A stretch of DNA of 64,000 nucleotides from Sinorhizobium sp. RAC02 (GTDB taxonomy: Bacteria > Pseudomonadota > Alphaproteobacteria > Rhizobiales > Rhizobiaceae): positions 2,294,001 to 2,358,000 of the forward strand of contig NZ_CP016450.1 of the NCBI RefSeq assembly GCF_001713395.1. The letters run 5' to 3'. A model generated the notes under the pieces. That model saw only the letters and a list, made by a program, of their open reading frames with translations, searched no databases and was not told the DNA's origin. This document shows, piece after piece, positions 1 to 64,000 of this stretch. A program made the position numbers and the translations under genes. The stretch's first letter is position 1. Each line of letters begins with the position of its first letter.

Positions 1-51
1 ATCGATTACCTCGCGGACCTCTACGGCCCCCTGCCCTATTGGGAGCGCTGA
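1..51 (+). CDS. 3' end of an unidentified gene (partial)
   Basis: The window opens inside an open frame whose last residues read IDYLADLYGPLPYWER before a TGA stop at 49-51. Only 16 residues are present, so no family can be assigned. The next start codon lies about 60 bases further on, so this gene ends a transcription unit or sits just upstream of the exported protein at 112. Confidence 0.5.
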   Translation: MDYLADLYGPLPYWER

Positions 52-111
52 GGGCGATTGGCGTGATGACGGCCTTGCGCTAGGCTGCCGTTCTCTTGGG
101 GAGGATGGCGG

Positions 112-624
112 ATGATCGGCAGGGTGTTACTGATGGCGGCCTTCATGGGCCTGCTGTTTCCGGCGGCGGCCACAGCGCGGCCACTCGACCCCCTGCTTGA
201 GGGTTTCGACGATGCCTGCGACTACAGCGACGCGCTCGCCTCCCTGCTGCAATCGAGCTACGCTTTCGCGCGCAAGGAGGGGACACTCTCCATCCCCGCC
301 GGTTACGAAGCCCTGTTCGGCCCACCCAGCGTCAAACCCGAAAACGAGTATCTCAAGGTGACGCTGCCGGTGGTGGACGGCACCTGGCGCGGCGTGCCCG
401 TCAAGGAGATCGAGGTCTATATCACCGAACTCGAAAGCGGCTTCAACTACCACGCCGTGCTCTTCCCGCTGGACGCGCTGAAGACCGCCGAGGCCACGTT
501 CAAGGCGCGCGGCATCGCCGCGAAGAAGAAGCTGTCGGCACAGGACGATTCCGGCTTCGGCTGGGACACCGGCTTCGCCATCATCGATGGCGCGCCGCGC
601 TACCAGTGCGACCTGTCCACCTGA
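112..624 (+). CDS. Small exported protein of unknown function
   Basis: This is a 170-residue protein with a clear Sec signal peptide. It has a hydrophobic stretch at residues 4-20 and a likely signal peptidase I site after the Ala-Thr-Ala near residue 22. The mature part is mostly polar and carries two cysteines (about C36 and C166) that could form a disulfide in the periplasm. The ATG follows a purine-rich GGGGAGGA ribosome site at good spacing. I do not recognise the family; a soluble periplasmic protein is the safest description. It is convergent with the DUF3422 gene, whose stop lies about 36 bases downstream. Confidence 0.75.
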   Translation: MIGRVLLMAAFMGLLFPAAATARPLDPLLEGFDDACDYSDALASLLQSSYAFARKEGTLSIPAGYEALFGPPSVKPENEYLKVTLPVVDGTWRGVPVKEIEVYITELESGFNYHAVLFPLDALKTAEATFKARGIAAKKKLSAQDDSGFGWDTGFAIIDGAPRYQCDLST

Positions 625-659
625 CTATGCTCTGACGCAATCCCGGATCTGGAATTGCT

Positions 660-1937
660 TTAATGCTTGTCCTCTTCGGCGTGCCGCTGGCGGATCGCGC
701 GGACGAGCAGCCACATGCCGGCGATGACGAAGGGCACGGCGATGCCGGTCAGCGTTTCCGGCTTGATCGGCAGGCCGAGACCATGCGCTGCCTTCGCGAC
801 ATAGCCGAAGAGGCCGACGACGTAGTAGGAGATCGCCGCAACCGACAGGCCTTCGACGGTTTGCTGCAGGCGCAGCTGCAATTTCGCGCGGCGGTCCATC
901 GAATTGAGCAGCGACGAGTTGAGCTGTTCCAGCTCCACGTCGATCCAGCTTCTGAGCAGGGCGGTGGCACGGGCGAGTTTTCGCGACAGGTTCGCCTGCC
1001 GCTCCTCGATGGACTGACAGGTGCGCATCGCGGGCGCTAGCCGGCGCTCCAGGAAGAAGCCGAGCGTTTCGTACCCCGGCACCGCCGTTTCCGCGAGCGT
1101 GCGGATACGCTCCTGCACGATGCCGTAATAGGCGCGGCTGGCGCCGAAACGGTAGAGGCTGAGCGCGGCATTGGCCTCCAGTTCGGCGGCAAGACGGGTG
1201 ATTTCCGACAGCAGTTCATCCGCCCTGTCGCGGGCATGCTGCTTCATGGTGTTGGTAATGCCGGTCAGCCCGTCCTCGATGCGGCGGATTTCCGGCGAGA
1301 GCGACTGGGCGAGCGGCAGGCCCATCATGGCGAGCGTGCGGTAGGTCTCGATATCGAGCAGGCGCTGCACGACGGCACCGCGCCCGGCCTCGTTCATACC
1401 GCGGTCGATGACGAGGATCTGCGTCAGCCCGTCACCGTTCTGCCGGAAGTCGGTCAGGATCATCGCCTGGCCGTTCTTGATCTCGCTATAACAGAGGCTG
1501 GTCGGGTCGAAACTGGCGATCGCCTCGCGGGTTTCCGGCGAATCGGGCCGGATTTCCAGGCGGATGCCGGAGATCATCGTGCCGGGCGGCGAAAAGCTGT
1601 CACCGAACGGATGGACCGGGACTTCGCCGCCGAATTTATCCGGCACCGGCCCGTCCCAGAAATAGGTCGAGAATTCTGTGTGACGTTCCCAGCGCAGCGT
1701 GCCCTGCCCCCAGCTCAGCGCGTGGTGACTGGAATCGCGGCCGGGCGGCGAGATGCCGCGCGAGCGTGACACTTCGGCCATCACGGCATGATCCACCGCC
1801 GAACCACCCTCCGTCAGGAAGGCGAGCTGGAAGATGACGCGTGGTGACGGCACCAGCGCATATGGTCTTGCGTGAATTTCCCCGAGCGCCTGCGCACGCG
1901 AAGTCGCCTGCGGAAAAGCGAAGCTGCCTTTTGCCAT
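660..1937 (-). CDS. DUF3422 family membrane-anchored protein
   Basis: The product is about 425 residues and matches the DUF3422 family common in alphaproteobacteria: an N-terminal HARPYALVPSPRVIFQLAFL segment, a Trp/His-rich middle and a helical C-terminal half. Two hydrophobic helices near the C-terminus (about residues 370-390 and 395-415) indicate an inner-membrane anchor with most of the protein cytosolic. I start at the ATG at 1937, preceded by GGGGGAAC, because the frame upstream (to 1979) looks non-native. The biochemical role of the family is unknown. It is divergent from the GntR regulator at 2080, so the 143-bp gap should hold both promoters. Confidence 0.85.
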   Translation of the reverse strand: MAKGSFAFPQATSRAQALGEIHARPYALVPSPRVIFQLAFLTEGGSAVDHAVMAEVSRSRGISPPGRDSSHHALSWGQGTLRWERHTEFSTYFWDGPVPDKFGGEVPVHPFGDSFSPPGTMISGIRLEIRPDSPETREAIASFDPTSLCYSEIKNGQAMILTDFRQNGDGLTQILVIDRGMNEAGRGAVVQRLLDIETYRTLAMMGLPLAQSLSPEIRRIEDGLTGITNTMKQHARDRADELLSEITRLAAELEANAALSLYRFGASRAYYGIVQERIRTLAETAVPGYETLGFFLERRLAPAMRTCQSIEERQANLSRKLARATALLRSWIDVELEQLNSSLLNSMDRRAKLQLRLQQTVEGLSVAAISYYVVGLFGYVAKAAHGLGLPIKPETLTGIAVPFVIAGMWLLVRAIRQRHAEEDKH

Positions 1938-2030
1938 GTCTGCACCGTTCCCCCATGTGCAACAGCTCTTTCTTAACAAATGTCAGGGCACGGGAGATAG
2001 GACGCATTGACGCAGGCAGAAAGTATAAAG

Positions 2031-2049
2031 TGGACAAGATTGTTGACCA
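2031..2049. promoter_or_regulatory. Probable GntR/FadR-type operator
   Basis: A 19-bp imperfect dyad, TGGACAAGATTGTTGACCA, has half-sites TGGnCAA and TTGnCCA around a short centre. This resembles operators of FadR-subfamily GntR regulators. It lies 31 bp upstream of the GTG start of the GntR gene and between the divergent genes, the expected place for autoregulation. The binding role is inferred from position and symmetry. Confidence 0.45.
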
Positions 2050-2079
2050 GTTTCTGCGCCGGTTGATACTATCGCCGTC

Positions 2080-2874
2080 GTGACCGACACCAGCTTCGAC
2101 CTTTTCGCCCGCATCAGCCACAGCCGCACCGCCGATGAGGTCGTGCGGCAGATCGAGCTGTTGCTGCTCGAAGGTATCCTGCGCGACGGGGATCGCCTGC
2201 CTGGCGAGCGCGAGCTTTCCAAACGGCTTGACGTCTCCAGGCCGATCCTGCGCGAAGCGCTGAAGGAGCTGGAAAACCGCGGGCTGCTGGTCAGCCAGCA
2301 TGGTGACGGCACCTATGTTGCCGACATTATCGGCCAGGTTTTTTCGCCCGCCGTCGTCGATCTCATCGCCCGCCATCAGCGCGCAACAGAGGACTATATC
2401 GAGTACCGCCGCGAGCTGGAGGGCATCACCGCCGACCTCGCCGCCCGGCGTGCCACCGACTATGACCGGCAGATGCTGACCCGCATCATGGAGGCGATGC
2501 GCGCGGCGCATAAGGGCGGGTCCTTCGACGCCGAACTCGAGGCGGATGTCGACCTGCACAATGCCGTCGGCGAGGCCGCGCACAACATCGTGCTCCTGCA
2601 CACGCTCCGCGCGTGTTATCGTCTGCTGGCGCAGGGGATCTTTTTCCACCGTCACCTCGTTTTCACCTCGGAAGAAGCACGTGGGCATCTGCTTGCCCAG
2701 CACGAGGCGATCTATGCAGCGATCATGGCGGGTGACGGAAATGCGGCACGAAATGCCGCTAAGGCGCATATGGGCTATATTGCCGTCGCAATCCGCGAAG
2801 CGGAACGCAGCGGCGAATGGCAACGTATTGCACAGCTGCGCATGCAAAAACGCGGTATCGCGCCACAAGCCTGA
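2080..2874 (+). CDS. GntR-family transcriptional regulator, FadR subfamily (FCD domain)
   Basis: This 264-residue protein starts with GTG. Residues about 10-80 form the GntR winged helix (GDRLPGERELSKRLDVSRP, then LREALKELENRGLL). Residues about 90-240 are an all-helical FCD ligand domain with the Asp/His residues that bind metal (ADVDLHNAV; HEAIYAAIMAGD). Members sense small acids such as lactate, glycolate or fatty-acyl groups and repress neighbouring catabolic genes. No catabolic operon adjoins it here, so the ligand is unknown. The dyad at 2031-2049 suggests autoregulation. Confidence 0.88.
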   Translation: MTDTSFDLFARISHSRTADEVVRQIELLLLEGILRDGDRLPGERELSKRLDVSRPILREALKELENRGLLVSQHGDGTYVADIIGQVFSPAVVDLIARHQRATEDYIEYRRELEGITADLAARRATDYDRQMLTRIMEAMRAAHKGGSFDAELEADVDLHNAVGEAAHNIVLLHTLRACYRLLAQGIFFHRHLVFTSEEARGHLLAQHEAIYAAIMAGDGNAARNAAKAHMGYIAVAIREAERSGEWQRIAQLRMQKRGIAPQA

Positions 2875-2943
2875 CTTGCGCCGCAAATCTCACGCAAGCA
2901 TGATGTACGATAACGACTCAGTGAGCGAATCCCGACAAGAGGA

Positions 2944-3468
2944 ATGAACAAGACCTTGAACCTTCTCAACCGCATCGCCAACGACGTCCACCTCATGTTC
3001 CAGCGCCCGGCGCGGGAGCAATATGGTGCGCTGTGCTATCGCGTGCGGAAGAAGCGTCCGGCGGTCGAAGTCCTCCTGATCACCAGCCGCGACACGGGTC
3101 GGTGGGTTATCCCGAAGGGCTGGCCGATGGATGGCAAGAGCGCATCCGCCGCCGCCGCGCGCGAGGCCTGGGAAGAGGCCGGGGTGAAGGGCAAGATCGG
3201 CGAGAAGCCGATTGGCAGCTACCATTACATGAAGGGCCTGCCGGAAGGATTGAAAGTCGATTGCCTGGTGCGCGTTTTCCCGCTCGCCGTCGATGAGATG
3301 GTCAAGAATTTTCCGGAAAAGGGTGAGCGACGCGCCGAATGGGTCGATTGCACGGAGGCAGCCGCCCGTGTGCAGGAACCGGGCCTCAAAACCCTTCTCC
3401 TCGCCTTCGAACAGAAGATGCTTGGCGCGGTCGCACCGGAGCCCAAAAACGGCACGACCGGCGCCTGA
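2944..3468 (+). CDS. NUDIX hydrolase
   Basis: This is a 174-residue NUDIX-fold protein. The NUDIX signature is visible around residues 60-82 (GWPMDGKS then REAWEEAGV), including the metal-binding REAWEE core. The first conserved Glu of the canonical box is replaced by Ala, a common variation in rhizobial members. Such proteins hydrolyse nucleoside diphosphates linked to another moiety, including diphosphoinositol-like or nucleotide substrates, but the substrate cannot be read from sequence. The ATG follows AGAGGA. A 19-bp perfect stem-loop lies about 45 bases downstream. Confidence 0.85.
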   Translation: MNKTLNLLNRIANDVHLMFQRPAREQYGALCYRVRKKRPAVEVLLITSRDTGRWVIPKGWPMDGKSASAAAAREAWEEAGVKGKIGEKPIGSYHYMKGLPEGLKVDCLVRVFPLAVDEMVKNFPEKGERRAEWVDCTEAAARVQEPGLKTLLLAFEQKMLGAVAPEPKNGTTGA

Positions 3469-3510
3469 TACGGCCGTCGTCCGAAGGCCGCTGATGCCCT
3501 GAAACACCCC

Positions 3511-3558
3511 TGAATAATTGATCCGCGGGTCGAAATCGCCCCGCGGATCAATTATTCA
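3511..3558. terminator. Long perfect inverted repeat after the NUDIX gene
   Basis: A 19-bp perfectly complementary stem (3511-3529 with 3540-3558) flanks a 10-base loop; the half-arm is TGAATAATTGATCCGCGGG. It sits between the NUDIX stop and the pit start. There is no T-run, but both arms are A/T-rich at the base, so it could act as a bidirectional terminator. The exceptional length also allows a regulatory or repeat-element origin. Confidence 0.5.
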
Positions 3559-3644
3559 GTGGATTCAGGATTTACAGCGACCTTTATGCCTCGCAAGCGA
3601 CACACGGCGCTGTATTGCCTTTTGGCAAAGACGGAGCAGCATGA

Positions 3645-5150
3645 ATGGCGAATTCTCAGGTCCAGCTTCGCAAGCCGACGCTGGACAAGGATCTGGAAAA
3701 ACTCACCTTCACCGAACAGGCCACGCACTTCGTGCTGCGGTCCTGGACGGGCGTGGGCATTTCGCTGGTCTTCCTGCTCATCACCATGGCCGTTGCCGAT
3801 AGTTTTGCCATGGGCACGCCGGGCGTGCTGGTGATCGCCGTCACCGCAGCACTGGCCGCCTACATGGCCATGAACATCGGCGCAAACGATGTGACGAACA
3901 ATGTGGGCGCTGCCGTCGGCGCGCGTGCCATGAGCATGGGTGTCGCCCTGGGCATTGCCGCCGTCTTCGAAATTGCCGGCGCGCTTCTCGCCGGTCAGGG
4001 CGTTGCGGCGACGGTCTCGTCGGGCATCGTTGATCGTGCCATCTTTCCGAGCCCCGAAGTCTTCGCCTGGGCGATGATGGCGGCGCTGGTTTCGGCAGCG
4101 CTCTGGATCAACATCGCCACACTTGCCAATGCGCCGATCTCCACCACCCACGCCATCATCGGCGGCGTGATCGGTGCGGCTGCCGCCGCAAGCGGCTTCC
4201 ACAGCGTGCAATGGGACGCGATCGCCGTCATCGTCGTCAGCTGGACCGTCTCGCCGATCCTGGGCGGGGTGATCGCGGCGGCTCTACTCTATTTCCTCAA
4301 GGAAACCATCATCTACCGCGACGACAAGATCGCCGCGGCCAAGACCTGGGTTCCCGTGCTCGTCGCGCTGATGGCCGGTGCCTTTGCCGCCTTCATCGCC
4401 AATGGCGGCACCAATGGCTTCTACGACATACCGATCGGCCGCGCGCTGCTCGTTGGCCTCGCCTTCGGCATCGTCGTCTACTTTGTGACGCGGCCGATCA
4501 TCCGCCGGCACGCGGAAGGCCTCGACAACCGCAACCAGTCGCTGCGCACGCTGTTTCGCATCCCGCTGATCTGCTCAGCCGCCCTGCTTTCCTTTGCACA
4601 CGGCGCCAACGATGTGTCGAACGCCGTTGGCCCGCTCTACGGCGTTGTCTCGGCCCTGCGCTCGGGGGGTACCGGCAACGAAGCCGCCATCCCGCTCTGG
4701 GTGATGATCATCGGCGCCTTCGGTATTTCGCTCGGCCTGCTGCTGTTCGGCCCGCGCCTGATCCGCATCGTCGGCAACGAGATCACCAAGCTCAACCCGA
4801 TGCGCGCCTTCTGCGTGGCGCTCTCCTCGGCTATCGCCGTGCTGACGGCGTCGGCTTTCGCCATTCCGGTTTCGTCCACCCATATCGCCGTCGGCGCGGT
4901 GTTCGGTGTCGGGCTGTTTCGCGAGTGGTACACACGTAACTCCCAGCGCCGGATCGACTATATCCGCAGCCGCGGCAACCGCGTCGCGGAGGAAGAAGAA
5001 CCGTCGGCCAATCCGGACGAGACACGCCGGCGCTATCTCGTGCGCCGCTCGCATTTCATGACGATTATCTCCGCCTGGATCGTGACGCTGCCCGTCTCGG
5101 CGATCCTGTCGGCTGTCGTCTTCCTCGTCCTCAACGCGCTCTTCACCTGA
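3645..5150 (+). CDS. pit: Inorganic phosphate transporter, PiT family
   Basis: This 501-residue polytopic inner-membrane protein carries the duplicated PiT signature: [12 protein letters not shown] near residue 78-89 and [12 protein letters not shown] near residue 319. Each Asp-Asn signature loop belongs to one inverted half of the transporter and contributes to phosphate and cation binding. About eleven hydrophobic segments are visible, with a central hydrophilic loop around residues 215-235. PiT proteins import phosphate as a neutral metal-phosphate complex driven by the proton gradient. The rsmE gene starts 10 bases after the stop, so the two are probably co-transcribed. Confidence 0.93.
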
Positions 5151-5160
5151 GAGGTCGACC

Positions 5161-5898
5161 ATGCGTGCAAATTATCGGATGCAACGCCTCTTTGTCGACG
5201 ACGCCCTCGTCGCCGGGCAGGCTTTCGAGGCCGCCAAGGAGCACTTCCACTATCTCACCAATGTGCTGCGCATGGCAGACGGCGATGCCGTGCTGCTGTT
5301 CAACGGGCGCGACGGCGAGTGGCGCGCCGAGCTTTCGCTGCCGACCCGCAAGCGCCTGCTGCTGACGCCGGTCGAACAGACACGGCCGCAGCCGGCACCC
5401 TGCGATCTCCACTATCTCTTTGCACCGCTGAAGGTTGGCCGGCTCGATTATCTCGTGCAGAAGGCGGTCGAAATGGGTGCCGGCATGCTCCAGCCGGTGA
5501 TGACCCAGCATGTGCAGGGCAAGATCACCAGCATCGAGCGCCTGCAGGCCAATGCCGTCGAGGCGGCCGAACAGTGCGGCATTCTCGCAATCCCGCAGGT
5601 TGTAGCCCCCCGCAAGCTGGACGACCTCATCTCCGACTGGCCGCGCGAGCGACGCATCATCTTCTGTGACGAGGGCCATGGCAGCCAGAACCCGCTGCCG
5701 GTGCTGCAAAAGATCGAGGAGCGCAAGCTCGCCCTGCTCGTCGGCCCGGAAGGCGGCTTTTCGGATGACGAGCGCACGCTGTTGCGCGGTCTCGATTTCG
5801 TGACGCCGATCCCGCTCGGCCCCCGCATCCTGCGCGCCGATACGGCGGCGGTAGCGGCGATGGCCGTCATCCAGGCGGCAATCGGCGATTGGGTATGA
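5161..5898 (+). CDS. rsmE: 16S rRNA (uracil(1498)-N(3))-methyltransferase RsmE
   Basis: This 245-residue SPOUT-class methyltransferase modifies U1498 of 16S rRNA with S-adenosylmethionine. Residues 5-70 form the N-terminal PUA-like RNA-binding domain ([18 protein letters not shown]). The C-terminal half holds the trefoil knot with the family motifs [13 protein letters not shown] (about residue 192) and [13 protein letters not shown] (about residue 218), which form the cofactor pocket. Length and motifs fit the family well. It follows pit closely and precedes gshA by about 190 bases. Confidence 0.93.
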
Positions 5899-6085
5899 GC
5901 GACCGCCCCGCCTGCCCGCTGGAATTGCGGGAAAGCAAAAAGGCGAATTTTCCCGAAAAGTCGAATGGGTTTTTTTGAATCTGCCTTGAAAGGAATTCGC
6001 TTGCACCGCATTTAATTCCGGTCCAAGCACCCTTCCCAAGGCCCTGCGGTTCCGCCGGGCGCCATCCGTTCAGAAGAAGACGCCC

Positions 6086-7459
6086 ATGGCCCGTGATACC
6101 ACCGACCAGACGCCGATCCGCACCGTCGCGGACATGGCGGAATACCTCGCCGAAGGCAACAAGCCGAAGGAGAGGTTCCGCATCGGCACCGAGCATGAAA
6201 AATTCGTCTTCTTTACGGCCGACAACAGTCCCGTCCCCTATTTCGGCGACGCGAGCATCTCGGCGCTGTTGAACGGCATGCAGGCCAAGACCGGCTGGGA
6301 GCCGATCGTGGATGCCGGCCATATCATCGGCCTTGCCGAACCGTCCGGCATGGGCGCGATCTCGCTGGAGCCGGGTGGCCAGTTCGAGCTTTCTGGCGCG
6401 CCGCTGGAAAACCTGCACCAGACCTGCAAGGAATCGAACCAGCACCTCGCGACCTTGCGTGAGATCGCCGAACCGCTCGGCATCCGCTTCCTCGGCATGG
6501 GCGGCAGTCCGAAATGGTCGTTTGCCGAAACGCCGCGCATGCCCAAAAGCCGCTACGACATCATGACCCGCTACATGCCGAAGGTCGGCAGCCAGGGTCT
6601 CGACATGATGTACCGCACCTGCACGATCCAGGTGAATCTCGACTTCTCCTCCGAAGTCGATATGCGCCGCAAGATGCAGGTTTCGCTGAAACTGCAGTCG
6701 ATGGCGACCGCGCTCTTCGCCTCGTCGCCCTTCACCGAGGGCAAGCCGAATGGCCTGCTGTCCTGGCGCGGCGACATCTGGCGCGACACCGACAACAACC
6801 GCGCCGGCCTCATCCCCTTCGCATTCAAGCCGGATTTCGGCTTCATCGACTATGTCGAATGGGCGCTCGACGTGCCGATGTATTTCATCGTGCGCGACGG
6901 CAAGTACCATGACTGCACGCACGTCACCTTCCGCCAGTTCATGGCCGGCGCGCTGAAGGGCGAGGTTGCCGATTGGGAGCCGAACATCGGCGACTGGACG
7001 AACCACCTTTCCACGCTGTTCCCCGACGTGCGGCTGAAGCGCTTCCTCGAAATGCGCGGTGCCGACGGCGGTCCGTGGCGGCGCATCTGTGCGCTGCCCG
7101 CCTTCTGGGTCGGCCTGCTCTATGACGACGGCGCGTTGGACGCCGCCGAAGCCCTGACGCGCGACTGGACGGTCGAAGAAGTCTCGGCACTGCGCGATAC
7201 CGTGCCGGCACAGGGCCTCAAGGCCGACTTCCGCGGCAAGCCGCTGCTCGACGTGGCGCGCGAAGTGGTCTCGATTTCCCGGCAGGGTCTCAAGGCCCGT
7301 GCACGCCTCAATGGCGACGGCGTCGACGAGACCATCTTCCTTGCACCGCTTGACGAGGTGCTGGCGAAGAAGGCGACGCTCGCGGAAGATATGCTGGCGC
7401 TCTACAACGGCCGTTGGAACGGCTCGGTCGAGCCGGTCTTCACCGACTACCAGTACTGA
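6086..7459 (+). CDS. gshA: Glutamate-cysteine ligase, plant/proteobacterial type
   Basis: This 457-residue enzyme performs the first step of glutathione synthesis, joining glutamate and cysteine with ATP. It belongs to the plant-type class found in rhizobia. Residues about 33-40 (RIGTEHEKF) start the glutamate/ATP site, SLEPGGQFELSG (about residue 93) is the hallmark of this class, and TCTIQVNLDF follows near residue 178. No signal or transit peptide is present, as expected for the bacterial cytosolic enzyme. The order rsmE-gshA is typical of rhizobia. Confidence 0.94.
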   Translation: MARDTTDQTPIRTVADMAEYLAEGNKPKERFRIGTEHEKFVFFTADNSPVPYFGDASISALLNGMQAKTGWEPIVDAGHIIGLAEPSGMGAISLEPGGQFELSGAPLENLHQTCKESNQHLATLREIAEPLGIRFLGMGGSPKWSFAETPRMPKSRYDIMTRYMPKVGSQGLDMMYRTCTIQVNLDFSSEVDMRRKMQVSLKLQSMATALFASSPFTEGKPNGLLSWRGDIWRDTDNNRAGLIPFAFKPDFGFIDYVEWALDVPMYFIVRDGKYHDCTHVTFRQFMAGALKGEVADWEPNIGDWTNHLSTLFPDVRLKRFLEMRGADGGPWRRICALPAFWVGLLYDDGALDAAEALTRDWTVEEVSALRDTVPAQGLKADFRGKPLLDVAREVVSISRQGLKARARLNGDGVDETIFLAPLDEVLAKKATLAEDMLALYNGRWNGSVEPVFTDYQY

Positions 7460-7505
7460 GCCCATCCTCGAAAAAGCGGTTTGCGTGGGCAAAATTCCCG
7501 TTATA

Positions 7506-7531
7506 GTGCAGGCACATGCATGTGCCTGCAC
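7506..7531. promoter_or_regulatory. 26-bp perfect palindrome upstream of the DUF937 gene
   Basis: The half-site GTGCAGGCACATG is followed at once by its exact complement, giving a gapless 26-bp dyad that ends about 15 bases before the start codon at 7547 and just upstream of the GGGGAAGGG ribosome site. With no loop it is a poor hairpin, so an operator for a dimeric regulator overlapping the promoter or leader is the likelier reading. Confidence 0.5.
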
Positions 7532-7546
7532 GGGGAAGGGTTCACG

Positions 7547-8389
7547 ATGCTTTCGCTCTACGACATGATGATGCAGGCGCAGAACGGCAATGCCGTGGAG
7601 ACCATGGCGCGGCAGTTCGGACTGGCGCAGGAACAGGCGACGAAAGCCGTCGCCGCGCTGATGCCGGCGTTTTCCGAAGGTTTCAAGCGCAATGCCGCCA
7701 ATCCCTACGACATGGCGGCCTTCATGCAGGCGCTGACGTCAGGCGAGCACGCCAAATATTTCGAGGACATGAGCAAGGCCTTCACGCCGCAGGGGCTGGC
7801 GGATGGCAATGGCATTCTCGGCCATCTCTTCGGCAACAAGGACGTCTCCCGTGCCATCGCCGCACAGGCGGCGCAGATGACCGGCATCGGCCAGGAGATC
7901 TACAAGCAGATGCTGCCCGCCATGGCGAGCACCCTGATGGGCGGCCTGTTCAAGCAGTCCTTTGCGCCCTTCTTCCCGGGCACCGGCGGCACGCAGGCCA
8001 ATCCCTTCACCGACATGATGCAGCAATGGGCGCAGGCGACCGGCCTTGCCAAGAAACCGGAACCGGCAAACCCATTCGACAATCCCTTCACGCAGGCCGC
8101 ACAGGAGTTCTTCGGCGCGGGCCAGAAGAAGGACGCGCCGGCAAACCCCTTCACCGACAATCCTTTTGCCAAAGCCTTCCAGGACATGATGGCGAATATG
8201 GGCGGCCAGCCTGCGGCAAGCGCGAAGCCCAGCGAACCGGAAGCCACACCGGCGGATTCGCTGAAAGGCCTCGTCAACACGATGTTCGACACCGGCCTCG
8301 AAATGCAGAAGGACTACCAGCGCAACATCGAATCGATCTTCGAGACAATGCGAGGCAGCGTGGAGCCAGATGGCGGCAAGAAGGGCTGA
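7547..8389 (+). CDS. DUF937 domain protein
   Basis: This 280-residue protein starts at the ATG behind GGGGAAGGG; the longer upstream frame runs through the palindrome and is rejected. Residues 1-140 match the DUF937 helical region (MLSLYDMMMQAQNG; a Gly/Met-rich hydrophobic loop near 120-140). The remainder is a low-complexity tract with repeated Asn-Pro-Phe tripeptides (ANPFTDNPF type, about residues 145-215), followed by a helical tail. The function is unknown. The repeated NPF motifs suggest a flexible protein-binding region, which is inference. It is monocistronic, with the foreign-looking HNH gene just downstream. Confidence 0.8.
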   Translation: MLSLYDMMMQAQNGNAVETMARQFGLAQEQATKAVAALMPAFSEGFKRNAANPYDMAAFMQALTSGEHAKYFEDMSKAFTPQGLADGNGILGHLFGNKDVSRAIAAQAAQMTGIGQEIYKQMLPAMASTLMGGLFKQSFAPFFPGTGGTQANPFTDMMQQWAQATGLAKKPEPANPFDNPFTQAAQEFFGAGQKKDAPANPFTDNPFAKAFQDMMANMGGQPAASAKPSEPEATPADSLKGLVNTMFDTGLEMQKDYQRNIESIFETMRGSVEPDGGKKG

Positions 8390-8435
8390 CATTGCGTCAT
8401 GTTGGTAGAACCGCATTAAAGCCAAGGGAGCACTA

Positions 8436-9095
8436 ATGGCGACATGGCTTGAGGATATTAAACAAGTCTTCACGGCGGCTGGCGGCGAGATGCACTATAG
8501 CGACCTATATAGCGAATTAGGTCGCATCAGGGGGCGGGAACTATCGCGGAACAACGAAGCGACTGTTCGCAAAGAAGTGGAGCGCTTCTCGTCGCACTCG
8601 GACAATTGGAAAGAAGGGCGACCAGATCTATTCCGTTCAACTCGTGGGAAGGGAAAAGGCTTTTGGTCGTTGGCAAAGGCTAGCGAACAACTCCAAATTG
8701 CGCCTGATATTGAGGGCGCGAGCATTTTGGTTGATGCTGAACCTCCTGAGCGGCGAGAATATGTGAGAGAGCTCACTTTGAGAAATTCGCGCCCAATCCT
8801 TGCTCTCAAGAAACTTTATGGAGGCCGGTGTCAGGTTTCGGGTGAGCTTGTAATGGACGGAATAGCTGGCGATCTCACGGAGGCGCACCACATCCGCTGG
8901 TTAATGCGCGGCGGATTGGATGTCGAAGCTAACATCGTTGTATTGTCACCAACCTTCCATGCTGCCATTCACGCTGTAGATGCTAATTTCGATTGGGCGT
9001 CCCTTACATTCATTGTTTCCGGAAAACGCTTCCCTTTGCTAATTAATAAACACTTGGTAGCGCGAACAGCGCCACAGATGAACGAACAGCTTTGA
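8436..9095 (+). CDS. HNH endonuclease with N-terminal winged-helix-like region; probable insertion
   Basis: This 219-residue protein has a helix-turn-helix-like N-terminal part (residues about 1-85, resembling restriction-associated winged-helix domains) and a C-terminal HNH nuclease (YGGRCQVSGEL, then EAHHIRW and ANIVVLSPTFHAAIH, about residues 127-180). Conserved His, Asn and His residues for metal and phosphate binding are present. Codon use and base composition are visibly A+T-richer than the genes on either side, pointing to horizontal acquisition. It stands alone without a methyltransferase, so it could be a modification-dependent restriction enzyme. That role is inferred. Confidence 0.82.
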   Translation: MATWLEDIKQVFTAAGGEMHYSDLYSELGRIRGRELSRNNEATVRKEVERFSSHSDNWKEGRPDLFRSTRGKGKGFWSLAKASEQLQIAPDIEGASILVDAEPPERREYVRELTLRNSRPILALKKLYGGRCQVSGELVMDGIAGDLTEAHHIRWLMRGGLDVEANIVVLSPTFHAAIHAVDANFDWASLTFIVSGKRFPLLINKHLVARTAPQMNEQL

Positions 9096-9098
9096 CCG

Positions 9099-11348
9099 TC
9101 AGGCGGCAGCCCGATCCTGCGCCACTTCCCTCGGCACATTGAAGCGCTCGACGATCGCCGCAAGCGAGCGTGTATCGCCGGCAAGGCCGGACATGCCGGC
9201 GGCCGTCTGCGAAACCGCCTGACGGTTCTGCGCCGTCACCTGCTCCATCGCGTTCATCGAACGGCTGATATCGCCGAGGCTTGACGACTGCTGGTTGGCG
9301 GCCGCGGCGATCGAGTGGATATGATCGTTGATGCGGGTGACCTGCTCGGCAATGCCGGAAAGCGCCGCACCCGTCTGCTGCACGAGATCCACGCCCTTCG
9401 CGACCTCGACACCCGACTTGGTGATCAGCGCCTTGATGTCCTTGGCGGCGTTGGCGGAGCGCTGCGCCAATTCACGCACTTCCTGTGCCACGACCGCAAA
9501 GCCCTTGCCGGCATCCCCTGCCCGGGCCGCTTCCACGCCGGCATTCAGCGCCAGCAGGTTCGTCTGGAAGGCGATCTGGTCGATGACGTTGATGATGCTG
9601 GAGATTTCGCGGGAAGCCCCTTCGATGCGCTCCATGGCGGAGACTGCATCCGAGACGACGGCGCTCGACAGGTCCGTGCTGCTTTTGGCCTCCGTTGCCA
9701 TGCGCGACGCCTCACCGGCGCGCGCCGTGGAACTGCGGATCGCTTCCATCATCTGGCCGACGGCCTCCGTGGTACGCTCCAGCGCCGCGACCTGGCTTTC
9801 CGTGCGCTCGGCCATGTCGCGAGCGGCGGCATCGACATGGGCGACCTTGCCGTCGATCGAACGGGCGTTGGACGACACGGCGGCGATGGTTTCCGCGAGA
9901 CGGCGCACGGAGGTGTTGAAATCCACGCGCAACTCGTCGAGCCCGTCCGAGAATTCATGGTCGATGACCGTCGACAGGTCACCGGCGGACAGCCGTTCAA
10001 GGGCTGCGCCAAGCGTTTCGACCGCCTGCTGCACCTGCCGCTGCTGCTCGGCCTTCGCCTGTTCCTGCGCCTGCTGCTCGCGTGCCGTGAATTCGCGGCT
10101 TTCCGCGCTGGAGCGCTCCAGCGCATCCTTATCAAGGGCTGCGGCGCGGAAGACGGCGACGGAGCGCACCATGTCGCCGATCTCGTCGGCGCGGTTTTCC
10201 TTCGGCAGGACGATTTCGGTGTTGCCGGCAGCAAGCTCCGTCATCGCCTTGACGAGCTGGTGGATGGGCCGGGTCAGCGCGCGGGAGAAGATGGTTGCGG
10301 CAAGGATTGCCAGGCCGATGATCGCCGCTGTGAGGCCAAGCACGATCAGCGTGCCGCGCATCAGGCCGGCCGTCGCCTCGGCCTTGGTGATTTTCGCGAT
10401 AACCGACCAGTCCGTACCACCAAAGGAGAGCGGTGATGCCGCGGCGTAGAGTTCCGCGCCTGCGGCATCCGCGATCGTGCCATGGGTCTCGCTGCCAACC
10501 GGCAGACCCGTGATGTCGAGCTGCGTCTTCAGTGCATCCGGCTCCGGCGTACGGGCGGAATCGGTGAGAACCGTGCCATCGGCGCGCACCAGCACCGTTT
10601 CGCCGGTCTCGCCGAGGCCCTTGCTGTTGCCGAAAATGGCGTCGATCTTGGCGTTCGGCACGCGGATCGCCATGATGCCGAGCGTGCGGCCGTTCATGGT
10701 GATGGGGGCAGCAATGAAGGCCGCCGGCGTGCCGCCGAGCGCAGCATAGGCGGAGAAATCGGAAAAGACGATTCCGCCGGGCTCCTTGAGTGCCAGCGCG
10801 TCCTTGAAGGCAGCCGTCAGGCCGCTGTCCTTGTAGGGGCCATCAAGCAGGTTGGCGCCGAAATCCTCGGCCTTGGCGACCGAGTAGAGCACGTTGCCCT
10901 TGGGGTCGATCATGTAGAGATCGGCGTAACCCTGCGATTCCAGATGTTTGCGGAAGGTCACATGGTACTGCTTGTGGGCGCGGTCGAAATTGTCTTTCTT
11001 CGCGGTGTCGAGCAGGAAACGTGTCGCCGGCGGGTTCGGGTTGTTCGTGATGTAGCGCTCGTGCAGCTCTTTCGCCGGTTCTTTGCCGAGTGCGCCCCAG
11101 GCGCCGGCAAAGCCGTAGAAGGCCTGTGTCGTCGGCATGGCAGTGGAAAGGCTGAGCAGATCGAGCTTCATGCCTTCCAGATAGGTGCGGGCCTCGTTGC
11201 GCCGTCCGTCGGCGGTCGCCTCCAGCTTCTGCATCACCTGTTCGGTGACGGTATCGGCGCTGACGATCAGCGACACGGCGCTGGCGGCACCGATGGAAAG
11301 AAGCGTGAGCACGGCGGCAGCAAGGGGCAGTTTCCGGGAAATCCGCAT
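9099..11348 (-). CDS. Methyl-accepting chemotaxis protein with periplasmic cache-type sensor
   Basis: This 749-residue chemoreceptor has an N-terminal membrane helix (about residues 8-30), a periplasmic sensor of about 290 residues with cache-like features ([31 protein letters not shown]), a second membrane helix near 335-355, a HAMP linker, and a long signalling coiled coil. The highly conserved hairpin tip ([20 protein letters not shown], about residue 595) contacts CheA and CheW. The ligand is unknown. No other chemotaxis genes adjoin it. Its stop lies 3 bases from that of the HNH gene, so the two are convergent. Confidence 0.93.
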
Positions 11349-11514
11349 GACAATCCGTCCGATGGCTCAGGCAATTCCGGCAAACGTGCGGAACACGGTT
11401 TTGCGTTCGGACTTGCGACACACAATGAGAGCGATTCCGGCTCATCCGGAGAGCAGACAGCGTCATGCCCACGGAAAAATCCGCGGCTGCCAGGGAACGG
11501 TAGCTGAGGGTGGT

Positions 11515-11529
11515 TTACCTAAGGTAAAG
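11515..11529. promoter_or_regulatory. Dyad TTTACC-TAA-GGTAAA
   Basis: A short perfect dyad with a 3-base centre lies between the chemoreceptor start (11348) and the DUF1127 terminator. It could be an operator for the leftward chemoreceptor gene. The same GGTAAAGCTTA string recurs upstream of guaB at about 17849, which may be coincidence. Confidence 0.25.
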
Positions 11530-11550
11530 CTTATGTCGTGGGATTTTTGT

Positions 11551-11590
11551 TGAAAAAGCCCGACGCGGACCTTGGGAGTCGCACGCCGGG
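11551..11590 (-). terminator. Terminator of the DUF1127 gene
   Basis: Read on the minus strand, the near-complementary arms GCCCGGCG and CGTCGGGC are followed by TTTTTC. This is a standard intrinsic terminator placed about 80 bases after the DUF1127 stop. Confidence 0.6.
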
Positions 11591-11668
11591 CAAGCAGCAG
11601 GGTTATTGGCTCTCACCCTGCGGGGAAGTCTGGTGTCGACCAGGGAGGTAGGCCGGCACCATGAAAAA

Positions 11669-11965
11669 TCAATCCGAGCGGCCGCCGCGCAGATGACGGC
11701 GGGCGCGTTCGCGTGCCGCAATCGTCAGGTGCAGGCCGGCATCGGAGAAGAACGAGGAGGTCATGACCTCCCGAACGTCGCTCCGGCACAGCCCCATGTC
11801 GAGGAGCTGATGATCGTCGAGTTCGCTCAACCGGTTGATCAGGCGGCGATTCTGCCAAACGCGCGCAACTCTGTAGGTGGCGTTGCGAACACGGTCGAAG
11901 AGGCTCGGGGCCGGACGGCGCGTTGCGAGGATATCGATTTCCAGTCTACGGTCGATCATGCGCAT
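11669..11965 (-). CDS. DUF1127 family small protein
   Basis: This 98-residue basic protein carries the DUF1127 core (residues about 33-62, RRLINRLSELDDHQLLDMGL). These Arg-rich small proteins are abundant in rhizobia. Some bind RNA or influence phosphate, carbon and stress responses, and regulators of the LysR class often flank them. I start at the ATG at 11965 behind AGGAG; the longer frame to 12040 lacks a ribosome site. It is divergent from the LysR gene at 12240, suggesting the regulator controls it. Confidence 0.82.
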   Translation of the reverse strand: MRMIDRRLEIDILATRRPAPSLFDRVRNATYRVARVWQNRRLINRLSELDDHQLLDMGLCRSDVREVMTSSFFSDAGLHLTIAARERARRHLRGGRSD

Positions 11966-12239
11966 GGCATTTCTCCTTTCCGGCGCGGCGATCCATCGTC
12001 CTCGATGGGGTTTCGCTCGACACCCGTGATCGTTCGTCACCCGCAGGGACGGGTGACGGTTTACAGGTCAAGTCTTGGGAAGAGCCGTGCCGGGAGGTCG
12101 AGGCGAAGCGGCAGATCCTGTCGAACGATCGACCGGCGGACGGATCAATCGTTCAACAATTGCTTTTTCGCAGAATCTAATTGATCAGTCCAACGAATGT
12201 TTCTAATAGTATCAATCAAACAATCTTATGGGTGCCGTT

Positions 12240-13193
12240 ATGTCCGCTCCGTTAGACATAGACCAGCTTCAGACCTTCGTTGCGATTGCCGATACCGGAA
12301 GCTTCACGCGAGCCGCCGAGCGGGTCTTCAAGACCCAGTCGGCCGTTTCAATGCAGATGCGCCGCCTCGAGGAACGCATCGGCAAGCAGCTCTTCATGAA
12401 GGACGGCCGCGGCAACCGGCTGACCGCCGAGGGCGAGCGCCTGCTCAATTATGCCCGCCGCATGATGCGCCTCAACAACGAGGCCATCGCCGCCTTCGAC
12501 GACAACCGTCTCGAGGGCACGCTGCGGATCGGCACGCCGGATGATTATGCCGACCGCTACATGCCGGAAATCATCATGCGGTTTGCCAAGACGCATCCGA
12601 ATGTCGAACTCTACATCGTCTGCGAACCCTCGGTGGACCTCGCGGAAAAGATGGGCAAGGGCGAACTCGACATCGCGCTCGTCACCCACAATCCACGCCA
12701 GCGCCAGTCCGATGTCGTGCGGACGGAACCGCTCTGCTGGGTCATGTCGGCCAACCATCCCCTGCCGGAAAATGCGCCGGTGCCGCTCGCTGTCGGCCGG
12801 CGGGATTGCCAGTGGCGGCAGATTGCCTGTGCGGCACTCGATTCCGTGGGGCGCGATTATCAGGTGTTGTTCACCAGCTGGTCGTCCACCGTCGTCGCCG
12901 CCGCCGTGATGGCGGGCATGGCCGTCTCGGTCTTGCCAGAATCGGCCCTGCGCCCCGGCATGAAAGTGTTGACCCAGGCCGATGGCTTCCCGCCGCTCGC
13001 CCCCGTGCAGATCGGCATCATGCGGCGGCCGGGCCTGTCTCCGTCGCTCTCCAATGCCATTACCAGCCATATCACGGCCTGCCTCGACAACATTACGCCG
13101 CTGACGGCGAACGATGACCTGACCGAGACCGAAGTGAAGGTCTTCCCACGCATCCAACGGCTGCGGCAGAGCAATATCCTGCCCGGATGGTAA
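12240..13193 (+). CDS. LysR-family transcriptional regulator
   Basis: This is a protein of about 317 residues with the LysR winged helix at residues 5-65 (DIDQLQTFVAIADTGSFTRA, then KTQSAVSMQMRRLEERIG) and a two-lobed effector-binding domain beyond residue 90 (LRIGTPDDYADRYMPEI). The start could also be the in-frame ATG at 12228. It reads away from the DUF1127 gene, the classic LysR arrangement, and the A+T-rich 200-bp gap should hold the binding site. The effector is unknown. The acetyltransferase start overlaps its stop, implying one transcript. Confidence 0.9.
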   Translation: MSAPLDIDQLQTFVAIADTGSFTRAAERVFKTQSAVSMQMRRLEERIGKQLFMKDGRGNRLTAEGERLLNYARRMMRLNNEAIAAFDDNRLEGTLRIGTPDDYADRYMPEIIMRFAKTHPNVELYIVCEPSVDLAEKMGKGELDIALVTHNPRQRQSDVVRTEPLCWVMSANHPLPENAPVPLAVGRRDCQWRQIACAALDSVGRDYQVLFTSWSSTVVAAAVMAGMAVSVLPESALRPGMKVLTQADGFPPLAPVQIGIMRRPGLSPSLSNAITSHITACLDNITPLTANDDLTETEVKVFPRIQRLRQSNILPGW

Positions 13194-13759
13194 CGCAGCT
13201 TCCCCTCGACGGCATTCCCGCGCGCAAGGCCGGGCCGCCCACCGTGAGGATCCGCTTTGCCCGCGGAGACGAGGTCGAGACACTTCGCCAGATCGAACGC
13301 TCGGCCGCGCAGGCCTTCCGGCTGATCGAGGCACTTTCCTGGCTTGCCGTCGGCGACGTGCAAGACGCCGAGCGACATCACGAACTCCTCGCACAGGGAA
13401 CGAACTGGGCAGCGGTTGGCGCGGACGATGATCCCGTCGGCTTCCTGAGCGCGGAAGTCGTCGGGCGCGACCTGCACATCTGGGAGCTTTCCGTCGACCA
13501 TCTGCACCAGGGCTTCGGCATCGGGCGCCAGTTGATCCAGCACGCCATCGATCACGCCGCGGCGCACGGCCTCGATGCCGTGACGCTTACCACGTTCCGC
13601 ACCATCCCGTGGAATTGCCCCTACTACGAACGGCTCGGTTTTCGCACGCTGGACGAAGCCGAGCTGTCGCCGCGTCTCGCGGAAGTGCTCGACCTCGAAG
13701 CCGAACACGGGCTTGCACGCGACACCCGTTGCGCCATGCGCCTGGCGGTCGACGGCTAG
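13187..13759 (+). CDS. GNAT-family N-acetyltransferase
   Basis: This 190-residue protein has the GNAT fold. The acetyl-CoA-binding motif A appears as SVDHLHQGFGIGRQLIQHAI near residue 105-124, followed by the LTTFRTIPWNCPYYERLGF region typical of the C-terminal beta strands. The acceptor substrate (amine of a small molecule or protein) cannot be told. Its ATG overlaps the last codons of the LysR gene by 7 bases, so translational coupling is likely. A terminator for the opposing gene lies just downstream. Confidence 0.88.
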   Translation: MVTQLPLDGIPARKAGPPTVRIRFARGDEVETLRQIERSAAQAFRLIEALSWLAVGDVQDAERHHELLAQGTNWAAVGADDDPVGFLSAEVVGRDLHIWELSVDHLHQGFGIGRQLIQHAIDHAAAHGLDAVTLTTFRTIPWNCPYYERLGFRTLDEAELSPRLAEVLDLEAEHGLARDTRCAMRLAVDG

Positions 13760-13765
13760 AGACAG

Positions 13766-13796
13766 AAAAGCCCCGGCGTGCTGCCACGCCAGGGCC
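13766..13796 (-). terminator. Terminator of the small exported protein gene
   Basis: On the minus strand, CCCTGGCGTG pairs with CACGCCGGGG around a short loop, and TTTTC follows. It lies about 25-55 bases after the minus-strand stop at 13820 and between two convergent genes. Confidence 0.6.
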
Positions 13797-13819
13797 TTCC
13801 TTTCAGAAAATGTGTGCGA

Positions 13820-14176
13820 TCAGTCGTATGTCGCCTGCTTGCCATCGAAATAGATGGTGTTGGCTTCGCAGATATTGATCGTCGTCTCGTCGCCCTTGAT
13901 GCTGGAGCCGTCTTCGGCCTCCCAGGTGACGTAAAACTCGATATCGCATCCACCCTCGTAGTTGAACTCCATGTTGGCGGTCTCGCCGCCATCCAGCTTG
14001 AAGTTCATCCAGTTGGCGCTCCATTCGCCGCCCTCGCCGGTGTAGAAGCCGTCGATGATGTAGCCGGAATCGTTCTTGATATCGAACTTCATGCCGGCGG
14101 CGGAAACGGCCGGGGCAGAAAGAAGCAGCGTCGCGGCGGCAAAGGCAGCGATCGATTTGATGGCGATAGACTTCAC
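13820..14176 (-). CDS. Small exported protein of unknown function
   Basis: The likely product begins at the GTG at 14176 behind AGGATC and is about 118 residues. It has a signal peptide (IAAFAAATLLLSAPAVSAAG, cleavage after the Ala-x-Ala near residue 27) and a mature acidic, beta-rich domain with a Cys pair (GGCDIEFY and INICEANT) that may form a disulfide. The upstream frame to 14290 has no signal sequence at its start and is rejected. I do not recognise the family; a periplasmic or secreted domain is inferred. Confidence 0.7.
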   Translation of the reverse strand: MKSIAIKSIAAFAAATLLLSAPAVSAAGMKFDIKNDSGYIIDGFYTGEGGEWSANWMNFKLDGGETANMEFNYEGGCDIEFYVTWEAEDGSSIKGDETTINICEANTIYFDGKQATYD

Positions 14177-14272
14177 GGAAATGATCCTGTTTGAACAGTG
14201 ATAAAATCGCTCGCCTGATGCCGCAATATTTTGCTTGGCCGCATGCTCGCAATGGTTTTGTTGCCCCTTAAG

Positions 14273-14309
14273 AAACGGGGCCGGACTCACCCGGAGCCCG
14301 GCCCCGTTT
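14273..14309 (-). terminator. Strong intrinsic terminator after the hydrolase gene
   Basis: A 12-bp perfect stem (AAACGGGGCCGG with its complement, 14273-14284 and 14298-14309) with a 13-base loop lies about 45 bases beyond the stop of the minus-strand hydrolase gene. The outer T-run lets it work in either direction. Confidence 0.7.
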
Positions 14310-14352
14310 TCTCAAACGGCTCAGTCATTTGCTTTATTCGGGTGTGCACTCG

Positions 14353-15228
14353 CTAAACGAGATTCGCCCTCAAAAAGTCCACCGTGCGCTGCCAGGCGAG
14401 GTCAGCTGCGGCCTTGTCGTAGCGGGCGGGCGACGTATCGTTGTTGAAGGCGTGGTTGACGCCGTCATAGACGTGGATCTCGAAGGTCTTGCCCGCCGCT
14501 TCCAGCGCCTTGCGATAGGCGTCGATGCCGGCATTGATGCGTTCGTCGAGCCCGCCATAATGCATCATCATCGCCGCCTTGATCGCCGGCACGTCTTCCG
14601 CCGGCGGCTGCGCACCATAATAGGCGACACCGGCTTTCAGCTCCGGCGATTTGGTGGCGAAGCGATTGACGAGGCCGCCGCCCCAGCAGAAGCCGATCGC
14701 GCCGACCTTGCCGCTCGCGCCGTCGAGCTCGGTCAGGAATTTCAGGCTCGCCTCTGCGTTCGCCACCGTCACCGCGGGGTCTAGCTTGCCGATCATCTCG
14801 CGCGCCTGGTCCTCGTTCTCCGGCGTGCCGCCCGAGGGTGACAGGAAATCGGGTGCGAGCGCGATAAAGCCTTCGAGCGCCATGCGGCGCGCCACATCGC
14901 GGATATGCGGGTTTAGGCCACGGTTCTCGTGGATGACGATGACGCTGCCGAGCGGGCCGGCCGCGTCCTTCGGACGTACGAGATAGCCCTTCATCTCGCC
15001 GGAACTGCCGCCGTAGACGACATCCCTGGCAACGACACGGGCGTCATTCGAGGCGATCATTTCGGCGTTCGCCGAATTCGCCGCCAAGAGCGGGGCAATG
15101 GCGGCGGCGGCAGCGCCCGAGCCCGCAAGCGCCGTCAGGCGTTCCATGAAGCGGCGGCGGTCGAGCGTCAGATGGGTGTAGTCGTCATAGGCGTTGATCA
15201 TCGCCTGCGTGATCTGCGGCTTGTCCAT
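14353..15228 (-). CDS. Dienelactone hydrolase family protein with Tat-like N-terminus
   Basis: This 291-residue alpha/beta hydrolase has the dienelactone-hydrolase nucleophile motif GFCWGGG (about residue 180; Cys nucleophile), an upstream HENRGLNPHIRDVARR segment and a C-terminal GVNHAFNN catalytic His. An N-terminal RRRFMERLTALAGSGAAAAA stretch followed by a hydrophobic run suggests Tat export, as in other rhizobial members. The enzyme class cleaves lactone or ester rings in aromatic degradation, but the substrate here is unknown. It is followed by a strong terminator and is probably monocistronic. Confidence 0.88.
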   Translation of the reverse strand: MDKPQITQAMINAYDDYTHLTLDRRRFMERLTALAGSGAAAAAIAPLLAANSANAEMIASNDARVVARDVVYGGSSGEMKGYLVRPKDAAGPLGSVIVIHENRGLNPHIRDVARRMALEGFIALAPDFLSPSGGTPENEDQAREMIGKLDPAVTVANAEASLKFLTELDGASGKVGAIGFCWGGGLVNRFATKSPELKAGVAYYGAQPPAEDVPAIKAAMMMHYGGLDERINAGIDAYRKALEAAGKTFEIHVYDGVNHAFNNDTSPARYDKAAADLAWQRTVDFLRANLV

Positions 15229-15310
15229 GGCGGATCCTCCGGGTTTCTAGCCGGAGGATAAGATAGGCCGCCCGATTGCGAGCGCGGAACACAACTGCGT
15301 TACTGCGTGC

Positions 15311-15730
15311 TCAGGTAAAGGCGAGCCAGACGCCGAGCCAGATCCACAGCAGGCCGACCACCGCAAGACCCGCGATGAACAGCGGACGGCGATAGCGGAT
15401 GCGGTTGCTGGTGACATGCACATAGGCATGCGCATAGCGCAGCGCGACGAACAGCCAGCCACCGGCGACGGTCACCGGATTGTCGGCATCGACGAGGTAA
15501 AGCAGGATGCTCACGGCGTAGAACAGCACCGGCAGCTCGAACTGGTTGGCGAGGCAGTTCTTGACCACGAGGCTTTCGGTCGGCTCCTCACGGTTTTCGC
15601 GGAATTGCTCGACGCGTGCGCTGCCGTTCTTGACCGCACCGACGCGGCGGAACGAGAGCAGCAAATAGAGGCAGAAGACGAGCGCGACATGCGCGATCAT
15701 CGGCCAGATCGTGGCTTCCGTGGGAGACAT
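15311..15730 (-). CDS. MAPEG family membrane protein
   Basis: This 139-residue protein has four hydrophobic helices, with the MAPEG signature around residues 60-80 (KNCLANQFELPVLFYAVSIL) and RYAHAYVHVTSNRIRYR near residue 98-114. MAPEG proteins are small membrane enzymes related to eicosanoid and glutathione metabolism; bacterial members may act as glutathione transferases. The specific activity is not known. It sits alone between the dienelactone hydrolase and a small exported protein. Confidence 0.88.
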   Translation of the reverse strand: MSPTEATIWPMIAHVALVFCLYLLLSFRRVGAVKNGSARVEQFRENREEPTESLVVKNCLANQFELPVLFYAVSILLYLVDADNPVTVAGGWLFVALRYAHAYVHVTSNRIRYRRPLFIAGLAVVGLLWIWLGVWLAFT

Positions 15731-15825
15731 GATAATCCTTCGGCTTGTCGTTTCGAACCGGTTTAGGGGTTTCCAGTGGAAGCCTCAACCCGAAAGACCG
15801 TCACGACAGGCCGAAGGATAGGCTG

Positions 15826-16185
15826 TTACTGTGCTGTCAGGGTTTCGGTACCCGAGCCGTCCTTGCCGCTGATCGTCCAGGCGCCTTCGAGCACGCCATC
15901 GCCCTTCACCTTGTAAACGATGAGGCCAACGGCGTCCTGCAGCACGTAGCCCGCCGCGAAGGCGTCTTCGTAGAGCATGCAAATGCCGTTCGAGGTGGTG
16001 CCGTTGGTGGTCCACTCGATCGAGCAGGTGGTCTCGCTCGTCAGAGCGATCGTCGCCGTACCGGTATAGGCCGAGCCATCAAGGTTCGTGCCTTCGACGG
16101 TGTAGGTTCCGGCGTTGACCGTTTGTGCCTGCGCAGGCACGACCAGCCCCAGGCCCAGAAGGGCGCCAGCCAGTATCTTTTTCAT
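15826..16185 (-). CDS. Small exported protein of unknown function
   Basis: This 119-residue protein has a textbook signal peptide (MKKILAGALLGLGLVVPAQA, cleavage after AQA near residue 20). The mature domain is Thr/Gly-rich and beta-like, with two Cys residues (SETTCSIEW and NGICMLYED) suited to a disulfide. Similar small exported proteins occur in rhizobia without assigned function. The ATG is preceded by GGGGGACATC. It lies between MAPEG and guaB on the same strand but with its own spacing. Confidence 0.78.
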   Translation of the reverse strand: MKKILAGALLGLGLVVPAQAQTVNAGTYTVEGTNLDGSAYTGTATIALTSETTCSIEWTTNGTTSNGICMLYEDAFAAGYVLQDAVGLIVYKVKGDGVLEGAWTISGKDGSGTETLTAQ

Positions 16186-16281
16186 GATGTCCCCCAGATG
16201 AAACCGGCGAGATTACCGGTGTCCCGATCCTAGCGCATACGTAGAAAAACGGAACAGGAATCGAGCGGCCCGGAAGACGAA

Positions 16282-16304
16282 AATGCCCGGCAAAGCGGGG
16301 CATT
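16282..16304 (-). terminator. Terminator of guaB
   Basis: On the minus strand the arms AATGCCC and GGGCATT close a short loop and are followed by TTTTC, about 30 bases past the guaB stop. Confidence 0.55.
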
Positions 16305-16332
16305 CGAAGGCATATCGACAAGCGTCAAACGA

Positions 16333-17829
16333 TCAGACGGCGCCGGGATAATTCGGGCTTTCGCGGGTGATCGTGACGTCGTGCGCGTGGCTTTCGCGCA
16401 GGCCGGCACCGGAGATGCGCACGAAGGTCGCGCGCTCCTGATACTCCTTGAGATCCTTGCCGCCGACATAGCCCATGGAAGCCTTCAAGCCCCCGGCGAG
16501 CTGGTGCAGCACGCCCGAGACCGGGCCCTTGTAAGGAACCTGGCCCTCGATGCCTTCCGGCACCAGCTTCAGCGTGTCGCGCACTTCCGCCTGGAAGTAG
16601 CGATCGGCGGAACCACGCGCCATGGCACCGACGGAGCCCATGCCGCGATAGGCCTTGAAGGAGCGGCCCTGGTAGAGGAAGACTTCGCCCGGGCTTTCAT
16701 CCGTACCGGCGAGCAGCGAGCCGACCATGACGGCCGAGGCGCCGGCGGCGATGGCCTTGGCCAGGTCGCCGGAGAACTTGATGCCGCCATCGGCGATGAC
16801 CGGGATGTCGGCTGCGTGGGCGGCTTCGACGGACGCCATGATGGCTGCAAGCTGCGGCACGCCGACGCCGGCGACGATGCGGGTGGTGCAGATCGAGCCC
16901 GGGCCGATGCCGACCTTGACGGCGTCCGCGCCGGCATCGATCAACGCCTTGGTGCCATCGGAAGTGGCGACGTTGCCGGCCATGATGCGCACCGAGTTCG
17001 AGAGTTTCTTCACGCGGGCAACGGCATCGAGGACTCGCTGCGAATGGCCGTGCGCGGTGTCGACGACGATCAGGTCGATGCCCGCATCGATGAGCCGCTC
17101 GGCCCGCTCGAAGCCATCGTCGCCGACGGAAATCGCGGCGGCGGCGCGAAGCCGGCCCTGCGCATCCTTGGAGGCGTTGGGGTTCAGCTGCGACTTCTCC
17201 ATGTCCTTGACCGTGATGAGGCCGACGCAACGACCGTCACCGTCGACGACCAGCAGCTTCTCGATACGATGCGTGTGCAGCAGGCGCTTGGCTTCCTGCT
17301 GATCGACGCTTTCCTTCACCGTGATCAGGTTCTCACGGGTCATCAGTTCGTAGATCTTCTGCGTCGGATCGGAAGCGAAGCGCACGTCGCGGTTCGTGAG
17401 AATGCCGACGAGGCGGCCGGCCTTGGCATTGCCACCGTTTTCCACGACGGGGATACCGGAAATACCGTGCATCTTCATCAGCGACAGCGCGTCGGCAAGC
17501 GTGGCGTCCGGGCTGATCGTGACCGGATTGACGACCATGCCGCTTTCGAATTTCTTCACCTGGCGGACTTCTTCGGCCTGTTCGGCCGGCGTCAGGTTGC
17601 GGTGGATGACGCCGAGGCCACCGGCCTGCGCCATGGCAATGGCGAGACGGCTTTCCGTCACGGTATCCATGGCGGAGGAAATGATCGGCAGGTTGAGTTC
17701 GAAGTCGTGCGCGATGCGGGTGGCGATGTTCGTCTGGCCCGGCATGACCTCGGAGTGACCGGGCTGCAGGAGAACGTCGTCGAAAGTCAGGGCTTCGAGA
17801 CCGGTTGCGGTTTCAATGATGCGCGCCAT
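16333..17829 (-). CDS. guaB: Inosine-5'-monophosphate dehydrogenase
   Basis: This 498-residue enzyme oxidises IMP to XMP with NAD+, the committed step of guanine nucleotide synthesis. The catalytic loop [13 protein letters not shown] contains the active Cys (about residue 303). Two CBS domains are inserted at about residues 95-205 ([30 protein letters not shown]), as in standard IMPDH. The C-terminal flap ([18 protein letters not shown]) is intact. I start at [10 protein letters not shown] behind AAGGAAC; the longer frame to 17904 lacks support. It is a housekeeping gene. Confidence 0.95.
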
Positions 17830-17964
17830 AGGCCAAGTTCCTTTTAGGGTAAAGCTTACGCACCAAGGGGAACATTGGGAGATGTCCACCTCGGTCGCTT
17901 GCAAGAAATTCTTGGAAGTTGGCGAGGGCTGGTAACACGTTCATGACGGATTGGAAATAGCAAA

Positions 17965-17988
17965 AAGCCCGGAAGCGGTTCCGGGCTT
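17965..17988 (-). terminator. Terminator of the metallo-hydrolase gene
   Basis: AAGCCCGGAA and TTCCGGGCTT form a 10-bp stem with a 4-base loop and a T-run on the minus strand, about 25 bases past the stop at 18011. Confidence 0.7.
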
Positions 17989-18010
17989 TGCTCACGCACA
18001 GGCCGGTGCG

Positions 18011-19006
18011 TCAAATATCGAACTGGTAGCTCACCGGCACGAAGCGGTAGCCCTCGCCGCCCTTTTCGACGAAACCGGCGGCGGGGAACGGCATGTGGTA
18101 GCCGATGAAGGCGAGCTTGTCGGTCGCGATCATGTCGAACACCTTCTTGCGCGTGACTGCGGCCTGCGCCTTGTCCATGTCGAAACGCACCTCCCAGTCC
18201 GGCCGCTGAAGCGACAGCACATAGTGGTTTGCCGTATCCGCCGTAAGGATGATCGCCTTACCTTCCGATTCGACGCGGAAGATCATGTGGCCGGGCGAAT
18301 GGCCGAAGGCATCGAGGCCGGTGATGCCGGGCACGACCTGGCCCTCGTTCTCGATGAAGGTCAGCTTTTCGGCGAACGGCTGCACCTTGGCCAATACGCC
18401 CTGATGGCCCTGCTCGGCCGGCGTGCCCATGCGCTCCGGGTTGACCCAGAAATCATATTCCGTGCGGCCGGTAACATAGCGCGCATTAGGGAAGGCCGGC
18501 TTGCCACCCTCCATCAGCCCGCCGATATGGTCGCCATGCATGTGGGTGATGACGACGACGGAAATCTGGTCCGGGGTGTAGCCGGCATATTTCAGCCCTT
18601 CGGTGAGGCGCCCCATGCCTGCGTCGCGCCCGCCCTCGCCCATGCCTGTATCAAACAGCACGACCTCCGAGCCGGTGTCGACCAGCGTCGGCGTGAAGCT
18701 GTTGACCAAGGTATCGGCAGGCAGGAAATTCTCGGTAAGCAGCGCGCCAACCGCGTCGGCCGACTGATTGAGGCCATAGGTCTCGTTCGGGGCACCGGAG
18801 GGGCGTATGCCATCGCGCACCGTCAGGATGCGAAAACTGCCGAGCTTGAAGCTGCGGGTTTCGAGGGGGCTTACGCGCATGTCGGTGGCGTCACTCTCGG
18901 ATTGGGCGAAAACAGCCGCGCGGTTCAAAACCAGCGGCGCGGCCAATGTGCTCACACCTACGGCCAGAAACAAGGATCTGCGCGAGATTGTCGAATGGTC
19001 TCCCAT
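18011..19006 (-). CDS. MBL-fold metallo-hydrolase, Tat-exported
   Basis: This 331-residue protein has a twin-arginine-type N-terminus (SRRSLFLAVGVSTLAAP) and a metallo-beta-lactamase fold. The zinc signature THMHGDHIGG is near residue 154, with further ligands in GHSPGH (about 234) and TADTANH (about 254). Related exported MBL proteins include quorum-quenching lactonases and general hydrolases, but the substrate here cannot be assigned. It is divergent from the MFS transporter at 19282, so the two may share a regulatory region. Confidence 0.88.
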   Translation of the reverse strand: MGDHSTISRRSLFLAVGVSTLAAPLVLNRAAVFAQSESDATDMRVSPLETRSFKLGSFRILTVRDGIRPSGAPNETYGLNQSADAVGALLTENFLPADTLVNSFTPTLVDTGSEVVLFDTGMGEGGRDAGMGRLTEGLKYAGYTPDQISVVVITHMHGDHIGGLMEGGKPAFPNARYVTGRTEYDFWVNPERMGTPAEQGHQGVLAKVQPFAEKLTFIENEGQVVPGITGLDAFGHSPGHMIFRVESEGKAIILTADTANHYVLSLQRPDWEVRFDMDKAQAAVTRKKVFDMIATDKLAFIGYHMPFPAAGFVEKGGEGYRFVPVSYQFDI

Positions 19007-19281
19007 GGGTATATCCCTTTTTGTGAAAGCTGCACCGCCGTTCTAGAGGCCGGCGTCGGCATGAAGATGACACGCGGGAATCTAGGGCGCTGTCACGATC
19101 CGGGCACGCCGCATCACGGGCTTGTGATGCTTGAGGCAAATCCTCACGATTTGACAGATCGCAACGAGGGGCGCAGAAGACGGGCGGGCCCGCGCGCTAT
19201 CTTTTGTTTCGCAGTTCCGGACGCAAAACCGTTGCACACTTTTGCTGGAACTGCTCCAGGACCTCCGACCCCGATTGCCTG

Positions 19282-20691
19282 ATGAACCGTATCGTCCCCC
19301 TCATCCTCGCCGTCGCGCTCTTCATGGAGCAGATGGATTCCACCGTCATCGCTACGTCGCTGCCGGCGATTGCCGCCGATCTCGGCGTGGGACCGATCAC
19401 ACTGAAGCTGGCGCTCACCTCCTACATGGTGTCGCTCGCGACCTTCATTCCGCTCAGCGGCTGGATGGCGGACCGCTTCGGGGCAAAACGCATCTTTCGG
19501 CTTGCCATCCTCGTCTTCGTCGCCGGCTCCATCCTCTGTGCCGTGGCCGACAGCCTCATCGCCTTCGTCGTCTCGCGCTTCCTGCAGGGCATGGGCGGGG
19601 CAATGATGACGCCGGTCGCCCGCCTCGTGCTGGTGCGCAGCACGTCGCGCTCCGAGCTGGTCTCCGCCATGGCGCTGCTGACGATCCCCGCACTCGTCGG
19701 CCCGCTTGCCGGCCCACCGCTCGGCGGCTTCATCACCACCTATTTCTCCTGGCACTGGATCTTTCTGATCAACGTGCCGGTCGGCATCATCGGCTACATC
19801 CTTTCCGGCATCTACCTGCCGGAAATCCGCGCCGCCGCCCCGCCGCCGCTTGACTGGATCGGCTTCTTCCTGAGCGCCGTCGCCGCCTCCGGCACGATGT
19901 TCGGCCTCTCGGTGATCAGCCTTCCCGCCCTGCCGCCGATCATCGGCATCGCCGCGACCGTCATCGGGCTCGCCTGCGGCGTGCTCTATGTGCGCCACGC
20001 GCGCCGCCACCCGACGCCGCTGCTCGACCTGAAACTCTTCCGTGACAGCGCCTTCCGCGCCGCTGCCATCGGCGGCACGCTGTTTCGCATCTCGGTCGGC
20101 GCCGTGCCCTTTCTGATGCCGCTGATGCTGCAGGTCGGCTTCGGCCTGTCGCCCTTCCAGTCCGGCCTCGTCACCTTCACCGGCGCGATCGGCGCCATCA
20201 CCACTAAATTCATCGCCAAGCGGGTGCTGACCTTCGCCGGCTTCCGCACGACGCTGATCGTTGCCGCCATCTGCGGCACCGTGCTGACCTTCGTGAATGG
20301 CTTCTTCACGCCGGCCACGCCCTTCTGGTTCATGGCGCTCGTGCTGCTGGTCGCGGGCCTTGCACGTTCGTTCTTCTTCACCAGCGTGAACGCGCTTTCC
20401 TTTGCCGATATTTCCGACGAGGATGCCAGCAAGGCGACCTCGATGACCGCAGTGCTTCAGCAGATGAGCCTCGCCATGGGCGTCGCGGTCGCCGGCACGA
20501 TCCTCGAAATCGAGACGTCGCTCACCGGATCGCCGCTCGAACTGCGTGATTTCCAGATCGCCTTCATGGTGATTTCGGCCATCACCATCACCGCCGTCAT
20601 TCCGTTCATTACCATGGCAAAGAACGCCGGCGCCGCCGTCTCCGGCCACCGTCTGGTGGCACCGGAAGAAGAAACGGCCGCGGTGAAGTAG
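19282..20691 (+). CDS. MFS multidrug efflux transporter, DHA2 (14-helix) type
   Basis: This is a 469-residue inner-membrane transporter. Motif A between helices 2 and 3 (GWMADRFGAKRIF, about residues 60-72) and the early AVALFMEQMDSTVIATSLP segment are typical of DHA2-class proton-driven drug exporters, as is the number of hydrophobic segments. I start at the ATG at 19282 rather than the upstream frame from 19204, which runs through non-membrane sequence. The substrate is unknown. Its stop is 6 bases from that of the convergent VOC gene. Confidence 0.9.
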   Translation: MNRIVPLILAVALFMEQMDSTVIATSLPAIAADLGVGPITLKLALTSYMVSLATFIPLSGWMADRFGAKRIFRLAILVFVAGSILCAVADSLIAFVVSRFLQGMGGAMMTPVARLVLVRSTSRSELVSAMALLTIPALVGPLAGPPLGGFITTYFSWHWIFLINVPVGIIGYILSGIYLPEIRAAAPPPLDWIGFFLSAVAASGTMFGLSVISLPALPPIIGIAATVIGLACGVLYVRHARRHPTPLLDLKLFRDSAFRAAAIGGTLFRISVGAVPFLMPLMLQVGFGLSPFQSGLVTFTGAIGAITTKFIAKRVLTFAGFRTTLIVAAICGTVLTFVNGFFTPATPFWFMALVLLVAGLARSFFFTSVNALSFADISDEDASKATSMTAVLQQMSLAMGVAVAGTILEIETSLTGSPLELRDFQIAFMVISAITITAVIPFITMAKNAGAAVSGHRLVAPEEETAAVK

Positions 20692-20697
20692 GAAGAG

Positions 20698-21081
20698 CTA
20701 TTCCGGCTTTTCGCAGACGGCGGCGATCTTGTTGCCGTCGTGATCACGAACGAAGGCCGCGTAGAAGCTGGCATGGAACGGGCGCAGGCCCGGCGCACCT
20801 TCGTCCGTACCACCCTGCGCCAGCGCTGCGGCATGGAAGGCATCGACGGCGGCGCGGGTGGGCGCGACGAGGGCAATCGTCACGCCATTGCCGAACGTCG
20901 CGGGCTCGCGGTTGAAGGGCTCGACCACCCAGAAGCGGCAGCGCATATCGTCATCCGCACCATAGCCGATCTCGCCCGGCGCTTCCTTCTGCCTGATATA
21001 GCCGAGGAATGGCAGCACGGCATCGTAGAACCGGCCGGCGCGGGCGAGGTCGTTGGTGCCGACGGTGGTGTAGAGAAGCAT
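20698..21081 (-). CDS. VOC-family (glyoxalase-like) protein
   Basis: This 127-residue protein has the paired beta-alpha-beta-beta-beta modules of the vicinal oxygen chelate fold, starting [20 protein letters not shown] and ending FVRDHDGNKIAAVCE. Such proteins include glyoxalases, dioxygenases and resistance proteins, and many small stand-alone members have no known substrate. Its start overlaps the stop of rlmE (TGATG), so it is translationally coupled to that gene. Confidence 0.87.
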   Translation of the reverse strand: MLLYTTVGTNDLARAGRFYDAVLPFLGYIRQKEAPGEIGYGADDDMRCRFWVVEPFNREPATFGNGVTIALVAPTRAAVDAFHAAALAQGGTDEGAPGLRPFHASFYAAFVRDHDGNKIAAVCEKPE

Positions 21082-21812
21082 CAGGCGCCCTCTTCCGTGT
21101 CCGCCGCCTCGTCCCTCGCCTTGCGGCCTTTAAAGCCCTTGGCGAGCAGAAACATTTCCACCGATTCGGCGCGCGAGGCACCGGGTTTCACATGGATGAC
21201 CTGCCTGAAATTCTGCTTGAGCATGTTGAGGAGATCACGCTCCGTACCGCCCTGGAAGGTCTTTGCCAGGAAATGCCCACCCTCGGCCAGCACCTCCACG
21301 GCGAAATGCGCGGCAACCTCGCACAGATGCATGGTGCGTATGTGGTCCGTCTGGCGGTGGCCGGTGGTCGGCGCGGCCATGTCGGACACCACGAGATCCG
21401 GCGTGCCACCGACGGCTTCGATGAGCTTTGCCGGGGCATCGTCATCCAGAAAGTCCATCTGGAGGACGCGCACACCTGCCAGCGGGTCCATCTCCAGGAA
21501 GTCGATGGCCGCAACGCGCGGGTCGGCATCGGTCGAATCCGTCACCTTGGCGGCGATCTGCGACCAGCTCCCGGGGGCAGCACCCAGATCGATGATGCGG
21601 CGGGCACCGGCGAGAATGTTGTGCTTCTCGTCGATCTCCAGCAGCTTGAAGGCCGCGCGGGCGCGATAGCCCTCGAGCTTGGCGCGCTGCACGTAGGGAT
21701 CGTTGATGTGGCGTTCGAGCCAGCGGCGCGAGGACGCCTTCAGCTTGCCCTTCTTGACCTTCTGGCCGAGTTTGCGGCCAGTGCGGTTGCCGGCAACGGG
21801 GGGCTTGCTCAT
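21081..21812 (-). CDS. rlmE: 23S rRNA (uridine(2552)-2'-O)-methyltransferase RlmE
   Basis: This 243-residue FtsJ/RrmJ-class enzyme methylates the 2'-OH of U2552 in the large-subunit A loop. The SAM site is seen in [16 protein letters not shown] (about residues 72-87). Further catalytic motifs are [17 protein letters not shown] (about 138-154) and [12 protein letters not shown] near residue 183. A basic N-terminal extension ([20 protein letters not shown]) probably binds rRNA. It starts 4 bases inside the end of the upstream ppx-like gene and is followed by the coupled VOC gene. Confidence 0.94.
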
Positions 21813-23335
21813 GATGCCTGTCCTTCGGGCTTTGCCGGATTGCGGGGGCCGCCGCGATGGTTGCGACGGTGGCGGCCGCGGCGCCAGACGCCGTCATCAG
21901 CCATCATGTCGGTGAGCAGGCCTTCGCGCAAGCCGCGGTCGGCGACGCGCATGCGGCGCGACGGCCAGCGTTTGCGGATCGCCTCCAGAATGGCGCAACC
22001 GGCCAGGACGAGATCCGCGCGGTCCGGCCCGATGCAGGGATTGGCTGCACGGGCGGAAAAATCCCAGGAGAGAAGCCGCGCCTGCATGGCCGAAACCTCG
22101 TCGTCCGACAGCCAGACACCATCCACCCGACGGCGATCGTAGCGCGGCAGGTCGAGATGCACGCCGGCTAGCGTCGTGACGGTGCCGGAGGTGCCGATGA
22201 GGTGGAAATCCTCCGGTGCGTGGATTCCCTCGCCCGGGCAATCGAAGCCCGCCAGCATGCCTTCGACTTCGGAGACCATGTTGGAAAAGCCTTCCGGCGT
22301 CACATCGCGCCCACCATGGCGTTCGGACAGCGTAACGACGCCGACCGGCAGCGACGTCCAGTGCGTGATGTGGTTGGCAAGCCGGCTGGAGCGGTTGTCG
22401 CCGATGCGGATGACCGCGATTTCCGAAGAACCGCCGCCGATGTCGAACAGCACGACCGACCTGGCTTCCCGCCCGACGAGCGAGGAGCAACCGGAAACGG
22501 CCAGGCGCGCCTCGGTCTCGCGGTTGATGATTTCGAGTTCCAGCCCGGTCTCTTCCTGCACACGCTCAAGGAAGGCTTCGCCGTTCGTCGCTGCACGGCA
22601 GGCTTCCGTGGCGATGAGGCGCGCGCGGCGGATGTTGCGGTTCCTGAGTTTGGTCGCGCAGATCTTCAGCGCCTCGACGGAGCGATCCATCGCCTCTTCG
22701 GACAGCCGCCCACTGGCAGCAAGCCCCTCGCCCAAGCGCACGATGCGCGAAAAGGCATCGACGACGCGAAACTGTCCGGGCCGTGTCGGCTGGGCAATCA
22801 GCAGCCGGCAATTGTTGGTGCCGAGATCGAGCGCCGCATAGAGCGGCGCGTCATAGGCGTCGCGCTCCGCAAAATGGTGCGGGGCATCCCGCCGGGGTTC
22901 CTGGGATGCGGGGCGCCGTTCGACGACAGGCTCGATCGCCGGCGAAACGACCTGGGCATCAACTGCGGCTGGCGGCGTGGACTTCCGTCCGCGCTGCTTG
23001 CGCCGGGTCGCCTTGCGGCCATCCGCCTGGTGCTGGTCCTGCTGCGAGGCTTCCCGCTGGCCGACGGGCGTGAGCGGTCGCACGTTTCCGCTCACGGCGC
23101 TCTTGCCGTGTTTGCGACGCTTGTTCCGGCGCGCATTGTTGCCGCTCAAGTCGGCTTTGGGGCGCTCGGCGACAGCGGATAAACCGGCCGCCTGGCCTGC
23201 GGACGGGGAAGCGACAGAGGAGCTTGCGCCCTTCTGCTTTCCCTTGCGGCGGCGCGACCGCTTCGGTCGCGCGCCATTGTCCGCATCTCGCGCCCCGGAA
23301 ACGGGCGGCTTTTCGCCGCTGTCGGGGTCGTTCAC
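21809..23335 (-). CDS. Ppx/GppA-family phosphatase with long basic N-terminal extension
   Basis: This 508-residue protein has the actin-like Ppx/GppA domain from about residue 165: [16 protein letters not shown] (phosphate 1 loop), then [16 protein letters not shown] (about residue 290) and [18 protein letters not shown]. The family hydrolyses polyphosphate or pppGpp, so it links to the stringent response. Residues 1-150 are unusual: Lys/Arg/Gln-rich, low complexity and probably disordered, perhaps binding nucleic acid or polyphosphate. The gene overlaps rlmE by 4 bases (ATGA), forming a ppx-rlmE-VOC operon. Confidence 0.9.
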
Positions 23336-23505
23336 GTTACTTGCCTATGGCGCCGCGCAAAGCTTTGAAGCTGCAAGCAGGCGCTCTCTCGATCTTCGTT
23401 GGCGCGACATTACCAGCGCCCGGCCCGTTCGCCAAATTCTTTTTGTGACGCGACGGCGACAGCCGGGCCGGCAAAAGGCCGAGGCAATTTTCTCGAAAAA
23501 ACCAT

Positions 23506-23533
23506 TTGCATCTCGCCGCCGTTTGTTTATAAG
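23506..23533 (+). promoter_or_regulatory. Candidate promoter of tRNA-Gln
   Basis: TTGCAT (23506-23511) and TATAAG (23528-23533) are separated by 16 bp and end about 40 bases before the mature tRNA, a plausible sigma-70-type promoter. Confidence 0.45.
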
Positions 23534-23572
23534 CCCGCCTCACAGACGCCGGCCAAGCCGGGACCGTTATGC

Positions 23573-23646
23573 TGGGGAATAGTTCAACGGTAGAACGACG
23601 GACTCTGACTCCGTTAATCTTGGTTCGAATCCAGGTTCCCCAGCCA
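23573..23646 (+). tRNA. tRNA-Gln(CTG)
   Basis: The 7-bp acceptor stem pairs TGGGGAA with TTCCCCA. The anticodon arm ACGGA-CTCTGAC-TCCGT carries anticodon CTG, the T-arm GGTTCGAATCC is standard, and CCA is encoded. The 3' part of the gene, from the T-loop on, is the attachment site used by the island that follows; integration leaves the tRNA intact. Confidence 0.95.
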
Positions 23647-23647
23647 A
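23627..23647 (+). repeat. attL core (tRNA-Gln 3' end)
   Basis: These 21 bp are identical to 60362-60382 and cover the T-arm, the acceptor 3' strand and CCA of the tRNA gene. This is the usual crossover region of tyrosine-recombinase islands. Confidence 0.88.
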
Positions 23648-23717
23648 TTCTCCCTAAAAGCTCTTAATTCCTTGATTTTCCAGTCGTGCCGGATATCGTT
23701 TTGGCATCATTGGCGAC

Positions 23718-23756
23718 CTGATGCCCAGAACTGATGCCCAAAGGTGATGCCCAGCC
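23718..23756 (+). repeat. Three tandem 13-bp repeats; candidate recombinase arm sites
   Basis: CTGATGCCCAGAA, CTGATGCCCAAAG and GTGATGCCCAGCC follow one another with an exact 13-bp period about 70 bp inside attL and just before the integrase start. The middle unit is found again 92 bp inside the right end (60258-60270) and in the internal relic (52427-52439). Shared arms at both ends fit binding of the integrase N-terminal domain, or of an excisionase. Confidence 0.6.
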
Positions 23757-23804
23757 GAATTCGGCGCGGTCAAACCTTCAGGCTTGATACAGGGTCTGTT
23801 CGTC

Positions 23805-25889
23805 ATGGCTGTGCGCCACGAGGTCGAGAATCTCACCCGCCGCGGAAACATCTTCTACTGGCGCCCCCGGGTACCGGCCGCTTTCACTCAATGCCAGCCC
23901 GGCAGCCGGCTTTCACTCAGCCTTCATTGTTCCGACCATAAAAAGGCGCAAGTCATCGGCCGCAAGCTCAACACGCGGCTGGCCGAGTTGAAGACGCATT
24001 CGAAGGAACCGATGTCCAAGCAGCAGCTCCAGAAACTTTGCGAACACGAGCGAGACAAGGAACTCGAACGGCTCGAGAAAATCAGCGACGCTGCGAAGCG
24101 CTTCGGGCGGGCTGGCGATGTCGTTGAGATGGAACTCGATCTCGAGGCGGGCTGGGCCTACCAACTTCTTGCCAAGTTCGGAACGCGTGCGGAGCTCAGC
24201 CTCGAGGGCGCTTGCGTCGGCCTGACCTATCTCCTGCGGAACGGTGTTCCAGCCTCGCATGTCGATGCCGTCCGGGCGAACTATCGAAGCGAGCGCAGCA
24301 CGGCTCGCAGCCCCGGGTTCGAGGAGGGCATCAGACGATTGATGTACAACTTTGAAATCGACGACACGGCACTCAATCGCGAACGCGCCATGTCAAAGAT
24401 GTTCGAAGGCCGGGCCGCCGCCCTACTCGACATCGATGAGCGCCACGAGCTTGTCGACAAGAGTCAGAGCGAGTTCACAGGCGGCGGAAGAGCCAATGCG
24501 GCTGCCGCCGTGGTCAGCGCAGGAGACATCAAGGCCGCAGGCCCTGCTCCTGCGCCTGCGGTCGATGAGCGACCCTTGCCGACGGCTCTGATCGCCATTC
24601 CAGAAGAAACGGAAATCACCCAGCTCGATCTGACCCCGCGCCCGGCGGTGACGAAGAAGTCCACCTCGAAAGCTTCTGAGGCCGAGCAACGGGTGGTCGC
24701 CGTTTCCGATTTCGAGCAAGAGTGCGAAAAGCTCATCGCCAACATGGGAGACGAATGGGAGCCAGCGACCGCGCGGGATGTAATGGCGCTGGTGCGGATG
24801 TTTAAATCGGTACTCATCGAGCATGGCGTGGAGCATTCCGGACAGATTGAGCAATTTCACATTGGTCAGTTGCGTCAGCATCTCAACCACATTCCAACCG
24901 ACTGGGGCCGCAGCAGCCGGATGCGCGTGATGTCGGCGCCGGAACTCCGTAATGAGGGAGAAAAGCTACGCCTGGCGGCGGAGGCTTCCGGCACTAAGGC
25001 GAAGGTCGGTCTCGCCGCGGCGACGGTCCGCAAGCACTTCGGAAACCTCAGCCATTTCCTGAAACATCTGAAAGGTCACGGCTTCGAAATCGAGGAATGG
25101 ACCTTCGAGGGCTTGCGCCCCAGAAAGCCCAAGGCTGGCGAGGTCCGTGGCAAACAATTCAAGCCATCCCCGGCGGATATCGCTCCGATTTTTTCCAGCC
25201 CGCTTTATGTTGGTTCGCATGGGCATCTGCGCGGGAAAAGGCGCCAGCCGGGAAAACAAGTCTTCCACGATTCGCTTTATTTTCTGCCGATCCTGTTCAC
25301 CTATCTCGGCCCCCGACGGAAAGAGTTTGCCGGACTTCATGTGAATGACATTGCAAAGGACGGGGACGGCTACGTCATCATCCTTCGTACGAACGGCATT
25401 CGTGGATTGAAGAATGTACAGTCTAAGCGACTACTACCTGTGCCGGAGGAGTTGGTCCGCTTGGGCTTCATCGACTACGTTCAAGCCATCAAGCAGTTGG
25501 GGTACGAGGCACTTTTCCCGGATCTCTTCTCTGACAAGACGGATAACGATCCCGGAGGTCGGTTCTACGACACCTTTGTCCCAATCATGCAGGGAGCGCT
25601 CGGTGAGAATATGTGGGATCGAGCAATTCACGCGCTTCGGCACGGCATGGCCGATACGTTGAAACAGGCGGGTGTGCCGACTGAAGTCATCGACGACATC
25701 TCTGGACGGCTAAGCGAGGGTAGCGAAACCAACACGCGATACACCAACCCAGCAGGCCTTCCGTTGATGCGCAGTGCTCTTAAACATTATCCGGTCATCA
25801 CATCGGGCGTCGAACGACAGCCTCTGCATCTTCTCCCATGGATCGAGAAGAAGCAGCCGCCGCCGTGGGCACGCAAGGGCAAGAAATAG
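23805..25889 (+). CDS. Tyrosine recombinase (integrase) of the island
   Basis: This protein of about 694 residues has an N-terminal DUF6538-like segment (RRGNIFYWRPRVPAAF), a long helical region, a SAM-like core-binding domain near residues 310-440, and a C-terminal catalytic domain. The catalytic set is visible: Arg in GPRRKEFAGL (about 504), HALRHG (H609 and R612) and the Tyr nucleophile in NTRYTNP (about 646). A position next to the tRNA border indicates that it integrates and excises the island. The ATG at 23805 is preferred over a TTG at 23784. It is much longer than phage integrases, as is usual for this island class. Confidence 0.92.
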   Translation: MAVRHEVENLTRRGNIFYWRPRVPAAFTQCQPGSRLSLSLHCSDHKKAQVIGRKLNTRLAELKTHSKEPMSKQQLQKLCEHERDKELERLEKISDAAKRFGRAGDVVEMELDLEAGWAYQLLAKFGTRAELSLEGACVGLTYLLRNGVPASHVDAVRANYRSERSTARSPGFEEGIRRLMYNFEIDDTALNRERAMSKMFEGRAAALLDIDERHELVDKSQSEFTGGGRANAAAAVVSAGDIKAAGPAPAPAVDERPLPTALIAIPEETEITQLDLTPRPAVTKKSTSKASEAEQRVVAVSDFEQECEKLIANMGDEWEPATARDVMALVRMFKSVLIEHGVEHSGQIEQFHIGQLRQHLNHIPTDWGRSSRMRVMSAPELRNEGEKLRLAAEASGTKAKVGLAAATVRKHFGNLSHFLKHLKGHGFEIEEWTFEGLRPRKPKAGEVRGKQFKPSPADIAPIFSSPLYVGSHGHLRGKRRQPGKQVFHDSLYFLPILFTYLGPRRKEFAGLHVNDIAKDGDGYVIILRTNGIRGLKNVQSKRLLPVPEELVRLGFIDYVQAIKQLGYEALFPDLFSDKTDNDPGGRFYDTFVPIMQGALGENMWDRAIHALRHGMADTLKQAGVPTEVIDDISGRLSEGSETNTRYTNPAGLPLMRSALKHYPVITSGVERQPLHLLPWIEKKQPPPWARKGKK

Positions 25890-25925
25890 AATGCTGAGGC
25901 GGAAATGATTTCCGCCTCAGCATTC
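25890..25925. terminator. Bidirectional terminator with the island palindrome at its tip
   Basis: A perfect hairpin with 15-bp arms (ATGCTGAGGCGGAAA and complement, 25891-25905 with 25909-25923) and a 3-base loop lies between the convergent integrase and second recombinase. It begins one base after the integrase stop. Its centre is CGGAAATGATTTCCG (25900-25914), the palindrome repeated elsewhere in the island. Confidence 0.75.
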
Positions 25926-25932
25926 CAGAAAA

Positions 25933-28263
25933 CTAAGCTGCTTCCCAAACCTGATTGAGAATTCGTGCCGCCAGTGCCGCCTTGTCCTGCGGCAGGAAAC
26001 GGCCGTAGTGCTTAGCCACCATGTCAGCCGTATCCTGGATCGCGTAGCTTGCTTGCTCGTATGAGCCGGTCTGCTTCAAGATATGGGTCGCGAGCACATC
26101 CCGCACGTTATGTGGACCATGAGGCAGCAGACCCTTGATCGCCCCTCGGCCGGTATAGGGATTATAGATGCCGTAACGCTGGATGGTCAGCCTCCAGGCC
26201 TCGTAGAAGGTCGTCACGTCATATGCCGCATCGGTGCTAGTCGTCTTGACGGTTTTCACGAAGAACGTTCCTGGATCAGCAACGCCCCTGAGAAGCGTAG
26301 CGCGATGCCGTTCGACATAGTCATCGATATAACGGTAGAGGTCGAGCAGATCCGGTAGAACCAGTCGGAACGGCTTGTCTCCGAAAAATGACGAATGGGC
26401 ATTCTTGAAGGCCACTGCTGGAATCAGCACTTCCCAGCCACCGTCTCGCTCACTCCAACGGATTTCCCCGCGCTTCAGCTTTTCGAGGACACGTTCCGGA
26501 CGCGGCATCTGTCCGCGTGGGCAGAGCATCAATTGCCGAAGATTTTTCTGGCGAAGCCCCAGATGCAATCCCAGCCGCAACATGAGGAACGATCGAACTG
26601 CCTCCGCGGCCGGGCGCGGATAACGCTCTTCGTCCGGCATGAGGCGAATGATCTCCTCGGTGATCTTGCGATACTCGCCAACCGGACTTTCGGCCTCGAG
26701 CACTGGCATGATCGGCTCGAAGGGATCGCGATGGACGCGGGCAATGCGCTGGATCTCCTTTACACGATGAGCGGCGTGCTTGTGGAAATCCTCACACGCA
26801 CCATGCCAATCCTCTCGGGCATAGTCGATTTCGTTTTGCGAGACGAGACCGGGAATGGGCTGAACGCGAGCGAGAAGTTCAGGATGCTGTCGAAGCCATC
26901 CAGTGCCTCCCTTGGTGATCGCCAGCGCTATCCGCAGCATATCGACTTCCCAGGCCGTATAGAAACCGCGACGGCTTTCACGCCATTGCAGATACCAGTC
27001 CCATATGCCCGGGAAGATAAGCAGACCGAATGTCAGGTGGCGGACCGGCACGCCGTACCCCTTGATCTCGCCCGTCCTCGACGCAGCCAAGGCGCCGAAC
27101 ATGAGGCCCAGATGCTCGATCTTCTGAGAAGCCGTCTCCTCGCCCCAGACGCCGTTGCGTTGGAAGCCGATCGACGTGAGGGCCGAGGTTTTGAAGCGGA
27201 CGAGGTCTGCCATTTCTAGGGCCAATGCGGGCGGTGCATCCACGACGCCCGACAGGAGATCGGGATCCTCGATCCATGTCTCCTCATAGTTTGCCGGCAC
27301 CGCGATCTTGCCGTCTCGCGGTGCACGTCCGCCATAGGACACGCCCGGGAAGCGGATGGCGTAACGCTGCTTGGCTGCGGCCGCCTGGAATTTTCTGTAA
27401 TCCGTTGAGCCGCTGATGATTACACGACGCACCCAATCCAGGATCTCCTGGCGCTTGGCAAATGGCAGAGCATTGAAGTCGTCCGGGAGATGCCAGGCGA
27501 TCCTTCGACGTTCAGCCGGATCGAGTTCCGACAGATTGAAACCGGACGCTGACCGTGACTGATGCGGAAGTTTCGCCTTGAAGTATCCGTCGGGAAGGCG
27601 GTAGCGGCGCTCGATCCGCCCGAGCACTTCAAAGCTGTCGGTGCTGCGAGGCACGCGCCGTCCTTCGATCCAGCTCAGCAGTGTGTTTTTGTCCATAGCC
27701 TCATCGGAGCGGACGACGGAACGATGGAGGACCCAATAGGTTTCGCCATGCCGCCGCATATGAAGCTGGAGCGCCTCAGCGAAACCGGAAGGATCGGTCC
27801 ATTCCCGGAACAAGGGTTCCGGAAACTCGATGATGTCCGCCGGCTTTCGTTTCGGGAGATCGTCCCGAGGCCGCGCGTTGTCTGCTGCGACAGTTCCCGG
27901 ACGAGCCTTCGGCTGATCGGCCAAAGCCGCCTTCTTGTTGTTCGCGATAGATTTCCGCGAACCGGGTGGCGCATCTTTCCCGGCGTCGCCATCCCTGCTC
28001 CATCGAATGATGGCATCAAAGGCCGGATCGATTGCACGGTGATGTACGGCGAGCATCGCCGCATCCACGCCAGTCAGCCGGGCAACCACATCCCAATCCG
28101 TGTGACCTCCGGTTCGCTGCGGACCACAACGTCGCTCGATGAGACGCCGCATATAGGCATTGAGGGCGTCGGCATCGTTGGTCGAGAAGATTGGGGACAG
28201 TCGCATCGCGCAATAGGCGTCGATCTTGCGCTGGAAGGCTTTCTTTGCGGTAAGTTTCGTCAT
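25933..28263 (-). CDS. Second large tyrosine-recombinase-like protein
   Basis: This 776-residue protein has no N-terminal resemblance to the island integrase, but its C-terminus carries tyrosine-recombinase features: Arg in LRLGLHLGLRQKNLR (about residue 590), HNVRDVLATH (H718 and R721) and KHYGRFLP (Tyr about 753). Residues 1-150 include a helical region and a low-complexity basic linker. It could catalyse an accessory recombination, or the strand exchange of an internal module. It lies downstream of a small co-oriented gene (28502-28819). Three-recombinase RIT elements come to mind, but a third recombinase is absent. Confidence 0.8.
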   Translation of the reverse strand: MTKLTAKKAFQRKIDAYCAMRLSPIFSTNDADALNAYMRRLIERRCGPQRTGGHTDWDVVARLTGVDAAMLAVHHRAIDPAFDAIIRWSRDGDAGKDAPPGSRKSIANNKKAALADQPKARPGTVAADNARPRDDLPKRKPADIIEFPEPLFREWTDPSGFAEALQLHMRRHGETYWVLHRSVVRSDEAMDKNTLLSWIEGRRVPRSTDSFEVLGRIERRYRLPDGYFKAKLPHQSRSASGFNLSELDPAERRRIAWHLPDDFNALPFAKRQEILDWVRRVIISGSTDYRKFQAAAAKQRYAIRFPGVSYGGRAPRDGKIAVPANYEETWIEDPDLLSGVVDAPPALALEMADLVRFKTSALTSIGFQRNGVWGEETASQKIEHLGLMFGALAASRTGEIKGYGVPVRHLTFGLLIFPGIWDWYLQWRESRRGFYTAWEVDMLRIALAITKGGTGWLRQHPELLARVQPIPGLVSQNEIDYAREDWHGACEDFHKHAAHRVKEIQRIARVHRDPFEPIMPVLEAESPVGEYRKITEEIIRLMPDEERYPRPAAEAVRSFLMLRLGLHLGLRQKNLRQLMLCPRGQMPRPERVLEKLKRGEIRWSERDGGWEVLIPAVAFKNAHSSFFGDKPFRLVLPDLLDLYRYIDDYVERHRATLLRGVADPGTFFVKTVKTTSTDAAYDVTTFYEAWRLTIQRYGIYNPYTGRGAIKGLLPHGPHNVRDVLATHILKQTGSYEQASYAIQDTADMVAKHYGRFLPQDKAALAARILNQVWEAA

Positions 28264-28501
28264 TTCACTTCATGCTCGTTGTTACTGGGCCCCTCAGTTC
28301 CAGGGGGCGGTCGAGCTAAGCGAAGCGCGTTAATGAAGCGTTGGAGCCCACGGCACACTCTGGAAATTCGATTCAGAATCGAACGGCGTTTTACGAAGTA
28401 ATGGGTGGAGAACACGTGAAATGGACAAACGCCGTTAGGCGCTGAGCGGTACCAGCAACAAGGAAGACCGGAACCGAAGGTGGTCCGAAATGAATGACCG
28501 C

Positions 28502-28819
28502 TCAAGCATCCTGATCGACACCGTCGGGATAGAGGAGGTGAAGCTTCCGGCGGAACGGAAGGCCACCGGACCGGTACTTCGAGACGAGATCGTCGAAGAC
28601 CCTATCGCATTCGCCCTCATCGAAGCCTTGATCGCTCAGCATAGACACGATCACGTCCTGGAATTTCCCGAGTTCAGCCTCCTGGCCTTTATCGACCGCC
28701 CTGCGGATGAGCCAGTAAAGGGCCACCCTCGCGAGATCATCCCGCTCAGGCCGACGGGCACTCCTGTTCGCATCACGAAGCGCCTTCTGCCGCTGCCTTG
28801 CCGCTTTTACATTCATCAT
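28502..28819 (-). CDS. Small basic protein paired with the second recombinase
   Basis: This protein of about 105 residues is not recognised. It begins MMNVKAARQRQKALRDANRS (start ATG at 28819 behind GGGAGGG) and has a strongly basic N-terminus followed by a helical domain. It precedes the recombinase gene on the same strand with a 238-bp gap, so it may be its accessory or regulatory partner. The region upstream holds two 22-bp direct repeats that could be its operators. A role as a recombination directionality or DNA-bending factor is speculation from position and charge. Confidence 0.6.
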   Translation of the reverse strand: MMNVKAARQRQKALRDANRSARRPERDDLARVALYWLIRRAVDKGQEAELGKFQDVIVSMLSDQGFDEGECDRVFDDLVSKYRSGGLPFRRKLHLLYPDGVDQDA

Positions 28820-28930
28820 TCGCCCTCCCATTCCTCGGCCTCCCCAATGGTCAGGGGACCGGCCGACCGGCGCAAGCGCCGTTTGGCAGAATCGAAAATA
28901 TCGAACCGGGAATCGGCAGCTCAGAGATTT

Positions 28931-28952
28931 GAATCAAAAGAGCGCAATTTGT
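28931..28952. repeat. 22-bp direct repeat, copy 1
   Basis: The sequence beginning GAATCAAAAGAGCGC is identical at 29057-29078, with similar bases following both copies. The two units lie 126 bp apart upstream of the small gene/recombinase unit, so they may be operator or protein-binding sites. Confidence 0.6.
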
Positions 28953-29056
28953 TTCACGTTGCGGGCACGTTGCCTTGCATCAATACAGGTTGACCCGCAG
29001 CAAACGGCGTTGCTGAATCATTCGGTTTGAGTTCTGAATCAAAAATCCCGAACTCG

Positions 29057-29078
29057 GAATCAAAAGAGCGCAATTTGT
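29057..29078. repeat. 22-bp direct repeat, copy 2
   Basis: This is an exact copy of 28931-28952. It lies between the stop of the DUF429-like gene and the start of the small gene, in a 300-bp gap that otherwise holds no gene. Confidence 0.6.
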
Positions 29079-29091
29079 CTCAGGTCCTGAA

Positions 29092-29127
29092 GACGTGAGG
29101 TACGTTGCCGACAACCTGCCTCACGTC
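29092..29127. terminator. Inverted repeat after the DUF429-like gene
   Basis: GACGTGAGG (29092-29100) pairs with CCTCACGTC (29119-29127), with an inner GTTG/CAAC pair in the loop. It lies 9 bases past the stop at 29136. There is no T-run, so a terminator role is only possible. Confidence 0.35.
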
Positions 29128-29135
29128 ATCTCGGG

Positions 29136-30074
29136 TTACCGTGCATCATTGCGATGATGACCGAGGATCCAACCCTCCCATCTGCGCACCCCATCGATAT
29201 CCGGAACGCCCTCGTCGCGCCGCCCGTCGACGACGTCGAGCATACCGAGCAGGCCGACGGCTGCATCAAAACGGTCTTCACCGGCTTTATCCGCGCCGAA
29301 CCCATCTTCGATCATCGGCAATAAAGCATGAGCGTCGATATCCGGCCGTGCCTCAAGCCAAGGTATCATCATCTTCGCTATCCGCTGGCGGTCTGCCTGC
29401 CGCCGCTTGCTCCAGCCGCCGCGGGGCATGCCGAGCTGTCGGTAGACGTCACCGGGATAAGTCTCAGCGATGACGCATGGCCTCGTGTCGAGGAGATCGG
29501 CCAGTCGACCGTCGAATGGCCAGAGGCCGATGTCATCCAGCCGGGGGACGATCATCTCGCGCCACCCGGTGATGGCACCCTTTCCGACCTGATTGCCGCC
29601 GAGCGTCCAGAACAGCATGCAGGCGGCCTGCCTATCCGGGGTCGCGCGTTCGCACAGACGCAGAAGCGCGTGCGGATCGGTTACGCCGAGAGCATCGAAG
29701 AGATGCGCGCGTTGGGTGCCGCCCGGCCGCGCCGGATAGAACGGGCGGTGGAGGGAGATACGGCTACGGTGGTCGGCAACGCTATACCAGTCCGACCAGA
29801 TACCCGATCCGAACGAGGCAAGGGCTTCACGAAACGAGCCAAGCTCGGTAGCGCGCGCGTAGGCCATCGGAAGACCGATCGGTAAATCGAAGCCGAGGAG
29901 CAGAGCGCCTTTGTCCACCGATCTGGCCTTCATCCGGTCAATCAGGGTCGACGTGTCGCCCACCAGCTCTGGTGCATGGACCTGCCAGCGCAGGCCGTCC
30001 CGGATGGTGACCGACATCCAGCGCTTCTTCCTGTCCATGCTCCAGTCGCAATGCGCGACGACAGCGACATTCAT
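29136..30074 (-). CDS. DUF429-like protein with RNase H fold (putative nuclease)
   Basis: This 312-residue protein resembles DUF429-type predicted nucleases: an initial strand VAVVAHCDWSMDRKKRWMSV (Asp about 10), LLLGFDLPIGLP (Asp about 63), AETYPGDVYRQLG (Glu about 207) and EDRFDAAVGLLGM (Asp about 270). These fit an RNase H-like acidic metal site. It is the last gene of the row that starts at 36118, about 36 bases after the protease gene. In that context it could be a nuclease effector or a substrate-processing subunit. Family assignment is from motif order, and catalysis is unproven. Confidence 0.65.
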   Translation of the reverse strand: MNVAVVAHCDWSMDRKKRWMSVTIRDGLRWQVHAPELVGDTSTLIDRMKARSVDKGALLLGFDLPIGLPMAYARATELGSFREALASFGSGIWSDWYSVADHRSRISLHRPFYPARPGGTQRAHLFDALGVTDPHALLRLCERATPDRQAACMLFWTLGGNQVGKGAITGWREMIVPRLDDIGLWPFDGRLADLLDTRPCVIAETYPGDVYRQLGMPRGGWSKRRQADRQRIAKMMIPWLEARPDIDAHALLPMIEDGFGADKAGEDRFDAAVGLLGMLDVVDGRRDEGVPDIDGVRRWEGWILGHHRNDAR

Positions 30075-30109
30075 ACCTTGCTCCCCATCACGATGCGCAC
30101 CGAAGGCTA

Positions 30110-30877
30110 TCAGCTTCCACCGGCACGATCACTGTCTTTGAGGAGCCGCTTCACGGCCACTCCGTCAAGCGCCTGGGCATCGAACAGCGCCTTCACCAAA
30201 GCATCAAGTCCGTCCCGGTTTTCGTTCAGAACCTCGACGGCCCGTGCGAGCGCCTTATCAAGCCTCGCATGGATGCGAGCCGACAGATCCGGATTGCCAT
30301 CGAGCACGGCGGTCGGATCTTTGTCGTCGCGGTAGAGCAGCGGCTGGATGGCGCCGAAGCCGAGGCTGCGCTCCATGGCGAGCGCCAGCCTTGTTGCCCG
30401 CGCCAGATCGCTGTCGTCGGTGCCGCCAGATCCGGCAGACACGCTCCCGACGACAATCTGCTCGGCGGCCCTCCCCGCCATCAGCATTGCCAGCATGTCC
30501 TCCCGATAGCCGAGGGTATCGCTGCCGGATGCAGTGAAGCCAAGCTGGCTATAGCCACCACCGCCAGGCGTATCGATGTTGAGGCCGTGGATTGGACCGA
30601 GCCGGAGAGCGTTGTGAACGACCGCATGGCCGGACTCGTGGATCGCAAAACGCCAGCGCAAATCATATGGCACCTGAGGACGGTCCATCCGGATGCCCTC
30701 CTCGATGTCTTCGTAACGGATCGACCGCTTCTGCCGGCGCGCTTTCAACCGCGCTTGCCGAACGATCCGCTCGATGTCGGCGCCTGTCATGCCCATGGCG
30801 CGGGTCGCGAGTTTGTTCAAAGCTGCCTGAACTGCTTCGGGCGTCACTGGTTCAAGGCGCGTGGATGTGATGGTCAA
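30110..30877 (-). CDS. AAA lid plus M41 (FtsH-type) zinc peptidase, detached from its ATPase
   Basis: Residues 15-65 (MGMTGADIERIVRQARLKAR) look like the small lid domain of an FtsH-type AAA+ module. From about residue 75 there is an M41 metallopeptidase with the zinc motif AIHESGHAVV (HESGH, residues 80-84) and a later Asp ligand in DDSDLARATRLALAME. In ordinary FtsH the AAA+ core, lid and protease are one chain. Here the chain is broken between core and lid: the start overlaps the stop of the ATPase gene by 4 bases (ATGA). The two products should work as one protease complex. No membrane helix is seen. Confidence 0.82.
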   Translation of the reverse strand: MTITSTRLEPVTPEAVQAALNKLATRAMGMTGADIERIVRQARLKARRQKRSIRYEDIEEGIRMDRPQVPYDLRWRFAIHESGHAVVHNALRLGPIHGLNIDTPGGGGYSQLGFTASGSDTLGYREDMLAMLMAGRAAEQIVVGSVSAGSGGTDDSDLARATRLALAMERSLGFGAIQPLLYRDDKDPTAVLDGNPDLSARIHARLDKALARAVEVLNENRDGLDALVKALFDAQALDGVAVKRLLKDSDRAGGS

Positions 30878-32835
30878 TTCGCTGCTCCTTTCCGAGCTTT
30901 TCCGGAACCCTGTTCGCCGCTGTCTTCGCTGGCCTGTCCGTTAAAGGCCGATGGCTCATCCGTCATGCCGATGAGTTCGGGATTGCCCTCCTCCACCGCG
31001 GCGCTGACTGCGTTCTTGTCCCTAACCAGGGCCGCAACATCATCGCCCAGATGATAGGCGAAGATCTCCGCGAGCGTCGCGACATCAGGCAAGGGGATTT
31101 CGATATGCGTCTCAAGTCTCCCAGAGCGCTTGATCGCGTCATCGATCTGGTCCGGCCTGTTCGTGGCACCGACGATGACCAGCCCCTCGCTCTTCACGGC
31201 ACCATCGAGCAGTTCGAGCGCCTTGTTGACGAGCGTATTCCAATAGTCGGCGTACTCCTGTTCCGCTGGCTGCCGTTTGCCGATGCCGTCGATCTCGTCG
31301 ATAAACAGGATCGACGGCGCCAACGCACGCGCCTCCGCAAACGTCTTGGCCATCTTGTCGATGACATCATTGAGATGCCCGCCCTGAAGCCAGGTGGAAA
31401 CGGAGGTGACGACCAGCGGAACCTGCAAGGAGTTGCACAGCGCGCGGGCGAAGGTCGTCTTGCCGGTCCCCGGCGCGCCGTAGAGCAGAAGTTTGGTGCT
31501 CATGTCCGCCCAGGCCAGCGAGCCTGCCCGGTAGTCGACGAGATCTACTTTCAGATCCAGTGCCCAGGTCTTGGCCTTGCCGTAGCCGGAGAGCGTTTCG
31601 ACCGTCAGTGACGGGCGACCGGATGCATCGGTCTTATCCAGCGGCTCCGGCTGAATGACCTCGGCGCCCGATGGCTTGTCACGCTTCCACCCACCGCCGC
31701 CGTCCTTTCCGGACGAGGTCTTCTCTGACGATGCCGCATCCTTCTTCGACTTCGATGGCTTGCCGGCGTCGGTCGTAGCCGGATCGGCTTCGCCATCATC
31801 GCCGTCCCGGGCCGCAATGCGATTGCGCTCGGTGAGCGACGCCACCACCGCGATCACCTCATGGGCGCTCCGCCCCGGTCGGAACGCCAGCACGACGTCG
31901 TCGATGGTCAGGTAGTGGGCATCGTAGGCATTTGACCACTGCTCGAGAGCGGCGATGCCAGCAGTGCCATGCATCACTTCCACCATCGTACTGATGAAGG
32001 CATAATCCAGCCAGCCTGTGGAGAGATTGATATCGGCGGCAAGGGTGATCTCCGACGGAATGCACTCCGACTTCTCCGAGATGGCCACAACGGGATAATC
32101 CCGCGTCAGGGCATTCACCAACCGCCGCTGCAGCGCCGCCCCGCCGATGCGCCGGACATTGTCTCCGATGAACTGGATATAGGTCCGTCCCGCTCCTTCG
32201 GACGCTACAAAAGACCCGTCGTCATAGACATAGTCACCATCGATCCCATTCGGCGCACCCCCAGGGATAAAGCCGACCACCTCGATCAGCCGCCGCATGG
32301 CCTGCTCGAAGCCTGCCATCGGCGCATGCAGCGACACGACGGGCGCCGACATGGCGGCAGCACGCACAATCTTGGCAAAGGGCACGGGGCCATTCTCGAT
32401 CGCACGGGCAAGCACGAGGGCGGCGACGATGTTGCTGACCAAGGGCGCCCTCCCTGCCCGGCCGACCAAGCTAACCGCGTAAGCGCGGCGAGCATGATCA
32501 GTGGCAGAGATAGATTCACCGCCTCCGGCCTGCGTCCCTCCAGACGGAAACGGCGAGACGAACGCATGAGGTCTGCCTTCGGTCACGACGATATCAGACG
32601 GCTGAGGCGGCGGCAGAAGATAGCCGCCAAAATTCCGGCGCAGCCATGCCAGGTCGCGATCACGATCTCCGGACAGACGAGACGTATCGAAGACCGGTGC
32701 GTAGCGCCGCAGCAGATGCCCGCTGACGTCAACGATCTTCATGTGCAGCAGACCATTGCGATGGCCATTGCGCTGCGCCTCACGACGGGCGATGCGCTCG
32801 AGGCGGCGAATGAGGAGACGCGACAGCTTATTCAT
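30874..32835 (-). CDS. AAA+ ATPase, FtsH/CDC48-like core without protease domain
   Basis: This 653-residue protein starts at the ATG at 32835. The AAA+ core is C-terminal: Walker A YGAPGTGKT (residues 452-460), Walker B SILFIDEIDG (508-517), sensor region VIVGATNRPDQ and SGRLETH arginine-finger area. Residues 345-400 are a Lys/Ser/Asp-rich linker. Residues 1-340 form a large domain with no recognised relative, so it is probably a substrate- or target-recognition part. The lid and peptidase are encoded by the overlapping next gene. No transmembrane segment is seen, unlike housekeeping FtsH, pointing to a soluble unfoldase-protease. Confidence 0.85.
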   Translation of the reverse strand: MNKLSRLLIRRLERIARREAQRNGHRNGLLHMKIVDVSGHLLRRYAPVFDTSRLSGDRDRDLAWLRRNFGGYLLPPPQPSDIVVTEGRPHAFVSPFPSGGTQAGGGESISATDHARRAYAVSLVGRAGRAPLVSNIVAALVLARAIENGPVPFAKIVRAAAMSAPVVSLHAPMAGFEQAMRRLIEVVGFIPGGAPNGIDGDYVYDDGSFVASEGAGRTYIQFIGDNVRRIGGAALQRRLVNALTRDYPVVAISEKSECIPSEITLAADINLSTGWLDYAFISTMVEVMHGTAGIAALEQWSNAYDAHYLTIDDVVLAFRPGRSAHEVIAVVASLTERNRIAARDGDDGEADPATTDAGKPSKSKKDAASSEKTSSGKDGGGGWKRDKPSGAEVIQPEPLDKTDASGRPSLTVETLSGYGKAKTWALDLKVDLVDYRAGSLAWADMSTKLLLYGAPGTGKTTFARALCNSLQVPLVVTSVSTWLQGGHLNDVIDKMAKTFAEARALAPSILFIDEIDGIGKRQPAEQEYADYWNTLVNKALELLDGAVKSEGLVIVGATNRPDQIDDAIKRSGRLETHIEIPLPDVATLAEIFAYHLGDDVAALVRDKNAVSAAVEEGNPELIGMTDEPSAFNGQASEDSGEQGSGKARKGAAN

Positions 32836-33331
32836 CGATCCTACCCTCCGTCGTCGCGGCAATAATTGCCGTTTTGAGATCGGGCGACGGGGTCTTCGTC
32901 GGCTTGCGCCGCTTCAAGCTGCCCGGCCCTGCCTGGCGGCGCTCCCGGATCATACGGCGACCGAAGCGAGGCTTGGTCGAATGCGGCTTGGCCGGATCCG
33001 GCTGAGATGAGGCAACAAGATCGCGGTTGCGCCCGGCAAGCCAGTCGAGCAACAGGCGGCAGGCCGGATTACCGTGATCGGCATGCGCCCGTAGTCGGCC
33101 GATGATCGCATCCGGCACAATGCCGGTAAGGCAGTCGCCCTGCCGGACGTGACCGAGTGCCAATCCGATCAGGGCAGCCGGGTCGTCGGCAAGCGGACGG
33201 CCAAGACCGGATCCGGGATAGTGGAAGATAGTCCCATGCGAACGATGGCAGGCGAGGTTTGATGAGGCAGCGGACGAGATCGCCTCGCAACGGATGCGCG
33301 GCGGCACATCCGGATGGGTGTCAGAAGTCAT
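32828..33331 (-). CDS. Small basic protein of the split-FtsH gene set
   Basis: This is a 167-residue protein with no recognised family. Residues 35-105 are helical and include a Cys/His-containing stretch (ASSNLACHRSHGTIFH). The C-terminal third is strongly basic and low complexity (RRMIRERRQAGPGSLKRRKP), suggesting nucleic-acid binding. It starts at the ATG at 33331 behind AAGGAG and overlaps the ATPase start by 8 bases, so it is translationally coupled and probably acts with it. It follows the PD-(D/E)XK gene by about 150 bases. Confidence 0.6.
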   Translation of the reverse strand: MTSDTHPDVPPRIRCEAISSAASSNLACHRSHGTIFHYPGSGLGRPLADDPAALIGLALGHVRQGDCLTGIVPDAIIGRLRAHADHGNPACRLLLDWLAGRNRDLVASSQPDPAKPHSTKPRFGRRMIRERRQAGPGSLKRRKPTKTPSPDLKTAIIAATTEGRIDE

Positions 33332-33478
33332 GACGGCTCCTTGGCCGAACCGCTTTAGGTCCGGCGCCAATGAGATGAAGGAAGGATGAGGAGCCACGGC
33401 CTCTGGCCATGGCGGTCAACGTCCGATGCCTGACGGCGAGCGTCAGGGCACGGCGTTCAAATCATCATGGCACTTGGA

Positions 33479-34615
33479 TCAATGCGCCGCCGGACGGCGG
33501 GCATAGCCGACGCGGAAGAAGACCGGTGTGGGCGCGTCATCCTCGATCTCATCGCACGGGCCGACATCGGCGCCCAGATCATCACAAGTGCGATCATCAC
33601 GAGCGAGATCGCCCTCACCCAAGCGGGCAGCCTGGTCTTCCTCGAAGGTGCGGCCTGGACCGTTGAGATTGATCCGCGAGGGCATGGGAGCTGGCGAACG
33701 TCCGACCACGTCGGCCGCAACGGTCATGGCCCGCTCGTTCACCCCGATCGCCCTGCGCGCCTCGACTTCGAGAAGCTGCTGCACACGACGACCGAAGCGC
33801 CGACGCAGTTCTGCCATGCAGGCCGCGACACCATCGATCTCCAGAAGGTCGTCGATCTCAGAAAGAGCCCAGACACCACTGGCATGATCGCTTGGACGGC
33901 TGGCGCCATCGACGATCGCCACTTCGACCGTGTCGACCATCAACCGCTTCTGGTTCTTGTAAAGCCAGTCCGGCAGAACCATCGCTCCTGCCATCATCTT
34001 CATCTTCAGCTCTTCGAGGCGGCTCGTATCGCCATAGGACGCCAACGACCGCTTGAGGTCCAAGATGTAGGCCGTGTGACGCGCGCGGTTCACAACGATC
34101 AGGTCGGGGGTATAGCTGCCTTTCGCCGGCGCCTCGCAATCGAGCTTGATGCCGTCAAGGCTCGACCAGTCGTGTCCGGAGACGGCTTCCATCGCCGCCT
34201 TCACGAGCGGCAGCTTCAAGGACTGGGTCAGGACGAGGATGTTCGGGTTGGCCTTGGCCAGGCGGTCGACCGCCTGTTCCAAAAGCTTGCCTTCCCGGAA
34301 TGAGACCGCGCGGACAAGCGAGGCGATATTGACGTAATGGCCGAGGATCTCGTCTTCGGTTGGTTCGCCATCCATGATGGCGGCAATGGCGCGATCGATC
34401 AGCAGATCGAGATCGGCCTCGACATCGGCGAAGCGAACGAGATGCGGATGACGGCGCAGGACCGCAGGCTCGTGGACTGAAGCCACAGCCTGAACTGCGT
34501 TACGGCCAAAGGCGAACAGCCGCGGGCGGGATGCGGCAGCCGCGGCGGCTTCGCTGGTGTTGATGATAGAACGGAGAACTTCCCCATAGGGAACAGAAGC
34601 GGTATTCGTGCTCAT
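33479..34615 (-). CDS. PD-(D/E)XK nuclease-like protein
   Basis: This 378-residue protein carries a clear PD-(D/E)XK catalytic site: Glu in REGKLLEQAV (about 108), YTPDLIVV (P170-D171) and AYILDLKRS (D186, K188), each on the expected strand, with a following helix (LEELKMKMMAGAMVL). Residues 1-100 are helical. It is the likely DNA-cleaving subunit of the split-FtsH gene set. The C-terminal 70 residues are acidic and probably disordered. The start at 34615 is supported by GGAAT. A hairpin upstream (34877-34895) may separate it from the first gene of the set. Confidence 0.72.
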   Translation of the reverse strand: MSTNTASVPYGEVLRSIINTSEAAAAAASRPRLFAFGRNAVQAVASVHEPAVLRRHPHLVRFADVEADLDLLIDRAIAAIMDGEPTEDEILGHYVNIASLVRAVSFREGKLLEQAVDRLAKANPNILVLTQSLKLPLVKAAMEAVSGHDWSSLDGIKLDCEAPAKGSYTPDLIVVNRARHTAYILDLKRSLASYGDTSRLEELKMKMMAGAMVLPDWLYKNQKRLMVDTVEVAIVDGASRPSDHASGVWALSEIDDLLEIDGVAACMAELRRRFGRRVQQLLEVEARRAIGVNERAMTVAADVVGRSPAPMPSRINLNGPGRTFEEDQAARLGEGDLARDDRTCDDLGADVGPCDEIEDDAPTPVFFRVGYARRPAAH

Positions 34616-34936
34616 AGCCCGATTCCTTCTTGTACAAGGTTGACGGTCAGGCCCTTGTCGATGTTGGTAGCATCGGCTTGGGCCGTCTTGTTCCAGACAT
34701 CCGGAACGTCCGCAACCTGACAGGACCCGAGGTCGGGCTCAAGGACCCCAAAGCAAAAAAGAGAACGAAGCCGGTACAAGGTTAACACCGGGCTCACAGT
34801 TCCCTGGCTGGAAGCGATCGAAAATTGCGGATCGTATTTCGTTGCCGCAGATTCTGGCTGGATCCGGAAATGAGAAAGGGCCGACGAGCGGCCCTCTCGA
34901 ACTCGATGGCAAGACCGGTAGTCCGGCCTTCCAACT
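34616..34936. other. Gene-free gap with terminator-like hairpin
   Basis: About 320 bases without a convincing coding frame lie between the DUF3102-like gene and the PD-(D/E)XK gene. The hairpin at 34877-34895 lies here, and the string GTACAAGGTT occurs twice (near 34632 and 34774), so it may hold a separate promoter with repeated operator sites for the nuclease gene. Confidence 0.4.
34877..34895 (-). terminator. Hairpin after the DUF3102-like gene
   Basis: AGGGCCG and CGGCCCT form a 7-bp stem with a 5-base loop. The minus strand continues TTTCTC, a plausible terminator about 40 bases past the stop at 34937. Confidence 0.55.
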
Positions 34937-36118
34937 TTAAGCCGTGGCGGATGGTGGCGAGGTCGGCTTTGCCTTGGCCTGGAACGCCGGACGCTCGACA
35001 CGCTTGGTGGTCTTGGCCAGCGCTTCCGTCAACGTGTGGATCGATTCCTCCTCCGTCTTCTCAGGCATCGACAAGTCGACCGTAGCGACGATGCCAAAGG
35101 CCGCCGCCATCGACGTCACCGCGTCTTCGATCGATGGCGCTCCGGCTGCGGCCGGCGTCGAAGCCTCGGGCGTTTCGACCATCACTGTCTCGGTTACGGG
35201 AACCGCGAGGGCAGCCGCCTTCGCATCCGGCCAGCTCGGCCCGGCCTTTTTCGAGGTCGCCCAGTCGAGCAAGGGGACGACCTCGGTTTCCAGCCAAGTC
35301 CGAAGTTCGGCTTTGTCAGGCCACGTCGTATCGCTACCCATCTTGTAGAGCATGGCGCTGACCGCAGCCCAGTTGGATCCGGACGGCAGCCGAGTGGTAT
35401 CAATAACGAACGCAGCCCTAGAGTTGGGAATTACGAACTGCACAAGACTTTCGAGTTCCTTCTGCGCAAGTCGTGCCGTCAGGTGCGTCTTTTCGGCAAG
35501 GGACTTTTTGACGATGTTCTTTTTCGGCAACGCTTCAGCCACGTGGCCGCGAATCTCCTCAAGGTGCGCAACGAACGACTTCAAGCCATCGCGGACCTTG
35601 ATAGCGATGATCGCCTTGAGCCCGTCGAGCCCACCGGCATCGTAGGGATCAACTTCCGGCATCTCATCGACGTCCGACTTCGACCTGGCGATGATGGCCG
35701 TGACATCCTGAACCCGCAGCCGATCGTGGGTGGTGGCAAAGCCGATGATCTGTTCGACCTGCGCCGGCGTGGCGCCGCTCATCTTTCCAAGCACGGTCGG
35801 GCCAACAGCAAGCGCCACAAGGATGGGCTTATAGGCACTCAGGTTGCGGTAAACCGCACGCCGCGTCCGGACGTGCCGCGCCGTGTAGCCGCAGCATTCG
35901 ACCGCCCATTTCTCCACGGTACCTTCCGGGAGGAGCAAAGCGATCCTTTCGAGACGCTCCCCGGATTCGAAGGCCTCTTCCGTCGATCTGCGCTGCGCAC
36001 CGATGAGGAGCTTGGCCTCATCCTCAAGCAGGATCTTCAACTCCTCGCCGATCGCGTTCTCTTCATAGAAGGGGCGGGCGGCAGAGGCAAAAGCGGATGC
36101 TTTATTGATGTTCTTCAC
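34937..36118 (-). CDS. DUF3102/ParB-like helical protein, first gene of the split-FtsH set
   Basis: This 393-residue protein starts with GTG behind AGGAGA. Residues 45-100 (GERLERIALLLPEGTVEKW, then CCGYTARHVRTRRAVYRNLS) resemble the helix-turn-helix region of DUF3102 proteins, which are often encoded by plasmids and islands. Residues 180-300 are mostly helical, and the tail from about 310 is Ala/Pro/Thr-rich and probably disordered. It may be the DNA-binding regulator or sensor of the downstream genes. Family assignment is tentative. It is divergent from the HNH gene at 36459. Confidence 0.55.
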   Translation of the reverse strand: MKNINKASAFASAARPFYEENAIGEELKILLEDEAKLLIGAQRRSTEEAFESGERLERIALLLPEGTVEKWAVECCGYTARHVRTRRAVYRNLSAYKPILVALAVGPTVLGKMSGATPAQVEQIIGFATTHDRLRVQDVTAIIARSKSDVDEMPEVDPYDAGGLDGLKAIIAIKVRDGLKSFVAHLEEIRGHVAEALPKKNIVKKSLAEKTHLTARLAQKELESLVQFVIPNSRAAFVIDTTRLPSGSNWAAVSAMLYKMGSDTTWPDKAELRTWLETEVVPLLDWATSKKAGPSWPDAKAAALAVPVTETVMVETPEASTPAAAGAPSIEDAVTSMAAAFGIVATVDLSMPEKTEEESIHTLTEALAKTTKRVERPAFQAKAKPTSPPSATA

Positions 36119-36458
36119 AGTTTATCTCCTTGTGTGTTTGCGGAAGTAAGCTTCCATGAGCTTACCAAACTATTATCGCACGGAATCCGAATAATTAAAC
36201 CAACTCAAGGTTTTGCAATAATTTGTTGCCAAGATATATACATCAGTAAATACTGTTTATACTTATAGAATGGTCATTTCGACCGCCTGACAGAGGAATC
36301 TTGCTTCTCGTTGAGGCAAGAAAAGCCTACACTTAATACGAGTGCGGCCTGAGGCGCTTTCCGGCCCGGGTGCACCCAAGCGCCGCCTTTCAACATCCTG
36401 CCCCGCCTGGTAGTCAGAACGGACTGGCCGCAACTCGTCTGCATGGAAAAGGGCGCTT
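36119..36458. promoter_or_regulatory. A+T-rich divergent promoter region
   Basis: This 340-base gap lies between the DUF3102-like gene (minus) and the HNH gene (plus). It is much A+T-richer than its surroundings, with stretches such as TATATACATCAG and CTGTTTATACTTATAG near 36235-36270 that could contain -10 elements in both directions. No coding frame is convincing. Confidence 0.4.
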
Positions 36459-37394
36459 ATGGCAAAGGCAGTTCTGACGACAAAGATCGATCCGACCTAT
36501 GACGATCTGCCCGAGCAGCGGTATCATTTCCCGCGGACCTATTTGCGTCAGATCGAGGCCGCGCGGAGAGACTGGATCGTCTATTACGAGCCACGGCGGC
36601 CCAGCGGTGATCTAATGAAGACGGGTGGCAAGCAGGCTTATTTCGCGACGGCCAGGATCTCCGACATCATCGAGGATCCCTCAAAGGCCGACCACTTCTA
36701 TGCGCTGATCGAGGACTTTCTGCAGTTCGACCACGCCGTGCCGTTCAAGGAGGCTGATCACTATTATGAGAGCGGCCTGCGCAAGGAGGACGGCTCAACG
36801 AACAAGGGCGCCTTCGGGCGCGCCGTCCGCAACATCCCGGATGAAGAATACGACCTGATCCTCGCCGCCGGCTTCGCGCATGTGCTTGGTCGACGAGACC
36901 GCGAGCGACCGGCGCCCGATCCGGCCGAGGAGGCGCGTCTTGGGTTTGGTGACAATCCGCAGATGCCCTACGAGGTCGACAGCATAGACCGACGGATCGT
37001 CTCCCACGTGCTACAGCGCCCCTTCCGGGACCGAGCGTTTTCTGTGGCGATCAAGGCGGCCTACCAGGACACCTGCGCCGTAACCGGCCTCAAGCTGTTC
37101 AATGGCGGCGGGCGCTCGGAAGTGCAAGCCGCCCATATTCGTCCGGTCGCAGATCGCGGGCCGGATAGCATTCGCAACGGCCTCGCCCTTTCCGGCACCG
37201 TGCACTGGATGTTCGACCGCGGCCTGATTTCGGTCGATGACGATTACAGCCTGCTAATCGCTGACAGCGGTGTGCCCAATACCATCACGCGGCTCATTAA
37301 TCCTGAGCGACGTCTGCTTGTGCCGACACGCGCGGACGAGCGGCCGCATTCGCAATTTCTGCAATATCACCGCATGCAGGTGTTCAAGGGGTGA
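36459..37394 (+). CDS. HNH endonuclease domain protein
   Basis: This 311-residue protein has a C-terminal HNH_2-type nuclease near residues 205-260 (DTCAVTGLKL, then EVQAAHIRPVADRGPD and NGLALSGTVHWMFDRGL). The metal-binding His pair and Asn are in place. Residues 1-180 form an N-terminal domain of the kind found in stand-alone restriction-like proteins; it may recognise modified DNA. It is convergent with hsdR, separated by only 27 bases that hold the island palindrome. No partner methyltransferase adjoins, so modification-dependent cutting is inferred. Confidence 0.82.
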   Translation: MAKAVLTTKIDPTYDDLPEQRYHFPRTYLRQIEAARRDWIVYYEPRRPSGDLMKTGGKQAYFATARISDIIEDPSKADHFYALIEDFLQFDHAVPFKEADHYYESGLRKEDGSTNKGAFGRAVRNIPDEEYDLILAAGFAHVLGRRDRERPAPDPAEEARLGFGDNPQMPYEVDSIDRRIVSHVLQRPFRDRAFSVAIKAAYQDTCAVTGLKLFNGGGRSEVQAAHIRPVADRGPDSIRNGLALSGTVHWMFDRGLISVDDDYSLLIADSGVPNTITRLINPERRLLVPTRADERPHSQFLQYHRMQVFKG

Positions 37395-37402
37395 GGTAGC
37401 AG

Positions 37403-37417
37403 CGGAAATAATTTCCG
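37403..37417. repeat. Island palindrome CGGAAAT-A-ATTTCCG
   Basis: A 15-bp dyad lies between the convergent HNH and hsdR genes. Position allows a bidirectional terminator, but the exact sequence recurs at four other module borders. Confidence 0.7.
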
Positions 37418-37421
37418 GCGA

Positions 37422-40400
37422 TCACCTTCCGTTGCCGGAGGAGATCTCCTTCAGCAGCAGCTCCGCCTGAGCCAGCACTGTCTGAACGGCCTCCTGCTCG
37501 AGATCAGGCGGATAGCCGAACCGCTTCAGAACCCGCTTCACCAGAATCCGCATTTTCGCTCGGGCACTTGCCTTGTGCTGCCAGTCGACCGTGACCGAGC
37601 CGCGCATCTGCTCCACCAATTCGTGGGCAATGACACGAAGTTGCTCGCTGCCCATTGCCTCGACCGCGCTATCATTGCCCGCCAAGGCATCGTAGAAGGC
37701 GATCTCCTCCGGGGTAAGCCCCATCTCTTCGCCACGGGCCGAGGCAGCCTGCATCTCCTTTGCCAAGGCAATCAGTTCCTGGATCATCTCGACGGTGGAA
37801 ATGGCATTGGCATGGTAACGCGCTACGGCTTCCTCTAGCCGACGTGAAAAGGTTTTGGCCTCGACCACGTTGGATTTCGAGCGGCTCTTGATTTCGCCGT
37901 TCAGCAGCTTTTTCAGCGCCTCCAGGGCAAGGTTCTTTTTCTCCATCTTCTGGATGTCGGCGAGGAACTGGTCGGACAGGACGGAGATATCGGGACTGTC
38001 GAGACCCGCAGCTTTCAGGATGTCGACGATCTCGGCATTGGCCACAGCCTGATTGAGAAGTTGTTCAACGGCCAGCGATTTCGCCCTGTCCGAGATCTTG
38101 CCGGTAGCCGTCGTCTTGACGAGCGCGGCTCTAACAGCCTGGAAGAAACCCACCTCATCCCTGATCTCGGCGGCGTCATCACTAGCAGAGGCAAGCGCAT
38201 AGGCCTTGCTGAGTTCCAGAACGGCATCCTGATATCGCCGGTGGGCCTGTTTCTTGGCCTCCTGACTGTCGACTTTCGCGGCCTCCGCCTGCTGCCACTT
38301 CAGGATCCAGTCGATTCCGTCGGCGAGTGCTCTCAGCCGCTCGAACGGTTTACCCGATATGCCGAGACTGTAGTCGTGACCGGCGAACATGCCGCGGACG
38401 ATTTCGTATTTTTCCAGGAGGAGCGCGACGGCCTGTTCCTCATCGATCCCCGTCTTGTCGCGGTCGGACTGGGAATACTGGGCAAGCGCCTTTTTCAGGT
38501 TGGTGGCGATGCCGATGTAATCCACGACCAGTCCGCCTGGCTTTTCCTTAAACACACGATTGACGCGGGCGATCGCCTGCATCAGCCCATGGCCCCGCAT
38601 CGGCTTGTCGACATACATTGTATGCATGCAGGGCGCATCGAACCCCGTCAGCCACATGTCACGCACGATGACGAGCTTCAGCGGGTCCTCGACCTTCCTT
38701 GCCCGCTTGGCGAGATCGTCGCGCCGCCGTTTGTTGCCGATATGCGGCTGCCAGTCGAGCGGATCGGAGGCCGAACCAGTCATGACGATCTTGATTGCGC
38801 CCTTGTCATCGTCATCGGAATGCCATTCGGGACGAAGGGCGACGATCTCCTCGTAGAGATCAACGCAGATGCGGCGGCTCATGCACACCGCCATGGCCTT
38901 GCCGGGCAGGCCCTCAATTCGCTTTTCCAGATGGGCAACAAGATCGCCTGCAATCTGCTTGAGGCGCTTTTCCGCGCCCACCAGCCGTTCAACCGTGGTC
39001 CACTGGGCTTTTTGCTTTTCCTGCTCGGTCAGCGTCTCATCTTCAAGCATCGCTTCGATAGCGGCGTCGATCTTCGGCTTTTCGTCCTCATTTAGCTCTA
39101 TCCGGGCAAGACGGCTCTCATAATAGATCGGCACCGTCGCGCCGTCTTCCACTGCCCGGCTGATGTCATAGATGTCGATGTATTCGCCGAAGATGGCCGG
39201 CGTGTTCACATCGGTCGCCTCGATCGGCGTACCCGTGAAACCCATGAAGGAAGCATTCGGCAGCGCCTGACGGATATAGTGGGCATAGCCATAGCGGCGC
39301 TCGCCGGTCTCCTGGTTCAGCTTGGAGTCAAATCCGTATTGGCTGCGGTGCGCTTCATCCGCCATCACAATGACGTTTCGGCGCTCGGTCAGAACCGGAA
39401 ACACCTCCTCGCCCTTTTCGGGTGTGAACTTCTGCACCGTGGTGAAGATGACGCCGCCGGAAGCGCGGTTAAGCAGCTTGCGCAGATCGTCGCGACTGTC
39501 GGCCTGTTCCGGTGTCTGGCGGATGAGGTCCTTACACAGGCTGAAAGTACCGAAGAGCTGGTCGTCCAAATCGTTGCGGTCGGTGAGCACAATCAGCGTG
39601 GGGTTTTCAAGCGCGCGGGATCGCACGATTAGCCCGCCGAGAAAGGCCATCAGCAGGCTTTTGCCAGACCCTTGTGTATGCCAGATGACGCCGATCTTCC
39701 GGTCGCCATCCGGCTTCACCGCTTCGATAGCGCTGGTGATGGCTTTGCGGGCACCGTGGAACTGATGGTAACCGGCAATGATCTTGAACGGACCTTCGCC
39801 GCGATCGCCGAACACCGTGAAGTCCCTGATCAGAGCAAGAAAGCGCTCCTTATCGAATACGCCGCGCAGCAGAGTATCCATCTCATAGGGACCGTGGGGC
39901 ATGAAGTCGCCATCCGCCCCGGTGACCGAACGCCAGGGCATGAAGCGCTCTTCATCTGCCGTCAGCGAGCCGATCCTTGCGAGCATTCCGTCAGAGGCGA
40001 CCATGACGGCATTGGCGCGAAACAGCGACGGGATCTGCTCCTTGTAGGTCTGGAGCTGTCTGTATGCCTGATCGACAGTCGCGGTCTTGCTTGCGGCATT
40101 CTTCAACTCGATGATGCCGAGCGGCAACCCGTTGACGAAAACGATTACGTCAGGCCGACGCGTATGCTTGCCCTCGGCGACGGTGAACTGGTTGGTGACG
40201 AGAAATTCGTTCTTCTCCGGATGCTCGAAATCGATCAGCCAAACCTTGTCGCCCTTCACCTCCCCATCGCCGATGCCGAATTCGACATCGACGCCTTCGG
40301 TGATCAGCCGATGAATGCGGCGGTTCTCTTCCACCAGCGACGGCGTTTCCGTGATGGAAATCTGGCGGATAGCCTGTTCACGCGCATCTGCAGGGACGTT

Positions 40401-40616
40401 CGGGTTAAGACGTTCAACGCCCGCCGCGAGAATGCCAGACAAAAGGACGTCGCCATATGCTAGGCGAGCTGGGTTGCTGCCGTCCGGCGAAATGACTGCG
40501 TTCGATTCATAGGAGTAGCCGAGATCTTGAAAGGTGGAGATCACGACTTCTTCAACTAGCCCCTCGGAGAAGCCGGAATACCGCACATCATGCTGCTGGT
40601 AGTCCAAGTCCGCCAT
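37422..40616 (-). CDS. hsdR: Type I restriction enzyme, R subunit (HsdR)
   Basis: This is a translocase-nuclease of about 1064 residues. An N-terminal PD-(D/E)XK site is seen in [20 protein letters not shown] (about residues 140-160). Superfamily 2 helicase motifs follow: Walker [16 protein letters not shown] box [14 protein letters not shown] and [10 protein letters not shown]. It pumps DNA past the bound complex and cuts at a distance when unmethylated sites are met. The true start is the ATG at 40616, one base after the stop of the FRG gene; the frame to 40694 overlaps that gene. It is the last gene of hsdM-hsdS-FRG-hsdR. Confidence 0.93.
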
Positions 40617-40617
40617 A

Positions 40618-42225
40618 TCAGCTCCCCTCGCCATTTTGCGGCGAAGGCCGCGCGGCCGCGAAAAAATCGTATCCCGGCTTTCCCTTGCCGTCAAAATTCA
40701 GATTGTTAGTCTTGCGATATTCGGCCTCGAATATGTCAACGAGCTCATTTGCAAGGCGATTGGCCGAACTGCCGGCTCCGAGAAGGCCTAGCTGGCGTGA
40801 CAAGCCCTTCTTCACGTTTGCTTTAGTTGTTTCCTTCAGTACCCAGTCGACGCTTTCCAGCTTCGCATAGTTTTGAATGATCTTCTTTGCCCATTCTTCG
40901 ACGTCAATATCTGCATCTATCAATGCGGCCTGGTCAGAGATCGCACGTGCGACCTGCTCTCCCAAACTGGTGCCAGCAGCCGCTTGCGACGTCCGCTCTG
41001 CCTCTTGCGAGGAACTCTCGGCCCGCTCCGCGCTTCGTGTAGCCTTAACTTCAGCTTCCGCAATACGTCTTTCCTCAATGGCCGCTCTTTGCTCGTCCTT
41101 GTCCTCCTGGATTTTTCGAAGGAGCCAGTCGTTGCAATATTGAGCCGCACCGAAGGGGTCAGGGAAAAGGCTGCCGTGGTGAATGTTCATTTTCCGCAGC
41201 ATTGCCAGGCACTCCGTGCGCCGGACATTGGGGATGTGAATCTTGCAGATAAACGGAGCCATTTTCCTGGCAATTTCATTGGCCGGAAATTCGAACCCAT
41301 CGTCGGGCGTCGGAAGATCCTCGAAGCCGTCGAAATCAATCGCCGTGTTTTCTTGGAGCGAGTTGATGATGTAGGATTCAAAATTCTCGCTGCCCGACGG
41401 GGTCAACGTGAAGAGCCCTGCCTGATTGACCAGTCTTGAGTTGTCGTTCGACCTTGGCTCAATGAACAACTCCGGGAGGGCTCCCTTGAGACGTGTCATA
41501 TCGAGGCAGAAAATCGATCTGCTATCGTTCTGAACGTTTTCGGGATCTGCTTCGGCAAATGTGAAGTAAAGAGAAACAAAGGGCGATTTCGACCAGTCGA
41601 GCAGAGGTGTTGCAAGGCCGACATGTTGGCCGTAAGCCCACACATCCTCATCGTTCATCGATGTAAGATCCGGCCCCCGGCCACGCATCGCAAGACGGAA
41701 ATAGGTCAGCAGTTCATCCCGTTCTTCGTCGGGTATACGTCCGTCCGAGAATTGTCGCGTCAGCGTGGACGCCAATGGCCAGTCATAACCGCGCTGGCCA
41801 CGATAGATGACTTCGTGCCTTGCCCTGTTCTGGCCGGGGTCTCGCATGACCTCTACAAAATGGTCCCAGCCCAGAACGCGACACGTCGGCAGCAGGCCGT
41901 CGATGGTGTTGTTTGGCGCCGCGAAATCAGGCCAGACGGGAAGTGAGAGATGATATGGACGGTTCCTAACTGCAACAGTTCGCCAATCCTCCAGAAATGG
42001 CAGAAGTCGCGCTTTGGTTGGAGCAGGATTTTTCTTTCTTCGCTTCAACTCTTTCGCCACGAACACGGAAAGATCGTCAAGTTTCGCATCTCCATCCAAC
42101 AGATACTTGGGGTGATCTCCCAGCGCCGCCACGATGGTTTCCAGATCACCCCCGGCGATTTGCACGAGCCCCTCTGGAGCGCACTTGATAAGATATTCTG
42201 CTATGCCGTGGCGTAGATCACTCAT
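40618..42225 (-). CDS. FRG-domain protein embedded in the type I restriction operon
   Basis: This 535-residue protein has an FRG domain at about residues 120-220 ([19 protein letters not shown], then [20 protein letters not shown] and [10 protein letters not shown]). The C-terminal third is a charged coiled coil ([20 protein letters not shown]). The FRG family is of unknown biochemistry and is often found in defence loci. It overlaps hsdS by 4 bases and is followed by hsdR after one base, so it is translated as an integral part of the system and may be an anti-phage effector or a guard of the enzyme. Confidence 0.8.
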
Positions 42226-43583
42226 GCAGCCGCCTCAATGGCCTCGTCCAGACGAATTTCACCAGACATGAGTTTTGGGAGGATGAGGTCTCGGGTGCTT
42301 GTGAGGGTGCGGCTTTCCAAATCGTTGTGAATTGTTCGATCAACTATGGGCTGAATGATCTCTCCCATTTTTTCAATCGTCGCCGGGTGAGGGCAAATTA
42401 TTTGAGCGGCGCTCAAATGCGAACGTTGTATGTGGCCCATGGTCGTGGCCTTCGATGCGGCAATTCTCTGAAATTCGGGCATATGGTAGTAGATCCAATG
42501 CGCGAAAAACCAGTTCGGATACACCGCAGATGACACCTTAAAGAGATGCTGATTCAACGCTCCCACGCCATCCGTCCAAAATTTCGCGAGCAAACTTCCG
42601 GACCATGAGAAAAGAAAATCACGATCGTGAATGATATATTTCTGTGGAACGGACGGGGACGCTCGACCAGATTTGGGCGTGATGCCAGAACGTAGCTCGG
42701 CGATCTTAATCACAGGCAAGCTGTCTTCACCGTCTGCGGCTGGATACTTTTGCAAAGCTATCCCATTCAGAAAGTCAGCGATCTCATCCAGTCCCTTTGT
42801 ATGCCAACCTTCTGGCACTCCATCATCACCAAGAACAGCGGGTAATAGATCGGCCAGGGCTTGTGCCCGTTCGGCATCCTGCACAAGGCCGCCCATGATG
42901 GCGACCGGATCGGTTGCACCCTCCAGCTTGCGGCGGGTGGGGCCGAAATCCACGAACCAGTCGCGGAAGATCGCTTGCGCCATCGTCTCCAGCGTCTCGT
43001 TCATCCGCCGGTTCAGTTCGATCTTGTCGTCGAGTGAGCTAAGAATAGAGCCTATTGCTTCCTGTTCAGCCAATGGTGGTAAAGGCATCTCAAAACTCTC
43101 AATATGCCCCTTCGTGATGGCTCTTCGGGACCCACCAGCGTTGAAGCCCTCAATGTATGATTTTACCTCAGGGCTGGCTAAAAACGACATCAGGTATTGC
43201 GCATCAGCGAGTGTAGGCACGGGACGCACAATGGCGACATGTTGGTTCACACAGGCTGGCAAAACGCGATTCGGCACGATCGTCGATCTAGCGAAAGTCA
43301 CGCCGTCGCCGGTAATGTTCAAAAGAATATCACCATCCTTCACCTCAGCGTTGCGAAGTGAGTGGGCCTGATCGTCTGTAATGAACGAGACACTGCTTGT
43401 GTCGAAATATCGATCGTGGACGCTTTGGCTACGGATGAGTGCATAGTTTTGCCGTTTCTGTAGATAGGCCTTCTCGCCTCCTCGTGGTGTCGCTCCCGAT
43501 CCGATCTTCGATGTCAGGTCGCGAAGTCTCGCTACAGTCCAGTGGCGAGGTATTGGCCCAAAAGGCGATTTATACTGCATCAT
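42222..43583 (-). CDS. hsdS: Type I restriction enzyme, specificity subunit (HsdS)
   Basis: This protein of about 453 residues starts [20 protein letters not shown] inside the end of hsdM. It has two target-recognition domains, one at residues 10-160 and one at about 245-400, each followed by a conserved helical spacer ([40 protein letters not shown]). The two half-domains read a bipartite DNA sequence for both methylation and cleavage. The ATG at 43583 overlaps hsdM by 14 bases. The target sequence cannot be predicted without a database of recognition domains. Confidence 0.92.
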
Positions 43584-45129
43584 CGACCGCCCGTAGATTG
43601 GCTGCGATCTTTGACTCCAGCCTCCGCCCTTCCTCAAACTGTGCGAGCAACGTCGCCCTCAATCCTTCGAACTTCTCCGCAAACGAAACCCCATCATCTT
43701 CAGCATCCGCCGCGCCCACATAACGCCCCGGCGTCAGCACATGGCCGTGCCTCCGTACCTCTTCCAGGCTGGCGGATTTGCAGAAAGCCGGTTCGTCCGC
43801 GTAGTCCGCCCAGCCGTTCTTTGCCCGCGTTTCCGGCTTCGAGCGCCAACGGTGATAGGCGCCGGTGATCTTGTCGATATCCTCTGCCGTGAACTCGCGG
43901 CGCACCCGGTCCACCATGAAGCCGAGCTTGCGGGCATCGATGAAGAGGATTTCCCCCCGGCGGTCGCGGTGGCCATTAGCGCTCTTGTCGCGAGCCAGAA
44001 TCCACAGGCAGGCGGGGATCTGGGTGGAATAGAAGAGCTGGCCCGGCAGGGCCACCATGCAATCTACCTGATCCGCCTCGATCATTGCATTGCGGATGTC
44101 GCCTTCGCCGGATTGATTAGAGGACATGGAGCCATTGGCCAGCACCACGCCCGCCGTGCCGCGCGGGGCAAGATGGTGGATGATGTGCTGCAGCCAGCCG
44201 AAATTGGCGTTGCCATTCGGCGGCTTGCCAAACTTCCAGCGGGCGTCTTCCGCCAGCCGCTCACCGCCCCAGTCGGAAATGTTGAAGGGCGGGTTGGCCA
44301 GGATGAAATCGGCCTTCAGGTCCGGCAGTTCGTCGCGGTGGAAACTGCCTTCGTTGTTCCAGCGGATATCGGCATCGATGCCCTGCACGGCGAGGTTCAT
44401 CTTGGCCAGACGCCAGGTGGTGTGGTTGATCTCCTGGCCATAGACGGCGATGTCATTGCGCCGGCCGCCATGCTCCTCGATAAATTTTTCCGACTGTACG
44501 AACATGCCGCCTGAGCCGCAGCAGGGGTCGTATACGCGGCCTTTATAAGGCTCCAGCATCTCGACTAAGGTTCGCACCACGGAACGCGGCGTGAAGAACT
44601 CGCCACCACGCTTGCCTTCCGAGCCAGCGAAACCGGACAGGAAATATTCGTAGACCCGACCCAGCAGATCCTTGGCCGTATCCTTACTGTCATGCAGGCC
44701 GATGTTGGAGAACAAGTCGATCAACTCGCCAAGCATGGTCTTGTTCAGTGTCGGGCGGGCATAGTTCTTTGGCAGAACGCCCTTCAGCCCCTCGTTCGAC
44801 GGGAAGCGCTCGATCGCTTCCATCGCCTCGTCGATCAGCTTGCCTATCTCAGGCCGCTTGGCATTCGCCTGCAGAAAAGGCCAGCGCGCCTCTGTTGGCA
44901 CCCAGAAGACGTTTTCCGCGAGATACTCTTCCGGATCTTCCGCATCGGCGTATTCGTCCGCCGTCAGCTTGGCGTGTAGTCCTTCGAAGGCATCCGAGAT
45001 GTATTTCAGGAAGATGAGCCCGAGCGCGACATGCTTATATTCCGAAGGCTCCAGATTGCCCCTGAGCTTATCGGCAGCCTTGAACAGCTCGGCCGTGAAG
45101 CCGAGGTCGCCATTATTCTCTTTCGCCAC
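43570..45129 (-). CDS. hsdM: Type I restriction enzyme, methyltransferase subunit (HsdM)
   Basis: This 519-residue N6-adenine methyltransferase starts at a GTG (45129) behind GGGAG. The SAM motif [15 protein letters not shown] (about residue 198) and the catalytic [17 protein letters not shown] (NPPF, about residue 281) are intact. An N-terminal helical HsdM domain (residues 1-130, [20 protein letters not shown]) is present. It methylates the site read by HsdS to protect the host. It is the first gene of hsdM-hsdS-FRG-hsdR, all on the minus strand with overlaps. Confidence 0.94.
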
Positions 45130-45249
45130 GCGGGCAGTCTCCCCAAATCATTTGAGGCGACAGTAGGATGAGCCGCTTTCACATGTAAAGGCTGATGCTC
45201 CATCCTGGATTGCAATAGGGCAAAGTTAGCCCGCTATCTCCAAATGGAG

Positions 45250-45266
45250 CCGGAAATTATTTCCGG
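45250..45266. repeat. Island palindrome CCGGAAAT-T-ATTTCCGG
   Basis: A 17-bp perfect dyad lies between the stop of the DUF4917 gene (45295) and the hsdM start, both on the minus strand. It may end the upstream transcript, and it is one of five copies in the island. Confidence 0.7.
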
Positions 45267-45294
45267 TACGCGATAGGCGGGCAGGTGGCGGCTG

Positions 45295-46368
45295 CTATGG
45301 ATAGGTCCACGGGTTCGCCGTAGCAGCGTCATAGAATGCGACTTCCAGCGGAAACCTATCGTTACGCATGGCGGCCAGCCTATTTGCTTTGGCAATGATC
45401 TGTTGGTTTCCGGGTGCGGCCGGATCTCCAAAAAGACTGACATACAGTTTCCCGAAACGCCCGGTTCCGAACCGGCGCAAAATATGATCATCGTTGTCAG
45501 CCAGCGAGTGGCCCAACACGAAGAAACAATGCCTTCCCTGTTGCGCGTTCGCAGTCAGTTGCTTGAAGCCCTGGTAAAGATAGGCATTGTGCCGGATCTT
45601 CGCTTTCTTCTGCGCGCTGGATCCCTCGGTCACGAACAACGGATACTTGTTGTCGTTGATCGCTCGGCGCGCCTGGTCAATCAGTCGATCGTTGGTCCTA
45701 ACCCATGTGTATTTTTGGAGCTCGGTGCCCGCGTCAAAGAGATGTAGCGCGCCGTGCAAAAAATGCACCTTCGCGTTATGTGCGCCGACTTCTCCTTGCC
45801 ACACGACATAGTCGGCAGACGGATCATCTTCGTCGTTTCCAAAACCGTCGTTGGTGGCGAGATCAACGACTTCTGAAAATGGGTTATCCTCATGCATCAA
45901 CGTCCAATACAAGAGGAGATCATAGTTCAGTGTAAAGATCTGCCCGTCGTTCTGTCGTCCCAGAAACATGCTTAGAAAACGACGACACGCCCAAAACTTG
46001 TCATTCGAAATATCCGAGGGAACATCTGGGTGATTTCCCGCGATAGCGGAAAGCAAAATTTCCTTCAGAGCATTGGCGTCGGCCTGCATCTTTGCGGCAG
46101 CATCAACGTGACCAGGCGTATAGATGCTTGTCAAAAGTGCGCCGGCTTCGAGATTTTTAATCGCAACTTCGAAGTCCTGAGTCTTGAGGACTTCGAAAAC
46201 CTTGACGAGCTCGGGATTTTTGGAAAAGTCAGCAGCGCTGAAAAGCGACCCATAGTGGAAGATGTCAGGGCAGCACGCGATGCTGAACCCGTTGCCAAGC
46301 AACAGATGTCGTTTTGAAAATTGGCGGGAGTCGGTAATTGCCTCTGCAAAGCTTAGAAGATCGACCAC
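45295..46368 (-). CDS. DUF4917 (SIR2-like) protein, putative NAD-directed effector
   Basis: This protein of about 357 residues is of the DUF4917 type. SIR2-like elements are visible: RHLLLGNGFSIAC (nucleotide-binding Gly loop, about residue 20-32), GQIFTLNYDLLLYW (about 147) and HFLHGALHLFD (about 205, catalytic-type His). FVLGHSLADNDDHILRRFG closes the fold. The family is believed to act in abortive infection by NAD depletion, but this is inferred from fold. I start at the GTG at 46368 behind GGGGAA; a TTG at 46386 is an alternative. It stands alone between hsdM and McrBC. Confidence 0.78.
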   Translation of the reverse strand: MVDLLSFAEAITDSRQFSKRHLLLGNGFSIACCPDIFHYGSLFSAADFSKNPELVKVFEVLKTQDFEVAIKNLEAGALLTSIYTPGHVDAAAKMQADANALKEILLSAIAGNHPDVPSDISNDKFWACRRFLSMFLGRQNDGQIFTLNYDLLLYWTLMHEDNPFSEVVDLATNDGFGNDEDDPSADYVVWQGEVGAHNAKVHFLHGALHLFDAGTELQKYTWVRTNDRLIDQARRAINDNKYPLFVTEGSSAQKKAKIRHNAYLYQGFKQLTANAQQGRHCFFVLGHSLADNDDHILRRFGTGRFGKLYVSLFGDPAAPGNQQIIAKANRLAAMRNDRFPLEVAFYDAATANPWTYP

Positions 46369-46553
46369 GTAGTTCCCCAACCTCAATTTCGCGCTTGCCG
46401 TTTTAAATCTTTACTTGTTTCATCAAATATCACAACTCTTAGAATAGGAGTTCTGGCAATAAAAATTTATCCGCTCCCGGCTCTCAGAGACAATAGTTTG
46501 CTGAACAACGGTTCGCGCTACCGTAACATCGGGTCTGGGGCCAAGACACAAAA

Positions 46554-46600
46554 GCCATGACAAACGGTGGCATCTACGGTTGCTCGCGATCGGATAGACA
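46554..46600. repeat. Degenerate third copy of the island right-end sequence
   Basis: The segment matches part of the duplicated right end: GGTGGCATCTACGGTTGC at 46566 differs from the intact copy by two transitions and continues CTCGCGAT in both. The flanking gap, 46387-46744, has no gene. The attachment core itself is not recognisable here, so it is an older, decayed border between the DUF4917 and McrBC modules. Confidence 0.5.
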
Positions 46601-46744
46601 GATCGAGCGCAGGCGTGCGAGCAGCCAGCAGAATTCGCTAATCGCCGGCTCAATAGAAGGTGCGGTCACCAGCCGATTGAAATGCAAATTCAGTTTGGCC
46701 TGAATATGATGAGGTCTTATGGATGCTTGGGGGAGTTTGACCGA

Positions 46745-48025
46745 TTATTGCAGAACAAGCGCTGCGAGACGCTGGGCGCACCCCGAGAGCATCGCAATAT
46801 CGATTGTCGCGATGCTGAGGCGCTTACTAATGCCGGTGATCCGATGGGCTGCAAGGAGACCTTCGTCAGCACCCAGCCGAGCGTTGTGAGGATACAAAAG
46901 CATAAGGGCGTCCGACTGGTATAGCTCACCATACGCCATCATTTGGTAGATATCGCCCTGCGAAACACCTTGCTTGGGGTCATCGAGCAGGGAAGCGATA
47001 CGTTTCCATTTCGTATCGATGACCTGTATCACCCCATTGCCCCGCTTTATAAGGATATCGGGCCGCGTCTGGAACAGTCCGTGCTGATCCTCCGTTTGGA
47101 GGCAGTAGAGGCGACCGCCCTGGCTGACCACTCGCAGTTCCGTCCCCACAAGGCCGCGCTTTAGCATCCGGGCTACATATTCTTCAAACAGCACGTTCAT
47201 TTCGAAAAGGAGCGAGAAGCCATCAGCACCCCCGCTGGAAGTCGTCTGGAAGCGATCACCCAGCAGCAATCGAGCCAGGTTAAGAAGCTCACGCCAGCGG
47301 CTGTTGGTCCGGTCGAGGACGACGTCGTCCCATCTCAAAGCTGACACAGGCAGATCCGAGATATCAGCATATGCGAACGAAAGCTCCCGGAGCCGCGTCA
47401 GATTATCGGATGTCCGCGCAATCCTACTGAGCCGCAGAACTGCTGCCTTCATGATCTGGTTAAGAGTAATGTCGGCGGTCAGTTCGTCGTAGCGGCAGGC
47501 GACCAGAGAAGGAGCGGCCGCCAAGGTAGTGAACTGCCTCTTGGCATCGAGGCGGCCACGTAATACGGGCAGATCGTCTTGGTGCTGCAAATAGCGCCTT
47601 GGCATCCCCTGACGGATGCTGTCTATCAGCTTGGTCGTGAAAAGCCGGATCAGGATCTCCAGAAGCGTTTCTTCTTGCCAGTGTAAGGCCGTAACCTGTC
47701 CGGCTTCGATTTTCAGGTCTAAAGCAACCGCGAGCATGTGCACCAACCGGCGCCGAACGGTTCCGATCGCCTCTCTACCTTCTTCGCCGGGTGTGTCGAT
47801 CTTAGGCAGGATTTCTAGGGCGCAACCGCCTGCAGCGACGACGCCAACGACACCACGGGCGCGCAGAGCCTTGCGTCCATGCTCGAGAACACCTGCTTTT
47901 CCGCGCCGCGCCAACGGAGAAGCGGAAGCGACCGCAGCTATTCGGTCGGCGACTTCCGCTGGTATTTCATCCGGAGCCGGACCATATTTGATGGAGCTCC
48001 ATTCCAGCACCGTGCGCCGGATCAT
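46745..48025 (-). CDS. mcrC: McrC-family restriction subunit
   Basis: This is a protein of about 426 residues. The family's N-terminal beta domain (GVVGVVAAGGCALEILPKID, about residue 60) is followed by a helical part and a C-terminal PD-(D/E)XK nuclease seen in FQTRPDILIKRGNGVIQVID and TKWKR (about residues 320-345; Asp, Asp and Lys). McrC gives the nuclease and stimulates GTP hydrolysis by McrB. The start at 48025 overlaps the mcrB stop by 3 bases (ATGA), so the two are coupled. Confidence 0.9.
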   Translation of the reverse strand: MIRRTVLEWSSIKYGPAPDEIPAEVADRIAAVASASPLARRGKAGVLEHGRKALRARGVVGVVAAGGCALEILPKIDTPGEEGREAIGTVRRRLVHMLAVALDLKIEAGQVTALHWQEETLLEILIRLFTTKLIDSIRQGMPRRYLQHQDDLPVLRGRLDAKRQFTTLAAAPSLVACRYDELTADITLNQIMKAAVLRLSRIARTSDNLTRLRELSFAYADISDLPVSALRWDDVVLDRTNSRWRELLNLARLLLGDRFQTTSSGGADGFSLLFEMNVLFEEYVARMLKRGLVGTELRVVSQGGRLYCLQTEDQHGLFQTRPDILIKRGNGVIQVIDTKWKRIASLLDDPKQGVSQGDIYQMMAYGELYQSDALMLLYPHNARLGADEGLLAAHRITGISKRLSIATIDIAMLSGCAQRLAALVLQ

Positions 48026-50529
48026 GACGGGGAGAACTCGTCGAAGGAGAACGTCTGCCGCACCTTCCACCGGTATCGGGTACTGGTTTCCTCATCCTGT
48101 GCCATGCCGTTGGGCGGTATCAGGCGAACACGATCTATAAATCGTCCCTCCCGGCTGCCCTCGCTTTCTGCAGCGTCGCCGAGGACTGCCGCGACCTTTG
48201 ACCAGTCCTCATAGAAGTATTCGACCAGTAGCGGGATTACCTTGTACCGCACGACGGCTTCAACATCTTCGCGAGTCCTACAGTCAAAGAAGTATGCATG
48301 GCCTATCTGGTGCTCGCGGTCGAAGAGGTACTCAATCCGCTCGTTGATGGTATTCAGCAAGCTGGGGAGGTCGATGCCGTCGACCTGACTGAGGACCGAG
48401 GCGTCGGGCATTAATTCCTTGAACTCGAACCGACGCCGTAGTGCAGTGTCAAGGAGGGCGATTGACCGATCGGCAGTGTTCATCGTCCCTATGATGTGGA
48501 GATTGGAGGGCACGCCGAACATTTCAGCCGAATAAGGGAGCCTTACCTTCAGCGCGTTCTGCTGCCCCAACCGCTTGTCCGGCTCCAGCAGGGTGATCAG
48601 TTCGCCGAACACCTTCGAGATGTTGGCCCGGTTGATCTCGTCAATAATGAGCACGAACGACTCTGGCTTCCCGCTGCCAGTGCTCTGCTGACTCGCGATG
48701 TATCGCTCGAGCGCGGGTCGGTTCAAATCCGAGTTATCAAGCAGATAGATCGATTTCTGGCTGAAACTCCGGCCATAGATTTCGCTAACCGGGACGCCGG
48801 CGCGATCAATCCACAGCCATCGAACAGGCTTGCGATGCGCATAACCGCCACCTTCGCGGGGCGCGAAGTTGTAGTCACCGCTGACCTCTCCGATGGCGCG
48901 GAAGAGGCTGTTGCCCTTTGACACCACAATGATGTCACCCTTCCGCAGGCCATTGCGGAAAATGAACGGCATTTGCACGCGACCGCTCGATGCGTTGGGC
49001 TCTCCGCCACGCGTCCCCTCCGCGCGAACCGCCTCGATGATAGCCTCGCGACTAGAATACTTCCCGCCAGTCCAGTCGATCTCTTCGAATCCCAGAAGCG
49101 TGTAACCGCCCTCGATCGCCTCCTCGAACAGATGGGCATCTTCCGAGCTAAAAGCCTCACCGATGGACATCTTGAAGACCTGGCGCCCGTCCAAGGAATA
49201 GTGAACGTTGCCCGAGCCGGTACTTGTTTCCGCTCTCCTAGCAATACGACGGAAGACACCCTGGACGACTTTCAGCTCAAAGCCGGCCCCACCCTCATCA
49301 GTGGTCTGGGTCGGTCGCAGTCCCTCAACGAAATCCTCATAGGCGACAGATTGGTGGAAGGTGACGAATTCTATACGACCGGCCTCGAGCAACTGCCGAT
49401 ATATCGCCATCAGTTGGGCTCGATCTTCAGGCACGGCCTCGCCGCACAACCTAACGGCTTCCTGCGCCGTCGCGAAAGTCTTCCCGGTGCCAGGAGGTCC
49501 GTAGAGGATCAGGTTGGTCGGCTGGTTCATCGGCGCCTCCAAATTGCTCTCCCGGAGCGGCAAGGAAATGTCCGCAGGTTCACCATCCTGGGCGCTGCCT
49601 TGTGACGGCACGCCGATCTGCCTTGCAATATCCGGGTCAAGTTCATAACGCACAAGCTTTTGTTTGCCGTATGCGAGGTAATTGACGACCCCGCCGGCAG
49701 TCGACTGAGTTCTGGCGGGTAGCCGATCCACGATCATGGCCTTGGCAATTTCGGCGATCGTGTCGACCTCCAGCGCCTCCTCGGTGAGGTTGCTGGCACC
49801 GGCTGGTTTGATGCGGAACGACGATCTCCCCGTCTGTCGGTTGCCGTTTCTCACCGGTTTGAATGAGGCACCAGACGCGTCGAAGAGGACGAAGGGGCGG
49901 TCACTGGTACGTCCGAGATCCGGGGCACCAAACAGATGGAACCTGAAGATCGTCGCGGAGCTCATATCTCGCCCTATTTGTTCAGGTGGCTCGACTTCGG
50001 CCAGTTCCATGAATTTGGGGCGGGTAAGCGCTTGGCATATATTTGGCCAGGCCTGGTTCAGACCCAAGGCCTCATTGACATCTCTAACCAGCACCTCGAC
50101 CGTAGTCTCATCGTTTTCGCGGGCTGCTTCAATGTAATGCTCAAGGACGTACTGCCGAATTCTGTCAGCGTCCTTGTCCCCTCGCGGCTCTCCGCTGAGA
50201 AATTTGCCGTACTGTACAAGCCAAGATCTCCAGTTGGCCAGTCGGCCACTTGGGTTGGTAGCCTCAGGCATAAGTATCTTAAAGTGGCTGCCGCCATTGG
50301 CGAAGTCCGCGCGGAACTCCTTGATTCGGCGGCGTAGATGCTCAAGGCGGTCGTCCCGCCACGCAGCATCGAGATCAGAATGCGGCGACCCCAGACTAGC
50401 AAGGTTTCTCTCGATCCTTTTGAGCGCTTGAATGCGGGTTCTCCGCGCCTTCTCAGAATCAGCATCACCCTGCTGAAGCCATTGATCGAATGCTTTTTCC
50501 TGCACTTGCTCCCCATTCGCTCCAAGCAT
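48022..50529 (-). CDS. mcrB: McrB-family GTP-dependent AAA+ restriction subunit
   Basis: This 835-residue protein has an N-terminal half (residues 1-330) that should read modified DNA but matches no domain I can name. The AAA+ module holds Walker A YGPPGTGKT (343-351), a GEVSGDYNFAPREGGGYAHR insertion of the McrB type (about 580), Walker B SFVLIIDEINRANISK and the family signature GTMNTADRSIALLDTALRRR. McrB uses GTP to translocate and activates McrC cutting of methylated or otherwise modified DNA. It forms an operon with mcrC and is divergent from the TIR-like gene. Confidence 0.9.
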   Translation of the reverse strand: MLGANGEQVQEKAFDQWLQQGDADSEKARRTRIQALKRIERNLASLGSPHSDLDAAWRDDRLEHLRRRIKEFRADFANGGSHFKILMPEATNPSGRLANWRSWLVQYGKFLSGEPRGDKDADRIRQYVLEHYIEAARENDETTVEVLVRDVNEALGLNQAWPNICQALTRPKFMELAEVEPPEQIGRDMSSATIFRFHLFGAPDLGRTSDRPFVLFDASGASFKPVRNGNRQTGRSSFRIKPAGASNLTEEALEVDTIAEIAKAMIVDRLPARTQSTAGGVVNYLAYGKQKLVRYELDPDIARQIGVPSQGSAQDGEPADISLPLRESNLEAPMNQPTNLILYGPPGTGKTFATAQEAVRLCGEAVPEDRAQLMAIYRQLLEAGRIEFVTFHQSVAYEDFVEGLRPTQTTDEGGAGFELKVVQGVFRRIARRAETSTGSGNVHYSLDGRQVFKMSIGEAFSSEDAHLFEEAIEGGYTLLGFEEIDWTGGKYSSREAIIEAVRAEGTRGGEPNASSGRVQMPFIFRNGLRKGDIIVVSKGNSLFRAIGEVSGDYNFAPREGGGYAHRKPVRWLWIDRAGVPVSEIYGRSFSQKSIYLLDNSDLNRPALERYIASQQSTGSGKPESFVLIIDEINRANISKVFGELITLLEPDKRLGQQNALKVRLPYSAEMFGVPSNLHIIGTMNTADRSIALLDTALRRRFEFKELMPDASVLSQVDGIDLPSLLNTINERIEYLFDREHQIGHAYFFDCRTREDVEAVVRYKVIPLLVEYFYEDWSKVAAVLGDAAESEGSREGRFIDRVRLIPPNGMAQDEETSTRYRWKVRQTFSFDEFSPS

Positions 50530-50661
50530 CTCTAAATTTTCATCGCTAACAGAAAGAAGCTTCCGCCGGGAGTCAATGATCAGTCGATGTGTCGGGTATC
50601 GCCGCCTTGGTAATCGTTGCCGCTAAGTTCTCTAACGTTGTTGGCAAAGGTGAGTTGGACC

Positions 50662-51138
50662 ATGCTCAGTGGGTTTTGGGCGCCTGAGGGCCAACTGAAG
50701 CGTTCAAAGCGGGTTTTCATTGTGCACGGCCACGACGACAACATGAAGCTCTCCGTTTCTAACTTTCTGATGGCCATCGGTCTGGAGCCAGTCATTCTGG
50801 CTGACCAGGTGAATGCCGGGAAAACGATCATTGAAAAGTTCGAACGAAATGCTGATGTCGGCTACGCCGTCGTCCTGCTTTCGCCCGATGACTACAGCCC
50901 CGAGGGGGGTGATGGACGCGCGCGCCAGAACGTCATACTCGAGTGGGGCTACTTTATCGGTAGACTCGGCCGGTCGCATGTCTGCGCGCTGAAGCGCGGT
51001 CATGTCGAGTTGCCGTCGGACATCATCGGGATGGTCTGGGAGAACTTCGACGAATACGGCGGCTGGAGGACACGTCTGGTCAAGGAGTTGATCGAGGCGG
51101 GGGTCGCGGTCGACGAGCACAAAGCGCGAATGGCATGA
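50662..51138 (+). CDS. TIR-like nucleotide-binding protein
   Basis: This protein of about 158 residues begins at the ATG at 50662 behind AAAGGTGAG. KRVFIVHGHDDNMKLSVSNF (about residue 15-34) and the GYAVVLLSPDDY strand with RARQNVILEWGYFIGRLGRS (about residue 90-109, Glu in the catalytic-type position) match the predicted nucleotide-binding TIR-like family PF10137. Members act as NADases or cyclic-nucleotide-activated effectors in defence. No cyclase is nearby. It is divergent from mcrB and precedes the DUF2971 gene by about 100 bases on the same strand. Confidence 0.8.
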   Translation: MLSGFWAPEGQLKRSKRVFIVHGHDDNMKLSVSNFLMAIGLEPVILADQVNAGKTIIEKFERNADVGYAVVLLSPDDYSPEGGDGRARQNVILEWGYFIGRLGRSHVCALKRGHVELPSDIIGMVWENFDEYGGWRTRLVKELIEAGVAVDEHKARMA

Positions 51139-51242
51139 TCGCGTCACATCGATGACGCGCACCGCGAAGTCGTTCCTGCGAAATGCGGAGATAATCCGAG
51201 GACGCAGGACTTATCTTCTCATCAGCGAGGACGCCCAGGGAT

Positions 51243-52175
51243 ATGAGTGACGAGCTTACCACGCGCGACATCGACGCTCCGGAAGGCGAAGACGTGCCTT
51301 GGATGCCGCCGCCGTTGTTCAAATATGTACGGCTCGACAGAGCGTTGGCGATCCTCAAAGGTCGGGACATCCGGTTCACCCAGCCTCGCTTCCTGAACGA
51401 TCCCCATGAGTTGAGTGTGGAGATCAACCCGCAAAGCCTGACCCGAGATTACTACGAGCATTTGGTGGGAGCGGGCGTGCCGCCCGAGCGTGCCGCCGAT
51501 ATGGCGTGCGGAAACGTCGATAGCCTCGTGATCAAACGGGTCGCCTGGGTAATGACCGAACGCGAGAAGCTTGGTGTGCTGTCGCTGTGCGACACCGCGG
51601 ACAATATGCTGCTTTGGGCGCATTACGCCGACGAGCACCGTGGTGCTGTACTCGAACTCGATGTCAGTGACCTGATCGTCAAGCGTCAGGCACCGGACGA
51701 GATCCAGGCGATGGCGCAGGTCAGCTATAGCGACGAGCGCATCGATTTCGTCGGCCGCGGCCTTCCGCTCTGGATGACGCTAAATTACAAAAGCGCTGCC
51801 TGGGCCTATGAGCGCGAGTGGCGGCTCTACCGCTCGCTTTCGGCCTTGCGGCACAAGACGGGCGATATCTATGTCGCCGAACTGCCGCCGATCGCGGTTA
51901 AGCGCATCATCTTCGGCGCAAGAGCGGTGCCCATTGAAGAGGACACGATCCGGTTCATCCAGGGGAGTGCAGATCACCAGCACATCCGCATCGAAAAGGC
52001 GATGTTCAGTCATGGTCTAGTCGGGCTGGATTTTAAGAGCGCTGGAGAGTTCGCAGGGGCGATCCTGCACGGCGAACACCACTTCGGCGACAATTGGCGC
52101 CAGCTTCGCCAATGGGTAGATTTGTCCAAGATGGAAGCCGCGGAAAAGGGCGTGGGACTGCCGCCACTGCCCTGA
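51243..52175 (+). CDS. DUF2971 family protein
   Basis: This 310-residue protein has the DUF2971 layout: LFKYVRLDRALAILKGRDIR (about residue 25), FTQPRFLNDPHE (about 45) and VLSLCDTADNMLLWAHYADE (about 115), followed by AWAYEREWRLYRSL near residue 180. The family is widespread in islands with unknown biochemistry; it is often next to nucleotide-targeting genes. It follows the TIR-like gene on the same strand, so they may form one unit with a sensor or effector pairing. Its function is not assigned. Confidence 0.75.
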   Translation: MSDELTTRDIDAPEGEDVPWMPPPLFKYVRLDRALAILKGRDIRFTQPRFLNDPHELSVEINPQSLTRDYYEHLVGAGVPPERAADMACGNVDSLVIKRVAWVMTEREKLGVLSLCDTADNMLLWAHYADEHRGAVLELDVSDLIVKRQAPDEIQAMAQVSYSDERIDFVGRGLPLWMTLNYKSAAWAYEREWRLYRSLSALRHKTGDIYVAELPPIAVKRIIFGARAVPIEEDTIRFIQGSADHQHIRIEKAMFSHGLVGLDFKSAGEFAGAILHGEHHFGDNWRQLRQWVDLSKMEAAEKGVGLPPLP

Positions 52176-52335
52176 ACCTTCCCGGCACCCTAGGCCCCTG
52201 ACGAACCCATTTGCGCCATTGCCGCCGTGTCCCGGGCGGCGCCCCGGCGGAACGGCTATCATCAAATGCCTTGGAAGTAACCTGCGCTAGCGGCGGCATT
52301 CGGGATCGCGTTTTGTCTGCGCGAACGACGGGATG

Positions 52336-52550
52336 GAAGGCGCGAAGCGGCCATCCGCGCGGCGACCGCGGGAACGTAAACTTCAGCCCGAAAGCGGAAA
52401 TTATTTCCGTTTCAGACCCGTATTGACTGATGCCCAAAGCCAGGGCACAAGGATGGCATCCACGGTCGCTCGCGATGGGAAAACAGAGGGAATTTCAAGG
52501 CTTTTCTTCTAAGCTATTGAAATAGTGTGAGAATCCAGGTGACCCAGGCA
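52336..52550. repeat. Internal copy of the island right end (relic attachment site)
   Basis: About 215 bases are nearly identical to 60166-60382. They include the palindrome (52395-52409), the 13-bp arm site CTGATGCCCAAAG (52427-52439) and a core-like end GAATCCAGGTGACCCAGGCA (52531-52550) that differs from the real attachment core at three positions. This is the expected trace of an earlier right end left behind after a later insertion or fusion of two elements. Confidence 0.8.
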
Positions 52551-52861
52551 AGAGATTTTGCCACCTATTGCCTCCATTATAGAGTTGTCATTCCCGAACA
52601 GAAATCGTGGCGTCTTTTCAGCCACTTGGCTCGAGTTCCCGTCAATTGGAGTATGACGTTTTCCCTATCCCAGAGATGCTTCGCGCTGTCAAAATAACGG
52701 CTGGGGACCCTGTTCTAGTGCTTCAAACAGTCTGTGACGACCGACGGCTTTGGGGCCGTTTCTGTCCGACAGGTTCGCGCCAGGAACAGGGCCAGAGCGG
52801 ACGTTCGAACCCTCGACCCTTCGAAGTAAACGAGATGCGCTGGATCGGCTTAAATGGGCCG
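52551..52861. other. Gene-free gap
   Basis: About 310 bases lie between the relic end and the stop of the HEPN-like gene. I see no coding frame or clear repeat here; a frame running on into 53695 on the plus strand is only the antisense shadow of the HEPN-like gene. Confidence 0.5.
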
Positions 52862-53677
52862 TTAGCCGCGATGCCGCTCTTCAAACGCAGCGATCGCCAT
52901 GCACTGCTCTTCGACCAGTGCCTGAAAGGCCTCGAACGCCCGGTAGCAATGGTCCAACTCGGTTGCGATCAAGTCTGCGACCTGGTTGAGATTGAGCGGT
53001 TCGCTGCCACCGATACCGTAGCAGATACGGCCATCATCACGGACGATGCGAGTTACCATCGCGCTCATCCCGACCAGGAAGCGCGCCGAGAAACGGTGGT
53101 TGTAGGCGTTGCGAAAGTCTTTGGTGGCGTCCTTAAACGCCTTGCCTGCAATCGGCTCGACCCGGCGCTTGAATGCACGGTACTTCCGCCAGTTAGTGCA
53201 AAACGGCTCGATATCGTTGAGATAGAGCGCCCGCTCGTTGGGGAACTCGTCGCGCCAACTAGCCATTTCCTTTGCCATATTGGCTTGGTGGCAAAGATGG
53301 CCCGATGCGAACGCGAACCGCGACTTGATCGCATAGGGGCGCCCAAGTGCAACCGTACCGAGCGCGTCGATGAACTCATGCGATACGGCGAGCTTTTCCT
53401 CGTCTGTAAGTGTGGTGGTCACGCGCGCCCAAGCGCGCAGCCGCTGCACGTCATGCGTCAGGTCATTGATGATGTTTGCCAGTTCGGATGCATAATCATC
53501 CAGCATGCTGACATAGGGCATCCAGGCACCACTGATCGGGTCAGGAAGAGTCCACCAGCGATAGGGCATGAACAACCGACGGCTCCCTTCGCTATGGTCG
53601 AGCGCGTAGCGATAAGCGGTGTAAAGCCGGATCGCCTCATCGCTCTGCTGCCGGGTGAATTCATCGGGTTCAGGCAT
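52862..53677 (-). CDS. All-helical protein with HEPN-like Rx4H motif
   Basis: This 271-residue, almost wholly helical protein is rich in aromatic residues. FRNAYNH at residues 188-194 gives the R-x4-H signature of HEPN ribonucleases and lies in a suitable helix end (KDFRNAYNHRFSARF). The rest matches no family I recognise, although the size and helix pattern recall Cthe_2314-type HEPN proteins. It overlaps the nuclease gene stop by 8 bases and would complete a helical-nuclease-HEPN trio. RNA cleavage is inferred from one motif only. Confidence 0.6.
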   Translation of the reverse strand: MPEPDEFTRQQSDEAIRLYTAYRYALDHSEGSRRLFMPYRWWTLPDPISGAWMPYVSMLDDYASELANIINDLTHDVQRLRAWARVTTTLTDEEKLAVSHEFIDALGTVALGRPYAIKSRFAFASGHLCHQANMAKEMASWRDEFPNERALYLNDIEPFCTNWRKYRAFKRRVEPIAGKAFKDATKDFRNAYNHRFSARFLVGMSAMVTRIVRDDGRICYGIGGSEPLNLNQVADLIATELDHCYRAFEAFQALVEEQCMAIAAFEERHRG

Positions 53678-54458
53678 TGCGGATCGCCCAGTTGACCACT
53701 GACCAGACTAGGTCGTCGACGGTACTGCTGCCGACGCTGATGTCGCGATGCGGTTCGATTCGGTGATAGTCGCCGAGCGGCGCGGTCCCGCCGGTGAAAC
53801 CGGTTCGCCGCGCGATGATGTTCTTGGTGCGCCGATTTTCCTGCCAATAGGTCACGATCGCGCGGTGCTTCGGTTCATCGGGGCTGCCTGGATGGAGCGC
53901 GCGAGCGTGCGGAAAGTGCATATGGTGATGATGCGCATGGAGCAGGGTCACGTCGTAGAGCCGCGCGATAAAGGCGCGCATCTCGTCGAGGCTGCCAACG
54001 GTGCCGACATCCTTGCATTCGATCGCGACGCGCGGCCGCCCCACCGGGATACCGCCGGTCGCACGGATCGCAGTCCCGACGCTGCCTGGGACAATCGAGA
54101 TGTCGATTTCGTGCGTTGCCGAACTGCGGCCCGCGAACTGGATGCCATTCCAAATCTCCCATTTCTGCCGGCGGCCCCTTCGGAATCCGATGACGCTGGC
54201 ATTGTCGGCACCGGCCGAGGCCGCAGGGACGCCGGTAGGCGCGCCGCCGCGCTGGATGAAGCGGCGGTCCGCGTCGCCGGGCTGAATAATGGTCCCGTCC
54301 GAGCGCTGCAACCAGACGCCGAATCCGGCATCGCGCAAGCCGCGCGCGATGCTGCTCATGACGAACAGCTCGAAGATGCGCCCAGCGCCCGACGCATGTT
54401 CGAGCGTAGTGATGCGGCCGACGATCGTGTCGAGGGCGGATTGGACATTGGGGATCAT
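53670..54458 (-). CDS. PD-(D/E)XK restriction-endonuclease-like protein
   Basis: This is a protein of about 262 residues starting at the ATG at 54458, overlapping the stop of the preceding gene by one base. A nuclease core is seen: Glu in GRIFELFVMSSI (about 30), HEIDISIVPG (D119) and VAIECKDVG (E147, K149), then YDVTLLHAHHHH. The order and spacing suit PD-(D/E)XK. It is the likely effector of the trio that follows SIR2-HerA. The target may be DNA or RNA. It is unlike the nuclease at 33479 in sequence. Confidence 0.68.
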   Translation of the reverse strand: MIPNVQSALDTIVGRITTLEHASGAGRIFELFVMSSIARGLRDAGFGVWLQRSDGTIIQPGDADRRFIQRGGAPTGVPAASAGADNASVIGFRRGRRQKWEIWNGIQFAGRSSATHEIDISIVPGSVGTAIRATGGIPVGRPRVAIECKDVGTVGSLDEMRAFIARLYDVTLLHAHHHHMHFPHARALHPGSPDEPKHRAIVTYWQENRRTKNIIARRTGFTGGTAPLGDYHRIEPHRDISVGSSTVDDLVWSVVNWAIRNA

Positions 54459-54991
54459 CACGTCGTCGCTTGGCCGCGAGATTGCGCGGTCCATTCGGCC
54501 AGCGCGGTTCGCAGGGTGGGGAAGCTCTCGCGCGCGCCGGCGACATCGTCGCGGCCGCTCTCTCGGCGGCCTTCGAGATCCAGCAGCACCATAACTGCCC
54601 TTGGCTCCGATGCGTCGGTTGACTGTGCCACTGCACCAGCCCTGTCCGGCCGCTCGGTCGTCCCCTCGACGATGAAGTCGAGCGCATCGATCGACGTCTG
54701 GAGCTGATCGAGCGCTTCGCCGAGCCGCTCCTCGACATAGGCAGCGGCCCATTCGACCTGCTCGTGCGGTGGGATCGGCTTTGCTTCCAATCCAATCGCC
54801 TGCGGCTCGCCGTGCGCTTTCGGCTGCGCATTGCCGCGGATCGACTCCCGCGCCGCAGCGAGCGCTTCTTCGGACTCTTCAGGTAATCGGCCGGTCTGGA
54901 TGCCTTCGATCAGCTCGAACGCTAGCCAGTCGAGCCGCGCGGCCACTAATGTCTCTATCAGCTCGAGCAGGCGCGGATCAAGAATTGCCAC
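54458..54991 (-). CDS. Helical acidic protein of unknown function
   Basis: This protein of about 177 residues starts at the GTG at 54991, chosen because GAGGAGG lies 9 bases upstream; a longer frame to 55078 has no such site. It is helical with Glu/Ala-rich segments (DWLAFELIEGIQTGRLPEES; QVEWAAAYVEERLGEALDQL) and a likely disordered tail. I do not recognise it. Coupling with the nuclease gene (TGATG) suggests an inhibitor, adaptor or antitoxin-like partner; that is inference. It begins about 295 bases after the KTSC gene. Confidence 0.6.
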   Translation of the reverse strand: MAILDPRLLELIETLVAARLDWLAFELIEGIQTGRLPEESEEALAAARESIRGNAQPKAHGEPQAIGLEAKPIPPHEQVEWAAAYVEERLGEALDQLQTSIDALDFIVEGTTERPDRAGAVAQSTDASEPRAVMVLLDLEGRRESGRDDVAGARESFPTLRTALAEWTAQSRGQATT

Positions 54992-55285
54992 AGATGCACG
55001 CCTCCTCACGCAAGCCCTTTTTTGATCACTGGCTGGAAAGCACCATGGACGGGTGACCACCGCGATCGAGGTTACCACGCCTTCCTGCCTCTTGTCGCGC
55101 TGATCTGGCGCCCCTGGCAGCTTTAGTTCGAGTAAATTGAGCTCGACTGGCCACCGTTAGAGCGCATTCCAGTCTATACGCAGACGGCTCAAACGGGGCC
55201 GCTTGCGGACGTGCTGCTCTTGAAATTCATACAAGGGGAATCCGACTTCGCTTGGACCGTTCCGATGCAAATTCAATGCAGCGCG

Positions 55286-55495
55286 CTAGAGCTTAGCCTC
55301 GGGGAAATGACCTTTGATTTCCGCGTTGAAAAACCGACCTAGTGAGTCCGCGGTCATCAGACGCTCGTTCATGAACGCAGGCACGTTGAAATATTGATAA
55401 ATCCCGCCGTGCCTGAATTGGACCTCGAGCGTCTCCAGCTCGGGGTCATATCCAACCTCGGCCAAACTGCCGGAGGTTACAGGCTGTCTTTCCAT
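55286..55495 (-). CDS. KTSC domain protein
   Basis: This 69-residue protein is a KTSC-domain member: EVGYDPELETLEVQFRHGGI then YQYFNVPAFMNERLMTADSL and GRFFNAEIKGHFPEAKL. The family is small, of unknown function, and is often found as a stand-alone domain in islands. Its start overlaps the HerA stop by one base (TGATG), so it is translated with SIR2-HerA. It may be a regulatory subunit. The frame extended to 55558 lies inside the HerA gene and is rejected. Confidence 0.72.
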   Translation of the reverse strand: MERQPVTSGSLAEVGYDPELETLEVQFRHGGIYQYFNVPAFMNERLMTADSLGRFFNAEIKGHFPEAKL

Positions 55496-57300
55496 CAGTT
55501 TTCCCCCTCGTTCTCGCTCTTCTCTGGCGGCTTCCACTTCGGATCCTGTGCACGCCATACTGCAACAAGCTGATCATAATCCTCAGTGCCCCGAGGGCGC
55601 TTCCAGCTCTCTGCGACGAGCGGGTCTTCGCTGTCCGGGCGACGGTCTTTGGGTGGCAGGGTAATGCGGCAGCGCACTGGCAGTCGCGCAGCTTCGCCGG
55701 TTATGATGGCTTCTCCTGTTCGTAGAACCGAGAGGCTGTCGGCAATACCGCTTAGGTTATCGGGCAACGCGGCCTGCACCTTGCTGCGGTCAGTGGAGTT
55801 GGTGAGGCGCAACGCAATGAAGGTGCCACATTGGGACAGAATGGTGTCATCAATCTCCGAAGGACGCTGGCTGACGATCATCGCACCGATGCCGAACTTG
55901 CGCCCCTCCTTCGCGATCCGCTGGACCATCTCGCGCGCAGGGTTGTCAGCTTCCCGACCAAGATATCGGTGCGCTTCTTCCATAACGACTAGCTGGGGTC
56001 GCTTTCGACCACCCCCGTCGTGCGCGCGACCCCAAAAGAGTGCCTCATAGATAATCGACAGAATCGCGCCAATTAAATCAAGGAGAACGGCAGTCGGAAT
56101 GCCCGAAAGATCGAGGACGGTGATCGCCTTATCGTGTCCGATCCAGCTTTCGAGAAGGGCGGGAAGGTCATTCGCCACGTGACCGGTCAGGTCAGGCTCC
56201 CAGTCGCCGGGTTTAAGCAAGAACTCGAACTGACGATCGAGCATACGTGAGCGCATGCGATCAAGCTGCTTGCGGATGCCGAGCACACCGATATTATTCT
56301 GATAGGGAGCAGTATTCGTCGTAGTGTGCGGCTGGTAGGTCGGCGGTCGAAGTGTAGCCGCGTTGCCGGGGAGGACGATAGCCGGCTGGGTTTTTGCTTG
56401 ATCAAGCCAGGTTTTGACCTCTGGATCGATCAGCTCGAGCCACAGACTTCGCAAGCTGTAAGCGATCGGGCTGTCGACGGTCATTGAATTCAAGTCGACG
56501 CCCGGCAAATTGTCTGCCTGCGCTATCGTGCTTTTTGCCGTGAAGATCTTGTCGAGGATTGCGGTCGTCGCACGATCGTCCATCTTCCCGCACAGGAAGT
56601 TGAGGATTTCGTTCGGCCGCAGTGCCCAGTACGGTATGACGAGTTGCTTCTCGCCGTCTCCAGGCGTGACCCGAAAAATCTCGGCGTTGTCGCCGAGCGC
56701 GCGGGCATATTCGCCGTGGATATCGAGCAGGAGGATGCGCGCACTGGGAAAGCCCGCTTCGCCCGGCGCCGAAATTGATCGCAACAAGCTGGCGACGGTC
56801 GTTGACTTGCCCGCCCCTGTCGAGCCGAGAACGGCGCTGTGGCGTGTGACCAACTTGTCGAGGTCTAGGCGGACCGGGATGCTCTCCGCGTTCGCGAGTC
56901 GCCCCACCACTACCTGCCCGGCAAACTCTGCACCGTAGATCTTGGAAAGATCCTCCTCTGTGACGAGATGCACCTCATCGTTCACGTTTGGATATTGGCT
57001 GATGCCCCGCTCGAACGATGCCTCGACAATCTCCCCGACTAGCTGAACGGTCAGCCATCGTTCGCCTCGGTCGAGCGCATCCGTCAGCGTCGCTGGTGTC
57101 GCACTTGCTCCAACCTCGGATATAATCGCGTAGAGGTCATGATACCCTTGCGGTATGCGCACGAAGCTACCGACCTGACCGACACGATAGCTCCGTCCTC
57201 CAATGATTGCGATGCCCGAGGCCACGCCCTCAAACTGGCGCACGCTTACGGTCGCACCCGCGACAGAGCCGACATGACCGAGAAGGGTTGGAGCGTTCAT
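55495..57300 (-). CDS. herA: HerA-type ATPase of a SIR2-HerA defence system
   Basis: This 601-residue HerA/FtsK-class ATPase has an N-terminal HAS-barrel-like region (residues 5-140), Walker A GSTGAGKSTT (159-168), a Walker B region QLVVMEEAHRYLG (about 430), and a conserved Arg/Gln region (MIVSQRPSEIDDTILSQCGT, about 465). It should form a hexamer with the SIR2 product; in characterised SIR2-HerA systems the complex is activated by phage and degrades NAD. The start overlaps the SIR2 stop by one base. KTSC follows at once. Confidence 0.9.
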   Translation of the reverse strand: MNAPTLLGHVGSVAGATVSVRQFEGVASGIAIIGGRSYRVGQVGSFVRIPQGYHDLYAIISEVGASATPATLTDALDRGERWLTVQLVGEIVEASFERGISQYPNVNDEVHLVTEEDLSKIYGAEFAGQVVVGRLANAESIPVRLDLDKLVTRHSAVLGSTGAGKSTTVASLLRSISAPGEAGFPSARILLLDIHGEYARALGDNAEIFRVTPGDGEKQLVIPYWALRPNEILNFLCGKMDDRATTAILDKIFTAKSTIAQADNLPGVDLNSMTVDSPIAYSLRSLWLELIDPEVKTWLDQAKTQPAIVLPGNAATLRPPTYQPHTTTNTAPYQNNIGVLGIRKQLDRMRSRMLDRQFEFLLKPGDWEPDLTGHVANDLPALLESWIGHDKAITVLDLSGIPTAVLLDLIGAILSIIYEALFWGRAHDGGGRKRPQLVVMEEAHRYLGREADNPAREMVQRIAKEGRKFGIGAMIVSQRPSEIDDTILSQCGTFIALRLTNSTDRSKVQAALPDNLSGIADSLSVLRTGEAIITGEAARLPVRCRITLPPKDRRPDSEDPLVAESWKRPRGTEDYDQLVAVWRAQDPKWKPPEKSENEGEN

Positions 57301-58502
57301 CAGGCCCCCGTGGCGGTTGGCGGTGGCATTACAGCCGCTGTTGCTGTCGGCGCCGGTGGTATGGGAAAAGCTTGGACCGAGCGCGAAGCCGCGAAGAACC
57401 GGGCGAAGGATTCGATTGCGCCAAGGGTGAAGTTTCCGTCACTATCGAGATAGGTCGACCTTATCGGCCCCCAATCCCTATTCGGAAGTTCGACCGGTGC
57501 TTTCCATGCACCGCGGATGCCGTTCACTTTGGCCTGGTCACGCGCGTAAACGCTAAAATTCGGCAGGCGGCGCGCGAGATCGCATGCTGGCCCCTCCTCC
57601 TCAATAACCTTGTACTGGAACGCGAAGACGCTTGAGGATGGATTCGCTGCGAGCGCTTCATCCAACCGGGCTGCGATATGTGCGTCGGCAAAGGAGAAGC
57701 CGATAGAGACCAGCAACGTATCTGGAGTGAGCAAGAACGCACGAAGGCGATCGAGCAACGCTGCGTATGGCGCTTTCTGTGTCTGATCGTATTTGAGATG
57801 TTCGGGGAAGACGAGGTGACTTGCCGAGCTTTGGCCCGTCCGGATCACTTCCCCCTTTGGGCTCGCACGCCAGCCGAGTGAGCCATGGAGCTTCCATAGC
57901 CGGGTCCATCGCGCGGGAAGGTCGCTGCGCGACACTGATACGGGGTCAAAGAACGGTTCACGGCCGCCCGTGAAGCCATCGAAATACGGCGCTCGCACGG
58001 ACTCGAACGCCTCTTCGAACAGCAAGTCGTAGTTCGTGGTGAAAATCTCGACAGGATAGTCACGCATTGTGCCCGTGATCCACTTCACGAGATTAGCATA
58101 AGCCGATCCGGTCTCCGGCAATCGGACGTCCACGATCTTGCCGATCTCGGTGCAGATCGCTTCGCCGAAAGTGGCAAAGCCCGGGCCATCAAGGTCGTGG
58201 ACTTTTGCCGATCCGATCACTTTGCTCAAAGAGCGAATTCGAGAAAGGATCGTCTCGATGTCGTGCTGCGCAAGTTCCGCTTTCAGGCCATTGATCTGTT
58301 GTTCATAGGTGGGTGCGAGCGTGGTGAGAACTTGATCAGTTAGCCCCACGACCGCTGGGATAAGGGGATAAGTGCCATCAGGTTTCGCCATGCCCGCAGA
58401 AGCTCCGGCGCCAACCAACAGCCCGATCCGCTTGCGGCCCTGAGCGATAATCGTCCGAAGTGCAGCCATGTATTGATCAGGATTATGAACACTAACAGTC
58501 AA
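57300..58502 (-). CDS. SIR2-domain NADase of a SIR2-HerA defence system
   Basis: This protein of about 400 residues has a SIR2 fold: IGLLVGAGASAGMAK (residues 27-40, NAD-binding Gly loop), VEIFTTNYDLLFEEAF (about 151-166) and KLHGSLGW (His about 205). LVSIGFSFADAHI near residue 284 closes the Rossmann part. NAD hydrolysis on phage sensing is the known role of this arrangement. I start at the TTG at 58502 behind GGGGGAGC; an ATG at 58541 is the alternative but lacks a ribosome site. It is coupled to herA. Confidence 0.88.
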   Translation of the reverse strand: MTVSVHNPDQYMAALRTIIAQGRKRIGLLVGAGASAGMAKPDGTYPLIPAVVGLTDQVLTTLAPTYEQQINGLKAELAQHDIETILSRIRSLSKVIGSAKVHDLDGPGFATFGEAICTEIGKIVDVRLPETGSAYANLVKWITGTMRDYPVEIFTTNYDLLFEEAFESVRAPYFDGFTGGREPFFDPVSVSRSDLPARWTRLWKLHGSLGWRASPKGEVIRTGQSSASHLVFPEHLKYDQTQKAPYAALLDRLRAFLLTPDTLLVSIGFSFADAHIAARLDEALAANPSSSVFAFQYKVIEEEGPACDLARRLPNFSVYARDQAKVNGIRGAWKAPVELPNRDWGPIRSTYLDSDGNFTLGAIESFARFFAASRSVQAFPIPPAPTATAAVMPPPTATGA

Positions 58503-58710
58503 CTTAGCTCCCCCGACGCTAGCATTGCACTCCCGCCGCAAGCTACGAGTGCATCATTTCACGATCGATCTCGCGCGTCTATATTGATCGTTTGCGAAGG
58601 CTGTCATTATTAACTTGGATCGCTGAAAAACGACGACTTTGACGATCATTTCGTTGACATTGAACGACTGGGATCGGGGTGCACCAATGACAGGCAATAT
58701 TTTTTAGTGA

Positions 58711-60063
58711 CTACCCAAATGGTCCTGTTGGGAGGCAGGCTAGGTGGTTCATTGCCTGCTCGCCGGAAGCGTGAGTAGCGGCTTCAAAGGACTGGAGAAA
58801 GTCGTCCGCACTGGCAATGCAGGTCGCCAGGCCGAACCGTTCGCGGACAATCTGGTCCATTGGGTCATCGATTAGCGAAACATACAGGGCAGGACCGCCG
58901 CCACGCCGAGTCAGCACGCGCCGAGCATTTTCATCACGTAGCGAATGGCCCACTATCACGACTGGGCGGCCGCCGATCGCGGAAGCCACATCGTCCCAAT
59001 ATTGATTGTCTTTGCGCGCGCGCGCGGCGTCATCCTCAGTTATAACCAGTGCAGAAGGAAACCCAATCCACCCATCCACCTGAAAGATTGTCACCTCTGA
59101 CCCGGCACCTCTGATTTCACCGTGCGGGGAACGGACAGTGTACTTTACGTCTTTGGCTAGGCAGGCTCGCTCGAAGAGGTCGTCGTAGTTGGTAGTTACG
59201 ATGTGGCGGAACGTAGAAACTGCTGCAAGATGCCCCGCTGTCGGCACGGCCCCCTGCGCCGTGTCGAACGCCTGGACAACCGTGCGTTCCAGCTCGGCAC
59301 GGCCGAAGCGGCGTTCAAGCACCGACGCCACATCGGCGAAACGATGGCGCGCAAGGAGGCTCTCGCCATCCGCATCCAGCGAAAGCCGAGATCCGAACAA
59401 CTCAGTCATGACCGCCGCTGTAGGCAAACCCGAAGAAACTGACACTCCGGCGCCTGCGAAGAGCACAGGGTCGCGGCCGACGAAACCTTCCGGTAGAGGC
59501 ACCCTCTCGAAAGCAACGCGAGGCCCTCCGGTCAGGAAGCGAGGCCTAGGTCGCGGCCGAGCCGCCATCTCGCGAAGCAACGAGCTCTGAAAAAGGTCGA
59601 GCAAAGTGTTGCCGACCTTTCTGCTGAGTTCGTCAATCCAGTCGAACTCCTGTCGAAATCGGCCAGCCTCCCAATCGCCGACCTCACGCCGGAAAGCATC
59701 CCGCGCATTCGCGTCATGGGTATCGCGAGGTGAATCGTAGGAAAGGCGCTTGAAGAATGGTAGAATCGGGAGCCTTAATGAGTTCGCATAGTGCGCCTCC
59801 ATGTGCGTCACCGACTGGCCCTCTCCCCCTCCAGGTCCAGTGGTTGGGATCCAGCCATAGCTCTCGCCGCTCAACAGAATGAAAAGATCAGACGTATCGA
59901 TCTCAGATCGGATCACATCCCAACTTGAGCGACCATCCGGATTCATGTCCTCGGCGTTAACGGGTTCTAGGTTCAACATTCGTAGGCGCTCGGCCACTGC
60001 TCGCCGCGCGTCACCGAGATCCTTCATCGTGCTACTTACGAACACGCGTAACTTGCTGGACAA
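58711..60063 (-). CDS. DUF4062-SIR2 fusion protein
   Basis: This protein of about 450 residues has two defence domains. Residues 1-160 are DUF4062, a TIR-like fold (LRVFVSSTMKDLGDARRAVA; SDLFILLSGESYGWIP). Residues 195-430 are SIR2 (DPVLFAGAGVSVSSGLP about 198; RHIVTTNYDDLFERA about 286; RPVVIVGHSLRDENARR). The start is a TTG at 60063 behind AGGAGG; an ATG at 60111 would add a basic, poorly supported leader. It lies upstream of SIR2-HerA on the same strand with a 208-base gap, and has its own likely promoter near the island end. Predicted role: infection sensor plus NADase. Confidence 0.85.
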   Translation of the reverse strand: MSSKLRVFVSSTMKDLGDARRAVAERLRMLNLEPVNAEDMNPDGRSSWDVIRSEIDTSDLFILLSGESYGWIPTTGPGGGEGQSVTHMEAHYANSLRLPILPFFKRLSYDSPRDTHDANARDAFRREVGDWEAGRFRQEFDWIDELSRKVGNTLLDLFQSSLLREMAARPRPRPRFLTGGPRVAFERVPLPEGFVGRDPVLFAGAGVSVSSGLPTAAVMTELFGSRLSLDADGESLLARHRFADVASVLERRFGRAELERTVVQAFDTAQGAVPTAGHLAAVSTFRHIVTTNYDDLFERACLAKDVKYTVRSPHGEIRGAGSEVTIFQVDGWIGFPSALVITEDDAARARKDNQYWDDVASAIGGRPVVIVGHSLRDENARRVLTRRGGGPALYVSLIDDPMDQIVRERFGLATCIASADDFLQSFEAATHASGEQAMNHLACLPTGPFG

Positions 60064-60165
60064 GCATTTCCTCCTAAGCTGCACATGCTGCCCCCTCGCG
60101 CGCCGTGTCACGACAATTAATGACCGGTTTCGGGATCCTCGCCAAGGTGTTTAAATTTCCGAATC

Positions 60166-60382
60166 GAAGGCGCGAAGCGGCCATCCGCGCGGCGACCGCG
60201 GGAACGTAAGCTTCAGCCCGAAAGCGGAAATTATTTCCGCTTCACACCCCGTATTGACTGATGCCCAAAGCCAGGGCACAAAGGTGGCATCCACGGTCGC
60301 TCGCGATGGGAAAACAGAGGGAATTTCAGGGCTTTTCTGCTAAACCTCTGAATTCATGTGAGAATCCAGGTTCCCCAGCCAA
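60166..60382. repeat. Right end of the island (intact copy of the 215-bp repeat)
   Basis: This is nearly identical to 52336-52550. It holds a 21-bp perfect dyad around the palindrome CGGAAATTATTTCCG (60225-60239), the 13-bp arm site CTGATGCCCAAAG (60258-60270) and, at its end, the 21-bp attachment core. The tRNA-like tail matches tRNA-Gln exactly. Confidence 0.82.
60362..60382 (+). repeat. attR core
   Basis: This is an exact 21-bp copy of 23627-23647, the 3' end of tRNA-Gln. It defines the right border; the next bases (ACACTT) are not tRNA-like. Confidence 0.88.
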
Positions 60383-60573
60383 ACACTTCTAGATAAAAAT
60401 CAATGCGTTAAGTGACGATCCCTCCGGGGAACTCACGCTTTTCTTGTTGCGTCCCGTTGCGCGCCATTTCCCTTGATTTTCAATGATTTCCCGCCACAGT
60501 CGGCAAATCCATGCAACATGTACTGCGACATGCGACATGGTTTTCCAACCTGCTGAAAACGGAGAGGCGGAGC

Positions 60574-60885
60574 ATGGCTGAATTATCCGAGGCGATTACG
60601 CCCGGTGCGGTGGTCGAAATTCTGGCAGCGCGGGGAGTGGTGATTTCAGAGCGAACGCTACGGGAAAGGGCACGACGAACGGGCGCATGCCGCATCATAG
60701 GACGGACGATGTTTTTCATGCCTGATGACCTCAAGCGGCTCATCGATGCGATGAGGCCGCAAGCCGTGGCTGTAGCGCCGCAAATTGGCAGGGCAATCCA
60801 GACAACGAAACCAAGTTCCGCTCTTGAGGAGGCTCGTGCGAAGCTTAAGGCACTGAAAGAACAGCAGAGGAGAAAGACTAAGTGA
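60574..60885 (+). CDS. Small helix-turn-helix-like protein next to the island border
   Basis: This is a protein of about 103 residues starting at the ATG at 60574 behind GGAGAGG. The first 60 residues (AVVEILAARGVVISERTLRE then CRIIGRTMFFMPDDLKRLID) have the shape of an excisionase or MerR-type HTH (helix-turn-helix then a beta wing), and the tail is a basic coiled coil (ALEEARAKLKALKEQQRRK). It lies just outside attR. It could belong to an older neighbouring element or serve as a recombination directionality factor. It is not recognised beyond the DNA-binding likeness. Confidence 0.65.
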   Translation: MAELSEAITPGAVVEILAARGVVISERTLRERARRTGACRIIGRTMFFMPDDLKRLIDAMRPQAVAVAPQIGRAIQTTKPSSALEEARAKLKALKEQQRRKTK

Positions 60886-61135
60886 TTTCCCCACAATCTG
60901 GCCTATCGTCAGGGGAAAACTGATCTTCCTCGCCGCCCGTAAGGAAACTTACTCGAATCCGACATTCAAGCACACCCTCACCAAAGGGTGGATGCTTGCG
61001 CTTCAATCACTCACGCATATGGTAGGGTGATTGTGGCTGCAGGGGTAAATCGGAGAAAACCGAATTATCGTGCGCTTACCAAAGGGCGTGCGGGATACCG
61101 CAGCTCTCGCGACCGACCGAGCGGCGAGCCTAAAC

Positions 61136-61717
61136 CTATTTCCACTCAGCCTTCACGTCTCCAAATAGCGCGGACACTGCACGGCCTATATCACGGTGGT
61201 GGATATGACCTTTGCACCAATTGGCTTTCTTGAAGTACCCCTTACTTCTAATCATCTTATCAAGATCTGGCATGGTGTAGTTCAATTCGCGGCACCGTGC
61301 TCGGATTTGGTCAAGCACGACAACACCGGTGGGCTTGAATAATTTTGGGGCGCGACGAATGCCATGACGTTTAGCCAAATCGCCCACTTGATCCCACGTA
61401 CGGCCCGGCAGAAGCGCCAAAAGTTTCTCCCTGTCTCCCGCAGGGTACAGGCGCCGCACAATCGATAGCTCCTTTGCCGTGTAGGGAGGTCTTTCTTTTA
61501 CAACCCCCAGAGTTCTCGCGCGAGTGCGACAAGCGGAGTACGTGCGATGAGGCAACTCTGTAAGTATGGCGACGTAGTTTGGATAAAGACGCTTTATAAG
61601 TTCATCCTCAACAGCAGACCAAAGCTTGTCGCCACTCATGTTCACCCCCTCCCGCCTCATCTTTTTCCGCGCACGCTCCCCTGAAGCAACATTTCGAGCG
61701 AAATAAGCAAGTGACAT
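61136..61717 (-). CDS. SANT/Myb-like DNA-binding protein
   Basis: This 193-residue protein starts at the ATG at 61717 behind GAGGAGG. Residues 30-75 form a SANT/Myb-like three-helix unit (LWSAVEDELIKRLYPNYVAI then LPHRTYSACRTRARTLGV). A second such unit follows near 80-125 (TAKELSIVRRLYPAGDREKL; LLPGRTWDQVGDLAKRHG), and the C-terminal part is a further helical domain with basic residues. Such proteins are frequent in rhizobial islands and phage remnants. The role is probably DNA binding; the regulated target is unknown. Confidence 0.7.
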   Translation of the reverse strand: MSLAYFARNVASGERARKKMRREGVNMSGDKLWSAVEDELIKRLYPNYVAILTELPHRTYSACRTRARTLGVVKERPPYTAKELSIVRRLYPAGDREKLLALLPGRTWDQVGDLAKRHGIRRAPKLFKPTGVVVLDQIRARCRELNYTMPDLDKMIRSKGYFKKANWCKGHIHHRDIGRAVSALFGDVKAEWK

Positions 61718-62114
61718 GATCCGCACCTCCTCGCTGGAGGAGAGCGCAATCGACCCGCTTTTCCAAATCAAAAGAGTCGGTTTTCCTTGTTTTTCACAGG
61801 CTGTCTCCTGGGCGTATCCGGCGGTTTCCACGATAACTTGGGGGATTGCCTGAGGGGAGCCCGAGCAATTTCGAGGAGAGCCGTATTGCAAACTAGTGCG
61901 CACGACCAAACGATCGTTAGGAGATGCGAGGACAGCATGGGCGTGTGGAAGCACGATGCGAAAGAATGACCTGCCGACCGATCTAGGATTCTTTTTTCCT
62001 CCCGTTGACTCAGATTGGGATCGGAACATATTGAGAACATACCGGCGATGCGGCCGCCAATCTGAAACTCAATGACCAATGCCTGCTGTGGCATAGACAC
62101 AGGAGAACGAAGAC
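61718..62114. other. Gap with no convincing gene
   Basis: Nearly 400 bases lie between the divergent SANT-like gene and the small-gene cluster. Short frames exist on both strands but lack ribosome sites and coding character. The region should hold promoters for both sides. I see no repeat or hairpin that stands out. Confidence 0.4.
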
Positions 62115-62312
62115 GTGCGCCCGCTTGAAAGACAACGAGAAGAGACCAGCGAGATCGACGAGGCGCTGGCTTGGCACGATGGGAACGCCCGCGCTGCAAT
62201 TGCCACTCTGCTGGCGGATTGCGCTTATTTGCGCTGGCAGCTTGAGCTTGCCGGGCGGGCCTTGAGTCCCGGCTTTACCCGCGGCTGGCGGCCACACACC
62301 GACCGGGAGTGA
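62115..62312 (+). CDS. Small accessory protein 1
   Basis: This 65-residue protein starts at GTG behind AGGAG. A short acidic helix (ERQREETSEIDEALAWHDGN) leads into a second helix (AAIATLLADCAYLRWQLELA) and a basic tail. The next start overlaps its stop (GTGA), so it is the first gene of a coupled row of small genes of the type carried by rhizobial islands and phages. No function is assigned. Confidence 0.55.
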   Translation: MRPLERQREETSEIDEALAWHDGNARAAIATLLADCAYLRWQLELAGRALSPGFTRGWRPHTDRE

Positions 62313-62581
62313 GAAAGGTGGAAACGTTAGGTGAAGCCTGGGAGGCTGGTTGGGCCGTTTCCGCGGTCTGCCATGGCGGCATGATCGATCTCGGCCACAA
62401 AAGTCACAAGAAATGCGACTGGAAACATGAACTGGATATGCCGACGCTGCTGGCCGCGAAAGGGCGGAAATTCCCGGTTTGCGACCTTGCAATGAAAGTG
62501 CGCTGTCCGCGTTGCGGCATCCTTGGCCTGCGGCTGATGTTTTACGTTCCGAGTGGGCACGACAGGAAGGTGGGAAGATGA
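62309..62581 (+). CDS. Small cysteine-rich protein, probable zinc ribbon
   Basis: This is a 90-residue protein with a GTG start overlapping the preceding gene by 4 bases. Cysteines at about 21, 36, 58, 66 and 69 (CHGG; KKCDWKH; VCDLAMKVRCPRCG) fit a zinc-binding ribbon. An early GWAVSAVCHGGMIDLGHKSH segment is distinctive. The likely role is nucleic-acid or protein binding. It is followed by another short gene with a 4-base overlap. Confidence 0.58.
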   Translation: MRKVETLGEAWEAGWAVSAVCHGGMIDLGHKSHKKCDWKHELDMPTLLAAKGRKFPVCDLAMKVRCPRCGILGLRLMFYVPSGHDRKVGR

Positions 62582-62910
62582 GCAGGCGCAAGGGGGAACT
62601 GACCAGCGCTGGCATCGACAGCGGATGGCCGCATCAGATTGCGCGGCTGGCCTCGCTCGGGACGATGGAGCAGGGTGATGTCATCGCGAAATTCTGCTCT
62701 AGCTTGTCGCTTTGCCCGCGCGGTCACAGCGTCGTTTGGGAAGCCGAATGGCATCGGGTCTATTGCTTTGCCAAGCTGGAGGATGCGGAGGCCTTCCTGG
62801 CTCACTTCGGCGGAGAGTGGTTCGATCCCCGCGATCGTGGCCGAGGTCATAAGTGGCACTTTTGGTATAAGGGAAGGGCAAAGGAGAAGCGGAATGGCAG
62901 GGGCAGGTAA
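62578..62910 (+). CDS. Small accessory protein 3
   Basis: This is a 110-residue protein starting at the ATG at 62578 (ribosome site GGAAGG), inside the previous gene by 4 bases. A CPRGHSVVWEAEWHRVYCFA segment and FLAHFGGEWFDPRDRGRGHK suggest a small alpha/beta domain, and the C-terminal tail is very basic (RAKEKRNGRGR). I do not recognise a family. The overlap of 17 bases with the next gene supports coupled expression. Confidence 0.55.
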   Translation: MSRRKGELTSAGIDSGWPHQIARLASLGTMEQGDVIAKFCSSLSLCPRGHSVVWEAEWHRVYCFAKLEDAEAFLAHFGGEWFDPRDRGRGHKWHFWYKGRAKEKRNGRGR

Positions 62911-63136
62911 ATTGATCGTGCTCGCAGCATTCACAAAGACTGACGATGGGAAGTTGGTGCCGGCCTTTGATCCGCGCCAGGTCGACACGGAAGAGCGAGC
63001 GATTCGCGAAGCGAGGCTCATGGCGAGCCATTATGCCGGCGTGCTGGCGTGGAGCCGCGATGCAGACCCGGCGCTAGGCGATTATGGCCCGCCGTCGATC
63101 CTGTTTCAGGCCGGCGAGATTCCAGTGATGGAGTGA
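62894..63136 (+). CDS. Small accessory protein 4
   Basis: This is an 80-residue protein starting at the ATG at 62894 behind AAGGAGAAGCGG. It reads KLIVLAAFTKTDDGKLVPAF and then a helix (ERAIREARLMASHYAGVLAW), ending GDYGPPSILFQAGEIPVME. A small alpha/beta fold is probable. It is the fourth gene of the coupled row and is otherwise unassigned. Confidence 0.55.
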   Translation: MAGAGKLIVLAAFTKTDDGKLVPAFDPRQVDTEERAIREARLMASHYAGVLAWSRDADPALGDYGPPSILFQAGEIPVME

Positions 63137-63139
63137 GCC

Positions 63140-63283
63140 GTGGACCGAGAGGAGGCAGGAAGCCCGACGGGTGCTGTGAACGGGAGGGCATCATATGTCT
63201 GCTTGGAAGCCAGCAAAAGGAAAGTCCTTCTTGATTTCATCGATCTGTCGCTGCTGATCCGAAAATTGCGAAATGAAGCTTAG
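63140..63283 (+). CDS. Possible small protein 5
   Basis: A 47-residue frame starts with GTG three bases after the previous stop, with GGAG upstream. Its C-terminal half (RKVLLDFIDLSLLIRKLRNE) reads as an amphipathic helix. Coupled position supports it, but the small size and lack of homology leave it uncertain. Confidence 0.35.
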   Translation: MDREEAGSPTGAVNGRASYVCLEASKRKVLLDFIDLSLLIRKLRNEA

Positions 63284-63357
63284 GAGCAGGACATTGACGC
63301 TCCAAGTCCGATCGGGCAAGTTGATCTTAACGAACAAATGTCGAATGGGTTAGGGCT

Positions 63358-64000
63358 ATGGCAGAATTCTCAGTGTTTGGCGCCGCTGGCGTCGATATGC
63401 GAAACATTGATTTCCATTTAATTTATGGCGCAGATTTAGCAGAGTCTGGGCCAGGCGACTACGAATCTGAGTGGCTCAATTTTGTTGACGCGGTGTCTTA
63501 CCCGGAAATCGCATATGAATTGCGCGGCTGGTTCGTTTACTCTGTCGATGAACTGACACTAGATGTAGATTTTTTGTCGTCGTCGTATGTTTCCTTTATA
63601 AGAGCTTCATGGATGGAAACTGATGATGATCTCGATTTCATTGAGGGACTCTACGAGATCAAAGGATTTGAGCTAAACTACACTTATTTCGACGGGAGCA
63701 TGACGTCCGAGAGTGTGGCCGAGATTATTTTTCAGTACTCTGACAGGATAGACGGTTCTTCAGGTAGTGACTATCTGATGGGGTACGGAGGCCGAGACAC
63801 GCTGTTTGGCGACGGGGGCAATGACACCCTTAATGGCGGCAGCGGCTCGGACGTCATGCTGGGCGATACTGGGGACGACGTTTACATCGTCGATTCGTAT
63901 CGGGACGTCGCGTGGGAATACGAGAATGACGGCCTAGATACAGTCAAAAGCTCCGTAAGCTATGAACTCTCAAACAACGTCGAGCGCTTGATCCTTACTG
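63358..64000 (+). CDS. RTX-type calcium-binding repeat protein (partial, cut by window end)
   Basis: The ATG at 63358 opens a frame still open at base 64000 (214 residues seen). The first 140 residues are acidic and unrecognised. Then come hemolysin-type nonapeptide repeats of the GGxGxD kind (GYGGRDTLFGDGGNDTLNGG, then SGSDVMLGDTGDDVYIVDS), which bind calcium in a beta roll. Such proteins are usually exported by type I secretion through a C-terminal signal that is beyond the window. It is A+T-richer than the core genes, suggesting transfer. Confidence 0.82.
   Translation, partial: MAEFSVFGAAGVDMRNIDFHLIYGADLAESGPGDYESEWLNFVDAVSYPEIAYELRGWFVYSVDELTLDVDFLSSSYVSFIRASWMETDDDLDFIEGLYEIKGFELNYTYFDGSMTSESVAEIIFQYSDRIDGSSGSDYLMGYGGRDTLFGDGGNDTLNGGSGSDVMLGDTGDDVYIVDSYRDVAWEYENDGLDTVKSSVSYELSNNVERLILT

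Follow-up and report, generated by a model that had tools for sequence, protein, structure and literature searches.

The main finding of this analysis is a gene cassette in which an FtsH-like AAA+ zinc protease is divided between two polypeptides, D and E, and is encoded beside a PD-(D/E)XK nuclease-like protein, B. The cassette lies in a mobile island within the window (the whole stretch of DNA that was analyzed, 64,000 nucleotides), and its gene order recurs across several genera, more than chance would give. Judged from the sequences compared, B-C-D-E is a conserved operon, usually accompanied by A and G, and in most of the tRNA-Gln islands sampled from this family the cassette forms the constant part next to the integrase, with neighboring defense genes that vary. 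It is about an even call whether mobile elements carry the set as a backbone module, that is, a protease-gated nuclease that would serve element persistence or competition.

A protease divided inside its ATPase module

All six genes that had been proposed as a set, A to F, were found as open reading frames on the minus strand, and the start/stop overlaps described among C, D and E are present in the window, with 8 bases shared by C and D and 4 by D and E. D (30874..32835, in a frame open to 32862) is an AAA+ ATPase core that lacks a protease and is preceded by an N-terminal region of about 390 residues; E (30110..30877, with a TTG start) holds the remainder of the AAA lid and an M41 zinc protease, with the motifs HExGH and SDLxxAT. 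Pfam places an AAA domain in D (E 2.2e-30) and both AAA_lid_3 (1.8e-6) and Peptidase_M41 (8.1e-16) in E, and the NCBIfam FtsH model (TIGR01241) is itself divided between the two proteins, D covering positions 198-346 and E 353-595, with the cut near 350. Together the pair carries a Walker A/B AAA+ core and an M41 HExxH site with the third Asp ligand. No membrane-like segment was found in D, where the highest 19-residue hydropathy is 1.41 on a crude scale. Within its N-terminal region, some p97, Rix7 and Cdc48 rows can be aligned from around residue 133 onward, but profile comparison of the region with D's own AAA core gave no match of the kind a degenerate AAA domain would give.

The division of FtsH into two chains that had been read from the window recurs in one clade. 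An M41-alignment scan of genome contigs was used for its best 80 of 476 relatives, and among these the split form occurs in L005, L010-L025 and L028 as well as in the window's own L001 and L004; the D match extends into the N-terminal region in these loci except L004, L005 and L013, in which D is cut by the locus end. The remaining loci among the best 80 of 476 read as single-chain, except L040 and L029 (no D found), and L040 was rejected as a split locus, being read as two adjacent genes wrongly paired. A phylogeny of 73 rows unites the 34 true split loci in one clade with a support of 100, which sits among alphaproteobacterial FtsH-like fused proteins and far from the host's housekeeping FtsH. 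This tree was built without L013, L096 and L153, whose pieces were too short, and also omits seven duplicate loci, fused rows of fewer than 500 residues, and another 25 remote single-chain relatives (98 rows reduced to 73). The catalytic motifs of D and E are conserved, and dN/dS is 0.09-0.40.

In 33 of 36 split-pair loci, several of which are near copies (L162, L163, L171), a start codon for E is located within the end of D, with an overlap of 4 bases in 23 loci and of 8 bases in 10. Relative to D, E is read in one frame in the first group and in another in the second, a pattern that favors two chains made by coupled translation. The existence of fused relatives, some of which adjoin B, could raise the suspicion that a frameshift, introduced in sequencing or programmed, yields a single FtsH-like chain. 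However, dozens of separately sequenced loci within one clade show the split, and a single frameshift mechanism does not account for an E frame that varies between overlap groups, so that a frameshift or assembly artefact was discarded as the origin of the split and is, in our estimate, exceedingly improbable.

The nuclease-like protein and its smaller neighbors

B (33479..34615) was originally read as a PD-(D/E)XK nuclease paired with the split FtsH, and its catalytic columns and fold matches are consistent with a nuclease-like protein of this kind. The columns E ... PD ... (D/E)xK are occupied in 22/22, 22/22, 21/22 and 22/22 aligned rows; the single exception is L050, a fused-type relative, and the split loci all keep the catalytic residues. 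The fold match is modest, to PD-(D/E)XK nucleases such as EcoO109I and to R2 endonucleases. Comparison of B with solved structures by sequence gave no credible match, and a strict PD-(D/E)XK motif search gave none in L155-L159. Of the 15 genomes with B profile matches, D/E adjoin B in 9 (the L050 row had itself contributed to the B profile, and its score against that profile is therefore not independent evidence). Six weaker matches (L155-L158, L184, L185) have no D/E beside B within the stretch fetched, and in L155 the neighbor of B is an AAA protein without M41. A phage origin of the cassette was also considered and set aside: a tblastn search of 50,697 phage records returned no match to B, and viral contigs contain B at 1 locus.

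The remaining proteins of the set are less readily placed. A Pfam scan at E up to 1 gave no match in A, B, C, F, G or the recombinase-like H, and comparison of A, G and F with solved structures by sequence gave no credible match. The description of A (34937..36118) as DUF3102-like stands in part: in the A family, 2 of 4 proteins scanned gave DUF3102 matches slightly below the Pfam threshold (6.8e-5 and 2.2e-4), whereas the window's own A has no such match. C (32828..33331, in a frame open to 33397) is a small, basic protein with a pI of 10.1, unlike typical type II antitoxins, which are acidic. In L154 a DUF6634 gene stands between B and a fused D-E; an assignment of C to DUF6634 was rejected, as hhalign finds no similarity of window-type C to it and no credible Pfam match was seen in 21 C members. 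F (29136..30074), whose relatives are annotated DUF429 and whose fold the earlier reader took to be of RNase H type, had been counted in the core of the set; it is patchy across loci and a remnant in some, and is better regarded as accessory. G (28502..28831, minus strand) is a small basic protein of 109 residues with a pI of 9.2; its match to a designed repeat protein (4.6e-4) is probably due to chance.

The constant end of tRNA-Gln islands, and plasmid copies

The mobile island of the window occupies 23627-60382 in a host genome of 6.6 Mb, and perfect 21-bp att repeats of the tRNA-Gln 3' end flank both of its ends. attL (23627..23647) lies at the 3' end of the tRNA-Gln (CTG) gene that ARAGORN locates at 23573..23646 on the plus strand, the integration site, and attR lies at 60362..60382. 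From the integrase side the order is J, H, G, F, E, D, C, B, A and HNH, followed by the defense cargo. J (23784..25889, plus strand), which has a DUF6538 N-terminus and a weak Phage_integrase match, is an integrase and served as marker of the island family; H (25933..28263, minus strand) is recombinase-like, and by eye would be a tyrosine recombinase. An HNH_2 protein (36459..37394, plus strand), common to several other islands, marks the outer limit of the constant end.

J was found at E <= 1e-80 in 31 of 297 genomes of the family. Nineteen J regions were fetched and 15 scanned for tRNA genes; tRNA-Gln (CTG) is present in 14, and L233 has none. At about 60% identity or more J occurs in 16 genomes, 4 of which, with a partial J or a J at a contig end, were left uncounted, and the cassette is present in 9 of the 12 counted (G000, G516, G295, G622, G475, G678, G575, G435 and G406, with D in two pieces and A and B not found in G435). 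The other three (G449, G446, G496) lack it, G496 having only the gene G. Among regions with J of lower identity, L238 has the cassette, L241 has A, B and G before the contig end, and L240, L242 and L243 have none of it. The closest island, that of G516, shares ten backbone genes with the window at 77-97% identity, and its 50 kb contain 0 of 15 window cargo genes. In L238 only residues 782-1085 of HsdR are present, beside HNH and at 98% identity, whereas the other backbone genes are 41-62% identical; a fragment so much more alike than the backbone is expected when cargo is swapped beside a fixed end. The set had first been seen as interchangeable defense cargo, and this part of the original prediction gives way to a constant integrase-side end in the tRNA-Gln islands and a position beside repABC on 7 of 11 plasmid records.

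The cassette is also found near other integrases that target tRNA genes. Fourteen further cassette loci, not belonging to the tRNA-Gln (CTG) group, were scanned: a tRNA-Ser gene lies near the cassette in L017, L022 and L149, tRNA-Gln (TTG) in L023, L024 and L166, and tRNA-Met in L028 and L163; no tRNA gene was seen nearby in L011, L014, L015, L021, L025 and L161. The rep genes of the 7 plasmid records (repABC) are within about 8 kb of the cassette, a count that overstates independence since the copies on the NT-25, NT-26 and TCK plasmids seem closely related; NZ_CP131131 and NZ_CP069303 are without usable annotation at the cassette. Recurrence of the ATPase/protease pair only with housekeeping or plasmid-maintenance genes had been named at the outset as one observation that would speak against a defense role; the plasmids come close to that pattern, but of the 23 genomes with the cassette, at least 4 have restriction-modification genes nearby.

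G had also been assigned, with H, to a possible mover of the set. It is with the cassette in 17 of 18 loci compared, even where J and H were not detected, and is present in 11 of 11 plasmid records with B (about 9 and 22 kb from B in two of them), and its assignment to the mover was rejected. Even so, of the 15 genomes of the order in which G occurs, 9 lack B. H and J also stand together in L233, where the cassette is absent.

These placements bear on a further reading, in which the set would serve the element's own DNA transactions, with D/E remodeling or degrading integrase, Rep or partition complexes, B processing DNA, and A and G binding it. Such a role would suit the integrase-proximal placement in islands, and also the plasmids, on several of which, including pTH2a, the cassette and repA diverge from each other at a distance of 0.9-1.7 kb. 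The basic character of G and C is likewise in keeping with it, as is the finding of A and G adjacent to one another yet apart from B-E (L022, L025), or without B-E within the 19 kb examined (L183). Against this, J islands without the cassette occur (L233, L236), and the presence of the cassette near four kinds of tRNA site and a plasmid replicon makes one shared integrase or Rep substrate unlikely. On balance we think the DNA-transaction role quite unlikely.

Defense surroundings

The setting among defense genes proposed for the set was confirmed, and the island carries several defense systems. The variable cargo (37422..60111) includes a type I restriction-modification system with an FRG-domain gene, DUF4917 (PDC-S21), McrBC, CAP12-TIR, PDC-S31, SIR2-HerA, and a SIR2 protein with weak similarity to ThsA. 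A stand-alone anti-phage system, in which D would sense infection and proteolysis would free the nuclease B, is the reading such surroundings invite, and it is compatible with the patchy distribution of the cassette (of the 397 genomes of the order, 15 have a B profile match). At E < 1e-30, HsdM gave 17 strong matches in the 23 cassette genomes, and 4 of these are within 8 kb of the cassette (the window, L011, L021, L028) versus about 0.1 expected by our own estimate, which assumes uniform placement in about 5.5 Mb per genome and concerns a gene chosen after the window was seen; a fifth match (G423) is not linkable to the cassette's contig. However, the cassette keeps a fixed position beside integrase or rep genes while its defense neighbors turn over, and at E up to 1 A, B, C, E, F, G and H matched no PADLOC model, and D was matched only through generic AAA similarity. 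As a control, the 129 proteins (of 186 candidates) that flank fused relatives also include defense families, so that neighborhood is weak evidence; the corresponding split-locus tally is 130 of 157 candidate proteins, and neither tally can be counted per locus. The cassette can travel in defense-rich DNA, which alone is no proof of a defense role, and the stand-alone anti-phage reading seems to us unlikely.

In the backbone-module reading, which we prefer, D and E would co-assemble into a soluble ring, acting as one AAA+ zinc protease. The N-terminal region of D, perhaps with A, C or G, would pick the substrate, and its unfolding or degradation (for example, of an inhibitor of B) would toggle the nuclease on or off; regulated proteolysis acting on a nuclease, as first proposed, is a plausible mechanism. 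B would be the effector, with C, A or G as substrates, adaptors or DNA-binding parts, and the outcome would be that the element persists against competing elements or phages, or that its loss is punished. The backbone, anti-phage and DNA-handling readings overlap. More tentatively, and with some doubt, the set may represent an undescribed class of mobile-element backbone module, found in islands at several tRNA sites and on repABC plasmids, in which a nuclease would be controlled by an AAA+ zinc protease divided within that protease's own ATPase module, the module acting as a competition or persistence system while adjoining defense cargo is exchanged.

An AAA+ protease that has its small-domain helices and protease on a chain separate from the ATPase core is unusual and experimentally tractable, and makes it possible to study how assembly of the ring and unfolding cope with a break within the AAA+ module. 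A nuclease-protease set that is constant in defense-bearing islands and beside plasmid replication genes would also give a handle on island retention and movement, which are usually studied through cargo alone; some islands and plasmids with the module as backbone also carry virus-defense genes.

Among known systems, FtsH and the m-AAA proteases (TIGR01241) share with D/E the AAA+ core and the M41 site described above, but are one polypeptide with an N-terminal membrane anchor, whereas here there are two chains, cut inside the lid, and D has no membrane segment on the crude scale; D and E score 95.6 and 73.5 bits against a model cut-off of 600. Closer in composition are the fused alphaproteobacterial FtsH-like proteins beside a B relative (L050, L152, L154, L159), which show the same B-AAA-M41 combination but as a single chain, with an altered B catalytic residue and other or no A, C and G. 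IetAS resembles the module in having an AAA+ ATPase and a protease on separate chains near defense genes, and IetA models match D at 6.5e-20 (69.8 bits versus a cut-off of 510 for NF042959). IetS, however, is a serine protease and E an M41 zinc enzyme, and the module has the nuclease-like B, as well as A and G, in addition. The PD-(D/E)XK nucleases (EcoO109I, R2 endonucleases) share their catalytic residues with B in the split loci and match it modestly in fold, but their solved structures have no detectable sequence similarity to it. The parts of the module belong to known families; of the two-chain architecture and of the module itself, no description was found in the open-licence literature searched.

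Catalytic residues of the nuclease-like protein

In relatives of B, the PD-(D/E)XK nuclease-like protein of the cassette, that adjoin the single-chain FtsH-like fusion of the AAA+ core and M41 protease (fused D-E; loci L152, L153, L154 and L050), the second catalytic Asp is replaced by Ser (S-V-K), and this common change might mean that activity has been lost or altered. The position of B in L020 (7033-7956) and L023 (6967-7953) is occupied by a gene whose profile weakly resembles that of B (163 columns, hhalign probability 81), in which the catalytic residues of B were found by eye to be absent; this gene may descend from a B that has decayed or taken on another role.

Other neighbours of the cassette genes

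A 771-aa AAA protein having no M41 domain adjoins a distant relative of B at L155:6826-10335, and B may be partnered by other AAA ATPases too. DUF6634 genes lie between B and fused D-E (L154:8229-8750) and, on a Tardiphaga plasmid, close to the small basic protein gene G (L092:11587-11922), and WGR-domain genes occur near the plasmid cassette copies L090, L091, L094 and L096. Deeper in the G475 island is a diverged second G gene (51%; L251:19479-19769).

The island and its restriction genes

Inside the tRNA-Gln island, a copy of the att repeat with 3 mismatches (window 52531-52551) perhaps remains from an insertion that was older or composite. McrBC adjoins a gene with a CAP12/Pycsar-type TIR domain (window 50617-51138; PF10137, 9e-36), and an FRG-domain gene (window 40618-42225) is positioned in a type I R-M operon, with HsdR on one side and HsdS on the other. 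Divergently oriented to A, the DUF3102-like gene, is a gene (window 36459-37394) for an HNH protein that is common to several islands and has likeness to phosphorothioate-dependent restriction enzymes (77/180 bits).
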